From: Henricia sp. BOLD:AAB3569
Lineage: Eukaryota > Echinodermata > Asteroidea > Spinulosida > Echinasteridae
Length of the DNA: 64,000 nucleotides
Reading direction: 5' to 3'
Assembly (NCBI GenBank): GCA_037783545.1
Contig: JBBELK010000560.1
Span: 62,001 to 126,000, forward strand
Of the stretch, positions 1 through 64,000 are shown piece after piece. The translations under genes were made by a program, and so were the position numbers. A model generated the notes under the pieces. That model was given only the letters and a program-made list of their open reading frames with translations. It was not told the DNA's origin and did not search any database. Numbering within the stretch: the stretch's first letter is position 1; each line of letters opens with the position of its first letter.

Positions 1-735
1 TGTCGTTGGCACACTTGCCACAGAAGGAGAGGGCACACTTGCCACAAAATACTTGGCGCGCACTTGCCGCAAAGTACTTGGCGCACTTGCCAAAAGTACT
101 TGGCACATCACTCTTGCCACAAAGTACTTGGCACACTTGCCACAAAGTACCTGGCACACTTGCCACAACGTACCTGGCACACTTGCCACAACGTACCTGG
201 CACACTTGCCGCAAAGTACCTGGCACACTTTCCGCAAAGTACCTGGCACACTTTCCGCAAAGTACCTGGCACACTTGTCGCAAAGTACCTGGCACACTTG
301 TCGCAAAGTACCTGGCACACTTGTCGCAAAGTACCTGGCACACTTGTCGCAAAGTACCTGGCACACTTGCCGCAAAGTACCTGGCACATTTGCTGCAAAG
401 TCCTTTGCACATTTGGCACAAAGTAATTGGGACACTTGCCACAAAGTCCTTGACATATTTGCCACAAAAGAAGGCATGCATGCTTGCTTCAAAAGTACTT
501 GGCCCGCTTGCCACACTGAGGGCACGCTTGCCCCAAGAGTAAATGGTAATCTTTCCACAAACAAAGCCCTTGGCTTATTTGCCACAGAAGCAGCTTGTCA
601 AAAATTGTTCGGTATTCCTGCCACAAAGGTCCTTGCATATTTGTCACAAAAGAGGGCACGCTTGCCCCAAAAGGTACTTGGACGCTTGCCACAAACAAAG
701 CCCTTGCCATCCTTGCCACAGAAAAAATAGCTTTA
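1..735. repeat. 23-bp minisatellite
   Basis: Tandem array with a 23-bp core of the form cacacttgccgcaaagtacctgg. Copies are best preserved at about 120-400 and become longer and more diverged towards 735. Because 23 is not a multiple of three and the unit lacks stops, all three forward frames and one reverse frame stay open for more than 100 codons, producing apparent Thr/Cys/Lys-rich proteins that have no other sign of being genes. Related diverged units reappear at about 1070-1190, so the array probably continued there before the palindromic block arose. Confidence 0.92.
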
Positions 736-736
736 C

Positions 737-1425
737 ACCCAGCACGATATGTGACAAAGGGACCACTCCCCCCTTCCGCCCCTATACCTCAACACACTCT
801 TCCATTTGGTTAGCGTACCAACACCCACCACCACCCCCTTTAAAACATGAATTTTTTTTGAACTCCCTTGGATGTTTCAGACTTAAAGGCACAGGCTCGT
901 CAGCAATGCGCGCCCGCCAAATGTGTGCCACGCAATACGCAGCTCCATAGCAAAGGCATGGAGCTGCGTGTTTCGAGCACGAATTTGGCGGGCGCGCATT
1001 GCTGACGAGCCTGTGCCTTTAATGGGGAAAATGGAAGGGGGAGTTGTCCTCTGTCACATATCGTACTGTAGCTTGCCTCAAGTGCTTGGCACGCTTGGTA
1101 CAAGCATGCATATTTTCCACAAACAGGACATGCTGGCGTCAAAAAAACGCCCCAGAAGTTGTCTTCCAGCACGCCTGCCTACAGTGCTGGGGATGTTTTC
1201 CAGCTATCCAGATCCACTGCTGCATATGCAGCACAATATTTGGCATTGGGTCCCCTCACTCACTCTTCCATTGTTCCCCCATTGTGTCTCAAACATCCAG
1301 GGAATTTCAAAAGAATTCCTTTCAGCTTCTAGGGGGTGGGGTTTGGGGGTGGTGCGTTAACAAAAGGGAAGAGTGTTTAGGTATAGGGGCGTTGGGGGAA
1401 GTCCCTTTGCCACATATCGTGCTGG
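737..1425. repeat. nested imperfect palindrome, foldback-like element
   Basis: The outer arms are about 737-882 and 1283-1425: the reverse complement of the right arm matches the left in order, including the blocks around 740-770, 780-835 and 850-882. Inside lies a near-perfect inverted repeat, 883-922 with 983-1022, and a smaller stem 937-948 with 958-969 around a short loop. A third partial copy of the left edge lies inverted at about 1040-1075. No transposase is seen. It may be a foldback/MITE-type element or a palindromic rearrangement inside the minisatellite. Confidence 0.75.
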
Positions 1426-1552
1426 GTGTAGACCGTATCGAATAGCTACCATCTTGTGGGGCACCTTTTGTTATTTAAACTGTTAAACAATTTAAGCAAT
1501 GAACAAAAAAACTGCCCTACAAGATGGCGGCTATTCGATACGGTCTATACAC
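1426..1552. mobile_element. small foldback element (MITE-like)
   Basis: Arms 1426-1457 and 1519-1552 are inverted repeats of each other (outer sequence gtgtagaccgtatcgaatag) around an AT-rich 60-bp centre. The pentamer gctgg stands on both sides (1421-1425 and 1554-1558), a possible target duplication, although one extra base lies at the right edge. It is non-coding and abuts the preceding palindrome. Confidence 0.6.
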
Positions 1553-2099
1553 CGCTGGCACATACGGTTGGAATGCTAGCCCTTATCAGATTGTGTTTGC
1601 AAAACATTAAATTTAACATTGAGTAATGCCTCAGTTACTTAAATTAGACATTTACAGTAAACTCTCGTTCACAGTCTGCCTTTCCACTGCTTGAACGTTT
1701 CACAAAGACTATTTATAATTTAGGCACTGTCCGTCTCGTCTATGCAAATTTCTGCCATACATTACCAATCAAATTGAAATAAAAACCACACGAGAATATT
1801 TACATAAATTATGATCAAAGGCGGAGAAGTGGTGAGGGTGGGCGGTTGGTATGACACAACTGTTGCGCCAGACAGATACATTTGTCCCCTCTTGGCTTTT
1901 CATTGGTTGAAAGTTACCTTTTCATGCGCTGTGGGAATGGTTCAGGTCGCTACCAAAGCGTACGACTGTGAATTATGTATTTTACCCACCAGTCATCCAA
2001 TGGATTATTGTAGAAGTGTGCTTATCTTAATTTTCCTGACCAGGAAAAGCGGGGTAAAGAGATGTTTTGGTGAAAAACACTTTTTTTAACAATTTCGGT
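1553..2099. other. no gene recognised
   Basis: AT-rich sequence. A 92-codon open frame at 1811-2089 has no recognisable domain and no exon borders that I can support. Confidence 0.5.
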
Positions 2100-2640
2100 A
2101 CCTAATTTGCATAATTTGCATATTTATTTTAACAATATTAATTGAGAAACGTGTTTATGTTCTCTGGCCATAAAATCATGGGTACGTTACACAAATACAT
2201 GTAAATCGTTTTGAGTAGATACTTGCGTACGAAAATACAGTGTAAATTTGTTTTCCCCTAATGGTGGCCGCTAATTTGCATAATTTGCATATTTGTGTTC
2301 ACACTATCAATTCATAAACATGTTTATCGTGTACTGTGACCATGCGAACATATGTTTAGACTCTTCATGTGCTTTGATTGGGTACCTACATATAAAGTTA
2401 CAGTGAAAAATGTAATTTTTCCTAATGGCGGCAGGTAATTTGCATAATTTGCATATTTGTATTTACACTATCAATTCAGAAACATGTTTATCGTGTACTG
2501 TGACAATGCTAACATAGGTTTAGACAGTTTATGTGCTTTGATTGGGTACCTACATATATAGTTATAGTGAAACATATAATTTTTCCTAATAGCAGCAGGT
2601 AATTTGCATATTATGCAAATTTGACACCTTTCCACCAAAT
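2100..2640. repeat. ~165-bp tandem repeat with ATTTGCAT cores
   Basis: The sequence aatttgcataatttgcatat starts at 2104, 2273 and 2437, and a variant starts at 2601, giving spacings of 169, 164 and 164 bp. The intervening sequence is clearly related between units (for example the atgtttatcgtgtactgtgac block). ATTTGCAT is the octamer bound by POU/Oct factors, but binding here is untested. No coding potential. Confidence 0.85.
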
Positions 2641-2987
2641 ATATTTTGGTAGACTTTTAGTATGGTGTTCAGGAGACTTTACTGAAATGCATACCAGTTA
2701 AAAAAATTATGTTGCAATTAGTGGTGGGTTGAGCCAAACAATTGCTTAGATTGACTGGACTATATATGGATGATTCCAAAAGCTCCCCGCCGCTGGTTGG
2801 TTACAATTTATAAATAATTCACCACCTCCGTTGCTGTTGAATTATTCAGCACGAAGGTCACAAATACGCTTTGGTAAAGGCGTTCATGGCGAACAGTCTG
2901 CAGTATGAATGTTAGTCTTTCCTCAAGCGCTAGCAAAAGCGTGCACAAAAAAAAACCTCGCCACGGACGCCTTGACTAAAGGCTAGT
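2641..2987. other. no gene recognised
   Basis: Non-coding; no repeat structure seen apart from short AT-rich runs. Confidence 0.5.
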
Positions 2988-3440
2988 ATCTAGGCAGCCT
3001 GTCTCGGGTCAGAGGTCATAATGTATCTTTTTAGGGAGGATGTCTGGGCCACACGGCCAATGGTATAAACGTACGTGCGCGAGTAGTGATTAAGTCAGAC
3101 AGACGAGACATAATAAGAAGGGATTGATTTACAACCAAGAAAATTGGACTTTTGAAGATGTAAAACTGCTAGTTTCCGTGGCATCATCGCCAGGAAAGTT
3201 GAATGAACACTTGATAGCACAAGGACATTTACTTTTGGTGACTTAGCTGTTGTATCTTGGGTGTAATTATGTACGGCTAGCCTTAGTCGGCGGACCAGAG
3301 TAAATATGTCTTCTCCCTGAAAACTGTGAATGTGACATGCTGGAAATCGTTGCTGTGTTGGAAATAAAATGGACATGGTGGACCGCAACTCAAGTTGACT
3401 GGAGCGTCAGTTTATTCTAGATGCAATTGAACCCCAACTC
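2988..3440. repeat. dispersed repeat, copy A
   Basis: About 450 bp that recurs in direct orientation at 5377-5820 with scattered substitutions. A reverse-strand open frame of 97 codons here has a 76-codon relative in the other copy, but the frame differences show no clear selection for protein. The homology resumes at 3762-3807, so copy B lacks the stretch 3441-3761. Confidence 0.8.
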
Positions 3441-4550
3441 CCCACACGGCGATATACTACAGTAGTATGATCTCAAATGACAAAATCTTTAGAACTGTAA
3501 TAGATATTGAAAAGATTCTTTCACCACATATAGGCCTAGGCCTACATGTCAACTTGTTCTTCAGTAGATACTTGAACAATCTGTGCACACAATAGTAACG
3601 TTATGATGAGATTGACAATCATGACGTCATCAGATACACAATTTTAGCGTTGAATAGTCAGAATCATGTCTTGAGAATTCCAATACTTTTTCAACATCAA
3701 ACAACTCAAGTTTTCAAACAATCTCAAAACTGTGTCGTCATCATCATTTCAATGTTTGTCACCCGATCACCTTGCGTTTGTAAAAAACACAAACGCGAAG
3801 CTCTAGTTCCCTTTTCTTTTTCTTTTTCCACTCAAACGTTTCCAGAGCTTTTCTTCAAAACGGTTCAAGCTATCAACTTGAAACTTTGTAGGAACATCAA
3901 CCCCAATGTGAAGGTGTGCATACAAGTGTGACGTCATTGTGACGTCATCGGGTGTCACATTACAACCCACAAATGACTAAAATATGCATGTTTTAAAATG
4001 CTTCCGTCTGGAAAACCACGTCATCGTGACGTCATCAAGTATCAAATTACACCCCCAAAAAAACAAAATATGCAAATTTTAAAATGCTTCCGTCTCGAAA
4101 ACCACGTGACCCAGGATCTTCGTATTTGGCAGGTTTATAGATGACATTCTGTGCTACAATTTTCTTCCCGTGTACATTTTCATCTGACCCTTCCTTCTGT
4201 GGTCAATTTGAGGTCAAAGTTCAACGAAAAACTCAATTTTTACACTTACCAGCAACAATGCCCATCAAACCAAGCTGAATCGTTAGTAAATTAGATACAG
4301 ACATAGGCCCAACGGCAAACTTTCACCAGCATGTATAGTATCATGATGGCATCAAGTGTGACGTAATCATGACGTCATCCGGTGTCAAATTACAAAAATT
4401 CAAAGGTTATTATTTTAAAAATTAATATCTCAAGAACCGTAATAGATACTTGAACAATTCCTTCACAACATGATAAGTCTAAATGAACTGAACAAATCAT
4501 ACGATGTCATGACCCCTGTGTGACCCAAACCTCCGGTCCAAACCGGAAGA
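3441..4550. repeat. TGACGTCA-rich non-coding repeats
   Basis: Between 3920 and 4400 the CRE-like palindrome tgacgtcat occurs repeatedly, embedded in two ~100-bp related units (about 3930-4020 and 4020-4110, sharing ttttaaaatgcttccgtct) and a third partial unit near 4350-4400. The stretch 3762-3807 is shared with 5820-5867. A 93-codon frame at 3650-3931 has no recognisable domain. No gene is supported. Confidence 0.6.
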
Positions 4551-4552
4551 GG

Positions 4553-4625
4553 TTCGAAAATGTACACTTTTGTAGCATTTTGAATGCTACGAAAATGTAC
4601 ACTTTTGTAGCATTTTGAATGCAAA
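4553..4625. repeat. 36-bp direct duplication
   Basis: The block around cgaaaatgtacacttttgta is present twice in tandem. Each copy includes gtagcattttgaatgct. Confidence 0.85.
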
Positions 4626-5376
4626 TAGAGCCAACGTGGTAGGGAATTTGACCATATAGTTCTACGGAACGAAGTGTTCCCTCACATGTGGACTTTATGA
4701 GTACATATATACCACCGATGACGTCATCACGTGCACGGTGGTTACGTAATGTGGAGAAATTTTTCTTTCTTCATTCTTCCGAAAGAAAATTCTTTTCTTT
4801 TCTATATCTACCTCATGTAAGAATCAAAAGAAAAAGACAATGACAACTTTTTGGAGAACATTTGGTAGGAAAAGCCGCCTACCTCGCTATATTTCATATA
4901 TACATGCATCAACAAAATTCAATCAACGAAATCAATGATACAGAACAGTTACTCAAACATATGCTGTGGCCCTAATTGGGCCGATTCCACAATCCGCTTG
5001 GATTCAATGATAGTTTGAAAATTTCTAAACATTGGTAAACTATATTCCCAACGATGTTGAGGCATATAGGCTGGTGCTTTCGTCCGTTTTAACAGTACGA
5101 GTTTCTGGCCTGCGAGTACCGTATAGCGAGGTGAGGTTGCTCAACCGTGAATAGAACGGTTGGCGTACAATGAACGACTACTGAAAAGGGTTACGTAACA
5201 AAGCGCGCTTGGAATTAGCGCGCTACACCTGTCGTTCGATAACGAAAAGAAAAGACACATTTGTTGGGTCCCTTGGTAATTAAGCTAACTCAGTCGTTTG
5301 ATGGCGCTATGCCAAGCATCCACTAATCTGACGATTTGCGCCCATATATAGTGCTCGACTTCTAATGATAGAACTT
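4626..5376. other. no gene recognised
   Basis: Non-coding sequence without a supportable feature. Confidence 0.5.
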
Positions 5377-5867
5377 GTATCTAGGCGGCCTGTCTCGGGT
5401 CAAAGGTCATAATGGATATTTTTAGGGAGGATGTCTGAGCCACACGGCCAATGATATACACGTACTTGCGCGTGTAGTGAATAAGTCAGACGGACGAGAC
5501 ATAATAAGCAGGGCTTGATTTACAACCGAGAAAATTTGACTAGAAAACTGCTAGTTTCCGTGGCATCGTCGCCAGGAACGTTGAATGAACACTTGATAGC
5601 ACAAGGACATTTACTTTTGGTGACTTAGCTTTTGTATCTTGGGTGTAATTATGTACGGCTAGCCTTATTCGGCGGACCATAGTAAATATGTCTTCTTCCC
5701 GAAAACTGTGAATGTGACATGCTGGAAATTGTTGCTGTTTTGGAAATAAAATTGACATGGTGGACCGCAACTCAAGTTGACTGGAGCGTCAGTTTATTCT
5801 AGATGCAATTGAACCCCAACCCGATCACCTTGCATTTGTAAAAAAAACACAAACGCGAAGCTCTAGT
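5377..5867. repeat. dispersed repeat, copy B
   Basis: Direct copy of 2988-3440 that continues straight into the equivalent of 3762-3807, so about 320 bp present in copy A are missing here. The last ~45 bp can form a hairpin around the run of A residues (tttgt...acaaa). Confidence 0.8.
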
Positions 5868-6775
5868 TGTTTTTGTTTTGAACGTGCGTTCCTCCCGAAA
5901 ACCGATCGCCGCGACACAGTCAATAACAACGTCTTGGGAATGTAGTAGTGACAGCGCCGTGCGCGCGCACCTGTTTTGTATAATGTTATGCAGAGCGCAC
6001 TGTCGCCTGCCTACTATGCATGTGTGCACGATGTCTAGTCCCCCGTGTCCTCACATCGTGGCATGACTACACAAGGATGCCGCGGGCTGTGGAAATCGTA
6101 ATGCCCTCGGCAAACCTTACGATTCGACACGGTAATTTAGAGATTTTGTTGAAAATACAATTGTACTGGGCATTGCAAAAATTAAAAATCTATCAAATAG
6201 GTACTGTTCCACAGAAAATCGAGGCCACAGTTGAACATATTTGCCATTTTAAAACCTGCCGTTTCGGGAAAATAATCTTTCAAGCTGTACATTTTTTTGA
6301 ATGAAAAAAAAAACCGGGTGAAATTAAAACACTGCCTGTTGCCGTAGCTTAATCGTAGTGTGTTGAACAGTTTATTGGCCTAAATCTCGATGGCTCAGAA
6401 ATCTTCGGAAATAATCTGGAATATTTGACAGATACACATTTCATTTACCATCCCATAACAGAGAAAATCGCTCACACCATGGAGCTATAAATAGCTCAAT
6501 GCTCAATCGAAATATGGAAGAAAGGAACTCGCAAAACGCAAATACTGCACACCGTACCGGGCGACTCGTGCGTGCACAAAAACATTGGACAAGAGATAAA
6601 CATTTTTTAAATACGTGACAAAAATTCCCCTTCCCTCCCAGTGGGTATTCAAAATGTCAACTTAAAACCAGCAATAGCACTGTCATAAGATACATCCTTA
6701 TAGGCATATGCTAGGGACTCGGACATCCGTGACATCATCAGTCGTGCAGTCGTGACACTATTATTTGTCAAATCC
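5868..6775. other. no gene recognised
   Basis: Open frames up to 94 codons are present (6020-6304) but carry no recognisable domain. Nothing else is supported. Confidence 0.5.
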
Positions 6776-6779
6776 GTAA

Positions 6780-7213
6780 GGGTGCACCCAAGTAAATAGT
6801 GCTCCCATAGGAACCAATGCTAAATGCCCCATTTTCAAAAATCATTTAAAAATACTCACAACTCTCTCAGCTTCTCAGGACAACAACTGAGGGTAATCCG
6901 TCACTTTTATTCCCTAATTTGCACTTAAAACAAAACTATCCCTGCAACAGTGAAAATTGCTAAACAGACCAGCGTCCATTTTGGAACAAAGGCACATACG
7001 CTACTGGGCAAAATAGAGCCACTTTTAGGAGCTACAGTGTCTAAAATGTTTGTAGTTGGAAGAAAAAATACCCCACATCGCGGCGATAGTCATATTCTAC
7101 ACAAGACCACACTCGTTCAGCTCGTAATTCTCTCTAATATAAAATAATTTGAGGGCATACAAAATATTAATGAGCTCGGCGCACGGATCTCTGCTATTTA
7201 CTTGGGTGCACCC
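6780..7213. mobile_element. array module 1 (internally deleted)
   Basis: Inverted ends 6780-6799 and 7194-7213. About 58 bp present in the other modules (the stretch after acaacaact) are missing, and the left end has the canonical cacccaag form. Confidence 0.8.
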
Positions 7214-8183
7214 TTTAATAACCTGGGTTGTTGAAACTTGGACCACAAGTACTCTTGTGGGATAGAATTAACACTACTGATCACATTTCTGCAAACAAAT
7301 TTGAAAAAAAGTTATTGGAGGACAAATGACAAGCCCACCCAGATAGGGCCCCGCCCATGATGTTTCGTACACTGCTGAATGGACTTGAATGCACATGCAC
7401 TCTCTAAGATTTTACCCTCAAGTCCATCTTCAAATTCCACCTGAATTTTGGAATGTCATAAGTCTCGGGATATTTTTCGTGTTCTGCTGTCCCATATTGT
7501 AGTGATGCCGGTGCAGGGCGGGGGGAGGGGAGTTGCCACTAGAAAGAGAGAGTATTGCTAAAACTCTTCCAAATCAAGTCAAGTACATGTATACTGATGC
7601 ATCTATCTACCCTCCGCCCCCCCTCCCCCACCCCCCGACCCCGCCCCCCCCCCCCCCCCCCCCCACCCCCCGCCCCCCCCTCCCCCACCCCCAACCCCAC
7701 CCCCCAGCTACCGGCCTATTTTCATGCCCCAGGGTGGGGATTTTGATGCATATATAAATCAAATTGTATGACATCTAGGAGCAAACATGCATGTTTTGCC
7801 ACATGGGTTGGAATAGTTTGTCACCTAATTTTTCCCCAGGGGTGGGGATTTTGTTACTCGACAATCACCCCCCCCCGTCCCCCCACACCTCTTATGTGGG
7901 GCAACCTTGGGGAGGGGGGTGGGAGGGAACAAGCTTGATAGCCGGTGCATTACTACATGTAATACCTGTTTTGCTCTGGGCTAACTTCTCTCCACTGTGA
8001 TTGGCAGAATTGATCTTGCACCAGACCTGAAGAAATTAAATAAATAATATTTTTACCAAATTAAAATGACTTCAAAATGTCATTATTCCTGTAATTTCAA
8101 CTTTTACCTTCGATGTAAACAAACTCACGTGTTTAAATACATGTGGAGTAATGAACAACAAACAACATGGCCGCCACTCTACA
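7214..8183. repeat. array spacer 1 with C-rich and G-rich tracts
   Basis: Non-coding, 970 bp. It has a ~95-bp C-rich tract (about 7613-7708), then a C-run (about 7868-7886) facing a G-rich run (about 7909-7926), which could pair as a hairpin. Equivalent spacers are 8664-9647, 10128-11084 and 11565-12526. Proline- and glycine-rich open frames here follow from the homopolymers. Confidence 0.8.
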
Positions 8184-8663
8184 GGGTGCACACAAGTAAA
8201 TAGTGCTCAAATAGGAACCAATGCTAAATGCCCCATTTTCAAAAATCATTTAAAAATACTCACAACTCTCTCAGCTTCTCAGGACAACAACTAGAATACT
8301 TATTGAAGTCTCATCTTTTCAATTATGTTCAATTTTATGAGGGTAATCGGTCACTTTTATTCCCTAATTTGCACTTGAAACAAAACTATCCCTGCAACAG
8401 TGAAAATTGCTAAACAGACCAGCGTCCATTTTGGAACAAAGGCACATACGCTACTGGGCAAAATAGGGCCACTTTTAGGAGCTACAGTGTCTAAAATTTT
8501 TGTAGTTGGAAGAAAAAATACCCCACATCGCGGCGATAGTCATATTCTACACAAGACCACACTCGTTCAGCTCGCAATTCTCTCTAATATAAAAGAATTT
8601 GAGGGCATACAAAATATTAATGAGCTCAGCACACGGATCTCTGCTATTTACTTGGGTGCACCC
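8184..8663. mobile_element. array module 2
   Basis: 480 bp with inverted ends. The left end carries the variant gggtgcacacaag, which slightly breaks the palindrome. A 94-codon open frame runs through the right end and recurs in modules 3 and 4. Confidence 0.8.
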
Positions 8664-9647
8664 TTTAATAACCTGGGTTGTTGAAACTTGGCCCACAAGT
8701 ACTCTTGTGGGATATAATTAACACTACTGATCACATTTCTGCAAACAAATTTGAAAAAAAGTTATTGGAGGACAAATGACAAGCCCACCCAGATAGGGCC
8801 CCGCCCATGATGTTTCGTACACTGCTGAATGGACTTGAATGCACATGCACTCTCTAAGATTTTACCCTCAAGTCCATCTTCAAATTCCACCTGAATTTTG
8901 GAATGTCATAAGTCTCGGGATATTTTTCGTGTTCTGCTGTCCCATATTGTAGTGATGCCGGTGCAGGGCGGGGGGAGGGGAGTTGCCACTAGAAAGAGGA
9001 GAGTATTGCTAAAACTCTTCCAAATCAAGTCAAGTACATGTATACTGATGCATCTATCTACTCTCCGCCCCCCCCCCCCCCTCCCCCCCCCCCCCTCCCC
9101 CACCCCCCACCCCCCGCTCCCCTCTCCCACCCCCCAACCCCACCCCCAGCTACCGGCCTATTTTCATGCCCCAGGGTGGGGATTTTGATGCATATATAAA
9201 TCAAATTGTATGACATCTAGGAGCAAACATGCATGTTTTGCCACATGGGTTGGAATAGTTTGTCACCTAATTTTTCCCCAGGGGTGGGGATTTTGTTACT
9301 CGACAATCACCCCCCCCCCCCCCCCGTCCCCCCACACCTCTTATGTGGGGCAACCTTGGGGAGGGGGGGGGGGGGGGGGGGGGTGGGAGGGAACAAGCTT
9401 GATAGCCGGTGCATTACTACATGTAATACCTGTTTTGCTCTGGGCTAACTTCTCTCCACTGTGATTGGCAGAATTGATCTTGCACCAGACCTGAAGAAAT
9501 TAAATAAATAATATTTTTACCAAATTAAAATGACTTCAAAATGTCATTATTCCTGTAATTTCAACTTTTACCTTCGATGTAAACAAACTCACGTGTTTAA
9601 ATACATGTGGAGTAATGAACAACAAACAACATGGCCGCCACTCTACA
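8664..9647. repeat. array spacer 2
   Basis: 984 bp, the longest spacer. The extra length is mainly in the C-rich tract (9066-9147) and the G-run near 9362-9383. Confidence 0.8.
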
Positions 9648-10127
9648 GGGTGCACACAAGTAAATAGTGCTCAAATAGGAACCAATGCTAAATGCCCCAT
9701 TTTCAAAAATCATTTAAAAATACTCACAACTCTCTCAGCTTCTCAGGACAACAACTAGAATACTTATTGAAGTCTCATCTTTTCAATTATGTTCAATTTT
9801 ATGAGGGTAATCGGTCACTTTTATTCCCTAATTTGCACTTGAAACAAAACTATCCCTGCAACAGTGAAAATTGCTAAACAGACCAGCGTCCATTTTGGAA
9901 CAAAGGCACATACGCTACTGGGCAAAATAGGGCCACTTTTAGGAGCTACAGTGTCTAAAATTTTTGTAGTTGGAAGAAAAAATACCCCACATCGCGGCGA
10001 TAGTCATATTCTACACAAGACCACACTCGTTCAGCTCGCAATTCTCTCTAATATAAAAGAATTTGAGGGCATACAAAATATTAATGAGCTCAGCACACGG
10101 ATCTCTGCTATTTACTTGGGTGCACCC
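9648..10127. mobile_element. array module 3
   Basis: 480 bp with inverted ends; it shares the gggtgcacacaag left-end variant with module 2, so these two are sister copies. Confidence 0.8.
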
Positions 10128-11084
10128 TTTAATAACCTGGGTTGTTGAAACTTGGCCCACAAGTACTCTTGTGGGATATAATTAACACTACTGATCACAT
10201 TTCTGCAAACAAATTTGAAAAAAAGTTATTGGAGGACAAATGACAAGCCCACCCAGATAGGGCCCCGCCCATGATGTTTCGTACACTGCTGAATGGACTT
10301 GAATGCACATGCACTCTCTAAGATTTTACCCTCAAGTCCATCTTCAAATTCCACCTGAATTTTGGAATGTCATAAATCTCGGGATATTTTTCGTGTTCTG
10401 CTGTCCCATATTGTAGTGATGCCGGTGCAGGGCGGGGGGAGGGGAGTTGCCACTAGAAAGAGGAGAGTATTGCTAAAACTCTTCCAAATCAAGTCAAGTA
10501 CATGTATACTGATGCATCTATCTACCCTCCGCCCCCCCCCCCCCCCCTCCCCCCCCCTCCCCCACCCCCCGCTCCCCTCTCCCACCCCCCAACCCCACCC
10601 CCAGCTACCGGCCTATTTTCATGCCCCAGGGTGGGGATTTTGATGCATATATAAATCAAATTGTATGACATCTAGGAGCAAACATGCATGTTTTGCCACA
10701 TGGGTTGGAATAGTTTGTCACCTAATTTTTCCCCAGGGGTGGGGATTTTGTTACTCGACAATCACCCCCCCCCCCCGTCCCCCCACACCTCTTATGTGGG
10801 GCAACCTTGGGGAGGGGGGGTGGGAGGGAACAAGCTTGATAGCCGGTGCATTACTACATGTAATACCTGTTTTGCTCTGGGCTAACTTCTCTCCACTGTG
10901 ATTGGCAGAATTGATCTTGCACCAGACCTGAAGAAATTAAATAAATAATATTTTTACCAAATTAAAATGACTTCAAAATGTCATTATTCCTGTAATTTCA
11001 ACTTTTACCTTCGATGTAAACAAACTCACGTGTTTAAATACATGTGGAGTAATGAACAACAAACAACATGGCCGCCACTCTACA
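10128..11084. repeat. array spacer 3
   Basis: 957 bp, otherwise matching spacers 1, 2 and 4; C-rich tract at about 10530-10603. Confidence 0.8.
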
Positions 11085-11564
11085 GGGTGCACCCAAGTAA
11101 ATAGTGCTCCCATAGGAACCAATGCTAAATGCCCCATTTTCAAAAATCATTTAAAAATACTCACAACTCTCTCAGCTTCTCAGGACAACAACTAGAATAC
11201 TTATTGAAGTCTCATCTTTTCAATTATGTTCAATTTTATGAGGGTAATCGGTCACTTTTATTCCCTAATTTGCACTTGAAACAAAACTATCCCTGCAACA
11301 GTGAAAATTGCTAAACAGACCAGCGTCCATTTTGGAACAAAGGCACATACGCTACTGGGCAAAATAGGGCCACTTTTAGGAGCTACAGTGTCTAAAATGT
11401 TTGTAGTTGGAAGAAAAAATACCCCACATCGCGGCGATAGTCATATTCTACACAAGACCACACTCGTTCAGCTCGCAATTCTCTCTAATATAAAAGAATT
11501 TGAGGGCATACAAAATATTAATGAGCTCAGCACACGGATCTCTGCTATTTACTTGGGTGCACCC
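11085..11564. mobile_element. array module 4
   Basis: 480 bp with canonical gggtgcacccaag left end and inverted right end. Confidence 0.8.
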
Positions 11565-12526
11565 TTTAATAACCTGGGTTGTTGAAACTTGGCCCACAAG
11601 TACTCTTGTGGGATATAATTAACACTACTGATCACATTTCTGCAAACAAATTTGAAAAAAAGTTATTGGAGGACAAATGACAAGCCCACCCAGATAGGGC
11701 CCCGCCCATGATGTTTCGTACACTGCTGAATGGACTTGAATGCACATGCACTCTCTAAGATTTTACCCTCAAGTCCATCTTCAAATTCCACCTGAATTTT
11801 GGAATGTCATAAGTCTCGGGATATTTTTCGTGTTCTGCTGTCCCATATTGTAGTGATGCCGGTGCAGGGCGGGGGGAGGGGAGTTGCCACTAGAAAGAGG
11901 AGAGTATTGCTAAAACTCTTCCAAATCAAGTCAAGTACATGTATACTGATGCATCTATCTACCCTCCCCCCCTCCCCCCTCCCCCACCCCCCGCCCCCCC
12001 CTCCCCCACCCCCCGCTCCCCTCTCCCACCCCCCAACCCCACCCCCAGCTACCGGCCTATTTTCATGCCCCAGGGTGGGGATTTTGATGCATATATAAAT
12101 CAAATTGTATGACATCTAGGAGCAAACATGCATGTTTTGCCACATGGGTTGGAATAGTTTGTCACCTAATTTTTCCCCAGGGGTGGGGATTTTGTTACTC
12201 GACAATCACCCCACCCCCGTCCCCCCACACCTCTTATGTGGGGCAACCTTGGGGAGGGGGGGTGGGAGGGAACAAGCTTGATAGCCGGTGCATTACTACA
12301 TGTAATACCTGTTTTGCTCTGGGCTAACTTCTCTCCACTGTGATTGGCAGAATTGATCTTGCACCAGACCTGAAGAAATTAAATAAATAATATGTTTACC
12401 AAATTAAAATGACTTCAAAATGTCATTATTCCTGTAATTTCAACTTTTACCTTCGATGTAAACAAACTCACGTGTTTAAATACATGTGGAGTAATGAACA
12501 ACAAACAACATGGCCGCCACTCTACA
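11565..12526. repeat. array spacer 4
   Basis: 962 bp. The C-rich tract (about 11964-12048) is interrupted by more T and A residues than in the other spacers. Confidence 0.8.
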
Positions 12527-13006
12527 GGGTGCACCCAAGTAAATAGTGCTCCCATAGGAACCAATGCTAAATGCCCCATTTTCAAAAATCATTTAAAAAT
12601 ACTCACAACTCTCTCAGCTTCTCAGGACAACAACTAGAATACTTATTGAAGTCTCATCTTTTCAATTATGTTCAATTTTATGAGGGTAATCGGTCACTTT
12701 TATTCCCTAATTTGCACTTGAAACAAAACTATCCCTGCAACAGTGAAAATTGCTAAACAGACCAGCGTCCATTTTGGAACAAAGGCACATACGCTACTGG
12801 GCAAAATAGGGCCACTTTTAGGAGCTACAGTGTCTAAAATGTTTGTAGTTGGAAGAAAAAATACCCCACATCGCGGCGATAGTCATATTCTACACAAGAC
12901 CACACTCGTTCAGCTCGCAATTCTCTCTAATAGAAAATAATTTGAGGGCATACAAAATATTCATGAGCTCAGCGCACGGATCTCTGCTATTTACTTGGGT
13001 GCACCC
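12527..13006. mobile_element. array module 5 (terminal)
   Basis: 480 bp. Its right end is followed by the GTAA target-site copy and unique sequence. Small differences near 12930-12975 match module 1 rather than modules 2-4, as expected if the two outer modules are the original ends. Confidence 0.8.
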
Positions 13007-13010
13007 GTAA

Positions 13011-13849
13011 CCGAAGTTTGCAAGCTTGATGGACTGCTACGTGGAATTGCACTGTAAATCATGTCGTCTTTAGTTTCTGTCATTTAATCTGCCAGGCTGA
13101 TTTATTTTTGGTACAGGCCTATTGGGGCTAGTTTTCTTTGTATTTGTGCCGAATATCACGCAAATCCACCTGTGCAGTGGTAATATTTTCCGCCCCAAAA
13201 TATCATCAAAATCGGCAGCTGGCAGGCGCCATCAACTACCTATATAGTCTTGATTCAAGATACCAATACGGGGATGACTGTACCAGTTGGCATAACAAAG
13301 CCTGCACCTACATGTATTAAGCGAAACTTGAATTTAAAACTAAAACCAAGAGTTAATAAATAACGTGCTTCGTGCCAAGAAGGGCGCTTTGCATGCATCA
13401 CATCACAATTTTTAAAGTTGCTGTCTGTTAATTTTTATTGACAATTCGGCACGTAAATTTGACACATTTTAACAAGCATAAAACAGGAACTGCTTGATGC
13501 ATTTTTGCAACAAAAGTATTTTTAATATCTGTTGCAACTTGTCTGTTGTGTGAAAATGGTTCTAACTAGAAACTAAAAATAAAATTTGAATTTTTATTCC
13601 AAGTCGCTACCCAGGCCATTGACTTAGTGGACGGAGTCTCAACTGCCAAAGTATGGTATTTTTTCCGTTGGGTTCTCACTGTGTATCGGGCCGAGTAGTA
13701 TAGAAAAGGGGGTTCCTGGGCCAACTAAATTGATCGTCAGTGTCGTTATCACTGGGCCAGAAACCCCGCCCTTTAATTAAAAATTTGATCTGAGTTGGGA
13801 TATTCTAAATTGATTTAAACAACTTTTATTTAAAATTATAATTATTATA
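13011..13849. other. no gene recognised
   Basis: AT-rich unique sequence between the array and the Polinton fragment. No supportable feature. Confidence 0.5.
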
Positions 13850-13862
13850 TATAAAATGGAAA

Positions 13863-14210
13863 GTGGACATAAGCCGACTGGTTATTCTAGATGGAACAAA
13901 AAAAAGTATCGCTAAATTTATTAGCGATGAAAACTTGCCGGCTGTAATAGACGTCGGTGAGAAAATTGGAACGAGAAGACAACTACTAAAAACGATTAAA
14001 CAATATGCGGATGAATTTAAAAATATTCGAGGTAAAACTGAACATAATCTGTGTTCGCTCATCGACAAGTATAAGGTCGAGGCCACGGATAAAAATAACA
14101 AGTATACGAAGGGGGATTATTTGGAGTCGATAAGAAATTACTGGCAACCTATATACAGCGGGGCCAAGCCAGTCGACTTTGATGGTGCAGTGCCTCGGGG
14201 GAATTGAGAT
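13863..14210 (+). pseudogene. unrecognised Polinton-side open frame
   Basis: A 114-codon Lys/Asp-rich open frame that precedes the PolB remnant in the same orientation and shares its base composition. I do not recognise a domain. It begins near the element's AT-rich left margin and ends with a stop 190 bp before the first PolB homology. It may be the decayed N-terminal part of PolB or a separate small gene. Confidence 0.35.
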
Positions 14211-14400
14211 TACGTCAATTTCTTCAAATACAACAAAAATAAAATTATAAAAAAAATGCTCTCAGTGATACTGAACAAACCAAATTATAATTTCCAGTTG
14301 GGCTTATGGGTAACTCTTAAACAAATTAAACGCGCAGGGGAAAATCGCATTCAGTACAAGCAATGAACTTGTTTTAAACAATAGCGACATTAGCAAGGCG

Positions 14401-17400
14401 TTGAATAGTAGTATAGGAAATTTAAAGGTGAAACTAGAAGAATTTCAGACGGAAAAGAGTGGGTGGTCTGTGTTTAAGCTAAACACGCTATACATAAACT
14501 TTACGGAGTACAGGCCGATCGGGGGAAGTTCTTACATAGAACTACCGAAATACATAAGAAATAAAAAGGCAGTCGTCAACGTGAAAAACGAAGACGACGA
14601 GTGTATACGCTGGTCTTTGAGAGCGGCTCTAGGAAAATTTTATGATAAAGTAAAAACAAGCGTAATGAGTGAACAAACGTATAAAATAAGGTACCACAGG
14701 ATAGAAATTTACAAAAAAGACGACGGTTTAAATTTTGGAGGCGTAACTTTTCCGACGCCCATAAGTCAAATACCCAAGATTAACAAAACAACTTAAACAT
14801 TAACGTGTTTGGATACGACGAAAAGAACGGCATATACCCGCTATACGAGTCGGGCGAGGTAATTAACTTCATGCTATACTCTAACGGCGGCAAAAACCAC
14901 TACTGCTGGATCAAAATTCTAAACAAATTATTTTTTAGTGAGACCAAGCATAAAGAAAAGAAATACTTTTGCGTTAGATGCCTGCAGCATTTCAGCAGTC
15001 AAATGATATTTGACAAACACAAAATTGACCGTTCGGGGGTTAAACAAGGCCAGCAGAATAGTCAGGCCGTCTACGGAACTAGACAGATATAACCGTACAC
15101 GAGACGTTATACAAATTTAAAAACACGCAGCATAAGATGCCAACGCCTTTTGTTATTTATGCAGATTTTGAATCGCTGATAGTACCCCACAAAGAAAAAG
15201 CGGACAACGCTACCATCAAAACTCAAAAACACGTGGCTTGCGGGTGGTCGTACGCGGTAGTCAGATGCGACGGACATCTAGTGAGTAAACAATATTATAG
15301 GGACGAAAACGCGGTTGAAAAATTGCTCAAATTTACAAATGGAGGAAGCCGCTATAAACAAACTTTTTGAAAAGGAAAATGCGCAAAACATGATTTATAC
15401 AAAATCAGACGAGGCTAAATTTAACGATTCAAAACATTGTTGGATTTGTGAGTATTCAATCAGAAACCAAGACCCGTCAAAATGTACTTGCAAGTTACCT
15501 AAACCAAAGAAAAGACAGAGAAATCGTAAAGAAGTCTGCTTGTGCGAAAATTGCCAAAAAGAGACTCAGTCTTCCTCGAAGGTGAGAGACCACTGCCATA
15601 TAACGGTCAAATTTAGGGGCTCTGCTCACAACGCTTGTAATCTGAAACTTTCCATCAAACCAAAAATAACTAAAATCCCAGTCTTCTTTCATAACTTAGA
15701 AAATTACGACGCTCATTTAATCATGCAGGGGATTTATGAATTTAGTGGCGACATTTTTTGCACACCAAAGACTTCAGAAAATACATTTCATTTTCTCTAG
15801 GGCAACTGAGATTTGTCGACTCGTTTCACTTTTTAGCGAGCTCTCTAGATAAGCTCAGTAAAATATGCCCTAGCGAGCAATTTAACCTGCTTAAAACTCT
15901 GGCTAAAGACGAAGAAAATTCAAGTTAATCTTGAAAAAAATTGTGTTTATCCTTACGAGTAAATGGATTATTTCGACAAATTTAAAGAGACTAAATTACC
16001 ACCAAAATCAAAATGTTATAGCAAGTTATAACAACAGTGGAGTATCTGACGAAGACTACATGCACGCTCAAAGAGCTTGGCGGGAATTTAAAATCTCTAA
16101 TATGGGAGAATATCACGAATTATATGTACAGACCGACACGTTATTGTTGGCGGACATTTTCCATAATTTTAGATCAACCTGTCTAGAGCACTACGGGCTA
16201 GACCCCGCCAATTACTTTACATCTCCAGGTCTCAGCTGGGACGCGCTGCTAAAACATTCAAAGACGCAACTAGAATTACTGACGGATGACGACATGTACC
16301 TATTTGTTGAACGCGGAAAAAGGGGCGAAATTTCTAGCGTTGGAGCTAAGAGATACGTCAGAGCAAACAACAAGTACTTGCAGGATTACGACGAAACAAA
16401 GCCGAGCGCGTTTATACAATATTTGTATGCCAATAACTTGTACGGGTAGGCAATGTCTCAACCGCTGCCGGTCGGCGACTTTAAATGGCTTACCGACAGA
16501 AAAATCAAATTATTTACCGAAGATGTACTAACACTTTTGGAAGCGAAATCTGAAAGAGGATACATTTTGGAAGTAGACTTGGAATATCCTAAGGAATTAT
16601 ACGACGAGCATAACGATTACTTGAACGTTCCTCAAGAGTGGTTTTCAGATTACCAACGACGACTAATCGAAATCAACGAGCTGTCGCCGCCCGACGTCGA
16701 TAAACTAACGTGCACTCTGAAAAATAGAACAAAATAAGTCGTTCATTATCAAACTCTTAAAACTGTATCTCAATTTCGGATTAAAGTTGACCAAGAATCA
16801 CATAATTTTATCTTTCAAGCAGGACGCATGGATGAAGTCGTACATCGACAAAAACACCCAGCTACGCAATGAATCAAAATCAGATTTTGAAAAAGACTTG
16901 TTTAAGCTGATGAATAATTCAGTCTTTGGCAAGACAATGGAAAACGTACGCAACCGTATGAAATCAGAGCTAGTCAGATTAGAAGACGAAAAGAAACTTT
17001 TGAAAATGTGCTCATTACCAAATTGTGAATCGACTACAGTCTTTGAAGACTGCAAACTGGCTATAGTAAACATGTACAAGACAAAGACGATTCTCGACAA
17101 GCCAATATATTGCGGAATGACGATATTAGGCTAGTCAAAAACGCTCATGTACGATTTGTATTACAACCATTTGAAGCGCAAGTACACAAATAATGTAAAC
17201 CTAGTGTACACTGCCACTGACAGCCTTCTCTTAGAAATTAAAACGGACGACGTATGCGCCGACATGAGCAAGTATAAGCACCTATACGACTTTTCAAATT
17301 ATCCAGAGGAGCACCAAATGTATGACAAAACTAATAAAAAGATAATAGGCAAATTTAAAGACGAGAACGCGGGCCAACATATAGAGGCGGTGTGCTTCAG

Positions 17401-17422
17401 ACCAAAAAGGCAAAGGTATTAA
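14401..17422 (+). pseudogene. Polinton/Maverick-type family B DNA polymerase, decayed
   Basis: Fragments in all three frames, in family order. The N-terminal region contains YIELPKYIRNKKAVVNVKN (14401-14796). A C2H2-like finger CVRCLQHF follows near 14975. Next come exonuclease motif YADFESL (15160-15180), an HNH/EndoVII-like Cys-His segment with VRDHCHI (15430-15640) and FFHNLENYDAHLI near 15690. The palm region starts at 15931, motif B KLMNNSVFGKTMENVR lies near 16910, and motif C is near 17207. A TAG at 16447-16449 ends the motif A frame. In motif A the expected Asp is Tyr (codon 16426-16428), and in motif C the expected DTD reads ATD (Ala codon 17213-17215). The enzyme of this family replicates the element by protein priming; this copy cannot be active. 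Confidence 0.88.
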
Positions 17423-17589
17423 AAGGGTAGTGGTGAAAGACAACCTGACGTTAAATTTGTACAATAAATCTCTATTTAATTCTACTCTGGTTTACAGAAA
17501 ACAGTGAAAAACATCAAATATATTCGATCATGCAGAATAAATTGGCTATTTCACCGCTGGATACCAAGAGATACATTTTGGACGACGGC

Positions 17590-18135
17590 ATAAACACTCA
17601 CGCGTACGGACATTATTTGACGGACGGAGGCAGCTCCGTGTCTGTGGGTGCGACTTGAAGCTATTGTCTAACAAAGGATCACTTTGGGGCGGGGCCGTTT
17701 AAATAATACAAGATTGACTGTCCGCTCACGCGTACAGACATTAGGGACCTATAGAAATGATACGCGTACGGGAAACGTATGCGGTCCGAGAAAATCGTGT
17801 GGTTGTATCACAATTTTGCGTGTTTATTCAAGAAATGAGCGCATGAGTACATGACCATATTGATGTGAAATTCTCATTACTTGTGTTTTTTCAGATTAAT
17901 GCCTACGCAAAATCGTGATACAACCACCCGTTTTTTCCGAGCCGCATATGTTTCCCGTACGCGTATAATTTCTAATGGTCCCTACTATTTGACGGACGGA
18001 GGCGGCTCCGCGTCTGTGGGTGTGCACGCGCGTACGGACATTATTTGACGGACGGTGGCAGCTCCGTGTCTGTGGGTGTGCACGCGCGTGCGGACATTAT
18101 TTGACGGACGGAGGCAGCTCCGTATCTGCGGGCAC
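17590..18135. repeat. GC-rich ~55-60-bp repeat inside the Polinton fragment
   Basis: Four related copies of a block containing gacattatttgacggacgg and ggcagctccgtgtctgtggg, at about 17605-17655, 17985-18030, 18035-18085 and 18090-18135. Two are followed by a shared tail (acctgaagct... ggggc). They lie between the polymerase and integrase remnants. The first copy is separated from the rest by a MITE. Confidence 0.8.
17744..17982. mobile_element. 239-bp MITE in the Polinton repeat
   Basis: Inverted ends of about 80 bp: 17744-17822 and 17905-17982 pair with few mismatches. The element begins GGGACC and ends GGTCCC, flanked by TA on both sides (17742-17743, 17983-17984), the pattern of Tc1/mariner-type MITEs. 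The surrounding GC-rich repeat unit is interrupted at gacat...ctatttgacgg. Non-coding. Confidence 0.8.
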
Positions 18136-18182
18136 GACCTGAAGCTCGTGTCGCACAAAAGACCTCTTTGGCGCGGGGTCGT

Positions 18183-18686
18183 TTAAATAATATAAAATTG
18201 GCTGTCCGCGAGCGTGGGTGTACTCTTTGGCGGTATAAACGTATGAAGGCTCCATATAGGATCGGTCGCCCGCCTCTTTTCACCACTCTCTGATTCGCCC
18301 GGCTGATACATATACCTGACTAAATCTCTACCTATTTTTAACGGCATCTCTTTAACGCCGGGAGCAGAGGGTGTTTGTTCGACTCGCTTTAATTTAATGG
18401 CGTCTGCGGGTTTCTTTTTAATCAAGCGCGTTTCTTCGTCGTTCATAGCTTTGATGTCGTCCGGTAGTCTCTTTACCCACTCTTTATTTCTCGACTTTGG
18501 GTCGAGCATTTCTTCAGAGTATTGGTGACCGAATAATACTTCAGCCAATGACCTATTAAATCGCTCTACTATACCCTGGGCTCGGTGTAATCCGGGTATA
18601 CTGCGTTGTACTTTCGCATCATTTTTACTCATGAGCGCGCTAAAACTACCCATAAATTCGTTCATGTCGTTAATTCGTTCAAACAC
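18183..18686 (-). pseudogene. Polinton retroviral-like integrase, C-terminal half
   Basis: A 167-codon open frame with the typical end of Polinton integrases: GIVERFNRSLAEVLFGHQYS follows the expected catalytic-glutamate position of an rve core, and the C-terminal part has VRYMYQPGE and RRATDPIWSLH, a chromo/SH3-like tail. The N-terminal zinc domain and the first catalytic aspartates are missing from the reading frame. It is transcribed opposite to PolB, as in many Polintons. Integrase inserts the linear element into host DNA; this truncated copy cannot. Confidence 0.82.
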
Positions 18687-18721
18687 GTTAATCCAAAGTC
18701 GTTCATGGTAATTTATTTAAT

Positions 18722-19149
18722 TTAGATATATTTGTAAATCAAAAATGTCAGTAAACCCAGACCGGCCACGATAAATACTATCTCTCCATCTTTTACGTTC
18801 TCCGGCTTGGTATAAAAGTCGGTCAATCTAGGCTTGCGAGCTAATCCTACCGGCATTCCTTTATATTCGCCAGTGACCTTGTTGTATTCATACACCGCCT
18901 CATCGACGTCGCTGAAAGTATGACGAGCGTGGGCTTCCTTTTTGAGCCGGTCGTTTAAGTAATCGAAATAAACGCTTTTCTTCAAATTGTTGCTTAGCGG
19001 TGCACGGTAAGTTGTTCTAACGCTGAATCGTGTCGTTTACGTTCTTTGTTGTCTTTCTTTCCGACTTTAGAAAACATAAAATTTAATCCTGTGAACGCAA
19101 TATCGTTCACTATAGCCTCGCCAACCATCATCGCTATCGCCGTAGCCAT
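18722..19149 (-). pseudogene. Polinton small membrane protein, frameshifted
   Basis: Two abutting frames form one gene. The N-terminal part starts at ATG 19149 and contains IVNDIAFTGLNFMFSKVGKK and ERKRHDSALEQL, ending in a stop at 18996-18994. The C-terminal part (18985-18722) contains FSDVDEAVYEYNKVTGEY and ends in one hydrophobic helix, IVFIVAGLGLLTFLIYKYI. I recognise this as a conserved small protein of invertebrate Polinton-type elements; its job is not known to me. It is divergent from the capsid gene, with both starting near 19150-19215. Confidence 0.65.
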
Positions 19150-19214
19150 TTTAATTAAAGCGATAACAATTTAAATATAAAATTATCAGTTTTATATAAT
19201 ATAATAAAATAAAG

Positions 19215-19851
19215 ATGAATAAGCACTTTGGAAAGAAAATTGACCCTTACAAAGAAATCAAAAACCCAAATTATATTAAAGGTCAGATAAGGTTAATTTG
19301 CTCCAAGGTATCTGCCGAGACCGCGAGTGCCGGCAGTACTTTTAATCTCGATTTTCCAAAATTGACAAATGACGACGTGTTGATTCCAGGCACGGCATTG
19401 TTGATATTTAGAATAGTATTAAATAGCGACTCTTTACAACAACGTGTCTCGCAATATCGTAAAGCAGATGCGAATTTCAGTTAACGGAAACGAGATTTAC
19501 AACTTAGACGATTACGACGTCTACCAGTCTTATAAAGATCACTGGATATCCTCTCATTACGAAGATAATTTGAGTCTATTTGGCATTGAAAAGGAAAATA
19601 TAACCAAACTAAGGCTAGAAGCCGGTGACGCGGTAAGTACAAACAAGGGCGACGTGGCGGTGGCAAACACTTGCGGCAAGTTTGACGCCATTCCGTTAGA
19701 CATTGGAATTTTAACCGACCATCATCCGTTTTATCTGAGCGGATTAGAGGGTAAATTGTCGTTTGCCATAAAGTGGAACGATCACTCAAAAGTCGTAAAG
19801 TCTACCGACGACAGCGCGACTTACAAGACTAATGACGTCGTCAAATGGTAG
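19215..19851 (+). pseudogene. Polinton major capsid protein, N-terminal part, frameshifted
   Basis: Two overlapping frames (19215-19484 and 19444-19851) together resemble the first half of the double jelly-roll capsid protein of Polinton/adintovirus-type elements. Landmarks are SAGSTFNLDFPKL, VLIPGTALLIFRI and MRISVNGNEIYNLDDYDVY. One frameshift lies near 19445-19480. Homology stops abruptly at 19851, where an unrelated tRNA-like sequence begins, so more than half of the gene is gone. No packaging ATPase, protease or minor capsid gene is seen in the window. Confidence 0.7.
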
Positions 19852-19902
19852 GGCGTCTGCACGTTAAGCATAAGGTCTGCGGTTCGAATCCCGGTGGAGC
19901 AA
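19842..19902 (+). tRNA. truncated tRNA-like sequence (SINE head or tRNA relic)
   Basis: The sequence tggtagggcgtctgc resembles an A box, and ggttcgaatcc is a canonical B box, followed by an acceptor-like ending ggagca. The 5' acceptor strand is absent and the T stem pairs poorly, so this is not a functional tRNA. It sits exactly at the break of the Polinton capsid gene. It could be the head of a tRNA-derived SINE or a tRNA pseudogene. Confidence 0.4.
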
Positions 19903-20249
19903 AGTTGCTTTTCACTGCATCATTTCCCAAACTCATATGGATTTGTCCACATTTGTATCGAATTAATTCACCCCGGCGGTCCCTGGGTAATAATCCCTAA
20001 AAATAATCCTTTAATCATACTAAAACAGCATGCTTCCCTAATACTAATAGAGACTGGAGTCACTTGTGCATGATTTGTGTACCAGCAAAATTCAGAACGG
20101 TATTTTGTTCGGGCTTATTAGGCTTTTATTTTGCCATAATATCATCTAGGCCTACTAGTCCAAATATTTAAAAAAAAGTGCAGTCGACGTTACTCAAACT
20201 ATGTGAACTTTAATAATATGAAAAGGGATTAGGCCTATTTCCACTAGAA
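19903..20249. other. no gene recognised
   Basis: Non-coding, possibly the body of a SINE following the tRNA-like head, but no 3' tail repeat is seen. Confidence 0.4.
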
Positions 20250-20274
20250 GCCTATTGATAAAACTGTCCTGGAC

Positions 20275-21345
20275 AACTTTGCAATCGAGGTGGCCTGCGT
20301 CTATATAAGTTCATCAGTAATTCCTTGGAAGTCGTCAGTGCAGTGGCTCCTGAAGATCGTGCGAAGGGCATCAATGATCTTAATCTTCGGTCCGAGTCCT
20401 TACCTGTCAAAAGAGCCCTCTGAATCGAGTGGTGCATTGGATCGGATACTTTCCAATTCCGCGTTACCCTAAAAGTCCTATCCACAGTCTGCTCTGTTTA
20501 TGATCCGTTGTGACTGGTGGCACCCGTCGTACTTGTAGGAAAACACATTTTACAGAGCCTCTGCAAAGACAAAGTTGGCTGGGATGACCCACTTCCAGAT
20601 CCATTAAGATCGCGTTGGGAGCAATGGCGAAGCAGTCTAATTCATCTCCAGAGCCTGAAAGTCCCAAGATGTTTACGGCCAGATGACTTAAGAGAATTGA
20701 AATCCGTCGAAGTTCACCATTTCTTGGATGCTAGCAACAGTGGGTATGCACAGTGTTCCTACCTGCGACTTCAGAATCGTGAGTCCATTGCGTCTTGTTG
20801 ATGGGCAAGTGTAGAGTCTTCCCACTGAAGGCTGTCACCATCCCTAGCTTAGAACCGAACGCAGCAGTTGTGTCGGTGCGAGTGAGTGCTCTGCTACGGA
20901 GAGAGATCGACTAATACATCGAAGTATTACGAATACATCGATGTGTTTTGGACAGACAGTCAAGTTGTCTTTGGATATATTGCCAAAGCTGCCGTATATT
21001 CCATGTCTTTGTGGCAAACATGGTGCAGAGAATCAGGGACCATACGGAGCCATCACAGTGGAGGCATGTACGCTTCCACTTCATCTATAATTGCGTTAAG
21101 TGTAGGAAGCTGTACAAACCAGTTCAAGAACAGAATATGGCAAACCTACCAATAGATAGACTTCCATCTGCGCCGCCCTTTTTTTCGCCTGCATGGGGTC
21201 CCGAGCAATCCACATTCAGACTACAACTTTGCTCAGTACCTTTATCAGTGCATTGCGTATATTTGTCGCCATTCGAGGACCAATAAGACAACTGAGATGC
21301 GACCAAGGTACCAATTTTGTTGGGACGCGGTCGGAGCTCGATGAA
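20275..21345 (+). pseudogene. BEL/Pao pol relic (family 1)
   Basis: Frameshifted remains in pol order. RT thumb-side sequence lies near 20300-20510 (AVAPEDRAKGINDLNLRSES and VCSVYDP in shifting frames). The connection/RNase H region follows at 20517-20800 (GWDDPLPDPLRSRWEQW, VEVHHFLDASNSGYAQCSY) and 20930-21060 (WTDSQVVFGYI, HVFVANMVQRIRDH, QWRHV). An integrase-core piece is at 21193-21345 (SRAIHIQTTTL, LRCDQGTNFVGTRSELDEA). The segment between RNase H and integrase core is largely deleted. Sequence differs clearly from the next BEL element, so it is a separate family. Confidence 0.8.
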
Positions 21346-22057
21346 GCTGTAAAGGAAATGGATACTGATTGTTACAGGCTCTCCACTACATTTTTGTGGC
21401 CGTACATTTTACCATGTAACACCGAAATCATTTTTGTGTGGAGGTCAATATTTTCTGCCGCACCTGGCTTTACATGTGGACTACCCACTGTGTTTTAGTA
21501 TATGGCTCAGTGCGTGCAGTGGTATTGCAGTTTCATGTACATGGAGTTTTACACATGTTTGGAGCTCACGTTTTTTGGGACTAATTACTGCATACTTTCA
21601 GCGTTTCTTTGATCAATACTTCGGGGAAAGACGATGTTTTAGGAAGCCTACCTGACGTCTCTCTGCATGTTTGTCGATACATTTAGCCTGTGCTCATCAA
21701 AGTCGTGAGTTTCTTTGGTTGCTCCATTATTTATAAGTGCAAACATTTATGAATATTTGAACTGCGGGCCATCCTGAGATTTCAACTGCATTCAAGTTCA
21801 TACACCTTGGACGAACACTTGATTCCCATGTTCGTGGACTCTCCAAGTTATCGAACTCAAATGTATGAACTCTGAACTGTGCATACACATGATTGACTGA
21901 TTAGTTTGTGTGATTGTTGTGTAATTATTGATTGCTAAATTTGTGTAAACTAATTTACTTGTTGCAAGGCCTTGCTATAATTACTGCACATAACAGTTAC
22001 GTGTTGATCATAACTGCATTGCTATTTACCTGTTTTTGTTGTAGCTTGATTTACAAC
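21346..22057. other. region upstream of BEL element 2; LTR not identified
   Basis: An LTR or leader should lie here, but no match to sequence downstream of 27485 is visible. No gene recognised. An open frame beginning at 21932 runs into gag, but its first 42 residues are hydrophobic and uncharacteristic. Confidence 0.4.
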
Positions 22058-22915
22058 ATGTCATTTTTAAATGCCAGTAAATCCAGCAAAGCTGGTACCA
22101 TTTATAGTACAGTCAGCAGTGCCAGACTAAAGGCAGCCATTGCGTTAGCGAGTCTAAGGGCGGAAGCTTCAGGTGTAGCAGTTACAAGAGCCATTGAAGA
22201 AGATGAATTCAGACTTCAACAACGTAAGCGAGACTGCAAACTTCAGCTGGAAATTGCCAAGGCTGAGGCCGAGCAAAGGGCTCTGGAAGATTTTGAGGAA
22301 GAATTTCCACATCAGCACCAGCAAGGGTTAAGCTTAGATGGGTCAATAGCTGCAGAGAAGGTAAACCAGTGGTTAGCTGGTACTCCGCAGCCATCTGCTC
22401 CAATACAACCCTCGTTGCCCACTCCAGTGCCCATTCCAGTGCCAGGCCCGTCGCCTGTCCCAGTGCAATCTTCATTGCTTATTCCAGTGCAACACCCACC
22501 GCCCGTCACCATGCAGCCTTTGTCGCCCTTACCAGTGCATCCGTCACTGCCCATAGCAACTATGCCTTTGCAACGTGAGATGATTGACACGCTTCTCCTG
22601 CCCAAGTGTGAACTTGCCAAGTTCTGTGGTGATCCGCTCGACTATTGGATCTTTACATCTAGTTTTGATGCAGCCGTTGGGAACAGTAACGTTGGTGCCA
22701 GTGCCAAGTTAAACCGCCTTTTCCAGTACTGTGAAGGAGAGGCACTGGCAGTCATCCGATGTTGTGCTGTTATGCAACCTGACGAGGGCTACATAAAGGC
22801 GAGAGAATTGCTACGGGAGCGTTTCGGCAACGACTACATGATTTCAGAAACCTGGGTCAGCAAACTGAGGGCCCACGTATCCAGCCAGGGGAACGCCGAG
22901 GTATCTAGAAGTTAG
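22058..22915 (+). pseudogene. BEL/Pao element 2: Gag N-terminal part
   Basis: Start chosen at ATG 22058 because the residues before it are unlike Gag. The first ~110 residues form an Ala/Glu/Arg-rich helix, probably coiled-coil, then a Pro/Val repeat (about 130-190), then a DUF1759-like Gag domain with LPKCELAKFCGDPLDYWIF and RERFGNDYMI. The frame ends at 22913-22915, just before an indel; homology resumes in another frame at about 22924. Gag would form the particle core. Confidence 0.82.
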
Positions 22916-22923
22916 CTGACGAT

Positions 22924-24432
22924 GTGCAGAGGAGCCTCAGCCTCATCGTGAAGAGACTGCCACATTACCTTCAAGCTAAATGGCGTTCCAAGGCAGTGGG
23001 CATTCTAGATGAGACTGGCCGCTACCCGAACATTACTCAGCTTGTCAAGTTTCTCAACAAAGCAGCCAGAGAAGCAAATGATCCGATTTACGGTTTCGAG
23101 GACCGACACCACACAGAGAAATCATCCTCAAAGAAGGGAGTTAACTACAACATCCAAGCCACCAGGGAGTCTGACCAGAGATATCGGGTTGGGACTGACT
23201 CATCCAAGCACCAAGGTGGCAAGACTGAATTGGTGAGGATGAAAGTTTGTCCGCTGTGCTCAGGGGGACATGCGCTCTTGGCCTGTGATGGCTTCAGCAA
23301 AATGTCTCCTGCCGACCGACTCAAAGTGACAAGTAAAAACAAGTTTTGCTTCAATTGTCTCTCCAGTAAGCACTTCTCGAGTCAGGGCCAAGCAGCTCCC
23401 TGTGGTGTCCAAGGGTGCAAAGGAAAACATGCAAAGATGTTGTATGGTGCATTCCAGAGAGCATTTCAGAGAGCAAGTTCTGAAGATGCTAGTGCTTCTA
23501 CTAAGGAGTCTTCTGACGATCAGAAAGTTGGAGCAACTAGCCTTGCTTGTGGGTCCATGCAAGAACACTCCAAGGTAGCCCTACCAGTTGTCGCCGTGAT
23601 GGTGAAAGGTACAGGTAGTGGGGAGTGGCTCAAGACTCATGCTCTTCTGGATCCCGGGAGCAATCGGTCATTTTGTTCAATGGAATTAGTAAAGCTACTG
23701 AGCGTAGAGGGAATCACACAGTCCTTAGCTCTGGACACATTGAACATGAATTCACAGGTTCAAACACTGGTGGTCCCCTTGGACATTTCTGGCATCGTCG
23801 GCAAGGCCATTGCCAGAAAGTCTTTCTGCATTCCCAAGATACACGCTCTGAGAGAGTTTCCCACTCTGCGGGATTCATGTGCCACTCACGAGGAACTGAA
23901 GAAGTTTGAACACTTGAGAGACGTTCCTGTTCCATACATGGCTAAGGAAGGTGTGATGATGTTGATTGGACAAGACGCCCCACAGGCCCTAGTTCCCTTG
24001 GAGGTGAGGCATGGTGCAGAAGGCGAACCCTACGCAGTCAGAACCTGCCTAGGTTGGACGGTGAATGGACCATTAGCCAGTGGGATTCCAACAGCAGCGG
24101 TGTCCAACTTTGTTCACGGAGGCCTTGATTTTCAGGTGGAGCGATTTTGGAGGCTGGACACTGCTGATCTATCAGATGATAGAACCATCTCTCTGGATGA
24201 CAAGAACGCAATCAAGACATGGAATGATTCCATCACCCTTGTCGATGGCCACTACCAGTTGGATATATCGTTCAAGTCAAACCTATCTAACCTGCCTGAC
24301 AACAAGACTGTTGCAGAAAGACGCCTGCAGTGCATTGCCAAGCGATTTGCCAAGGATCCAGAGTTGCACGCAAGATACTGTGCCGAGATCCAAAACCTGA
24401 CAATTGGGGGGGTTTGCCGAAAGGGTACCTGA
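22924..24432 (+). pseudogene. BEL/Pao element 2: Gag zinc knuckles, protease, start of RT region
   Basis: Continues Gag (RSLSLIVKRLPHYLQAKW), then Cys/His-rich knuckles with CPLCSGGHALLACDGF (near 23250) and CFNCLSSKHF (near 23350). The aspartic protease of the DUF1758 type follows, with ALLDPGSNRSFCS (near 23640), the usual BEL variant of the D-S/T-G motif. After it comes VRTCLGWTVNGPL (near 24040), characteristic of the protease-RT linker. The frame ends at 24432 after a shift at the G-run near 24407-24413. Confidence 0.85.
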
Positions 24433-26140
24433 TCATGAGCTGGAAGCATCTCCGGGGCAAACGTGGTACCTGCCTCATCATTGTGTCTTGAATCCCAACA
24501 AGCCTGAAAAGCTTAGAGTCGTCCTCGATTGTGCTGCCAGGTACTGTGATACTTCACTCAACGACCGAGTATTACAGGGGCCGGATATGATGAATAAGTT
24601 AGTAGGTGTACTTCTCCGGTTTCGAGAGCACAAAGTGGGTTTGATGGGAGACATCGAGAAGATGTTCTACCAGGTTGGCGTCTCTAAGGAACACAGAGAT
24701 GTGTTACGTTTCCTGTGGTGGCCTGAAGGAGTCGTTACTAGACCTCCCGAAATATTCCGTATGACGGTCCACCCTTTTGGAGGGGTATGGAGTCCGAGTT
24801 GTGCTGCATTTGCTCTTCGCCGTACAGCGGATGACAATGAGGCAGCTTTCAGCAACGATGCAGTCCTGGCGGTGAAGGAGAACTTTTACGTTGATGATCT
24901 CCTCAAATCCTTCACGTCAGAGGATGATGCGGAAGCCATGGTAAAACAGCTGACACACCTTCTAGCAAAAGGCGGCTTTCGCCTGACTAAGTGGGTCTGC
25001 AGTAGCAGAAAGGTCATGGACTCCATACCGATGGATGAGAGAGCTAAGACTGTCTCAAACCTGGACCTCGACCATGAACGCCTTCCTTTGGAGAGAGCCC
25101 TTGGAGTGCGCTGGGACACTGAATGTGATCAGATCGGAGTCAAGATAAAGATGAGGCGTGGATGCCAGACGAAGAGGGTTCTCTTAAGTATCCTGAGTTC
25201 AGTATATGACCCTCTTGGTTTTCTGTGCCCGTTTGTTCTGACAGCAAAGATCCTATTCCAGGATGAGTGCAGAATAGTTGGCAAGGGCTGGGATAAACCA
25301 TTGGAAGTCAACACGCAAAATCGGTGGGACAAGTGGTTAGATGATCTTCCAAGGTTGGAGCGGTTTGCTGTAAATAGGTGTTTGGTTCCAGGTGAATTTG
25401 GAGTTGTTCGTGAATGCCGTCTGCATCACTTCTCCGACGCTTCACAGGACGCCTATGGCAGTGTTTCCTATGCCCGATTTGTCAACTCTGTTGGTGATGT
25501 CCATTGTAGCTTCCTGATTGGCAAATCACGACTTGCACCACTCAAGACAATGACTATCCCTAGACTAGAGTTATCTGCTGCAGTCATTGGAGTGATGATG
25601 GACCAAATGCTCAGGAGGGAACTTAGGCTGCAGCTGCAAGAGTCAATGTTCTGGACGGACAGCATGTTGGTCCTCCAGTATATCAACAACAAATCCAAAC
25701 GCTTCCAAACCTTTGTTGCTAATAGAGTGGCCACAATCCATGATGGTTCTACCGCCAGTCAATGGAGGCACGTCGACACACAGAGGAATCCTGCTGATGA
25801 CGCATCAAGAGGTCTTGATGCCCAAAGTCTGCTTGACAAGAAACGATGGAAGGAAGGGCCAGACTTCTTGTGGCAGTCTGAGGATAGTTGGCCGGTGACT
25901 CCGAAAGTTCCTAGTCTACAGGAAAAGGACAAGGAAGTTAGAAAAGTAGCACTGTCCCGAGCCGTAGATGTTGCTGAGCAGGATAATCCAGTTGAAAGGT
26001 TGATCAGCAGGTATTCCTCCTTGTGTCGTCTCAGAAAGGCGGTTGCCTGGATCCTCCGCTTCGTCAGATGGCTGCAACGTCCTGAGCCTAGGCATTGGGG
26101 TGAAAAAAGACCCCCGAAGTTGACAGTGGGCGAACTTTAA
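24404..26140 (+). pseudogene. BEL/Pao element 2: reverse transcriptase and RNase H
   Basis: A 578-codon frame beginning after the G-run. RT motifs in order: YLPHHCVLNPNKPEKLRVV, LMGDIEKMFYQV (motif A, Asp near 24650) and FYVDDLLKSF (catalytic YVDD, near 24890). The connection has SILSSVYDPLGFLCPFVL. RNase H has LHHFSDASQDAYGSVSY and WTDSMLVLQYINN. All catalytic residues that I can place are present. Ends in an in-frame TAA (26138-26140), after which the same frame continues. RT/RNase H copy the element RNA into DNA. Confidence 0.9.
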
Positions 26141-26626
26141 GAGGCTGAGCTGGCCATAGTCCGAAGCGTCCAAAGAAGGCACTACAAGGACGAATTCCGT
26201 GAGTTGCTGGCGGGCAAGACATCTGTGCAGAAGCAGAGTCCAGTGTATAGTCTCGCACCCTGTCTTGACGACCATGGGGTATTGAGGCTTGGTGGTAGAC
26301 TTCGACTCTCCCCGGTTATGCCGGCTTGCAAGCACCCAGCAATACTGCCTCGAGATAATCATCTAGCCACTCTACTAGTTCGTCATGCTCATGAATCTTT
26401 GGCAGGCCATTCAGGCAAGGAGCATGTGCTGTCCTTGATAAGGCAACAGTATTGGATTCCCAAAGCGCGACCCTTGATCAATCGCATTCTTAAGAAATGT
26501 GTGCTCTGCAGAAGATTGCGAGGATTACCTGGCGTTCAACGCATGGCCGATCTGCCTGCCTACAGAGTTACTCCAGGTCAACCACCGTTTACCCATGTGG
26601 GTGTAGATTGCTTCGGGCCATTTTAA
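26141..26626 (+). pseudogene. BEL/Pao element 2: integrase zinc domain and core start
   Basis: Same frame as RT after a nonsense codon. HHCC zinc domain: HAHESLAGHSGKEHVL, then KKCVLCRRLRG (26390-26520). The first catalytic aspartate lies in HVGVDCFGPF. An in-frame TAA at 26624-26626 interrupts directly after it. Confidence 0.87.
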
Positions 26627-27485
26627 GTCAAACGAGGCCGGAGCAGAGAAAAAAGGGTATGGCTGCATATTTACCTGTATGTCCATCAGAGCCATCCACC
26701 TGGAGAAGTTGCACACTCTCGATACCAACTCATTCCTCAATGCCTTCCTTAGGTTTGCAGCAAGGAGGGGAACCCCCGAGAAGGTGTACTCCGACAATGG
26801 GACAAACTTTGTTGGAGGAGAAAAGGAGCTGAAGTCGGCTATCGAGCGCCTAGGTCACAGCGAACATACAGAAGCATTCTTACTCAACAGAAAGGTTGAA
26901 TGGCAGTTCAATCCACCAGCAGCCTCCCATATGGGAGGTGTCTGGGAACGTCAGATTCGTACCTGCAGGAAAGTTCTGAACTCACTTCTGTCTGGTCAAG
27001 TGCTTGATGACGAGAAACTCGACACCTTGTTCTGTGAAGTGGAGTCTATAGTAAATGATAGACCCATCACAGCTGTCTCCAATGATCCAAAGGACCTTGA
27101 ACCACTCACACCCAATCATCTGCTGAAGCTTGGACATGGTCATCCGGTGCCACTCCGTGACTTGAAGACAACTGACCAGTATGGGAGACGATGGAAACAT
27201 GTACAGTTCCTAGTTGAGCAGTTCTGGAAGCGTTGGACTGCGGAGTATCTCCCCACACTTCAACGTCGACAACGTTGGGTTGAGGAACGACCCAATTTCA
27301 AGGCTGGTGATCTAGTGTTGGTCAGGGATGACAACATACCCAGGAGTAAGTGGCCTCTGGCTAGGATTTTGAAGACATTCCCTGGAGGAGATGGTCTAGT
27401 AAGGAGCGTGGAAGTGCGGACAGCTTCCGGAAGTCTCGTCAGGCCCATTACTAAGCTGTGCCTGTTGGAAGGTGCTGCGGATTAG
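26627..27485 (+). pseudogene. BEL/Pao element 2: integrase core and C-terminus
   Basis: Continues in a shifted frame from about 26660. IRAIHLEKLHTLDTNSFLNA is followed by the second catalytic Asp in YSDNGTNFVG (near 26793) and the Glu in HMGGVWERQIR (near 26945), completing D,D,E. The C-terminal DUF5641-like domain has FKAGDLVLVRDDNIPRSKW. Ends at TAG 27483-27485. The element has one in-frame set of all domains but at least three frameshifts and two stops. Confidence 0.9.
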
Positions 27486-27610
27486 GCATATAGTTTCCAC
27501 TAGTCTTTGGATCCAGTTGTTTGCTGTTAAGGCATCATGCTAACGTTCCAGTGTGATGTTATTGTTTTAGGTTTTCTGTTAAGCCTAGTTACATAATGAT
27601 GATACAATCA

Positions 27611-27965
27611 CGCAGCTACTGGGCATATATATGGCTTTCTGGACCAACAAATTCTTCAAATTCTTAAAAAAAAACATCTAACAGGGAAGTTTTTTGCGTG
27701 TAAACGTATGGAGCAAACAATCGTGTTGACTTCTCTTTCCCAGGATGCGTCACGGGGTCACGCGCATATCATAAATACCTAATTAGCGTTTCAGAAATCG
27801 CGAAAATCTCATTTTCGAAAAGCGCACTTTTGCTTGCAATTGATCCACTTAAAACCGACAATTAAAAAATAATAAAAATCCACGTCGGCAAGAGGGTTGT
27901 TTGGACTATCGAAAAAAAAAGCCTAAATGCTGGATTTTCGTCAAGGGGGATTCTTCCTCTTTAAA
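27611..27965. repeat. 355-bp direct repeat, copy 1
   Basis: Begins near cacgcagctactgggcatat and ends near gtcaagggggatt. It recurs at 29463-29815 in the same orientation with roughly 90% identity by eye. Non-coding. It could be one LTR of a small non-autonomous element or a dispersed repeat; no clean TSD is seen. Confidence 0.75.
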
Positions 27966-29462
27966 TTAGAGTTAAAGGTCTAATTTTGGGGAGCCATGTT
28001 GATGCAGATGTATCACATTTAGCCTGTTATAGCGCCTTCACGCATCTAGTGTACTTAGTGGAGTAGAGAAACCCCAACTCATGCTGTGGAAGTCATGTTT
28101 TTGCATGAATCTTGCGACGTTTTTGGAAGTTTGAGACTAAATTATTGATTTTAATGGATCCTATAGTAGACTTAAAGGATACAAGGAGTTTTCACGGAGC
28201 CTGGAGCCAAGAATGATTGATCTGGATTAAAGGCTTCTGTCGAGACCCTTGCGAACTCTAGCAGCTGTACTTCGAAGAAGTCTACAGTCTAGTACAGTCT
28301 GTTGTACGAGTCTGATCTGTCGTCCGGTGGCATACGCTGCTTATCGCTGGGTGTATTCCTGACAGGAAAAATGATGTCGAAATGTCGGACTAATTTAGGG
28401 TACGAAGACTAATTAAAAGACGAATTGTTTTTCGGAATTGACTCATTAATTCTTTTTTTTGGATGACTAATTAATTTGTTTGGAAGACTAACTAAATTTA
28501 AAAAATGACTAATCATCCGAACAATTTTTAAAGACTAATTATTATCAGCACAAATGTAATGACTAATCTTTCGACTGGATGACTAAATAAAGATTATTCA
28601 AATTATACCATGAAATGACTAACTTTTTTTCGTCAAATGACTACTTAGCTTTTACAGTGTAGTTGCTCGTATAATCCCCTTGAACATGACCATGTCAGCT
28701 GTTCCGACCTATCCTCACTTATGGTGTAAGTTAAAACAAGGTAGGCTATGTTGTCATTTTACATTGTACTATAACTTCGGTAATCATCTTAATTAGCAGG
28801 TCGGACACATAAGCTGTAAATCGATGCCTACTTAACCCTTTTGGGTACAGTGGAGTCATTAAACAGCTAGAATCCCCCCTTCCACATTTTTTAGTTTTTC
28901 TGTTTATCATGGAGGTGTATGTGTCTACAACACCATCACAACTTGTTTTTCACAAAAAATCGACAGACTTTTGCTTAAAACGTAAAGCAGTTCCGACCCT
29001 CTTCACCCGAATTATGAAACGCTCGAGGTCACTCGGCTTGTTTATCAACAGGGTGTTGACGTCATCCTGAGAAACATACAAAACGGTCTGTGCAGTATTG
29101 AATGGAAAATACACGAAGTGAATGTTTATCATGCCTATTTTGTCCTTGTAATTCAAAATACAAACGTGAAAAACATTTCATGTAATAAGACAGCAATCTA
29201 CTATTACCTGTTTTGTGAAAAAACGATGAAATTGTGGCTCACAGTGCTCTCTTTTGAAGTAAATACTGGTGCATTGCGACTGGTGGTTTTGTCACGGAAC
29301 GAATGGCATTCACAGCGGTCTGTGTACGGCGTAGTTTCCACGTGTTTGGACATCGGCCGTACAAGTTATAGAATGAGCGACTCATTTTTCTCTCTCTTGG
29401 TAATAGAAAAGAAAATCTTTCTGCTCTTTTTTTGTTCATAGTGTCTGGTAAAACATGCAACC
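27966..29462. repeat. non-coding spacer with GACTAAT-type repeats
   Basis: Between the two 355-bp repeats. The stretch 28390-28640 contains many copies of gactaat or close variants at irregular 20-40-bp spacing. Open frames up to 107 codons (29118-29441) have no recognisable domain. No primer-binding site or polypurine tract is convincing. Confidence 0.5.
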
Positions 29463-29815
29463 ACGCAGCTACTAGGCATATCTCTGGCTTTTTGGAACAA
29501 CAAAATTCTTCAAAAAAGACCATCTAACAGAGACGGTTTTCCAAGTTTTTTGCGTGTAAACGTATGGAGCTAACAATCGTGTTGACTTCTCTTTCTCAGG
29601 ATTGCGTCACGAGGTCACGCGCATATCATGAATACCTATTGAGCGTTTCAGAAATCGCGAAAATCTCATTTTCGAAAAGCGCACTTTTGCTTGCAATTTA
29701 TCCACTTAAAACCGACAATTAAAAAAAAAAAAAAAAATCCACGTTGGCAAGAGGGATGTTTGGACTATCGTAAAAAGCCTTAATGCTGGATTTTCGTCAA
29801 GGGGGATTTTTCCTC
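29463..29815. repeat. 355-bp direct repeat, copy 2
   Basis: Second copy of 27611-27965. It differs by a longer A-run near 29720 and scattered substitutions. Confidence 0.75.
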
Positions 29816-29892
29816 TCTAACAACTGCAAAAAACAAGAGCAAAACAGTTTATACACCAAGCGCCTAAAATCGCTTTTTGCTCACTTATATTG

Positions 29893-30080
29893 TAGTGAAA
29901 CCTGTACAGTATATCACCCTCGGGACAGTAACAAACAAAGCCACTATAAACAGGTGGCCTCTTTATATAGGTTACTTAAGAATTATACCAATGGCATTCT
30001 GTGGCCACTATAAACAGGTGGCCTGTTTATCAAGGTGGTCTTAACATCATACCTCCATGGTCCTAATAACAGGTTTCACT
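29893..30080. mobile_element. MITE with CAGTGAAACCTGT-like ends
   Basis: The left end agtgaaacctgtacag and the right end aacaggtttcact are inverted repeats with TA-containing flanks. Inside are two direct copies of ccactataaacaggtggcct (near 29940 and 30004). The ends resemble pogo/Tigger-type Tc1-mariner termini (CAGTG...). Non-coding. Confidence 0.55.
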
Positions 30081-30790
30081 GTACAACTATTTGTTTACTT
30101 TCTAACTTTAAAATGTTCAGAGGGTGTCCATAAGAGGACCAGGCAAATCGTGGCAAGGTGGGAGTCGGCACATTTTGGTAAAATTTGGTGGGTAGGTGGG
30201 CTATTGGGAGCCTTAAACTTTTACCAAGTTTTAGGCCAATCCAATCTCCGTACCACAAATGAGAGCCCAAATTATATTTTACTTGTAATGGTTGGGCTAG
30301 TTTCGCTATTTTGGGCTACATAACTTCAAACGCTTGCTGCTGAACAATGGAAAGCCGTAGAGCAATCAAACTTGCAGGGGTTTTGGGGTTGTATCCTGAC
30401 CTATTTAGGGAACTAAAAATCAAGAAACAAAATACTCATAAAAGGCAACGGTAATACGTTATTAAATATGTTACTAAATATGTTACACATTATGTGTCAT
30501 GTTTGAGCCACCGAACTGTCATCAGTGCAGGTCCTTTAGTAATGAATTTGTTTGTGAAAGAGTGTTGGTATGGTGTTTTTTTTGGCAGCACTAATAAAAA
30601 CATTGTCGGCAGTTTTTAGTATGGTGTGGTGGGACGTCAATTTTCCTCAAAAGCTAATTAGACTGGAGTCGATGCATTTGAGAGGAAGCAGACAACGAGG
30701 AACTCAACAAGGGACTTACATTTGCATGTTTTTCCAAATGTGAGGGAATGCGGGTTAGGGTGGGCTCAAAGCAGCAGGCTAGGGCTGTGC
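30081..30790. other. no gene recognised
   Basis: AT-rich sequence without supportable features. Confidence 0.5.
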
Positions 30791-30794
30791 ATTA

Positions 30795-31110
30795 TGCAAT
30801 ATGATCATGAGGTGAGGTGGGGTGGCCGAGTGGGGGTGAGGCAGGGTGGAGATGCATGGCAGGGCATTGGGGGTAAGGTGGTGGGCGGAGGGCAGGTGAC
30901 AGGTGGCAGAGGTGGGGAGGCATGGCAGGGGGTGGGGTGAAGTAATGGAAATTGGGCGCACACACCATTGTTACTAACAATGGGGTTACAATGAACACGT
31001 ACATGTTTTTGCTCATAGTGAGAGGCAAGGTGGTAATTGGGTGTGGGATGGCATTTGGTTGGTGCAGGGGCGAGGCGTGTTCTTATAATGGTGATGTACC
31101 CCAGGCCGGC
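30795..31110. repeat. G-rich degenerate minisatellite
   Basis: Irregular repeats of ggtggggtg, gcatggcaggg and ggtggcagaggtgggg on the plus strand. The reverse strand reads as Pro/His-rich pseudo-ORFs. Confidence 0.6.
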
Positions 31111-31153
31111 AGGGGTGAGGGGCATGACAAGTCTCTACAGTCCACAATGCTCC

Positions 31154-32260
31154 TCACTGCATCTGCAAGAATCTGTCTTTCACCCATTTCCACACTGTTC
31201 TCAATATACATGTAAGAGAGATCTTGGATAGTACATGTAGAATCCCTGATTTCTGCAGGACAGTGAGACGGGAAAAGTAACTTGTTATTTGCTGGACAGT
31301 CAACCAGTCGTCTTTGCGGAACTGCCTTTCCAGACGCCAGGACACCGTTTCTTCGTTTTCATTTGTTCCTGTTTCAACTCCAACAGTGAACTGATCAAGC
31401 AAAACAAGTTCTTTATTTCCTGTGAGAACCTGCACATTTTGCGAACCCATCCACACTCGAGGGGCTGGGACATGGAGGCAGAAGCTGTTGTTGAACTTTC
31501 CGTAAGACCACCTTTATCATAATGAGAGGTACCAAGTGGCATCTCACCAACCTTTTCAGCCCATCGACGTGCAATCTGGTCAAAACGAGATTCCCGAACC
31601 GGACGAAACATATGTTGAGAACTGAACATCTTTTTCTTGATAAATTGGTCCTGTCAATACTTTGGTTTCAGTGTACTATCCAACAGAGTAAACGGTCTTC
31701 AGTGGGTCGTTTGATCAGCTTTGCATATGGGTGGAACTAGTTCTCGTGTTGTAAGCAAGCCAGGACACACTCCACCTTCCTCAAATCAGAAATGTGTATA
31801 GTTGGTAACACCTGGCCATCTGAGAGCTCCACGTGAAGAAGGCATGTCACTGATTGTCACAACGGCGGCATAGCATCCCCACACTATTATAAGACTCCAA
31901 GGCAGTGTGCATATCATCAGCAGTGAGTACGTTGTTTCCTTCATTTACCTAACTCTCGATATGGGCTTTCATTGGTGCAATCTTGCGATCACATGTCTTT
32001 CTTGCATGCACCTCAGAGAAGTCATACCTTGAAATGTTGATGCTCGCTTTTCTTGAGAGATCAGCCATGTACATGGTAAGAGGTGCACAATGGTAACAGC
32101 CTGCATTATCTGACCTGATATAGTCTGCATCAATTTTCGGGCGTCTTCGTTTGAGCTCATCAAGCAAGAAGGCCTAATTCTGAAAGCACCCTCCACCAAT
32201 TCTGGGTACATTACTGGATTACATGGACGAAGCACATAATCTGCAAATGGGGGGGGGGGG
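31154..32260 (-). pseudogene. remnant of an uncharacterised invertebrate protein
   Basis: Reverse-strand fragments in several frames. The upstream part (32167-31949) has DADYIRSDNAGCYHCAPL and SINISRYDFSEVHARKTCDR, with an Asp/His-rich pattern reminiscent of a nuclease-like core. The downstream part (31456-31154) has DDWLTVQQITSYFSRLTV. I recall these two blocks, in this order, in long uncharacterised proteins of cnidarians and marine deuterostomes that spread like transposon genes, but no function is known to me. The G24 run at 32249 truncates the upstream side. Confidence 0.5.
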
Positions 32261-32272
32261 GGGGGGGGGGGG
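32249..32272. repeat. poly-G run of 24
   Basis: Uninterrupted G24. Length is likely variable and hard to assemble. Confidence 0.9.
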
Positions 32273-34236
32273 TTAGAGGGGATATAGGGGATAGTCAATA
32301 ACTTCAAGCAACTAACCAAGAATTACAAGCTATAATATGGCATAGTTGTCATTGAAATATCACTGTGAGAGGGCCAACAAATTGCCCGAGTAAGAACTTT
32401 ATTGCTCAATCCATGGCCACAAAAAGTTGCAAAATGTGATCAAGAAATTGCAGGTACCAGCTACACAACATGTGGACTTAATGTTTTCCCGGCGTTAAAT
32501 GGTAAAAATCCCCAAGTAAATTTTACAAACGAACGCCATATTGACGGGAACGTGCAGTGTGGTGACGCCTTCTGTTGGTGCCGCGCTAGTAGGATGGGCG
32601 TGGCTTCAACTCGAATTCGTAGATATATATTCCGCTCCTGACGCCAAGCTAAAAAAACTGACAATATTGTACTTTTTATTTTTGTAGCTGGATAATTGAA
32701 CTGTATTTTCGACCAATATTGAGTTATAGATCAGCGCGTAAAAGATGTGTAGAGCAGAAATAGCCCTTGTATTTGATGTAGAGCGAAAAACGTCTCAAAA
32801 ATTACTACCAGGAAGTACCTCTTTTTAACGAAAAGTGTGATTATTGGTTGAGCTACTCCACTGGATGTCATTGTTCCAGAGAGGGGGTTAAGTGGGCCGG
32901 ATTTGACCTTGATTCGCTGACCCCCCACCTTGCCGATTTTTAAAGATTTTGCATGGTCTTTTCATGGACTGACTTTTTAAATTAACAATATAACATTCTT
33001 ATTTACTTAGATTTAAAGCTAAACTTTACATTTTAAAGTTTTGATCATCTTGAACTGTATCTTTTAAACATGATGAGTAAAACAGCCATTCCTCAGCCAT
33101 ATACGTCACATGTACAATAGATGCAAAATATGTGCATGGCCTACACATTTAAACTAGACATAAGCCAAATAAATGTGTAATTAAGGTTAGGATTAAATAT
33201 AAAATTTCTTAAAATTGGTCGCCTTTAAATTGTTCCCTTTTAGGGAACAAAACAAAATGTATAGGCCGAGCTGTACATGTTCATACTAGATTATAAATAA
33301 GTGAACAGCAAAATGTTATCCCCTTTCACAAAATATGAGAAAATAAACAAACTTTTATCTAAAATGCACTACCTTCATCCCCTCATTTTTTTCTGACTAA
33401 ACCCGCTGACCCGTTTGTCACTTACAACAATAAAGCAGGGTCTACAATTTGACATTTCATTAACCTCGTTTTGTAGCTCTGTATTATACCTTTAAATAGC
33501 TGAGTGAATCTATGAACCCCATTAGCATAATGCAACATTTCTGGATGGTGAAAAAATTACTCGGAAGGTCAAAAAACAAACATTTCTTTCTCGTTTTAAT
33601 ATAGCTGTAATTAGTACATATGATGGATAGCTGTGGCTAATACATGTTGCAACATACATGTACATGAGTGGCAGGATTTCATAAAAACAATAACTACAGC
33701 TGTGGAAGATAATATCAATTTTTCAACATACCCACTGTTCCAACTAACCCGATTCCCCCCTATATCTTAACATTATAGTTGTTGTTGATTCTATGAGAAC
33801 ATTTCCTTCAAATATTTGTTCAATCAGGTTCAACACGGCATAACAAACGTCATCCGGGATGCTGACGGGACGATTTGGTTAGGATAACGTAGCTTTACTG
33901 GGGTTTGTAAGCTTCCAGCATACTCTGCGAGCACTTGGATGTTACAGGGCTGGAATTCAGCTAATATTAGGTTGAATCCTCGGACGAAACCATGATAATA
34001 TCGGGGAAAAACTGTCACAAATCCCACGGCACCGATATACGTGTGCACAAATTCACGCGATAGATGGGCACAACAATGGCGGATATGATGTCGGTGACGT
34101 CACGCAACAGGCTTGTGACGTCAACTGCAACCCAAGAATATCATAGAATTAGCTCATATATTGATTGTAGGAGATAATTTCCTTCAAATCTTTGTTCAAT
34201 GTATACCGAAAAATACCGTGTTTTTTTGTTCGACAG
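32273..34236. other. no gene recognised; probable intronic or intergenic DNA
   Basis: About 2 kb of AT-rich sequence. The stretches around 33803-33828 and 34179-34204 are similar (atttccttcaaat..ttgttcaat), a short direct duplication upstream of the RRM exon. Earlier exons of the RRM gene should lie to the left, but none is recognised here. Confidence 0.4.
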
Positions 34237-34343
34237 TGGCACTGATCAAAAGTAAGCACACCGGTTGCTTCCGGGGATTTGGATTTGTCCATTTTCAGGA
34301 TCCGGAGTCCGCAAAAAATGCCATTCATCTTTTAAATGACACG
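34237..34343 (+). CDS. RRM exon 1 of 2 (host gene)
   Basis: A 107-nt exon. The acceptor is a pyrimidine-rich tract ending tttttttgttcgacag; the donor is acg/gtaagat. It starts in phase 1 and ends in phase 0. It encodes KSKHTGCFRGFGFVHFQDPE and continues SAKNAIHLLN: the RNP1 motif (RGFGFVHF) on beta-3 of an RNA recognition motif and the following helix. The first half of the RRM (RNP2, beta-1) must be in an upstream exon outside what I can recognise. It binds RNA if the gene is real; which RRM protein this is cannot be told from two exons. Confidence 0.8.
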
Positions 34344-34681
34344 GTAAGATCTCTGAGACAAACGTCTAAACGGACAAATCTATAATGTGGGGTTAGGGGC
34401 CGAAAAACATCTTTTTGACATTTCAAAAAGAAGGTTGTTCAATTAGACTACAGTGTCGAGTAATTTTAGCTACAAAGATGCAACAATGTTTCAGAAAACC
34501 AATCATAAGTGTTTCCTCACAAAATTTAAAAATGTTATCACTCTAAAATGTTGGATATTCCTGCAAATCTGCATAAATATCAATACCGAGTATTGAGTCC
34601 TTATATTATAAAAAAAACTATTTCTGATGAACTTCTTAACTCCTACCCTTGTACATGTAATTTTTGTTTGTGTACCTACAG

Positions 34682-34728
34682 GAGTTTTGCGGACAACGGA
34701 TCCGGGTGGAGGCAAGTTCAACAAACAG
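34682..34728 (+). CDS. RRM exon 2 of 2 (host gene)
   Basis: A 47-nt exon after acceptor gtgtacctacag and before donor gttggt. Read in phase 0 directly after the previous exon it gives EFCGQRIRVEASSTN, which is the expected beta-4 and end of the RRM. The fit of phase and fold across the 338-bp intron is strong evidence that both exons are spliced together. Ends in phase 2; the next exon is not found. Confidence 0.75.
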
Positions 34729-34904
34729 GTTGGTGTAAGGGGTAGGGCCACTGGGTGAGCATAGAGAGAAGGGGTGGATTTATATAATGCAAATTTCTCT
34801 TTAACAGCAAACACTTTGTTGCTCAAAATAACGTGACCAACTTTTTGGAGGAATCACACTGAATCAATCGCGGTTTCATTATCATGCAGAGCGTGATTCA
34901 ATTA

Positions 34905-35150
34905 GCCTTTTGGAAGTATGGCGGAACAAAACGAAAGGGCGCAATTTCATTTGGGTATGAATTTTTTTTATCAATTGTATTTCTTTCCAAAAACTTGATT
35001 TAGATGTTGTAATTATAATACATACTAGACAGAATTATAAATAAAATGAATAAGTGTAAAGTGAAAAACTGAGTTATTTTGAATTTTAGTCGATTTTATA
35101 CCCACTGCAAAGTGCGCCCTCCTATTGTGTCCGCCATACTTCAAAAAGGC
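34905..35150. repeat. spaced inverted repeat next to a MITE
   Basis: About 38 bp at 34910-34948 (agccttttggaagtatggcg) recur inverted at 35113-35150, separated by about 160 bp. It directly abuts the MITE at 35151. Confidence 0.7.
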
Positions 35151-35831
35151 TACACTGCAAAAAATGCGGTGTTAAAATCTACACCACTGGTGTCAAATTT
35201 GATTTTTCGTTGGTATCCATATTGGGCAAGGATTTGGGTGTTGAGTAACACCAATTTGGGAATCAATATTTGTTAACACTAAGAAGAGTGTTAAACTCTA
35301 ACAACCCCATTTGGTGTCAACGTATTCTTCTTGGTGTTTATTTCTTACAGAATTCAAAGCCGACACCAATTGGTGTTAAATTTAACTCCCATGGTGTAAA
35401 TTAACACCAGCATTTGGTGTTAAAATATTTCAACACTGATCTGTTTGTGGTGGAACAGCAATGAAACGGGCAATATACCATTGTTTTCATCATGTTTTTT
35501 CATGATTTTGTCACATCCCTTAAGGAATAATGAAGATATCATAGGGAAGAAAAATTCAGATAGTCTAGCCATAAGTACAACGTGGTATTTATGGTTTGTA
35601 TGCTTAAACGCGGAAAAATGATCAGAAACGCATGTAGCCAATCAAATAGCTGGATTTCTGCATTATGCATAATGATCATGCGCAGTTTATCAAGTTTAAC
35701 ACCATGCAAAATCTACACCACTTTTTGTGCTGTTAATCTATTACACCGGTGTTCGTTTGACACAAATGTAACACCCAAATAATTAAAAAACCTTGGTGTT
35801 AGAAATTTAACACCGCGTTTTTTGCAGTGTA
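35151..35831. mobile_element. 681-bp MITE with TACACTGCAAAAA ends
   Basis: Left end tacactgcaaaaaatgcgg and right end tttttgcagtgta are inverted, with the TA included as probable target duplication. Internally it is rich in ggtgttaa / ttaacacc palindromic blocks (at least ten between 35170 and 35820). Non-coding. Confidence 0.75.
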
Positions 35832-36246
35832 ATAGCGCTCCGCACTATTGCTAAAAATATAACTTCTAACGATGGTGACGTCACGCAACTAAGACCACCT
35901 CAGACAATCAAATCGACCACGTGTGCTAGAACGTGTGGGTTTGACTACGCGGGAGTACCATTAGTCTTGGCCCAAGACTGTAGTTGTAGATATCGGTCTG
36001 TGTACGCGTTGGCCATTCCCAATAGTGTGCCCTCTTGCAGCACTTACCGACCACCCCTTTGCGCGACTAGAACAGTCTGGGGAAATCCCTGCGGGTGGTT
36101 TAATATTTCTTTGTTTTTGCCTAGGCTTTCCTATGGAACCAATCAGCGAGTGACCCAAATACAGCAGCGCGTCGGGATGCAGCGCGCGACCCAAATACAG
36201 CGCGTCGGATGCAGCGCGTGACCAAATACACCGCTTGCACGCGCTT
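35832..36246. repeat. unique sequence and a short tandem repeat
   Basis: Mostly without features. Around 36150-36235, two to three copies of a ~37-bp unit (gtgacccaaatacagc... gatgcagcgcg) are present. Confidence 0.5.
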
Positions 36247-39200
36247 TAGGTCAGTCGGAATTTCCTCGTCCGTGTAATACCCAAAATACTTAACCAGAGC
36301 TACACAGTAAGAATCCTTTTTGATTGGTAAAAACATATATCGATGTTAAAAAGAAAATGTAAGGGTCTTTTTTACGTTTTTTTTTCTGGTTTTGTATCTT
36401 TAAACTACTTTCTTCTTATCGGATTAACAATAAGTGCTTCGCCGCGCGCCCAGTTGACAAGGCTCTCGAGTGTCATTGCGCGACGGATCGTACCATTATT
36501 TTTAGGGTATGCAGTCTATGAATGTTTTAGTACGCCGCCAATAAATGCATTATATACCCATTGAAACTGCATTTGAATGTTTTAAAACCGTGTTGAAAAT
36601 ATTAATATTTGTTGCGTTTGTTCGTAGTGTGTAATCCCTGCTAAAATCGGCCACCCCCGTCCATATATTACGTGATCCGTCCTTTCGAATACGGCGCTAG
36701 ACTGGTTCCCGCTCCACATCTAAAAAAAGTCGATCGGAACGGACGTGCCACTGAATGGGAAAGCCCATGGATTTTTTTTGCTTTAATTCCACAAACCGAA
36801 AATTAAGATCAGTAAATCGAAACATTCTGAACCTCAAATTTACAATTTATAAAACAATTTGGGACGTTTTGTGAGGTTAAAGTACCTGGATACAAGTCAA
36901 TCGTAATACAAAATCACAAATGGATTTGGCTGGAAACAATTTTGAAAAGTAAATAAACTTTGTGTTGAACACATTTCTGTACTGGACAGCTCCATGAACT
37001 TTGTACCTGGCGCCGTTTATCACACAAATTTGCTGAGCACAGATTTTATTAATAAATTACTTTGTAAGATGAGGAACCAGCTAAATTTGTATTTTCAAAT
37101 TGTGCTTAAAAACAGTATCAACATTTTAGTGCACATGTAAATACATATCACAGGCAACCAACTTTTGAAATATAAAGCAGATAAATTATGTGCTTAGTAA
37201 TGTTTCGTGCCAATAGCGCCATGAAATCGGCCCCTGGAGTTCAGAAAGTTTTTCCCTTTTTTTCAATACTTCATTGCACCATCACTGTTGTCCTCATATT
37301 TTGCAATGTCAGTCGTCATCAAAGTCTTTATTATCTTTAAAGCCCCAAAATTTTACTTCACGAGCAGACAAGAAAAAGAAAACTAAGTGTTGATAGCAAG
37401 GTAACAATCGCACGATATGGTATCTTTGTGGAAGAAAACTGCTAACTGAAGGTGTTTTAAGTTTGGAATTTTTTTTTTACCTTTCATGCATGTGGCTTAA
37501 ATTTCTACAAGGCTCTTTATCAACATATTACTACGACTGTAATTGTGGGGAAATAAAACATGTTCCAAATTATTTAACACTTTATTAAACAGCTTCAATT
37601 ACCCGCAAAGCATTGTTATGACAATTCAGTGATTTCTTTAGAACGTATTGTACCTGTAGGTGATTGCACAACACATACAATGGAGAAATGAACTGATTGC
37701 ATAATACACACAATGAGGGAATGGAATGACAAGAATGCGAGTCAATTAGCGTATAGATAACAAGGAAATACAATTAATTACTTGTACTGTAACACTTATG
37801 TAATGCTGCTGTTCCTAATTTTAAAAATTTTCCAGTCGCATAATGTCTTGAGGTTGCTGCTGGTGGGTATCACCTTCATGCCATTTGGGAACGACTTTCA
37901 CCTTCGCGGGTCCATCTCCTATTGGGAATGAGTGGACATGGGTTGGCTGCTCTCTTCCAAATGCCAAATACACCTCTTCGGGAGAATGATCTAGGGAAAA
38001 CAAACAATTGACTAATTAAAAAACAAATTGTTATTATTTAATATCCATATCTACATTCTTCAAAATCGATGCTTAGAATACAGACGTTAAAACAATTTTA
38101 GACGTTAAAACAAGTGTAATACAATTGTAGATCACTTAATGAATACCTAGTTGGCATTTTTACGCTTGCTCATACGTTTGGGTTCACCGGCGATGTCATC
38201 CTGTTTATCCTCAAGCCTCAAATGTAGGTACAGGTTGGGACAATATGTGCTGCATCTGAAGTCTTCGCTCCTCGACAGTTTTGATCCAATCACTGTTCAG
38301 GTAAGTGAAATCTTCACTTCCTGACCCCTAACGCACCTGGTGGTTGGTGCCTTGTCCCCATCACTGTTGAACTGAAAAATGAATAACAAGTTAACATTAA
38401 TAATAAATGGCACTGAGGGTTGAGAAGTTGATCAGAATGTTTTTCTTTTTTTTTGAAATGACTCATCAAGCATCGGTAAGTGCAAATTTGATGGAGATAC
38501 CCACATTTTTGAGTGAGAAAAAATATTTTTGTAAAGAAACACTTTGTTTTGTGCAAAAGGTCGTAAGACATGATGAACAGGTATAAATACCGTACACGTT
38601 CGCCACTAATTCTTCCTAATAAAAGTAATAATGTCATGATCATAAATGCCCTAGAAAGTGTAAAATTTGGTTAGGAAACACGATAAGAAAATATCAGGTT
38701 TTTCTTTGAAAACACTTAGGATTTTTGTTGTCATGCTCCATAGACTTAGTGCATGGAGTTTCAACTCGCGAACGTGCATGATAGTTTTTCCATGATCAAC
38801 CACCAAATTCTCTCCGAATTTTTTGACCGTGACCGGTCGAGATGTCTTAAAACGGGACGACTGTCGCTGTCACTTGTTCACTGTACCGTGTACACTGCGC
38901 TGGTGCCTGGAGTGTGTTTTTCAGTTGTGAATTTATGCCACTTAAACCACGAATTAGCAAACACGGACCGCTAGCAACATAAAGCTTACTATACTATTTT
39001 TACCTTCATTAATTTGTTGCTCATAAACACAGCAATCTTTCGCGATCCATCGATGAAAATCATGATTGTTACTGGCCGGCCTGCGCCGCGCCATACACGA
39101 AAAGGACATTTCAGTCTGGCTCTCTGACATGACGTTAAAATTCCGTATATTTATATTTCACTAGCCTTGATCCCAGACTTAAGGGCCAATCATCAGAGTG

Positions 39201-39630
39201 GTCGATTTTATAGCAGGAAATGCCCACGAAAAATAAACACATCAACGATTTAAATTTTGAAACTAGAAAAATTTATTCTACTACAGCATAATTTTAAAAC
39301 ATTTTAAATGTTATGAGCTACAATTCTGATGGTTGCATAATGTATACATCGACAATGTGCTTCAATTTTCATAAACCAGACACCTAACAAATAATGGTAT
39401 GGTCTGTCGCGAAGTAACAATCGGTTTCCTGTTTAATGGCGACGCACTCGTTGTAAATCCGGGAAAAACAAAGTAGTTCCAGCGTAAATAACCGACGAAA
39501 ACGCGAAAAAGACCCTCAGAATTTCTTTTTAACATCGATTTCTACTTTCAACAATAAATAAGGACTCAACTTGTTTAGGTCTGGTTAAGTATTAAAGTCC
39601 TACACGGACGACGAAATTCCGACTGACCTA
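36247..39630. mobile_element. 3.4-kb DNA transposon with long inverted ends, superfamily unknown
   Basis: Outer ends TAGGTCAGTCGGAATTTCCT (36247) and its complement (ending 39630) are inverted. The homology extends inward about 150 bp on both sides in patches, for example the tcgatgttaaaaagaaa block near 36338 with its partner near 39530. The trinucleotide CTT flanks both ends (36244-36246, 39631-39633). No transposase domain is recognised inside. A reverse-strand gene-like structure is present (separate entry). The rest is AT-rich. Confidence 0.65.
37814..37982 (-). CDS. possible terminal exon, unknown protein
   Basis: On the reverse strand a pyrimidine-rich acceptor (tttgttttccctag) precedes an open stretch of 56 codons containing SPEEVYLAFGREQPTH and VKVVPKWHEGDTHQQ, ending in TAA. 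An AATAAA lies about 230 bp downstream (near 37580). Further upstream on this strand, a short ATG-led open stretch (39130-39004) ends in a gtaaaa donor below a TATA-like sequence, and ttattcatttttcag at about 38372 is another acceptor. I could not build a continuous gene model. No family recognised. Confidence 0.35.
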
Positions 39631-39889
39631 CTTCGAATGGTTTAAAAAAATATAAGGCGGCTTACAAGAAACATCGAACATGACTGTTTAATCGTTGCTA
39701 ATATTTTCGATGGCATAATTTTCTCGGCAAATGTTTGCGGATCTAGTTACAAACATGTTTACAAAGACGTATGACATCGCAAAATACATTGGTTTATGAA
39801 GATATTTGCGTAATTGCAAATATTTGCAAATATATCTGTGGTATGCGATGTCCCTTGTATGCCATCATAAAACCATGTGCAGCTATTTA
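39631..39889. other. no gene recognised
   Basis: Short AT-rich interval with gcaaatattt repeats near 39800-39835. Confidence 0.5.
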
Positions 39890-41392
39890 CATAAACCGGT
39901 AACCGCCCCCAATATTTCACGAGCCACGGAAAAAGAAGGTACCACCTTGGCCCCGGCACTTATAGCAGTCATCATTCCTTGGTGCCAAGCAATCTCTGAC
40001 AAAGTGTCCGAAAGCCTTGCAGTTGTAGCAACCATTCCGTGTGTTTGTCTTCCAACTCCTGCCAGCCAGATACTCCCTCTTTGTTCCTGGGCCGTCATTC
40101 GATAGGGTCCCTTCTTCACTCTTTGCCACATCATACATTATTGCCTGAATTTTTCCCAACGCTTGAGTCTCCTTAAGTTTTCATCGTCAATTCCTCTTCT
40201 CTCTCAACAACTCTAGCAAATTTCGTTAGCCCTGCGGTCCTCGGTCTGCAGGAAGCCTGTCGTTTGTAGGGCAGCTCTGATAGAATCATCCAAGGTGTCG
40301 GGCCTTGCCCGAAAGATTCCTTCCCTTATTTCCCTATCCTTCACAGCATCCATAAAATTGCTTTTGGCCAGTCTCTCTCTACTCTCGTCTGGGAACTCCG
40401 GATATGCCAAAGCTGATAGTTCCCGGATACTAGCCCCAAGCTCTTGAAGAGTTTCAGACTCTCCATGTTTACAATGGCAAAGCTCCATCATATGGAGCTC
40501 TTCCTGTTGGCCAGGTCCGAACCCTCTGTTCCAGGCGAACCATCAACTCTTTAAGTAAAATATATCTTCCTTCGGGCTGACAACCGAGTACCTTCAGGGC
40601 TTGTCCCTGAAGGTTTGCCGACAAAAACACTGCAGCCTGGCTGTCCGTCCATTCATTTGCTGTGCAGCAAGCCCGAAAATGGGCCTTATAATCCGTCCAA
40701 GGCACCTGTCCATTGACGCGATCAGGACAACTGTTTGGTTTCTTGAGTTCTTCACCTTGACTATTAGCTTCGCCAGCCCCCGATCAGTTCGATGTCCCCA
40801 AATATGTCGCCGCTCTGGTATTAGTTGGTGTTGTTAGCACTCGTGAGGCTGCCTGAAATGCGCTGGACACAGCTGGACTTGGGGTTGACATGAAGAGTTC
40901 CGGGGTTTTAATCCGATCCGCCTGTTGGGATTTGGAAACCTTGCCCCGAATGATTTGCCTCATCATTTCCATTTCCTCCCCCAGTTTTCGTATCTCGTGG
41001 AGGGAGCACTCGTACATGCTTTCGGATTTATGAGCCTCCATCCTCAGAATAGCCAACTCCTCCTCCGCCAGTTTAGAGTCCAAATCCATGACTGCAGGTG
41101 CAGTCTCCCAATCCAACCCTCCAGAGGAGAAATCACGCCTTATTCCACTTCTGATACCAATGTGGCGAAACCCGTCCGCGTCCTTTTGACTGCTCGGGCG
41201 AGCGGCAGTCCAGCAGTGCTTAGGCTGGTCCGTTCGGAGACCGTATATGGCCGCGCGTGACTCCAGGGGTGAGGGTAGGGCAGACGTGGACTCATTAACT
41301 GGTACACGAACTAACTGAGAAGGGATATGTCTATCCAACAACAATGGGGTTTTCCAAAGGGGGTTTCCCTTTAATCCTTGAACCACTGTCAA
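39890..41392 (-). pseudogene. retrotransposon Gag, isolated and broken
   Basis: Reads leftwards. An N-terminal segment (41392-40784, 202 codons) holds a helix of Glu/Met/Arg residues. After an in-frame TGA (40786-40784) the same frame continues with VPWTDYKAHFRACC and ALKVLGCQPEGRY (retrotrans_gag-like). A frameshift near 40480 leads to ELGASIRELSALAYPEFPD (40491-40213), typical of Ty3/Gypsy capsid C-terminal domain. A CCHC knuckle CYNCKAFGHFVRDC (near 40020) and a partial second knuckle follow. No protease, RT or LTR follows within the window on that strand. Confidence 0.78.
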
Positions 41393-42859
41393 AAACTCTG
41401 TAATTATTCAAACGCGCTACGGAAAATATGGTATATAAATGAAATTTGTATCACCTTAAGGCTCTCCTGGTAACCGCGCATGCGTCCCCCAGGTATGGCG
41501 CGCGTAAGCGCGATAGCGCGCCAAAAATACAAGCACCCAAACCACATTTCGTTACAGTATGTTATGTCGATGACCAGGTCTAGTTACCTAATAAGTTTCG
41601 AGGTCATATAACCCATACAGGAAGTTAACGACCTTGGCAAATGTGCGCTGTACAAACTCGCTCATTTGATAACCTTACCGTGACGTCACACCATTTTGCC
41701 GATAATATACATTAGACCAAGTCGAAACAAACCTAAAACACGAAGTTTGACCCTCATCATCGGCCTTTTTGTTCTCCATATATAACCGTTTAAAGAGTGC
41801 ATGTTCAACTGAGTGTAATTTGACACCTGTTGACGTTATCAAATTTTTGAAGGTATGGGCATGTTCACTGAACCTCAGTGAACACTTGCACCAATTTTGG
41901 GCCAATTTGCAAAAACTTCGCCACGAACATCTATTCAAAATACGTGTTGGCCATTTTTCAACACGTAGCTAGAGGGCGCTGTTTTGTGTGACGACTCAAC
42001 TTTTGGTAATATACAGGGTGTATAAAAAAAGGTAATGCAAGTTCAAGGGATTTGTGTGCCGTGGTTGTTTAATTTGACAATGTATAGGCGGTTCACCGAT
42101 AAAGAGAAAATTCTCAGCTTTCGAATTATACCTTAAACATCCCATTACATGACTGAGCTCACTGCTATTAGAAAGAGCGAGTTGAAATCACATTTTACAA
42201 AGTTTTAAAGTGAAATATGCTTGATGCCGTTTTAGTAGGGGGTGTCAGATTTCCGGACATGAAAATGGAAGTGAGCGGAATTTCAGGATGATGAACAAAA
42301 ATAGGCATTTTTCTTATGACTGCCGATAAAAAATGTTGGATGTGGAGCTTCCTTGAAGGTTGCTTCAAGTTACTTAAAAGCTGAGCCACCGGCATTCGCT
42401 AAAATATTAGAAAATACATGTTGCACTAAAATATAAGTATTTAGGCCTACATCACATTCTAACAAAACTACAGACCTCTAAAATGTACTTTAGTTTAAAC
42501 ATATGTGGTGTCCATGTTGCGAAGGTAATATTTCATGATCTGTGAGAGATTGGTCAGTGAAAACAACATGATTATATTAAGACACCTAGCCATATTCAGG
42601 ACAACAAATATTTCATTGGATAAAATATTCCACATGGAATGACCTAGTTAAATGTACATGTATGTTACAATATTCTTGCGCAAGGCCAATTGCGTGGCAC
42701 AACAAACTATCCAGTGTCGATCGCAGCTCTGCAGTGTCATCAGCGGTTACAGCGCTTAAAGAGTTCATTAGTCCGTCATCATTATGTACTAACAATATTA
42801 TTTTAATCCGAATTTAATGACCACAGACATATTTTCTTTAAAAATGCAGGCCACATATA
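41393..42859. other. no gene recognised
   Basis: Non-coding sequence. The stretch tatacagggtgtataaaaaaaggtaat at 42012 looks like one end of a mariner-type element, but no partner end was found. The rest is featureless. Confidence 0.45.
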
Positions 42860-43225
42860 GTTGGCGGGCCGCCTTCGGGGAGCGGCGGCGGGTCGCCTTC
42901 GGGGAGCGGCGGCGGGTCGCCTTCGGGGAGGAGCGGCGGCGGGCCGCCTTCGGGGAGGAGCGGCGACGGGCCGCCTTCGGGGAGGAGCGGCGACGGGCCG
43001 CCTTCGGGGAGGAGCGGCGTGCCGCCTTCCTGGAGCGGCGGCGGGCAACCTTCCGGGAGCGGCGGCGGGCCGCCTTCAGGGAGCGGCGGCGGGCAACCTT
43101 CCGGGAGCGGCGGCGGGCCGCCTTCAGGGAGCGGCGGCGGGCCGCCTTCAGGGAGCGGCGGCGGGCCGCCTTCAGGGAGCGGCGGCGGGCCGCCTTCAGG
43201 GAGCGGCGGCGGGCCGCCTCGAGCA
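42860..43225. repeat. GC-rich 24/27-bp minisatellite
   Basis: About fifteen tandem copies of gccgccttcagggagcggcg with 24- or 27-bp period (the 27-bp variants carry an extra gga/gag triplet). Multiples of three without stops leave five frames open, giving apparent Arg/Ala-rich or Ser/Gly/Pro-rich proteins. Sequence is strongly GC-rich against an AT-rich background. The upstream sequence shows no exon border, so coding is doubtful. Confidence 0.88.
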
Positions 43226-43817
43226 ATGGAGGTGAATCAAGATGTTTATGAACACGTCCAACTTTGCATCGAAATTCTACATCGGAGATAGGGCAGACGT
43301 ATGCATAACGTATATATAACGAATTGGACGTACATGTATATAGGACATATGATTGGCCTATTGAAAGCGTATCATTTACATCTATATAACTTGTTAGAGC
43401 GTTTGCCCATCGTATGACTGGCGTTCTCGACGTATGCCCAACGTAGGAGTATTAAACGTATGAGTAATGCACGTAATGAGTAATGTTTACCTCACCCCTC
43501 CCCCGTGCTACCCTACCTAAGAGGTGGGGATTGTCACCTTTTGCGTGACAAAATCCACACCCCTGGGGCAACATTTAGGTTACAAATCCCCACCCTCAGG
43601 TGCAAAACATGCGCAAAAAATGCACAGAAAATGGGTCAAATGCCCCACAAGGTCCGATGGGGTCACCAGAAGGTCCGATTTTGGCAAATGTTTTTGTTAG
43701 CTGCCATGAAAATCGGGCTTTTGCCGATCTACCAGTGATATGTACGCCACTCGTGTACCACAGTTATGTTGACGACACGTAAATATTTGCCTAACACTTT
43801 GCCCAACTTTGAGTATA
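43226..43817. repeat. unique sequence with an inverted relative of the array spacer
   Basis: At about 43490-43615 the reverse strand matches the spacer of the 6780-13006 array (compare 7783-7925): shared blocks are the gcatgttttgc start, ccccaggggtg, ggattttgt and a C/G-rich part. This shows that the spacer sequence is itself a dispersed repeat. Otherwise no feature. Confidence 0.6.
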
Positions 43818-44060
43818 CAGGGTGTTTCAAAAAAAAGTAAACATCGAAAATTAAAGTATTAATTCGTGGAAGAAATTTCGTTACATAGATATGTTTGTAG
43901 GGGCATTACGCTTTGGTTCACACCATGCATTTTTTAAATCTGTTCACGCATGACTGAGCAGAGGCTTCTTTTGTCACGATCATCAAATTTAAATTTCGCG
44001 AAAAATATTCTGGTAACAAATTGGATTGAAAGCATCATATCGGATTGGCAAGATGACCAG

Positions 44061-44294
44061 TGGAGTGGCCACCAAGATCGCCTGACTTTACGCCATTGGA
44101 TTTGTTTTCTTATGGGGCCACCTGAAGTCCAAAGTGTACATAACCCCACCACGAGATTTTGACGACCTCGTATCAGGGTTGAGGTGAACGTTCTGCGACG
44201 GGATAGAGGCACAGTAAGACGGGCAGTCCTTGACATGAGAAGAAGAGCGCAGATCTGGACAGAAATGGACAGTATGTTGAGGATTAAGGGTTAA
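44061..44294 (+). pseudogene. mariner-type transposase C-terminal relic
   Basis: In shifting frames the sequence reads as the end of a mariner-like transposase: a WPPRSPDFTPLDF-like motif carrying the last catalytic Asp, then a WGHLKSKVY-like block, and a tail ending DSMLRIKG-stop at 44292-44294. At least two frameshifts and a stop interrupt it. The N-terminal DNA-binding and the first two catalytic residues are absent. Confidence 0.7.
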
Positions 44295-44485
44295 AATGAA
44301 TTATTTATCATGCATGAAAGAACTTGCCAATCCGATATGATGCTTTCAATCCAATTGTTTACCAGAATATTTTTCGCGAAATTCAAATTTGATGATCGTG
44401 ACAATAAAAGCATCTGCTCAGTCGTGCGTGAAATAATACAAACATGTATGGTGTGAACCAACGCGTGATGCCCCTACAAATATAT

Positions 44486-45005
44486 TGTGGTGAGTTCCGT
44501 CTTCCGCAACGATTACAACTGACTTTGGATGCGACACAAAACATAAGTTCGATCATTTAATTAACACTTGACCCGGACGGAGGTCCGTCCCGTCCGAACT
44601 CAAAACAACAACTACAAGTTTAAACTTAACATCTGTATTTATACCAGAACATGTTTCTAAGAAAGAATAAATAACAAAACATTCTAATCATAACATCTGT
44701 AATAAACTCATTACTTTATTTATAGAGTAGCGCGTAGCGTATACCTGGTAGCGTGGCAAAAACAGCTCACGCGCTGAGCCAACGGAGGGCGCTCGCGTAG
44801 TCAAACAGGTGCGTGATAATAAGCGAGTTCTTAATTCACGCGCAGCCAAGGTGCATCATCAGTGCAGTGTATGTAGTGCAGGCGCTCGGCGCCGATCGCG
44901 TGAACGCGACACACAAACAGCCGCGCAACATGGTAATCTTTAACGATAATCAATTACTGATAATTACAAATAAATATCCAATGAACGTGGTGTAATTTCA
45001 CAACA
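44486..45005 (-). repeat. 3' LTR of Gypsy element
   Basis: 520 bp, TG...CA. Contains an internal GC-rich part (gctcacgcgctgagccaac) and an AT-rich part. Direct copy at 51798-52324. Confidence 0.92.
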
Positions 45006-45020
45006 CTCTCCCCCGCTTCG
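45006..45020 (-). promoter_or_regulatory. polypurine tract
   Basis: On the reverse strand, gaagcgggggagag stands directly before the 3' LTR; this primes plus-strand DNA synthesis. Confidence 0.7.
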
Positions 45021-46200
45021 TAAACTTAAGCGCGGTCTTCTAGAAAGGTAAGTACACATATTGTATTCGTTAAACTTATTCACCATATGTACAAGGACAT
45101 TTTCCAAAAATTAACTCAAATTATTCACTGGCCTTCCCAAAGAAAACTTTTCAGCCTGTTTTCCTGAAGAACATATTCAAATTTAAAGTAAACATCTTTA
45201 ACCGAAATTTGTCCCGTTCTTCTCTTCCAGGCTGACTGAGAATAACATCATCGAGTATACAAGATTGAAGAAGCTTAAATCAACCTGACGGGTGTCTTGT
45301 CAAGTTCAAGAAGAATCAATAATAATTAAACTATACACACATTGTAATTCATAAAGCGAAAGTGACCTTTACTACTCGATAAGTTTCGGTCAAGACCTCC
45401 TAGTAATCTCAGCCAAGACGTCTGCAAATCAACTTATGTACATGACATAACTTATCATAAGTTTCTAATGTCTCCTAATGTGACATTCAAGAGAACATAC
45501 GAATCTCCTGGCATCTCAAATATTTCCAAAAGTAATGTCTTAGGAAATGTTCCGAAAACTGCAAATTTGTCAGTCCAAGTCACATTCAGCAAGAAGAACC
45601 GATGGTACTTCAACTCAACTTGTGATCCGACTGATCCCTATACTAAAATGTACATTAATCATGCGGTCACTAATTTCCCAGAAATATGTACAATATAAAT
45701 CTTTGAGCATACATTCATGTAGGCCTAATTCAATGAGCGACCTAATATCCACCAAGTCATCGGCGACGTAATATTCAGATGCAATTCTAAAACATTTATG
45801 CACATTCAACACAAGGCATCGCCTATTTATCATCTCATATAAATTCCAGACGCCCAAAACTTAAAACATTTTAATAAACTCGCTTAACAATTCGAAAAAT
45901 TAACTTAGCATTTCCGAAAATTCAGTTGGCAACCATCAATCATCAAACGAAATAAATAGTAATCAGCAATAAGCGAATCTATAAGCGATCATTTCGGCAA
46001 TTATCAACTTTCCTCCCCTTCTCGAACGGGGAATATTAACCGCCCACTAATGGCATGCAGCAATTTCTACATCCATTTCAGCTGATAGATACCGAAAGAT
46101 ACAATGTACGTAACATCTTAAATCTACTTGTGTAACCGATTTAAACTATTCAGTACCGATGCACGCAGCGTTGAACATAGACTAGCCAAGTTTACACAGT
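45021..46200. other. Gypsy 3' untranslated region
   Basis: About 1.2 kb between pol and the LTR. No envelope-like frame with signal peptide or membrane helix is seen on the reverse strand. Confidence 0.6.
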
Positions 46201-49200
46201 TCAATTCATCACAAGCTCTTGCGTCCGTGCTCTCGAACGCGTAACAGGTCCTGTGTTTTCCTCCCTCACAAACATGGATGCTGCGTCACACATGACATTT
46301 TCCGCAGGAACGCTGGTACCGCGAGAGTTATTTACTGCATTCTGTTGCCGTTTAACCCACTTGGGTACATTATCTGAGGTGCACAGAGTTAGTCTGTCAT
46401 GGTGCATCACTCTATCACCTTTCTTGCACCTTATCTTATAGATATAGTCACTTAAACGCGCAACAACGACACAAGGTCCTTTCCATGGCATTTGTAGCTT
46501 GGGGCTCTTTCCTTTTCGTCCGCTCGTATCCAGATAGTACACGAGGTCACCGGGGTTGTACTTGTTCTCCGAAATACGCGTATCGTACTTGCGTTTCTGT
46601 CTTTCCGCACTACGACCAAGGTTAGTCCTGGCCAAATCATGACATCGTTCCATTTGTGTCCGCATTTCAGCTACGTACTCAATCTCCTCGCGCTCCTCAC
46701 AGTCAGGTTTAGGATACAACACGTCGATCGGAAGATTCACCTCGCGTCCCAGCATAAGCATGTTCGGTGTGTATCCAGTCGCGGGGTGCACCGTGCTGCG
46801 ATACGCTGCAGTTAACAAAGGAATGTGCACGTCCCAATTCCTTTGACTTTCATTCACGTAGTTCCGTATCATAGTCAAAAGCGTAGCGTTAAATCGTTCA
46901 ATAATCCCATTTGAACAGGGGCGATACGGGGTCGTTCTCGTTTTCACAACATTTAACAACCGACAAGTTTCTTTGAAGAAACGACTGATGAAATCATGCA
47001 CGAGTCGCTTCGCTACCGTTTCCGATTGTTGGTTTGGGACGGGGTAGGCCTCAATCCATCGCGTGAAATTATCGCCGATCACAAGCACATACTGGTTGTC
47101 TCGTTCTGTCCGTGGAAATGGTCCCATAACGTCCAAAGAAACACGATCAAGTGGTGCTCCAACATGATAATCCTGAAGAGGCGCTCTTGGCTTCCTGTGA
47201 GATTTCTTTCTAATCCCACAAACACTACAACGTCGAATATACTCCTTGATGTCCTTTGACATCTTGTACCAGTAGTATCTCTGTTTCACTTTTGCCGTCG
47301 TTTTAGCGACTCCCATATGGGCCGCTGTGATGGAATCATGACACTCATTCAGAACTTCCTTTTGAAGTACTCTTGGGATTAACAACTGCAATTTATCCGG
47401 TTCACCGTCAAGTGAAGTCCAGCGCTTATACAGTACCCCCTGGTGTCGTTCCAACAGCTCCCAATTCAGCCAGTATCTCCTAACCTCTGGAGAGAATGCT
47501 GCAGCAGTACTCCTCACTGGGCGTTCACCGAGATCCATACATCGGTGCAGACGACCAAGAACTGCGTCGCTCTTCTGTAACTTGGCAAATTCATCCGGTA
47601 GATAATTTCGAATCCACGTTGTAGAAGCTACTCTTCGTGCCCACACTGATAAGTTATCTTTCTCATCAGTGGCAGTCCGTGTGTTTCCGTTTGGTGTTAC
47701 CGTTAGTTTGTTCCATTGACTTATGATGAACTCCAGCGTCATCATCACAATTAGACACAATGTGGAAAACACGACATTCCCTTCCTCATGGGAATTCTTC
47801 GTACGCGTCGCGTCGCTGTTAGACGAGCTACTTCCACCTTCTGCAACTCGTCTTGTCGATAGCAGGATTACATCATCAGTCTCAGCATGAAATTTACTCC
47901 GGGCTTCATGCTGTCTCTGACAATTTCTACATCCACCGCATGGTAATAATTGTATCCGACATCCACCTGTGAAGCAATCACACTCCGTCGGGTCACAATG
48001 TTTTCTTGACAATGCATCAGCATTTCCATGTTTCACGCCTGCTCGGTGCAGTATCCGGAACCGATATTGAGCTAGCACCTCCAGCCATCGGGCTAACTGA
48101 TACAATCCGAACAGCCATCTCAGTGAGTTATGATCAGTGCGTAAATCAAACTCCTGTCCAAGTAGGTAATGACGAAACTGCTGTATAAACGTTACACCAG
48201 CCAATAACTCGCGTCTCGTCACACAATAACGTCTCTGCCGTTTGTCTAGTCGCTTACTAGCGTACGCAATGACGTGTTCTTCGCCGTCCTGTTCTTGTGA
48301 CAATACCGCACCAATTCCAATATTTGAAGCATCCGTGTCCAGGATATATCTTCCATTCAATTGAGGGTAGGCAAGCACTGGAGCATCGGTCAGTAGTACC
48401 TTCAACTTATTGAAAGCTTTCTCGCACTCATCCGTCCACACAAACTGGGTTCCTTTTTCTGTCAGCAGGTAGAGAGGATGGGCGATATCACCAAAGTGAG
48501 GCACAAATCGTCGATAATAATTGCACAATCCTAAGAACTGTTGCACTTGACGCGGATTTGTCGGCACCTTCCAGTTTTTCACCGATTCCACTAGTTTAGG
48601 GTTGGTTTTGACTCCCTCCGCGCTCACTACGTGTCCAAGAAACAGAACCTCAGTCTGTAGCAAATGACATTTGCTCGACTTGAGTCGCAGTCCAGCACTT
48701 TCAAGTCGCGACAAAACCTCACTTAATCGCTCCATGTGCTCCTCAAACGTTGAACTGTGCACAATTACATCATCTAAGTAGATGAGCAGGGTTTTCCATT
48801 GCAAACCGGACAGTATAAGTTCCATGCAACGTTGAAAGGTGCTCGGCGCCTTACACAGTCCAAATGGCATTTTGGTGTATTCAAACAGTCCATATCGCGT
48901 GATAAATGCAGTCTTCGTCCGATCCTTTTCATCCATTGCAATCTGCCAATATCCGCTTTGCAAGTCGAGCGTGGAGAACAGTTTTGCACCAGCAAGACAA
49001 TCCAAGCACGTATCAATCCGCGGGAGTGGATACGCGTCTTTTACGGTTACGTCGTTCAATTTCCTGTAGTCAATGCACCAACGCACTATGCCGTCCTTTT
49101 TGCGAACAAGTACGACTGCCTTCAACTGATCTTGCAAATATTTCTCCTCTTCTCCTTCGAAACCTTTTGGTGTTCGTCGCACCGGTTGACGAATAGGGGC

Positions 49201-50040
49201 AGCCCCCGCTGTGTTTATTCTATGCTTTACTGTAGAACAGTTTCCCAAATCTTCTTTATCCTTAGCAAACGCCTCCTGATGCGTTCCCAGCAATTTTGCA
49301 AGCTCGTACTGATGATCGATGTCCGGTATATTCTGACATGCCTGCGAGTGCAATTCCTTCAAGTGATCCGGAAATGTTGACGATCCTTTGTCAAATGTCA
49401 CTTCCGTCTCGCGACCACTTGCGTCTCTAGCACTGTCCGCGTCCGTTGAACACTTCTGCGCACTCACATTTTTCGATGCACAGTCATTTTTGTGTACTCT
49501 GCAAACACCACTCGTCCGCGTTGCAGCATTAATTTCGTTCAACACATTCATGTCAATCTCTTGCACAAATTCCACAGGATGCAATTCACCAACATCCGCG
49601 TTTTCCTTGAGTTCAATCGGCAAGTTCGTCGAATTCACTACACGCACGGGTACTGTTTCGTTACTTTGGTCAATCAAAGATCTGGCACATAACAATGGCA
49701 CATTTTCGGAGAATTCCACGGGTTCAACAACACAAAATCCCGTATCGAGATAATTCCTCCCGCTGATTTTACACGGCAAAGTAAATTCACTGCGGGCAGG
49801 CACAATCACGTTTTCCGCAAGTTTAGCTCGCGCTATACAGCTGTCTCCTTCGACGAGCTCACACGAGATCCATTCTCCTTCTACTTGAATGCCATGGCGG
49901 GTGCGTATTCCAATGTCGTTAGCGTGTATGAAATCACATCCAAGCAAAACATCATCTCTTAATGGTGCGACGTACACTGGCCAATTAAACGGATAATCTG
50001 CGATTTTCAGGTTCACATTCGCGACACCAATCACTTTCAT
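46201..50040 (-). CDS. Gypsy Pol: RT, RNase H, integrase (defective)
   Basis: A 1,279-codon open frame. It opens with the end of the protease (VLLGCDFI), then RT: VVLVRKKDGIVRWCIDYRKL, STLDLQSGYWQIAM, KMPFGLCKAPSTFQR and catalytic YLDDVIVHS (near 48760-48785). RNase H: YILDTDASNIGIGAVLSQ and LRTDHNSLRWLF. Integrase: HHCC zinc domain (ITAAHMGVAKT, CSVCGIRKK), first Asp in VSLDVMGPFP and Glu in NGIIERFNATLL. Three conserved blocks are missing without breaking the frame: before VVLVRKK (near 49115), in RNase H after LRWLF (near 48100), and the stretch with the second catalytic Asp of integrase (junction near 46975). The last should abolish integration in cis. Confidence 0.9.
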   Translation of the reverse strand: MKVIGVANVNLKIADYPFNWPVYVAPLRDDVLLGCDFIHANDIGIRTRHGIQVEGEWISCELVEGDSCIARAKLAENVIVPARSEFTLPCKISGRNYLDTGFCVVEPVEFSENVPLLCARSLIDQSNETVPVRVVNSTNLPIELKENADVGELHPVEFVQEIDMNVLNEINAATRTSGVCRVHKNDCASKNVSAQKCSTDADSARDASGRETEVTFDKGSSTFPDHLKELHSQACQNIPDIDHQYELAKLLGTHQEAFAKDKEDLGNCSTVKHRINTAGAAPIRQPVRRTPKGFEGEEEKYLQDQLKAVVLVRKKDGIVRWCIDYRKLNDVTVKDAYPLPRIDTCLDCLAGAKLFSTLDLQSGYWQIAMDEKDRTKTAFITRYGLFEYTKMPFGLCKAPSTFQRCMELILSGLQWKTLLIYLDDVIVHSSTFEEHMERLSEVLSRLESAGLRLKSSKCHLLQTEVLFLGHVVSAEGVKTNPKLVESVKNWKVPTNPRQVQQFLGLCNYYRRFVPHFGDIAHPLYLLTEKGTQFVWTDECEKAFNKLKVLLTDAPVLAYPQLNGRYILDTDASNIGIGAVLSQEQDGEEHVIAYASKRLDKRQRRYCVTRRELLAGVTFIQQFRHYLLGQEFDLRTDHNSLRWLFGLYQLARWLEVLAQYRFRILHRAGVKHGNADALSRKHCDPTECDCFTGGCRIQLLPCGGCRNCQRQHEARSKFHAETDDVILLSTRRVAEGGSSSSNSDATRTKNSHEEGNVVFSTLCLIVMMTLEFIISQWNKLTVTPNGNTRTATDEKDNLSVWARRVASTTWIRNYLPDEFAKLQKSDAVLGRLHRCMDLGERPVRSTAAAFSPEVRRYWLNWELLERHQGVLYKRWTSLDGEPDKLQLLIPRVLQKEVLNECHDSITAAHMGVAKTTAKVKQRYYWYKMSKDIKEYIRRCSVCGIRKKSHRKPRAPLQDYHVGAPLDRVSLDVMGPFPRTERDNQYVLVIGDNFTRWIEAYPVPNQQSETVAKRLVHDFISRFFKETCRLLNVVKTRTTPYRPCSNGIIERFNATLLTMIRNYVNESQRNWDVHIPLLTAAYRSTVHPATGYTPNMLMLGREVNLPIDVLYPKPDCEEREEIEYVAEMRTQMERCHDLARTNLGRSAERQKRKYDTRISENKYNPGDLVYYLDTSGRKGKSPKLQMPWKGPCVVVARLSDYIYKIRCKKGDRVMHHDRLTLCTSDNVPKWVKRQQNAVNNSRGTSVPAENVMCDAASMFVREENTGPVTRSRARTQELVMN

Positions 50041-50112
50041 TTTCTTGCCGTCCCCGCTATTACCAGTGCAATAGGACTGTCTTGCAATACAGGACGCAGC
50101 TCCTCGGGCAAA

Positions 50113-50439
50113 TCACGGTAAATCCTTTCCAAAAATCATCGTCACTTCTGCTCGTGTATCTACAACAGCGTGGAAACGTTTTCCACAAATTTCCACTGGC
50201 GCAAGCATTGTATATCCTCCAGCGCGTCTAATTTCAATTGTACATTCTGGGCGGGCCGAACCCTGGCTGGTAGGCACGGCCCCACCTAGTTTTCCTGTTG
50301 ATTTGTGGGTGCTTTCGCTGGCTGTCGGTCTGGGCAATATTTCCTGTAGTGACCAACCCTCCCACAACTGTGACACGTGACATTTCGTCGATTGTAACCG
50401 CGCTGTTGTCTTCCAAACTGGGCAGTATATTTCGCGCAC
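50113..50439 (-). pseudogene. Gypsy protease region
   Basis: Between gag and pol. HAVVDTRAEVTMIFGKDLP corresponds to the retroviral-type aspartic protease active site, but the motif reads D-T-R where D-T-G is expected (Arg codon 50152-50154). A stop at 50113-50115 and a frame shift separate it from the long Pol frame. Confidence 0.75.
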
Positions 50440-51498
50440 AACATAGACTTGATCTCTTTCAGCTCGGGAGCAACTTTAGACATGACTTTGTCGGTCAACT
50501 CCACCGCGATGGTTTCCTTTATTTCGCGTCCAAACGCCTGTATACGTTCTTCCGTTACATAGCGCTTGTCACTCACTCGGCGTATTTCACTGAAAGGATC
50601 TTGATCCTCCTCAGCAGCACTCACGACACGCACAAATTTATTTCCTGCGAAGTTGGTCTTGAAGCTTTCGTGCACAGCGACCATATGTACGGCTTCATTC
50701 AAATCGCGAGGTTGTTTCACCATCACATCGTATCGTTTGTGCGTCGGACAGTCCTTTCAAAAGGTGTTCAATTGCCAACTTCTCTTGCAACTCTTCTGGA
50801 GCCGCGGGGTAGGCTTTCACGACATGGGCACGTATCTTGCTAGCAAACTCCGCGGTAGATTCCCTGGGGTTTTGCTTCATCGTGTGCAACTGTGCCCTGT
50901 ATGTTTCCGGAAGTGCACTGTCGCCGAACCGTCGCTGCAGTGCGGTCATCATCATCACGTAATTATTCTGCACCGTACGCGTTAGTCCGCTCACAAATCT
51001 CATTGCATCCCCGCGTAAACATTGATACAACTGCTCAAGACATTCTCCATCGGACCATCCTGCGCGTAACGCAATCCTCTTAAAAGGAATTTCAAAATTC
51101 ACCCATTCCTCCTTGCCGTCGAACGTAACCATCTTTGGTCGCGGTATCATATCCTCGCGTCTCCTTGGTAAATCATCACAGCGATTCGACATTTGTGATC
51201 GCGCACTGTACACAACGTCGCGTTCCGGCAACCGACGCTCGTAAAAATCATTCCGCGCACTAATCACATTCTCACCACTTTGCTGCGTAGCACTCGTAGT
51301 ATCCATCCTTTCCGTTACAAGACGTGCAAGTCGTGCTTCCAACAATTGCGCTCGCTTTTCCGATTCCAAAAAACGATCTCTCAGCGCTTGAGTTTCGTCG
51401 ATATCACCTCCGGCAATTTCTATTGCGTCGGTCTCGGTGTCGGTCTCCTTCGCGTCTCCAACACAATTTATATCCTTCGATTTATTTCTCCGAGCCAT
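50286..51498 (-). pseudogene. Gypsy Gag, one frameshift
   Basis: Start taken at ATG 51498 (MARRNKSKD). The helical N-terminal region with EKRAQLLEARLARLV is followed by the capsid domain: MVTFDGKEEWVNFEIPFKR, LRGDAMRFVSGL, RFGDSALPETYRAQL and EELQEKLAIEHLLKGLSD. This frame closes at 50695; the remainder (50726-50286) is in another frame and holds a CCHC knuckle CHSCGRVGHYRKYC. One indel near 50700-50726 separates them. Gag builds the particle and packages RNA. Confidence 0.85.
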
Positions 51499-51777
51499 GG
51501 TCTCCAAAACAAAGGTATCCAAGTGTTTCCAACGAACAACACCGCGAAATCCACAGACAAATGTCGTAACGCGATTTTCGCACAAAAATTAAGAATCACA
51601 ACGCGATTTTCGCACAAGAAATGAAGAATCACAACGCGATTTTCGCACAAGAAATCCTCATCGTACATCCAAAAAGGTAAATCCAAGTCATCCAAGGTAT
51701 AAATCCAAATCGCACACATAAATCCATTTCGTCGCAGAAATTTCCGAATCGTCACAAATAATTCCGATTCGTCATCG

Positions 51778-51797
51778 TTTCACCGCTGCCACCAATT
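51778..51797 (-). promoter_or_regulatory. primer-binding site
   Basis: On the reverse strand, TGGTGGCAGCGGTGAAAC starts three bases inside the 5' LTR; TGG complements the CCA end of a tRNA. The identity of the tRNA cannot be settled from this alone. Confidence 0.65.
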
Positions 51798-52324
51798 TGT
51801 GGTGAGTTCCGTCTTCCGCAACGATTACAACTGACTTTGGATGCGACACAAAACATAAGTTCGATCATTTAATCAACACTTGACCCGGACGGAGGTCCGT
51901 CCCGTCCGAGCTCAAAACAACAACTACAAGTTTAAACTTAACATCTGTATTTATACCAGAACATGTTTCTAAGAAAGAATAAATAACAAAACATTCTAAT
52001 CATAACATCTGTAATAAACTCATTACTTTATTTATAGAGTAGCGCGCAGCGCGTAGCGTATACTTGGTAGCGTGGCAAAAACAGCTCACGCGCTGAGCCA
52101 ACAGAGGGCGCTCGCGTAGTCAAACAGGTGCGTGATAATAAGCGAGTTCTTAATTCACGCGCAGCCAAGGTGCATCATCAGTGCAGTGCATGTAGTGCAG
52201 GCGCTCGGCGCCGATCGCGTGAACGCGACACACAAACAGCCGCGCAACATGGTAATCTTTAACGATAATCAATTACTGATAATTACAAATAAATATCCAA
52301 TGAACGTGGTGTAATTTCACAACA
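51798..52324 (-). repeat. 5' LTR of Gypsy element
   Basis: 527 bp; differs from the other LTR by an insertion in the gcgcagcgcgtagcg stretch and a few substitutions. Confidence 0.92.
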
Positions 52325-52479
52325 ATATCTATGTAACGAAATTTCTTCCACGAATTAATATTTTCATTTTCTGATTACTTTTCTAAGTGTTTACTTTAAA
52401 AAAAAAACACCCTGTAGTATAAATGAATATAAAAACAAACCAGGAACAAATATACAAAAGGGTCCTTTATTGCAATGTT

Positions 52480-52920
52480 AAAACATCAACCATTGGTCAG
52501 CAGATGCCCAACGTTTAGTTTTTCATTGTGCCAAACCTTGGATGATTGAATTGTACCAACAATTTTATGTATTGTCCATGCACATTTACCCACAAATTTA
52601 GTGATTGGATTTAACTAACAGTTGGCCATAAACATTCACCTAAGCCTTTGATGAATTAATTCAACCAACAACTGGCTAAGCAGTATTACCCAAACCTTGG
52701 ATAGTTGAATTTAAGCAACAATTGGCCATGCACATTTACCCAAACGTTGGATTTTTAACTTTTAACCAATAATTGGATATGCACATTCACCGAAACATTA
52801 GTTGATTAAGTTTAACCAATAATTGTGCATACAGTATCACCCAAGCATTGGGTAAAGCTGTTACCCAACACCAGTTGGGCACTATGCGCCCCAAAGATGG
52901 GGATGTTGATATTTTAATCA
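52480..52920. repeat. TTGGGTAA/ACCAACAATTGG repeats before exon A
   Basis: Degenerate ~60-65-bp units containing cccaaaccttggat, accaacaattgg and gcacatttaccc. It lies just upstream of exon A; an analogous, partly inverted repeat field lies upstream of exon B (59280-59600). Confidence 0.65.
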
Positions 52921-53040
52921 ACGTTGGGTAAAAAGTTGGTCAAATTTTGCCAATTATTATCAGTATGCCAGAATTAGAAACCATCATGGATTTGGAAAAT
53001 TAAGTTAACTTACCACCCCTCTCCCCCGTTTTCTCAACAG

Positions 53041-53136
53041 ACCATTGATCTGCAGCGACAAATAGAGGAGCGGCTAGAACAGTTAACCAGAAAACAGGGA
53101 CAACAAATTGAGGAACTTAGGAACGAAATCAAAGAG
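53041..53136 (+). CDS. coiled-coil exon A (host gene)
   Basis: A 96-nt exon, phase 0 to phase 0. Acceptor: pyrimidine-rich ctcccccgttttctcaacag; donor gag/gtgagc. It encodes 32 residues rich in Gln/Glu/Arg with leucine and isoleucine at heptad spacing (LEQLTRKQGQQIEELRNEIK), so it is a short coiled-coil segment. A sister exon lies at 60278-60385. It belongs to a multi-exon gene on the plus strand whose identity I cannot tell. Confidence 0.8.
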
Positions 53137-53730
53137 GTGAGCCCGAGCAATAGTCCAGTTGCGTGATATATTTGCATTTCCTGGAGTCACGCCTTATATT
53201 TACATAACGGCCAGATTCGCCCCTTCGCTCGCGTAAGACTGACTCGGGCAAATCGGCCCCGTTTCCAGGGGGTGCATGCTGGTACATGGTAACCGTGCGG
53301 TACCTGGAATACTTTACTCTATCTATTTCTAAGCTGGACCATGTTGACTGAACATGTTGATGAGGAACTTTAAACCAGTCACATAACCCAACATCTTTTC
53401 TGTACTTTCTTGAATGCATCATCGCAGTTTGGAAACGTTCCAGCTTTCAAAGTTGACATTGATTTAAAGTTTTAAAAAACCACGTTATATTTCGTTCTTT
53501 TGACAAAAATTCACGATGACTACATGTTTCAACATTATGGTCCAGCTTTAAAAAATTTCAAGCCAGCATACTTCTCATTGCAGTTTGCATCATTGCAGTT
53601 TGGAAACGTTCCAGCTTTCAAAGTTTTAAAAAACCACGTTATATTTCGTTCTTTCACGAAACTTCACGATGACATGCTGAAAACGGCCCGATTTGCCAGG
53701 TAGTCGCATGTGGGCGCCATATAGCTTATT
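53137..53730. repeat. duplicated intron segment, unit 1
   Basis: The 5' intron sequence from gtgagcccg to about 53320 matches 60386-60556. The next 280 bp match 61266-61536 in inverse orientation. The last 40 bp match 63858-63895. Inside, a ~165-bp stretch around cagtttggaaacgttccagc is itself tandemly duplicated (53427 and 53590). Confidence 0.8.
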
Positions 53731-54213
53731 TTAGCTGTCTGTTTTACTTTGGTTTTGATTCTTAAATTTGCATACCCTTGGTCCGAGATATCCTGAACCG
53801 ACCTAAAAGCTCTGCTTCTGTATGGTGGACCAATTGCTTAGGTCAGCAGGGATCTCACCTGCCCCATGGATAGCCACTGGCCGTGGTGAACTAAATTGTG
53901 CACGCTCATTAACAGTTTTAACTTTTGCTATTGTAATTCTGTGCGCTGATCCTGACCTGCAGCACATTACACATTTGGTGTATTTTTATCCCTTTTTATC
54001 CTGCGTTTGTGTTGTTTAAGCTGGCGTACTGTCTGTATTTTGTATTTTGTGTACATGTGCATTGGTCGTTTTTCTTACTCTGTTTCTATGGGTTTGTATC
54101 GATTCCGGGGATGTCGTGGGGGTATGCACAAAAAACGTGCGATAAGATATATTACTTGTTCTAGAAGACTCAAGGGCATCTAGATTTCAAGGGCATCAAG
54201 ACTTGGTAATAAT

Positions 54214-55150
54214 ATGAATGTTGATAACTTGCATATTGTACCTTTAGTTCCGAATTCTAATCACTGTGCTTCTCGGGTTCGTTTTGCTGTTTGGAATGCC
54301 AGGTCTATCAAGGCCAAGAACAAGTGTACTGCATTGTGTGACTTTGTCATCAGCAGTCAATTGGACATCTTGGCAGTCACTGAAACCTGGCTGACAGGTG
54401 ACAGTAAGGATGACTTTGTTCTGGCCAACATTAAGAATACTTTGCCCAACTATAGGTTTCATTATTCACATCACCAACGAGGTAGAGGTAGTGGTATCGG
54501 GGTTCTCGTTCGTGACGGTCTCCAAGTCGGGATTAACGACAGCCTTACGTTGGACTCGATAGAATACATGGATGTTACAATATCTTCATTATCGTCATCG
54601 TTTCAGCTTGTTGTTATTTATAGGCCACCCCAAATAACAAGAATAAACTCATCTCATCAAAGTTTCTTGAAGAATTCTCCTCACTTCTTGGGACTCTAAC
54701 AACTTATCCCAGGCACATATTAATCACTGGGGATTTCAACATCCATGTTGGTGTAGCTGACAATCGCGAAGCGTTGTCATTTCTCAGTATCTTAGACATA
54801 CATAACATGAAACAATGTTAACGACCCAACCCACACTGGTGAGCATACCCTAGACTTGCTGACAACTCATAAGCTTGATAATCTTGTGATTAGCCTTTCT
54901 GTTCAAGATGGTCTACCATCTGAACACCGTGCAGTCAAGTGTCTTATCAACATTTGTCGCCCTGGACCAACTAAGATGTGTCTGAAGTCTCGAAGAATCC
55001 CCAGTATCAACAGATACGATTTCTGTTCAGATATTCGGTCTGCTGTCCTCTCTTTGTCTTCAAACGCTGACCTTAATTGGACTGTCACTTATTTTAACGA
55101 TACTCTGTCTCAGGTTCTTGAAGACCATGCTCCTCTGGTCAATTGAACCG
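54214..55150 (+). pseudogene. LINE 1 endonuclease domain
   Basis: EEP (APE-type) endonuclease: WNARSIKAKN, LAVTETWLTGDS (catalytic Glu), RGRGSGIGVLVRDG, VVIYRPP, then after a frameshift near 54660 TGDFNIHVG and SEHRAVKC (the final His motif). Stops at about 54823 and 54843 add further damage. This enzyme nicks target DNA for priming. Confidence 0.85.
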
Positions 55151-56092
55151 TTGTCCTTCGTCCTCATGCTCTATGGTACTCAGAGGTCCTGCATGCAGAG
55201 AACAAAGAACGCAAGCGCCTTGAGCGCAAGTGGATACAAAGTGGACTTACGGTGGATAGAAAATCCTATAGGAAGCAATGTATCAAGTATAACTCTATTC
55301 TTGTCAAAGCAAAGACAGAGTACCATTGTGATCAAATTACAACATCTGATCAACGTGACCTTTTTCGTGTATTCAATAAGCTGTCGTCTCCAAAGGAGTC
55401 GCGAGCATTACCTGCGCACAGTTGCCCTAAAGATCTGGCCCACAGTTTTGCGAAGTTCTTTCACAGTAAGATTATGAAACTTCGTGATGGGCAGCATGTC
55501 ACTATTAGTGGGCCCCTCTCTGTTAATCTGAATGAGTCCTGTTCCAGTACCTTCAGTTGTTTCTACGAAGTCTCTGAAGAGGAGGTTCTTAGTGCCATTA
55601 CATCTATACCTATTAAGTCATCCTTGCTAGATCAACTCCCAGCCAACGTTCTGAAAATGTGCATTCATGATCTTCTTCCTATTATCACTAAGATTGTAAA
55701 TTCTTCATTATGTTGTGGTTTTTTTCCCATAGCCCTTAAGCATGCGCATGTAATTCTAAGAAACCAGGGCCCGTATTCTAGAACGTTCCTTTAGCGTTAA
55801 GGCAGACTTTAAGTCAACCTTTAGCTAAATTTTATTTCAAGAACCAACCTTTATCTCGGGTCACAGGACGCCTTTAAGTACCTTCCTTTAGGAAAGGTTG
55901 AGTCGTTTCAAGAACCTTCCTTCATTACAGGAAATGCTTTATTTTGCCTTAAGGAGGCCTTTAAACGTAAGGTTGGTCTGGAGTATCTTTTAGTCTTCCT
56001 TTAGCAGCCAATGTGCAAGGATCTCTTCTGATACCTCAGCGATGGGTGATTACGTCAACTGACTAGCGCGTTTCTATGACGTCATTAGGGGT

Positions 56093-56869
56093 ATGCCACG
56101 TATCAGGACACGTCTTCCTCAGTTTCAAGAGGATGATTTCAGTGACGACGCCTTTTTTAGACGCTTTCGGTTCAGCAAGGATGGATTTAACCACCTGGTG
56201 AACTTCATCGGCGACAACATACCAGAACCTGAGACAATCGTGGACGCCCTCTGTTACTATGCGACGGGTTCGTTTCAGATTGTTCACGGAGATTTGCCAT
56301 CGGCTTCAAGAATCGTCAGAAGTGTTTCAGCAGTGATAGCAAGAAAACGGGCCGAAGTAATTAGTTTTCCAATTGGACAGAACGCTGTTGCAAATAAAAG
56401 GAAATTCTATTAAATGTATGGTTTTGCAGATGTGCTAGATTGCGTCGATGGCGTTCATGTGCCAATCCAAGCCCTAAGCTTAGACGAACGTGAAATTTAT
56501 CGATGTCGCAATGGTTTCATGTCACTAAACGTTCAAGGTATAGCAGATGCAGATCTGAAATTCATAAACATTGTTATTCGATGGCCGGGCTCAACTCATG
56601 ATTCACGTATTTTCGACAACAGCCGGATTTGTTTCCAGTTCGAACAACGCCAATTCGATGGCCTTCTTCTTGGAGATAAAGGCTACGCGTGCCACCCATT
56701 TTTAATGACATCATTTCGGAACCCAGATGGCCCTGCACAAAACCGATACAACAGATCACACAAGAGAACACGATCCGCTGTTGAACGAATGTTCGGAATA
56801 TGGAAACGAACATTTTCTGTGCAACATCTTGTTTTGCTTTTACTTTCAAATTATCGACAACTTTCTTGA
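56093..56869 (+). pseudogene. Harbinger transposase (HARBI1-like), one nonsense codon
   Basis: About 258 codons with a single in-frame TAA at 56411-56413. The N-terminal half has DDAFFRRFRFSKDGFNHLV. The DDE core: VLDCVDGVHVPIQ (first Asp), WPGSTHDSRIF, GLLLGDKGYAC (second Asp) and AVERMFGIWKRTF (Glu). All catalytic residues are present, so only the nonsense codon and possible end damage prevent function. Confidence 0.88.
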
Positions 56870-57119
56870 GCTGCGGAGCATCAGAAGGCTTGATACCGGT
56901 CTGCGCATTGAACTTTTTCGTGCTTCATTTTTAGCAGTCAGAACTTCGTATTTCCCCGCATATCGGTATGCTTTTTCTTATTGACCAGTTGCATTAGTTG
57001 CTGCTTTTCAATGTCACTGAACCGTCTACGAGGGTTTGGGGTTTTACTGTCATCAGAACCGTTACCGGTAGTTTTTTCCAGTTTTTGGCATGTTGGTTGT
57101 CCACAAAATCGGGAGGGGG
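56800..57119 (-). pseudogene. Harbinger Myb/SANT-like protein, frameshifted
   Basis: On the reverse strand NPRRRFSDIEKQQLMQLVNK (57057-56998) begins a Myb/SANT-like DNA-binding domain; after frameshifts the end LKKVVDNLKVKAKQD-like is at about 56870-56830. It converges with and overlaps the transposase 3' end. A G-run (57115-57137) upstream translates as poly-proline and is unlikely to be part of the protein. Confidence 0.6.
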
Positions 57120-59095
57120 GGGGGGGGGGGGGGGGGGTTGGGGGAGGGGGCGGCAATGCACACTACCGCGGATATACACTACCCACTGAACACTCCTGTA
57201 TCAGGGCCTAACTGAAGACTTCACGTGAACATCAACCCTACTGCATACAATAACAATGGCAGCGTAATGACCAGAGGTATTCACGGGACTAGAAAAATGA
57301 CATCGTCCTGTTACAACAGCTCATTTAGGAGCATAAAGGGAGCCTTAGAGAAAGTGTCCCTTCTTTAAAGGGAGCCTTTAAACAATTTGTGGTAAAGGAA
57401 GACCTTAACTTGAGGGAAGTTAAAGTGTGGTTCTTGAATACCATTTGTTAAAGGAGCCTTTAGCAAAGGAACTCCTCAATAAAGGAAGCCTCTATAAAGG
57501 TCTACTTTATGCCTATTTAAAGGAGGGTCTTAGAATACGGGCCCAGGTCTGGATACCGAATGCTTCCTCAATTACCGCTCAATTTCTAATCTGCCATTAC
57601 TTGGAAGGCGTTTGAGAGAGTTGCCGTCAACCAGCTACAGTCGTATCTCACTGCTAACCAACTTCACGCTTCAGTGCAATCTGCATATCGTCCTTTCCAC
57701 AGTACAGAGACTGCATTGTTGCGTGTGCAGAATGACTCCCTCACGGCTCTTGATAAGCGTAATGAAGCTCTTCTAGTATTGTCGGACGTCAGTGCAGCGT
57801 TCGATACGATTGACCACAAGCAGTACGTTTTGAGGAACGTTATGGAATTAGCGGAACAGCACTTCAGTGGTTTTCATCTTACATGGCTGGTCGTACACAA
57901 TCTGTGTCTGTCAAAAATGTCGTGTCTGACCCAATTGCTGTGGACTGTGGAGTTCCTCAAGGCTCTGCCATTGGGCCACTGGCTTTTATTTTGTTGAGTG
58001 CCCCTTTACAAGACATAATTGACGCCCATGGTATTCAATATTTTATGTATGCCGATGATACCCAGCTCTACCTGTCATTTAAGCCTCATGAGCGTGATAC
58101 TGCTGTGAAGAGGATGGAAGCATGTAAATCTGCCATTAGATCTTGGTGTAAATTCAACATGCTTGTGCTGAATGATATGAAGACCGAGATACTGTTTTTA
58201 GTAAAGCGGTCTGTCATTTCTTGCAAGGTTTGACTATTGGCAATGATGTCATCCAACCGTCAGTACATGCTCGCAACCTTGGAGTTTCCATGGATTTATC
58301 TCTCACAATGACCAATCATATCAACAACTTGTGTAAGGCTGCTTGGCATGCATTAAGAAATATTGGACAGATTCGACAATATCTTGATCAAACATCGACT
58401 TCTAGATTAGTGCATGCTTTTGTTACCTCGAGGTTAGATTGCTGCAACTCCTTACCTTTTGGATTACCAGACAAAGAAATTGCTAAACTTCAGCGGGTGC
58501 AGAACGCTGCGGCACGACTTGTACTTCGTGTCTCTCGACGTGAGCATATGACACCAATTCTCTTTCAGCTCCATTGGCTTCCAGTCAAGCAAAGATTAGA
58601 ATTTAAGACTCTTTTACTTACCTTTAAGGCCATTTATAACATAGCTCCGGGTTATATTTCTGACCTTGTCCAGTTGTATACCCCATCTAGGTCTCTAAGA
58701 TCATCATCGGACTGTCAATTGGGGTACCTGCTCGCTCATCAACAAAATTCTATGGTGATAGATCATTTGTTTTTTTCAGCGGCACACCTCTGGAATGGTC
58801 TTCCTAACAGCATGCGTCAAATTCATTCCATCAGTAATTTCAAGTCCCAGCTTAAGACACATCTTTTTGTTCAGTATTACCGGACTTGATGCTCTTGATG
58901 ATGCTCTTTGGTTTTAAAGTTTAATATTTTTTTATATCTATGTACATGTATATGTGTCTTATCGCTTTGGTTTATACTGTAAAGCGCCTAGAGGCCCTGG
59001 CATTTGGCGCTATATAAGATTTATTATTATTATTATATTTTTTTATTTTTTTTTTACACATTTTGACCAGGCAACACGTATTATTTATTATTATA

Positions 59096-59210
59096 CAGTC
59101 TAGGACAAGCAAATCTATCACACAACTGGTATATTGCACTCCTACCTGATATTGGAGATTGTTACTTTACGGGGTATAGAAACGTATATGTATTAGTAAT
59201 GGGTAATCTT
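59096..59210. repeat. start of exon unit 2 (matches unit 3 start)
   Basis: The sequence from tctaggacaagcaaatctat to cgtatatgta recurs at 63896-64000 with few changes. It marks the border of the duplicated unit, about 4.8 kb long here. Confidence 0.85.
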
Positions 59211-59279
59211 GAAATTGAGGAAAATTTTAAGCAGTCCGAGACACTAAAATCGTACGAATTATGAATGTCAATGAGTAAT

Positions 59280-59600
59280 TTAATGAGGTGACAAAACGTT
59301 AGTTAAACAAAAGTTAACCAACTTGGTTAAAATGTTAACCAACCACGTATTACCAGGTGAACATCCCAACAGTTGGTTCAACTCTTAACCAACCCGGGTT
59401 GGGTACATTTTAATAAGTGGTGGGTTAATTATTTTAACCAATGATTGGTTAATATTTGTTTTCCAATCTGTTGGTTAATGCCGAGTTGGGAAAATTGTAA
59501 CCATGCAGTTGGTTATACCCATGGTTGGGCATTTTACTGAAATGCTGTAATTTGGCAGTATGTTACCAACAGTTGGTTATTTACTATGTTAAAAGATATG
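59280..59600. repeat. TTAACCAA/TTGGTTAA repeat field before exon B
   Basis: Dense palindromic ttaaccaac / gttggttaa blocks at 10-40-bp spacing, upstream of exon B like the field before exon A. Confidence 0.7.
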
Positions 59601-60277
59601 TGGGTATAAAGGACACTAAATAAAGGCAAACACCACACGATGGACTTGACAGCCGTACATATTTTTTTTATTTTTTTTATTTTATATACATGTATATACT
59701 TTAGCAGCAGGTAAAGGCCAAAAAACTATGAATGCTAGGATAGGGCGACAATTTGTGTGTAAAAAAGGTATATTAGGGCGACACGCTTAATAGGGCGACA
59801 TTTTAATGTCGTCCTAATATATATATTTTTAAATAATTTTTTTAGGTCAAAAACCATTTTTATTAGGACTAGAGTTGTTTCTCTTTGGTCTGGAGCCATT
59901 TTTGTGAAGCTTTGGGCAAAACAAAATTGTGTCATTTTGAATGATTCTTGCCGAAATTTCGGTGGTCCCCGGGGAGAGTCTTCCCGAAATGTCGCCCTAT
60001 TGCGGCATTCAGAGTTCTTACAATATATATTTGTATTTTCTAAATGAAAGTTTTGTCTTCCTTCAAACATGTTCATCTTTAAATGTTTCACATTTGTTAA
60101 TACTGTATTGACAGTGAGTTCCAGAAATTCGGGTAAAAATTTGGTAAAATTTTGCCAATTATTTTTTATCAGTGTACCAGAATTAAAAATCCCCTCGGAT
60201 TTGGAAAAATTAAGTTAACTTGCCATCCCCTCTCCGCCCCCTCGCCCCAACTCCCACCCGCCCCATTTTCTTAACAG
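59601..60277. other. intron sequence before exon B
   Basis: No gene. Contains AT-rich runs near 59670 and, from about 60135, sequence matching the region upstream of exon A (52925-53040). Confidence 0.55.
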
Positions 60278-60385
60278 ATCATTGAGCGCCAGACACAGGA
60301 GCAGCTGCAAGAAATCAACACTTTAAACAAATTAACGAGGAAACAAGGTCAAACAATTGAGGAACTTAGGAACGAAATCAAAGAG
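60278..60385 (+). CDS. coiled-coil exon B (host gene)
   Basis: A 108-nt exon, phase 0 to phase 0, between acceptor ccccattttcttaacag and donor gag/gtgagc. It encodes 36 residues including LTRKQGQTIEELRNEIKE, which matches exon A apart from a four-residue length difference and a more diverged first half. Phase symmetry means that either exon can be included, skipped or swapped without shifting the frame. Same gene as exon A by inference. Confidence 0.8.
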
Positions 60386-60556
60386 GTGAGCCCGTGATAT
60401 ATTTGCATTTCCTGGAGTCACGCCTTATATTTACATAACTGCCAGAGTCCCGCCTTCGTGCTATGTGGCGCTCGCGTAAGAGTGACTCGGGCAAATCGGC
60501 CCCGTTTCCAGGGGGTGCATGCTGGTACATGATAACCGTGCGGTACCTGGAATACT
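60386..60556. repeat. duplicated intron segment, unit 2
   Basis: Matches 53137-53326 downstream of exon A and ends abruptly at aatact, the left edge of an inversion. Confidence 0.8.
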
Positions 60557-61265
60557 GCCAAGATTTCTGGTGGTAACAGTCTTGGTCGGAACACGTGGCT
60601 TCTGGAGAGAGAGCTTACAGATTATGGCATTGTGGTCCGATATTCCCTCTGGAATGGAAATACCCGAGACTGGTGAATCATCGCTGGCTCGTGTTATTAA
60701 TAAATCAAGGGTATATCCGTATTTATGTGTGGAACTTGTAATATGCTGACGAAGATTGTTAGATGATAATAAATCGAAAAACCGATTTGCATCCGAGTCA
60801 GGAGGATCATCAACATGAATATTGAAGTCACCGGCAATGATGAGTTTATATGAACTCAGGACATAAGAGTCGAGGAGGTAGTTGAATTATTGAAGAAACT
60901 GAGTAAATGTAGTCGTGTTTGAGCTCTTGGGAGGTTTGTAAAGGACAATGAGGGAGATGGTGGAAGATGACGATGATAATTCAAGCTCAAGAGACTCGAA
61001 AGATGCAAATCTTCGATGACTGGAGACCTTCACGGGTAATGTAGACCTTGCAAGAAAAGCGACTCCCCCTCCTCTTCTATTGGGTCGGGCAACTTGATGG
61101 AGAGCATAGCCATTTGGGGTTATTTCACTGATTAGGGTTGAATCATCCGGTCGAAGCCAGGATTCACACACGGCCACAGCATCTAGATTATTCTCCAGAA
61201 CAAAGTCTAAAAGTTCAATGCTTTTGTTCCGGATTGAGCGAGCATTTAATATGCAACATTAAACC
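60557..61265 (-). pseudogene. LINE 2 endonuclease domain, inverted
   Basis: Reads leftwards: LNARSIRNKS-like start, AVCESWLRPDDS (catalytic Glu), GYALHQVARPNRRGGGVAFL, LIVLYKPPKSSN, then IIAGDFNIHVDD and GISDHNAI in neighbouring frames. It ends at about 60560 near KTVTTRNL. The matching RT half lies to the right on the other strand. One in-frame stop follows TQFLQ. Confidence 0.85.
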
Positions 61266-61542
61266 TGAGAAGTATGCTGGCTTGAAATGTTTTAAAGCTG
61301 GACCATAATGTTGAAACATGTAGTCATCGTGAATTTTCGTCAAAAGAACGAAATATAACGTGGTTTTTTAAAACTTTAAATCAATGTCAACTTTGAAAGC
61401 TGGAACGTTTCCAAACTGCGATGATGCATTCAAGAAAGTACAGAAAAGATGTTGGGTTATGTGACTGGTTTGAAGTTCATCATCAACATGTTCAGTCAAC
61501 AAGGTCCAGCTTAAAAATACATAGAGTAATGTGCGAAGTATT
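61266..61542. repeat. host intron segment in inverse orientation
   Basis: Reverse complement of about 53326-53580 of unit 1. Its right edge agtatt is shared with the LINE 2 RT start. Confidence 0.85.
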
Positions 61543-63740
61543 GACATCAATTCCTTTAGTGCTAGCATCGGTAACTCCCATTTATTCCCCATTTCGGAAA
61601 GTACTACCATCTCAGACAACGTGAATAACTACAACATCGTTTTATCATCTTTACTTGACGACCATGCCCCTGCTAAAGAGCGCACTATTCGCTTACGTCC
61701 TAACACTCCTTGATATAGCCAAGACATCACTGACGCTCAACATGAAAAACGGAGATTAGAACGAAAATGGCGTAAAACTCGACTTGAAATTTATCGTCAG
61801 CTCTACTGCAAGCAACGGAACATTGTTAATTACCTCATCCTCGAGAGAAAAAACGCAACATTTCTCAACACTCATCACCAACTCATCAGATCAAAAACAG
61901 CTGTTTCGAGTCACTGACCAACTTTTACACTGCAAGAATCCATCTAAGCTTCCTTCCATGAAATCTGCCGAGGACCTTGCTTGCAGATTTCCCGACTTCC
62001 TTACTCAGAAGATTCAACATATACGTGACACTTTCCCTAGTACTGCATCAACTAAAGAAGAATTCCTAAGCTCCGCAATTCCATCCACAGAGTTAACTTT
62101 ATTTGAACCAGCATCTTCTTATGAGATTAAGAAGATACTTCTTCATTCTCCTCCCAAGACCTGTTGCCTTGACCCAATTCCGACTGCATTGCTCAAGAAC
62201 ACTTGCACCAATTTTAACTCGCATTTTGAACCAATCGCTTGCATCAGGAATTGTCCCTTCATCACTCAAGTCCGCCATTTTGCGACCGCTGCTTAAGAAA
62301 TCCAACCTCGATCCAGAGACAATAAAGAATTACCGCCCAGTCTCCAACCTCCCATTTATTTCCAAATTGCTTGAACGTGTCGTGCTTGCCAGAGTGTCCT
62401 CTTTTCTTCATAAACGCAGTCTTCTCGACAAATGTCAGTCTGCATATCGAGCCAATCACAGCGTTGAAACTGCATTGGTTAGAGTTCAGAATGACATATT
62501 GACTGCCGTGGATAATAGAAAGCTCGTTGCACTTGTTCTTCTTGATTTATCATCCGCTTTTGACACGGTTGATCACCACATACTACTACAACGACTTCAG
62601 CAACTTGGTATAGATGATATTAAAATGGTTCCAGTCCTACCTCACCAACCGTTCGCAACGAGTACAAATTCACGACAAAGTTTCGAGCCCAACGACCCTA
62701 AAAACAGGTGTCCCCCAAGGAACCGTCAATGGACCAGTTTTGTTCTCACTCTACACTGGTCCTCTTGGAAACATCATCCGCAAGCACGGCCTCCATTACC
62801 AAGTTTATGCCGATGACACGGAAATCTACGTTTCCTTTGATCCTGACCAAAATAAAGCGGAACTGGCCATTCATCAAGTGGAGCAGTGCATTGAGGAAAT
62901 ACGCGACTGGATGTTGGCTAACTTGTTGAAGCTGAATGATGATAAATCTGAATTTATCATATTTGGCTCGAAACAACAGCGCAGCAAAATTAACATTGGA
63001 CATATCCGTATAAGAGTTTCTGATGTCCCCGCATTATCTGAAGTACGGAATCTGGGAGCCATTTTTGACTCCACGATGTCACTCAAAGCACACATATCTT
63101 CAATGTGTAGGTTTTCGTCAATGCACTTAATACGCAACATTGGGCTCATAAGGAAATACCTTACCCAGGACAGAAATCCTCATGCACGCCTACGTCACCA
63201 GCCGCCTTGATATGGGAAACTCACTATTATACTCGCTACCGGAAAATCAGTTGAGTCGTCTGTCTCGTCTTCAGAACATAGCTGCTAGGATTGTCACTAA
63301 GACTAAAAGAAGTCAACACATCACTCCGGTCTTAAGGATTCTGCATTGGCTACCTATCAAGGACACGATATGCTTCAAAATTGTAATGTATGTTTACTGC
63401 TCCACTACAGGCAGGCTATCATCATATCTTTCCGAACTAGTCCAACGGCATCATTCAAATTGTGAATCCATGAGATCCAACAACAAACTCCTCCTAGCGA
63501 AAGTTTATTCCAAGAGATCGTGGGGTGAAAGGTCCTTTGCCTCAGCAGCTTCATCCTTGTGGAACAAGTTACCAGAACACATCAAGCTATCGCCATCACT
63601 TGCAACTTTTAAAACATCACTTAAAACACATTTGATGAAATCTCATCAACTGACTGAACTCCATGATTGTGATATTATATTTTTATGGTGTCTCGCTGCG
63701 CCATTAGCATCTTTTTTTATGGATACCGGCGCATTATGAA
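61543..63740 (+). pseudogene. LINE 2 reverse transcriptase
   Basis: Starts within the endonuclease-RT linker (SIDINSFSAS..., DDHAPAKERTIRLRP). After frameshifts it carries SAYRANHSVETALVRVQ, DLSSAFDTVDHHILL, GVPQGTVNGPVLFSLY and QVYADDTEIYVSF (catalytic YADD). The C-terminal region has LDMGNSLLYSLPENQ and LHWLPIKDTICFK. Related to, but clearly distinct from, LINE 1. At least four frameshifts. The 3' end is a short attattatta tract. Confidence 0.87.
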
Positions 63741-63754
63741 TTTTTACTATTATT

Positions 63755-63895
63755 ATTAAAATGCAAAGAGTAATGTGCGAGGTATTCCAGATACCGCAGA
63801 GACTTTCGCGCCGATTACTATGGACCAGCTTGCACCCCCTGAACATGCTGAAAACGGCCCGATTTGCCAGGTAGTCGCATGCGAGCGCCATATAG
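63755..63895. repeat. host intron segment after LINE 2
   Basis: The stretch 63764-63843 is a reverse-complement relative of about 53255-53340 (contains gagtaatgtgcgaggtattc), followed by plus-strand sequence matching 53679-53728 (gcccgatttgccaggtagtc). Confidence 0.75.
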
Positions 63896-64000
63896 TCTAG
63901 GACTCAAGCAAATCTATCACGCAACTAGTATATTGCACTCCTACCTGATATTGGAGAGTGTTACTTTACGGGGTACATATACAAACGTATATGTATGTGT
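63896..64000. repeat. start of a third exon unit, cut by window end
   Basis: Matches 59096-59210, the start of unit 2. By position, a third coiled-coil exon is expected roughly 1.1 kb beyond the window. Confidence 0.75.

Follow-up and report, generated by a model that had tools for sequence, protein, structure and literature searches.

The window, a 64,000-nucleotide stretch of the genome of Henricia sp., contains an array in which five modules (434, 480, 480, 480 and 480 bp) alternate with four spacers of 957-984 bp (970, 984, 957 and 962 bp). This is the layout (LTDR-INT)n-LTDR of KolobokP, or Kolobok with Paired ends, as given by Kojima and Bao (2022, PMC9587614), and we use its terms, LTDR (long terminal direct repeat) for the module and INT (internal region) for the spacer, in the list below.

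6776..6779, no strand: left target-site duplication GTAA; its 4-bp length is the one seen in 35 of 46 solo copies
6780..7213, + strand: LTDR 1, at the outer left, 434 bp, with a private 46-bp deletion
7214..8183, + strand: INT 1, 970 bp, nonautonomous; the same INT is in the C108 monomer, and its ends match C871
8184..8663, + strand: LTDR 2, 480 bp, identical to LTDR 3
8664..9647, + strand: INT 2, 984 bp
9648..10127, + strand: LTDR 3, 480 bp
10128..11084, + strand: INT 3, 957 bp; bases 1-319 are 77% and bases 795-937 are 78% identical to the C871 INT ends
11085..11564, + strand: LTDR 4, 480 bp, the first 406 bases being the same as in LTDR 5
11565..12526, + strand: INT 4, 962 bp
12527..13006, + strand: LTDR 5, outer right, 480 bp, differing from LTDR 4 only in the last 74 bases
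13007..13010, no strand: right target-site duplication GTAA

These coordinates confirm what the sequence-only reading had described, namely modules and spacers in alternation, a module at both ends and GTAA at the outermost ends only. The inner boundaries all read TACA, module, TTTA, and two 4-mers of the window would agree at random with a probability of 0.0046. The module size of about 480 bp given in that reading holds for modules 2-5, but module 1 is 434 bp long because 46 bp are missing. Comparison with 71 further full-length modules found this deletion in the same form in none of them; several of the 71 have other deletions near the gap. Each module ends in a 20-bp inverted repeat of the form GG...CC, and a search of the window for the 20-mer GGGTGCACMCAAGTAAATAG, allowing 3 mismatches at most, gave 10 matches against none in 100 shuffles. 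The repeat is perfect in modules 1, 4 and 5, where the terminus is self-palindromic as had been claimed; modules 2 and 3 start with GGGTGCACAC, so that in these two the palindrome is imperfect, with one mismatch. Positions 5500-14500 gave no Rfam match at gathering scores, and the terminal pattern was found in 0 stretches of a viral contig collection and 0 of a genome contig collection. A full-text literature search with GGGTGCACCC gave, judging by title, no transposon paper among the matches listed.

Solo modules are common in the 740.7 Mb assembly that holds the window, which contains 733 exact terminal matches. Among 46 sampled solo modules kept as independent, 35 have an exact 4-bp match between their flanks against 1.8 expected from mismatched pairs, or 34 of 45 if L011 and L052 are one insertion carried by a repeat. 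Duplications of 2, 3 and 5 bp occur once each in the same set and of 6 bp not at all, and 11 of the 46 are without an exact 4-bp match. Many solo modules with another target length, which the sequence-only reading had named as evidence against its proposal, were thus not what we found. The 35 duplications are biased towards N-T-A-N, with T at position 2 in 26 and A at position 3 in 31.

The same length applies to sites with more than one module, where a 4-bp duplication was present in all five cases in which both outer ends could be seen: GTAA in the window, CTAT at a monomer (C108), TTAA at a trimer (C871), AGCT at a 14-mer (C195) and GTAG at a site represented by two contigs (C1007 and C898). 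The C108 copy is a module-spacer-module element with CTAT at each end and the same INT as the window, and the spacer is therefore part of the mobile unit. The genome holds 87 LTDR/INT junctions, and arrays beyond the window reach 14 units within one duplication, while others have about 23 or more. In C195, at about 1040941-1061609, an exact spacing of 1442 bp is repeated 13 times, which suggests either a very recent amplification or an effect of assembly. Over its first 395 bp the C195 INT is 91.9% identical to that of the window (342 of 372 aligned bases), about as diverged as the modules (93.5%), so only the 3' end of the INT is close; at C195, C724 and C1007 this end matches over 74-116 bp at 97.4-99.0%. 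A swap of LTDRs, with an INT type ending in CTCTAYA joined to three module lineages, is not claimed after this comparison.

The sequence-only reading had proposed to look for an autonomous relative, and C871 is a coding relative. It consists of three longer units flanked by TTAA, which have a PF20700 Mutator-like transposase on one strand and an I-PpoI-type nuclease on the other. Three of the four pieces on the transposase strand match PF20700 (E-values of 3.5e-17, 1.2e-17 and 3.6e-13); the fourth gave no match. Inspection of the transposase by eye shows a DPSH string, which is of C/DxxH type. The opposite-strand frame matches PF05551 (2.4e-11) and, by sequence, I-PpoI (0.0086), and it retains residues at the S97/H98/H110/E114/N119 spacing named in PMC9587614. 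At least three PF05551 matches occur in the genome, and those found all lie at C871. The C871 LTDRs are 86% identical to module 4 of the window, and identity between the C871 INT ends and both spacer ends is about 77%. The resemblance of the window INTs to the C871 INT is confined to these ends, with no coding core, and they contain neither transposase nor nuclease. The flanks of the first C871 module alone also match (CTTTAA before, TTTAAT after) because the INT happens to start with TTTAA, which makes this site less clean than the others.

Differences among the five window modules are nested. Derived states 26A, 27A and 315T are common to the identical modules 2 and 3, 448A is common to modules 2-4 and 166G to modules 2-5, and 284A and 392T separate module 1 from the rest. 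In the tree, modules 2-5 group with support of only 93/92. Module 1 does not join them and has no firm place among the solo copies, which counts against growth from one insertion; all five come together on one side of a branch in 16% of 200 bootstrap trees. The C871 LTDRs form a clade to themselves, as do those of the C2 array. One site does not follow the nesting, since T at 412 is shared by modules 1 and 5 where modules 2-4 have G, and this is not given by simple exchange between the ends of a monomer. Site 412 is variable across the genome, with G in 50 and T in 19 of 71 modules. A second line of evidence comes from C898 and C1007, which have two and three units, respectively, between common flanks (1884 of 1885 bases on the left, 98.6% over 1968 on the right). 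The last LTDR of C898 is rich in indels and the first lacks about 220 bp, so assembly error may contribute to this difference. The nested changes and the site with two unit numbers favour stepwise growth in place.

We therefore consider it very probable that the block is one nonautonomous insertion of KolobokP type, (LTDR-INT)4-LTDR, which grew stepwise by recombination between its own LTDRs. A transposase supplied in trans, probably by C871 or a similar relative, would have inserted the composite through its outermost terminal repeats, creating a single GTAA duplication. Internal units would then have risen step by step through unequal exchange between LTDRs of the same insertion, which would leave the duplication unchanged. 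Growth probably took place at this very site, and the exchange was presumably unequal crossing-over rather than integration of a circle. The sequence-only reading had offered two options, a composite that moved as one or a single-spacer composite that expanded in place. This pair is supported by the mobility of the unit at C108 (CTAT), C195 (AGCT) and C871 (TTAA); of the two, the second is the likelier in view of the nested changes.

The strongest competitor is a circle of LTDR plus INT from another copy that recombined, perhaps repeatedly, into a solo LTDR or monomer here, which is model 5b of Kojima and Bao (PMC9587614). The outer GTAA would be kept since the resident copy already had it, so that this model likewise leaves the duplication as it was (PMC9587614). 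Two module lineages may indeed be mixed, given that 412G (modules 2-4) and 445A (modules 2-5) also occur in one solo copy, L062, and 412T (modules 1 and 5) in another, L012. However, this mosaic is based on few sites, and 412 is variable in the genome; we regard circle integration as possible but clearly the less likely route. We give about half that weight to a tetramer built elsewhere and transposed whole by cutting at its outermost ends. It would leave the outer ends and single GTAA as observed, and maize offers a precedent in a 28-kb macrotransposon that was excised and a 10.3-kb one that reinserted (PMC9910405). But such a move is not needed when a monomer and arrays of varied n each lie in their own duplication and one site shows two values of n, and none of the 12 edge modules from six other arrays groups with those of the window.

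The remaining explanations are far less probable. In the maize Ac model, transposition during replication is followed by re-replication of the element with its flanks, and the products are tandem copies bounded by TEs as well as composite insertions that have target duplications. But the maize insertions include host DNA from the flanks, and their breakpoints were repaired by end joining or homologous recombination (PMC4270019), while here an identical LTDR/INT border recurs in the window and at other sites; we think this very unlikely. A false tandem expansion by the assembler deserves equally little credence: C195 has its 13 exactly equal spacings and C898 looks poorly polished, but the units of the window are unequal (1450, 1464 and 1437 bp) and, modules 2 and 3 being identical, the other three modules and all spacers have their own differences or homopolymer lengths. 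Independent MITEs around host DNA, later duplicated as a segment with GTAA arising by chance, would fit the abundance of solo modules (733 exact terminal matches), but the same spacer lies between modules within one outer duplication at C108 and C195, the spacer ends match the C871 INT ends, the inner flanks are unpaired and chance agreement is rare (0.0046). We dropped this scenario as barely credible on finding the spacer inside a duplication elsewhere.

The preferred reading, stepwise growth of one insertion, leads to a wider and speculative idea that we put forward as improbable on present evidence: a composite transposon may be turning into satellite DNA insertion by insertion. Every array would start from a single insertion with one duplication and reach 14, 23 or more units, and its growth could be driven in trans by the relative's homing-type nuclease through the cutting of LTDRs. 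If true, this would be a selfish nuclease making a satellite. As an echinoderm case of KolobokP type, the assembly unites solos and a monomer with a coding trimer and with arrays of nonautonomous copies. One site has two units in one contig and three in another, and at least one single-duplication array has 14, which makes the published question of how multimers originate testable.

The window block is most likely a nonautonomous tetramer of the KolobokP layout, a kind already known. The sequence-only reading had left the superfamily unclear and had recognised no transposase; the KolobokP layout suggests an answer to the first point and the coding relative C871 to the second. The naming is based on layout and domain matches (PF20700), with KolobokP taken from its published description. 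In that description (PMC9587614), KolobokP likewise has LTDR-INT-LTDR elements, solo LTDRs and multimers with shared LTDRs (as in the window, C108 and C871), LTDRs near 450 or 660 bp, with a 480-bp one listed in the ~450 type (here 480, once 434), inverted repeats within the LTDR with RR...YY termini (here GG...CC), 3-5 bp duplications outside solos and multimers (here 4 bp), and a direct-strand transposase with a complementary-strand His-Me finger nuclease, found here in C871 only. Oyster nonautonomous monomers measure 1,738-3,261 bp against about 1,930 bp here (480 + about 970 + 480), and the hosts include a sea star, Patiria miniata (PMC9587614). The inverted repeats differ, at 11-18 bp against 20 bp, as does the lack of strong target preference against the N-T-A-N bias, although that statement is an observation on three molluscs and not a definition (PMC9587614). 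The window copy also has no coding core. In this genome the known kind further forms long satellite-like arrays, with 14 units in one case and about 23 or more in another, which may set it apart from the published multimers. PiggyBac and other Kolobok elements always duplicate TTAA, in contrast to 2 of 35 duplications here. The Ac elements of maize are hAT transposons. In PMC9910405 and PMC4270019, the outer ends of two Ac elements mobilise the interior with one duplication, as here, but the duplications are 8 bp and the cargo is whatever host DNA intervenes. Satellites seeded by MITEs similarly multiply a short noncoding inverted-repeat element in tandem (PMC12628747 and PMC9659126), whereas the tandem unit here is the module plus INT of one composite bounded by a single duplication. 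Long-unit tandem arrays are also formed by CgiSat13 and CgiSat16, 2414-bp oyster satellites labelled DNA/Kolobok in PMC8268682, and that label suggests that they may be linked to KolobokP multimers.

The block at 6780-13006 of the window (C560:62001-126000, in a genome of 740.7 Mb) is made of five modules, which are long terminal direct repeats, alternating with four spacers, the internal regions (INTs). A 20-bp inverted repeat lies at both ends of every module, and this terminal repeat is matched 10 times within the window, compared to 0 in 100 shuffles. Modules 2 and 3 have the same sequence, 4 and 5 are identical across 406 bases, and at internal borders each module is preceded by TACA and followed by TTTA.

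Parts of the window array
6776-6779 and 13007-13010: outer GTAA
Modules, in order: 434, 480, 480, 480 and 480 bp
Spacers, in order: 970, 984, 957 and 962 bp

Modules are also found on their own elsewhere. The genome contains the exact terminal 20-mer 733 times, and the reversed control sequence never. We sampled 82 stretches, 80 of them around places among the first 100 listed of the 733 and two from C871, a contig with a coding relative; these held 96 module matches, 71 of them full-length. After setting aside 25 partial modules, 15 within arrays or adjoining INT and 10 with the flank of an earlier row, an exact 4-bp flank match was seen in 35 of the 46 retained solo modules, where 1.8 are expected from mismatched pairs, in a sample that leans to well-kept copies because it was picked through one exact terminal repeat. 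Matches of 2, 3 and 5 bp occurred once each and of 6 bp not at all. The 35 duplications favor T at position 2 (26/35) and A at position 3 (31/35), and the window GTAA agrees with this N-T-A-N bias. Two retained rows, L011 and L052, have most of the right flank in common and may be a single insertion counted as two among the 46. In L011, L019 and L027 (partly L020 and L052) a GTAT-flanked module has outer flanks common to several loci and seems to sit within another repeat; L011 has it twice, 5.8 kb apart. Seven solo modules across ~1 Mb of contig C47 (L012-L017, L061), 97.9-98.1% identical to window module 4 and with identical flanks, are probably one insertion copied along with a larger repeat.

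That the spacer belongs to the element is seen in the complete module-spacer-module copy on contig C108, which has CTAT on each outer side, two modules identical to each other, and a spacer whose two ends are 80.5% and 89.7% identical to the window spacer. The exact module/spacer junction has 87 genome matches (control 0), with 75 on ten contigs holding at least two each and 12 single. C195 carries 14 junctions (C195:1041408-1060154) with AGCT on each outer side; 395 bases of its interior were read. Its junction spacing is exactly 1442 bp, which would reflect either amplification in the very recent past or an effect of the assembly. Across a length fitting ~23 units, C724 holds 20 exact junctions, with INT still upstream of the first; like C729 it shows one outer end. 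AGAA stands before the first module of C867 and after the last module of C156, and both arrays reach the contig start, so that these two may be a single array. The copies at C84 and C92 are truncated, and C616 has no module at either assumed right edge. The array on C2 (L009-L010, C2:334000-352000) is a multimer of related modules with an INT of ~1.87 kb that matches neither the coding C871 INT nor the window spacer; one of its inter-module intervals is expanded to 5409 bp. Stretches of the window at ~731-1432 are 68-93% alike to this multimer INT.

Module states were polarised against 71 other full-length modules, near-duplicates included (C47 contributes seven, C2 six and C871 four). Modules 2 and 3 have derived 26A, 27A and 315T in common, modules 2-4 448A, 2-5 166G and 1-4 436A; within the array 284A, 392T and a 46-bp loss are private to module 1 and 407G to module 5. 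Among the 71 others, 26A, 392T and 407G do not occur, 27A, 166G, 284A, 315T and 448A occur once each and 436A twice. Because the shared changes are nested, they suggest several rounds of growth rather than a single burst. The module tree, whose bootstrap had not converged, has separate groups for C871 (four modules, 100/100), C2 (six modules, 100/99) and window modules 2-5 (93/92; 94/92 in a second tree), and gives module 1 no resolved position. Array size also differs at one site, with two units in C898 and three in C1007, GTAG flanks in both, left flanks identical at 1884/1885 bases and right flanks 98.6% identical over 1968; C898 is indel-rich at its array site.

Several other elements share the window.

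Other elements in the window
2983-3438 and 5374-5820: two direct copies with 92% identity across 456 bp, 1 to 4 kb to the left of the array
21932-27485: retrotransposon of BEL/Pao type, with Pfam matches to Peptidase_A17 and RVT_1 (24401-26140)
44485-45005 and 51797-52324: pair of direct repeats with 97.7% identity in an alignment of 528 bases
46201-50112, minus strand: long frame between these repeats, polymerase-like by eye
50695-51588, minus strand: gag match between the same repeats
56414-56869: DDE_Tnp_4 transposase frame, E 1.6e-25 (Pfam)

The repeats, gag and polymerase-like frame of 44485-52324 are probably one LTR retrotransposon. For the BEL-type polymerase the top-ranked match is an unnamed protein (76% over 97% of the query) and the best named relative comes from Patiria miniata, a sea star (84% over 56%), so that a sea star or another echinoderm is the probable host. 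We take the DDE_Tnp_4 frame to be Harbinger-like. Pieces of 14314-18716 presumably resemble a Polinton protein-primed polymerase and integrase; in Pfam this interval matches only Endonuclease_7, weakly and with a score under the cut-off.

The coding relative on C871 consists of three ~4.3 kb units (INTs of 3856, 3842 and 3762 bp) with four 480-bp modules common to them, 86% identical to window module 4. TTAA brackets the whole trimer; the first module's own flanks match too (TTTAA), by chance. On the element strand there are four pieces, in separate frames that were searched individually and unjoined; three match PF20700 (Mutator-like transposase) and the other has no match. Searching with one of the pieces found 9 proteins at E <=1e-5, 5 of them with PF20700, the named one being from Holothuria leucospilota. 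The opposite-strand frame matches PF05551 (I-PpoI-type nuclease), which has at least three genome matches, all in C871, as well as I-PpoI in PDB (E 0.0086), and it has residues at all five spacings named in PMC9587614. The window INT matches the C871 INT at its ends only (bases 1-319, 77%; 795-937, 78%), and the window copy is therefore a relative without the coding core.

In layout, duplications and coding-relative domains the window family, a probable KolobokP type, has the features published for KolobokP (Kolobok with Paired ends; Kojima and Bao 2022, PMC9587614). As origins of multimers that paper discusses unequal crossover, the integration of circles and exchange induced by the nuclease, and the word "satellite" is absent from its main text. 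The elements described there are like ours in their LTDR-INT-LTDR layout (LTDR, long terminal direct repeat), solo LTDRs, multimers with shared LTDRs and short duplications, and in a transposase with an opposite-strand His-Me nuclease, here in C871; Patiria is among their published hosts.
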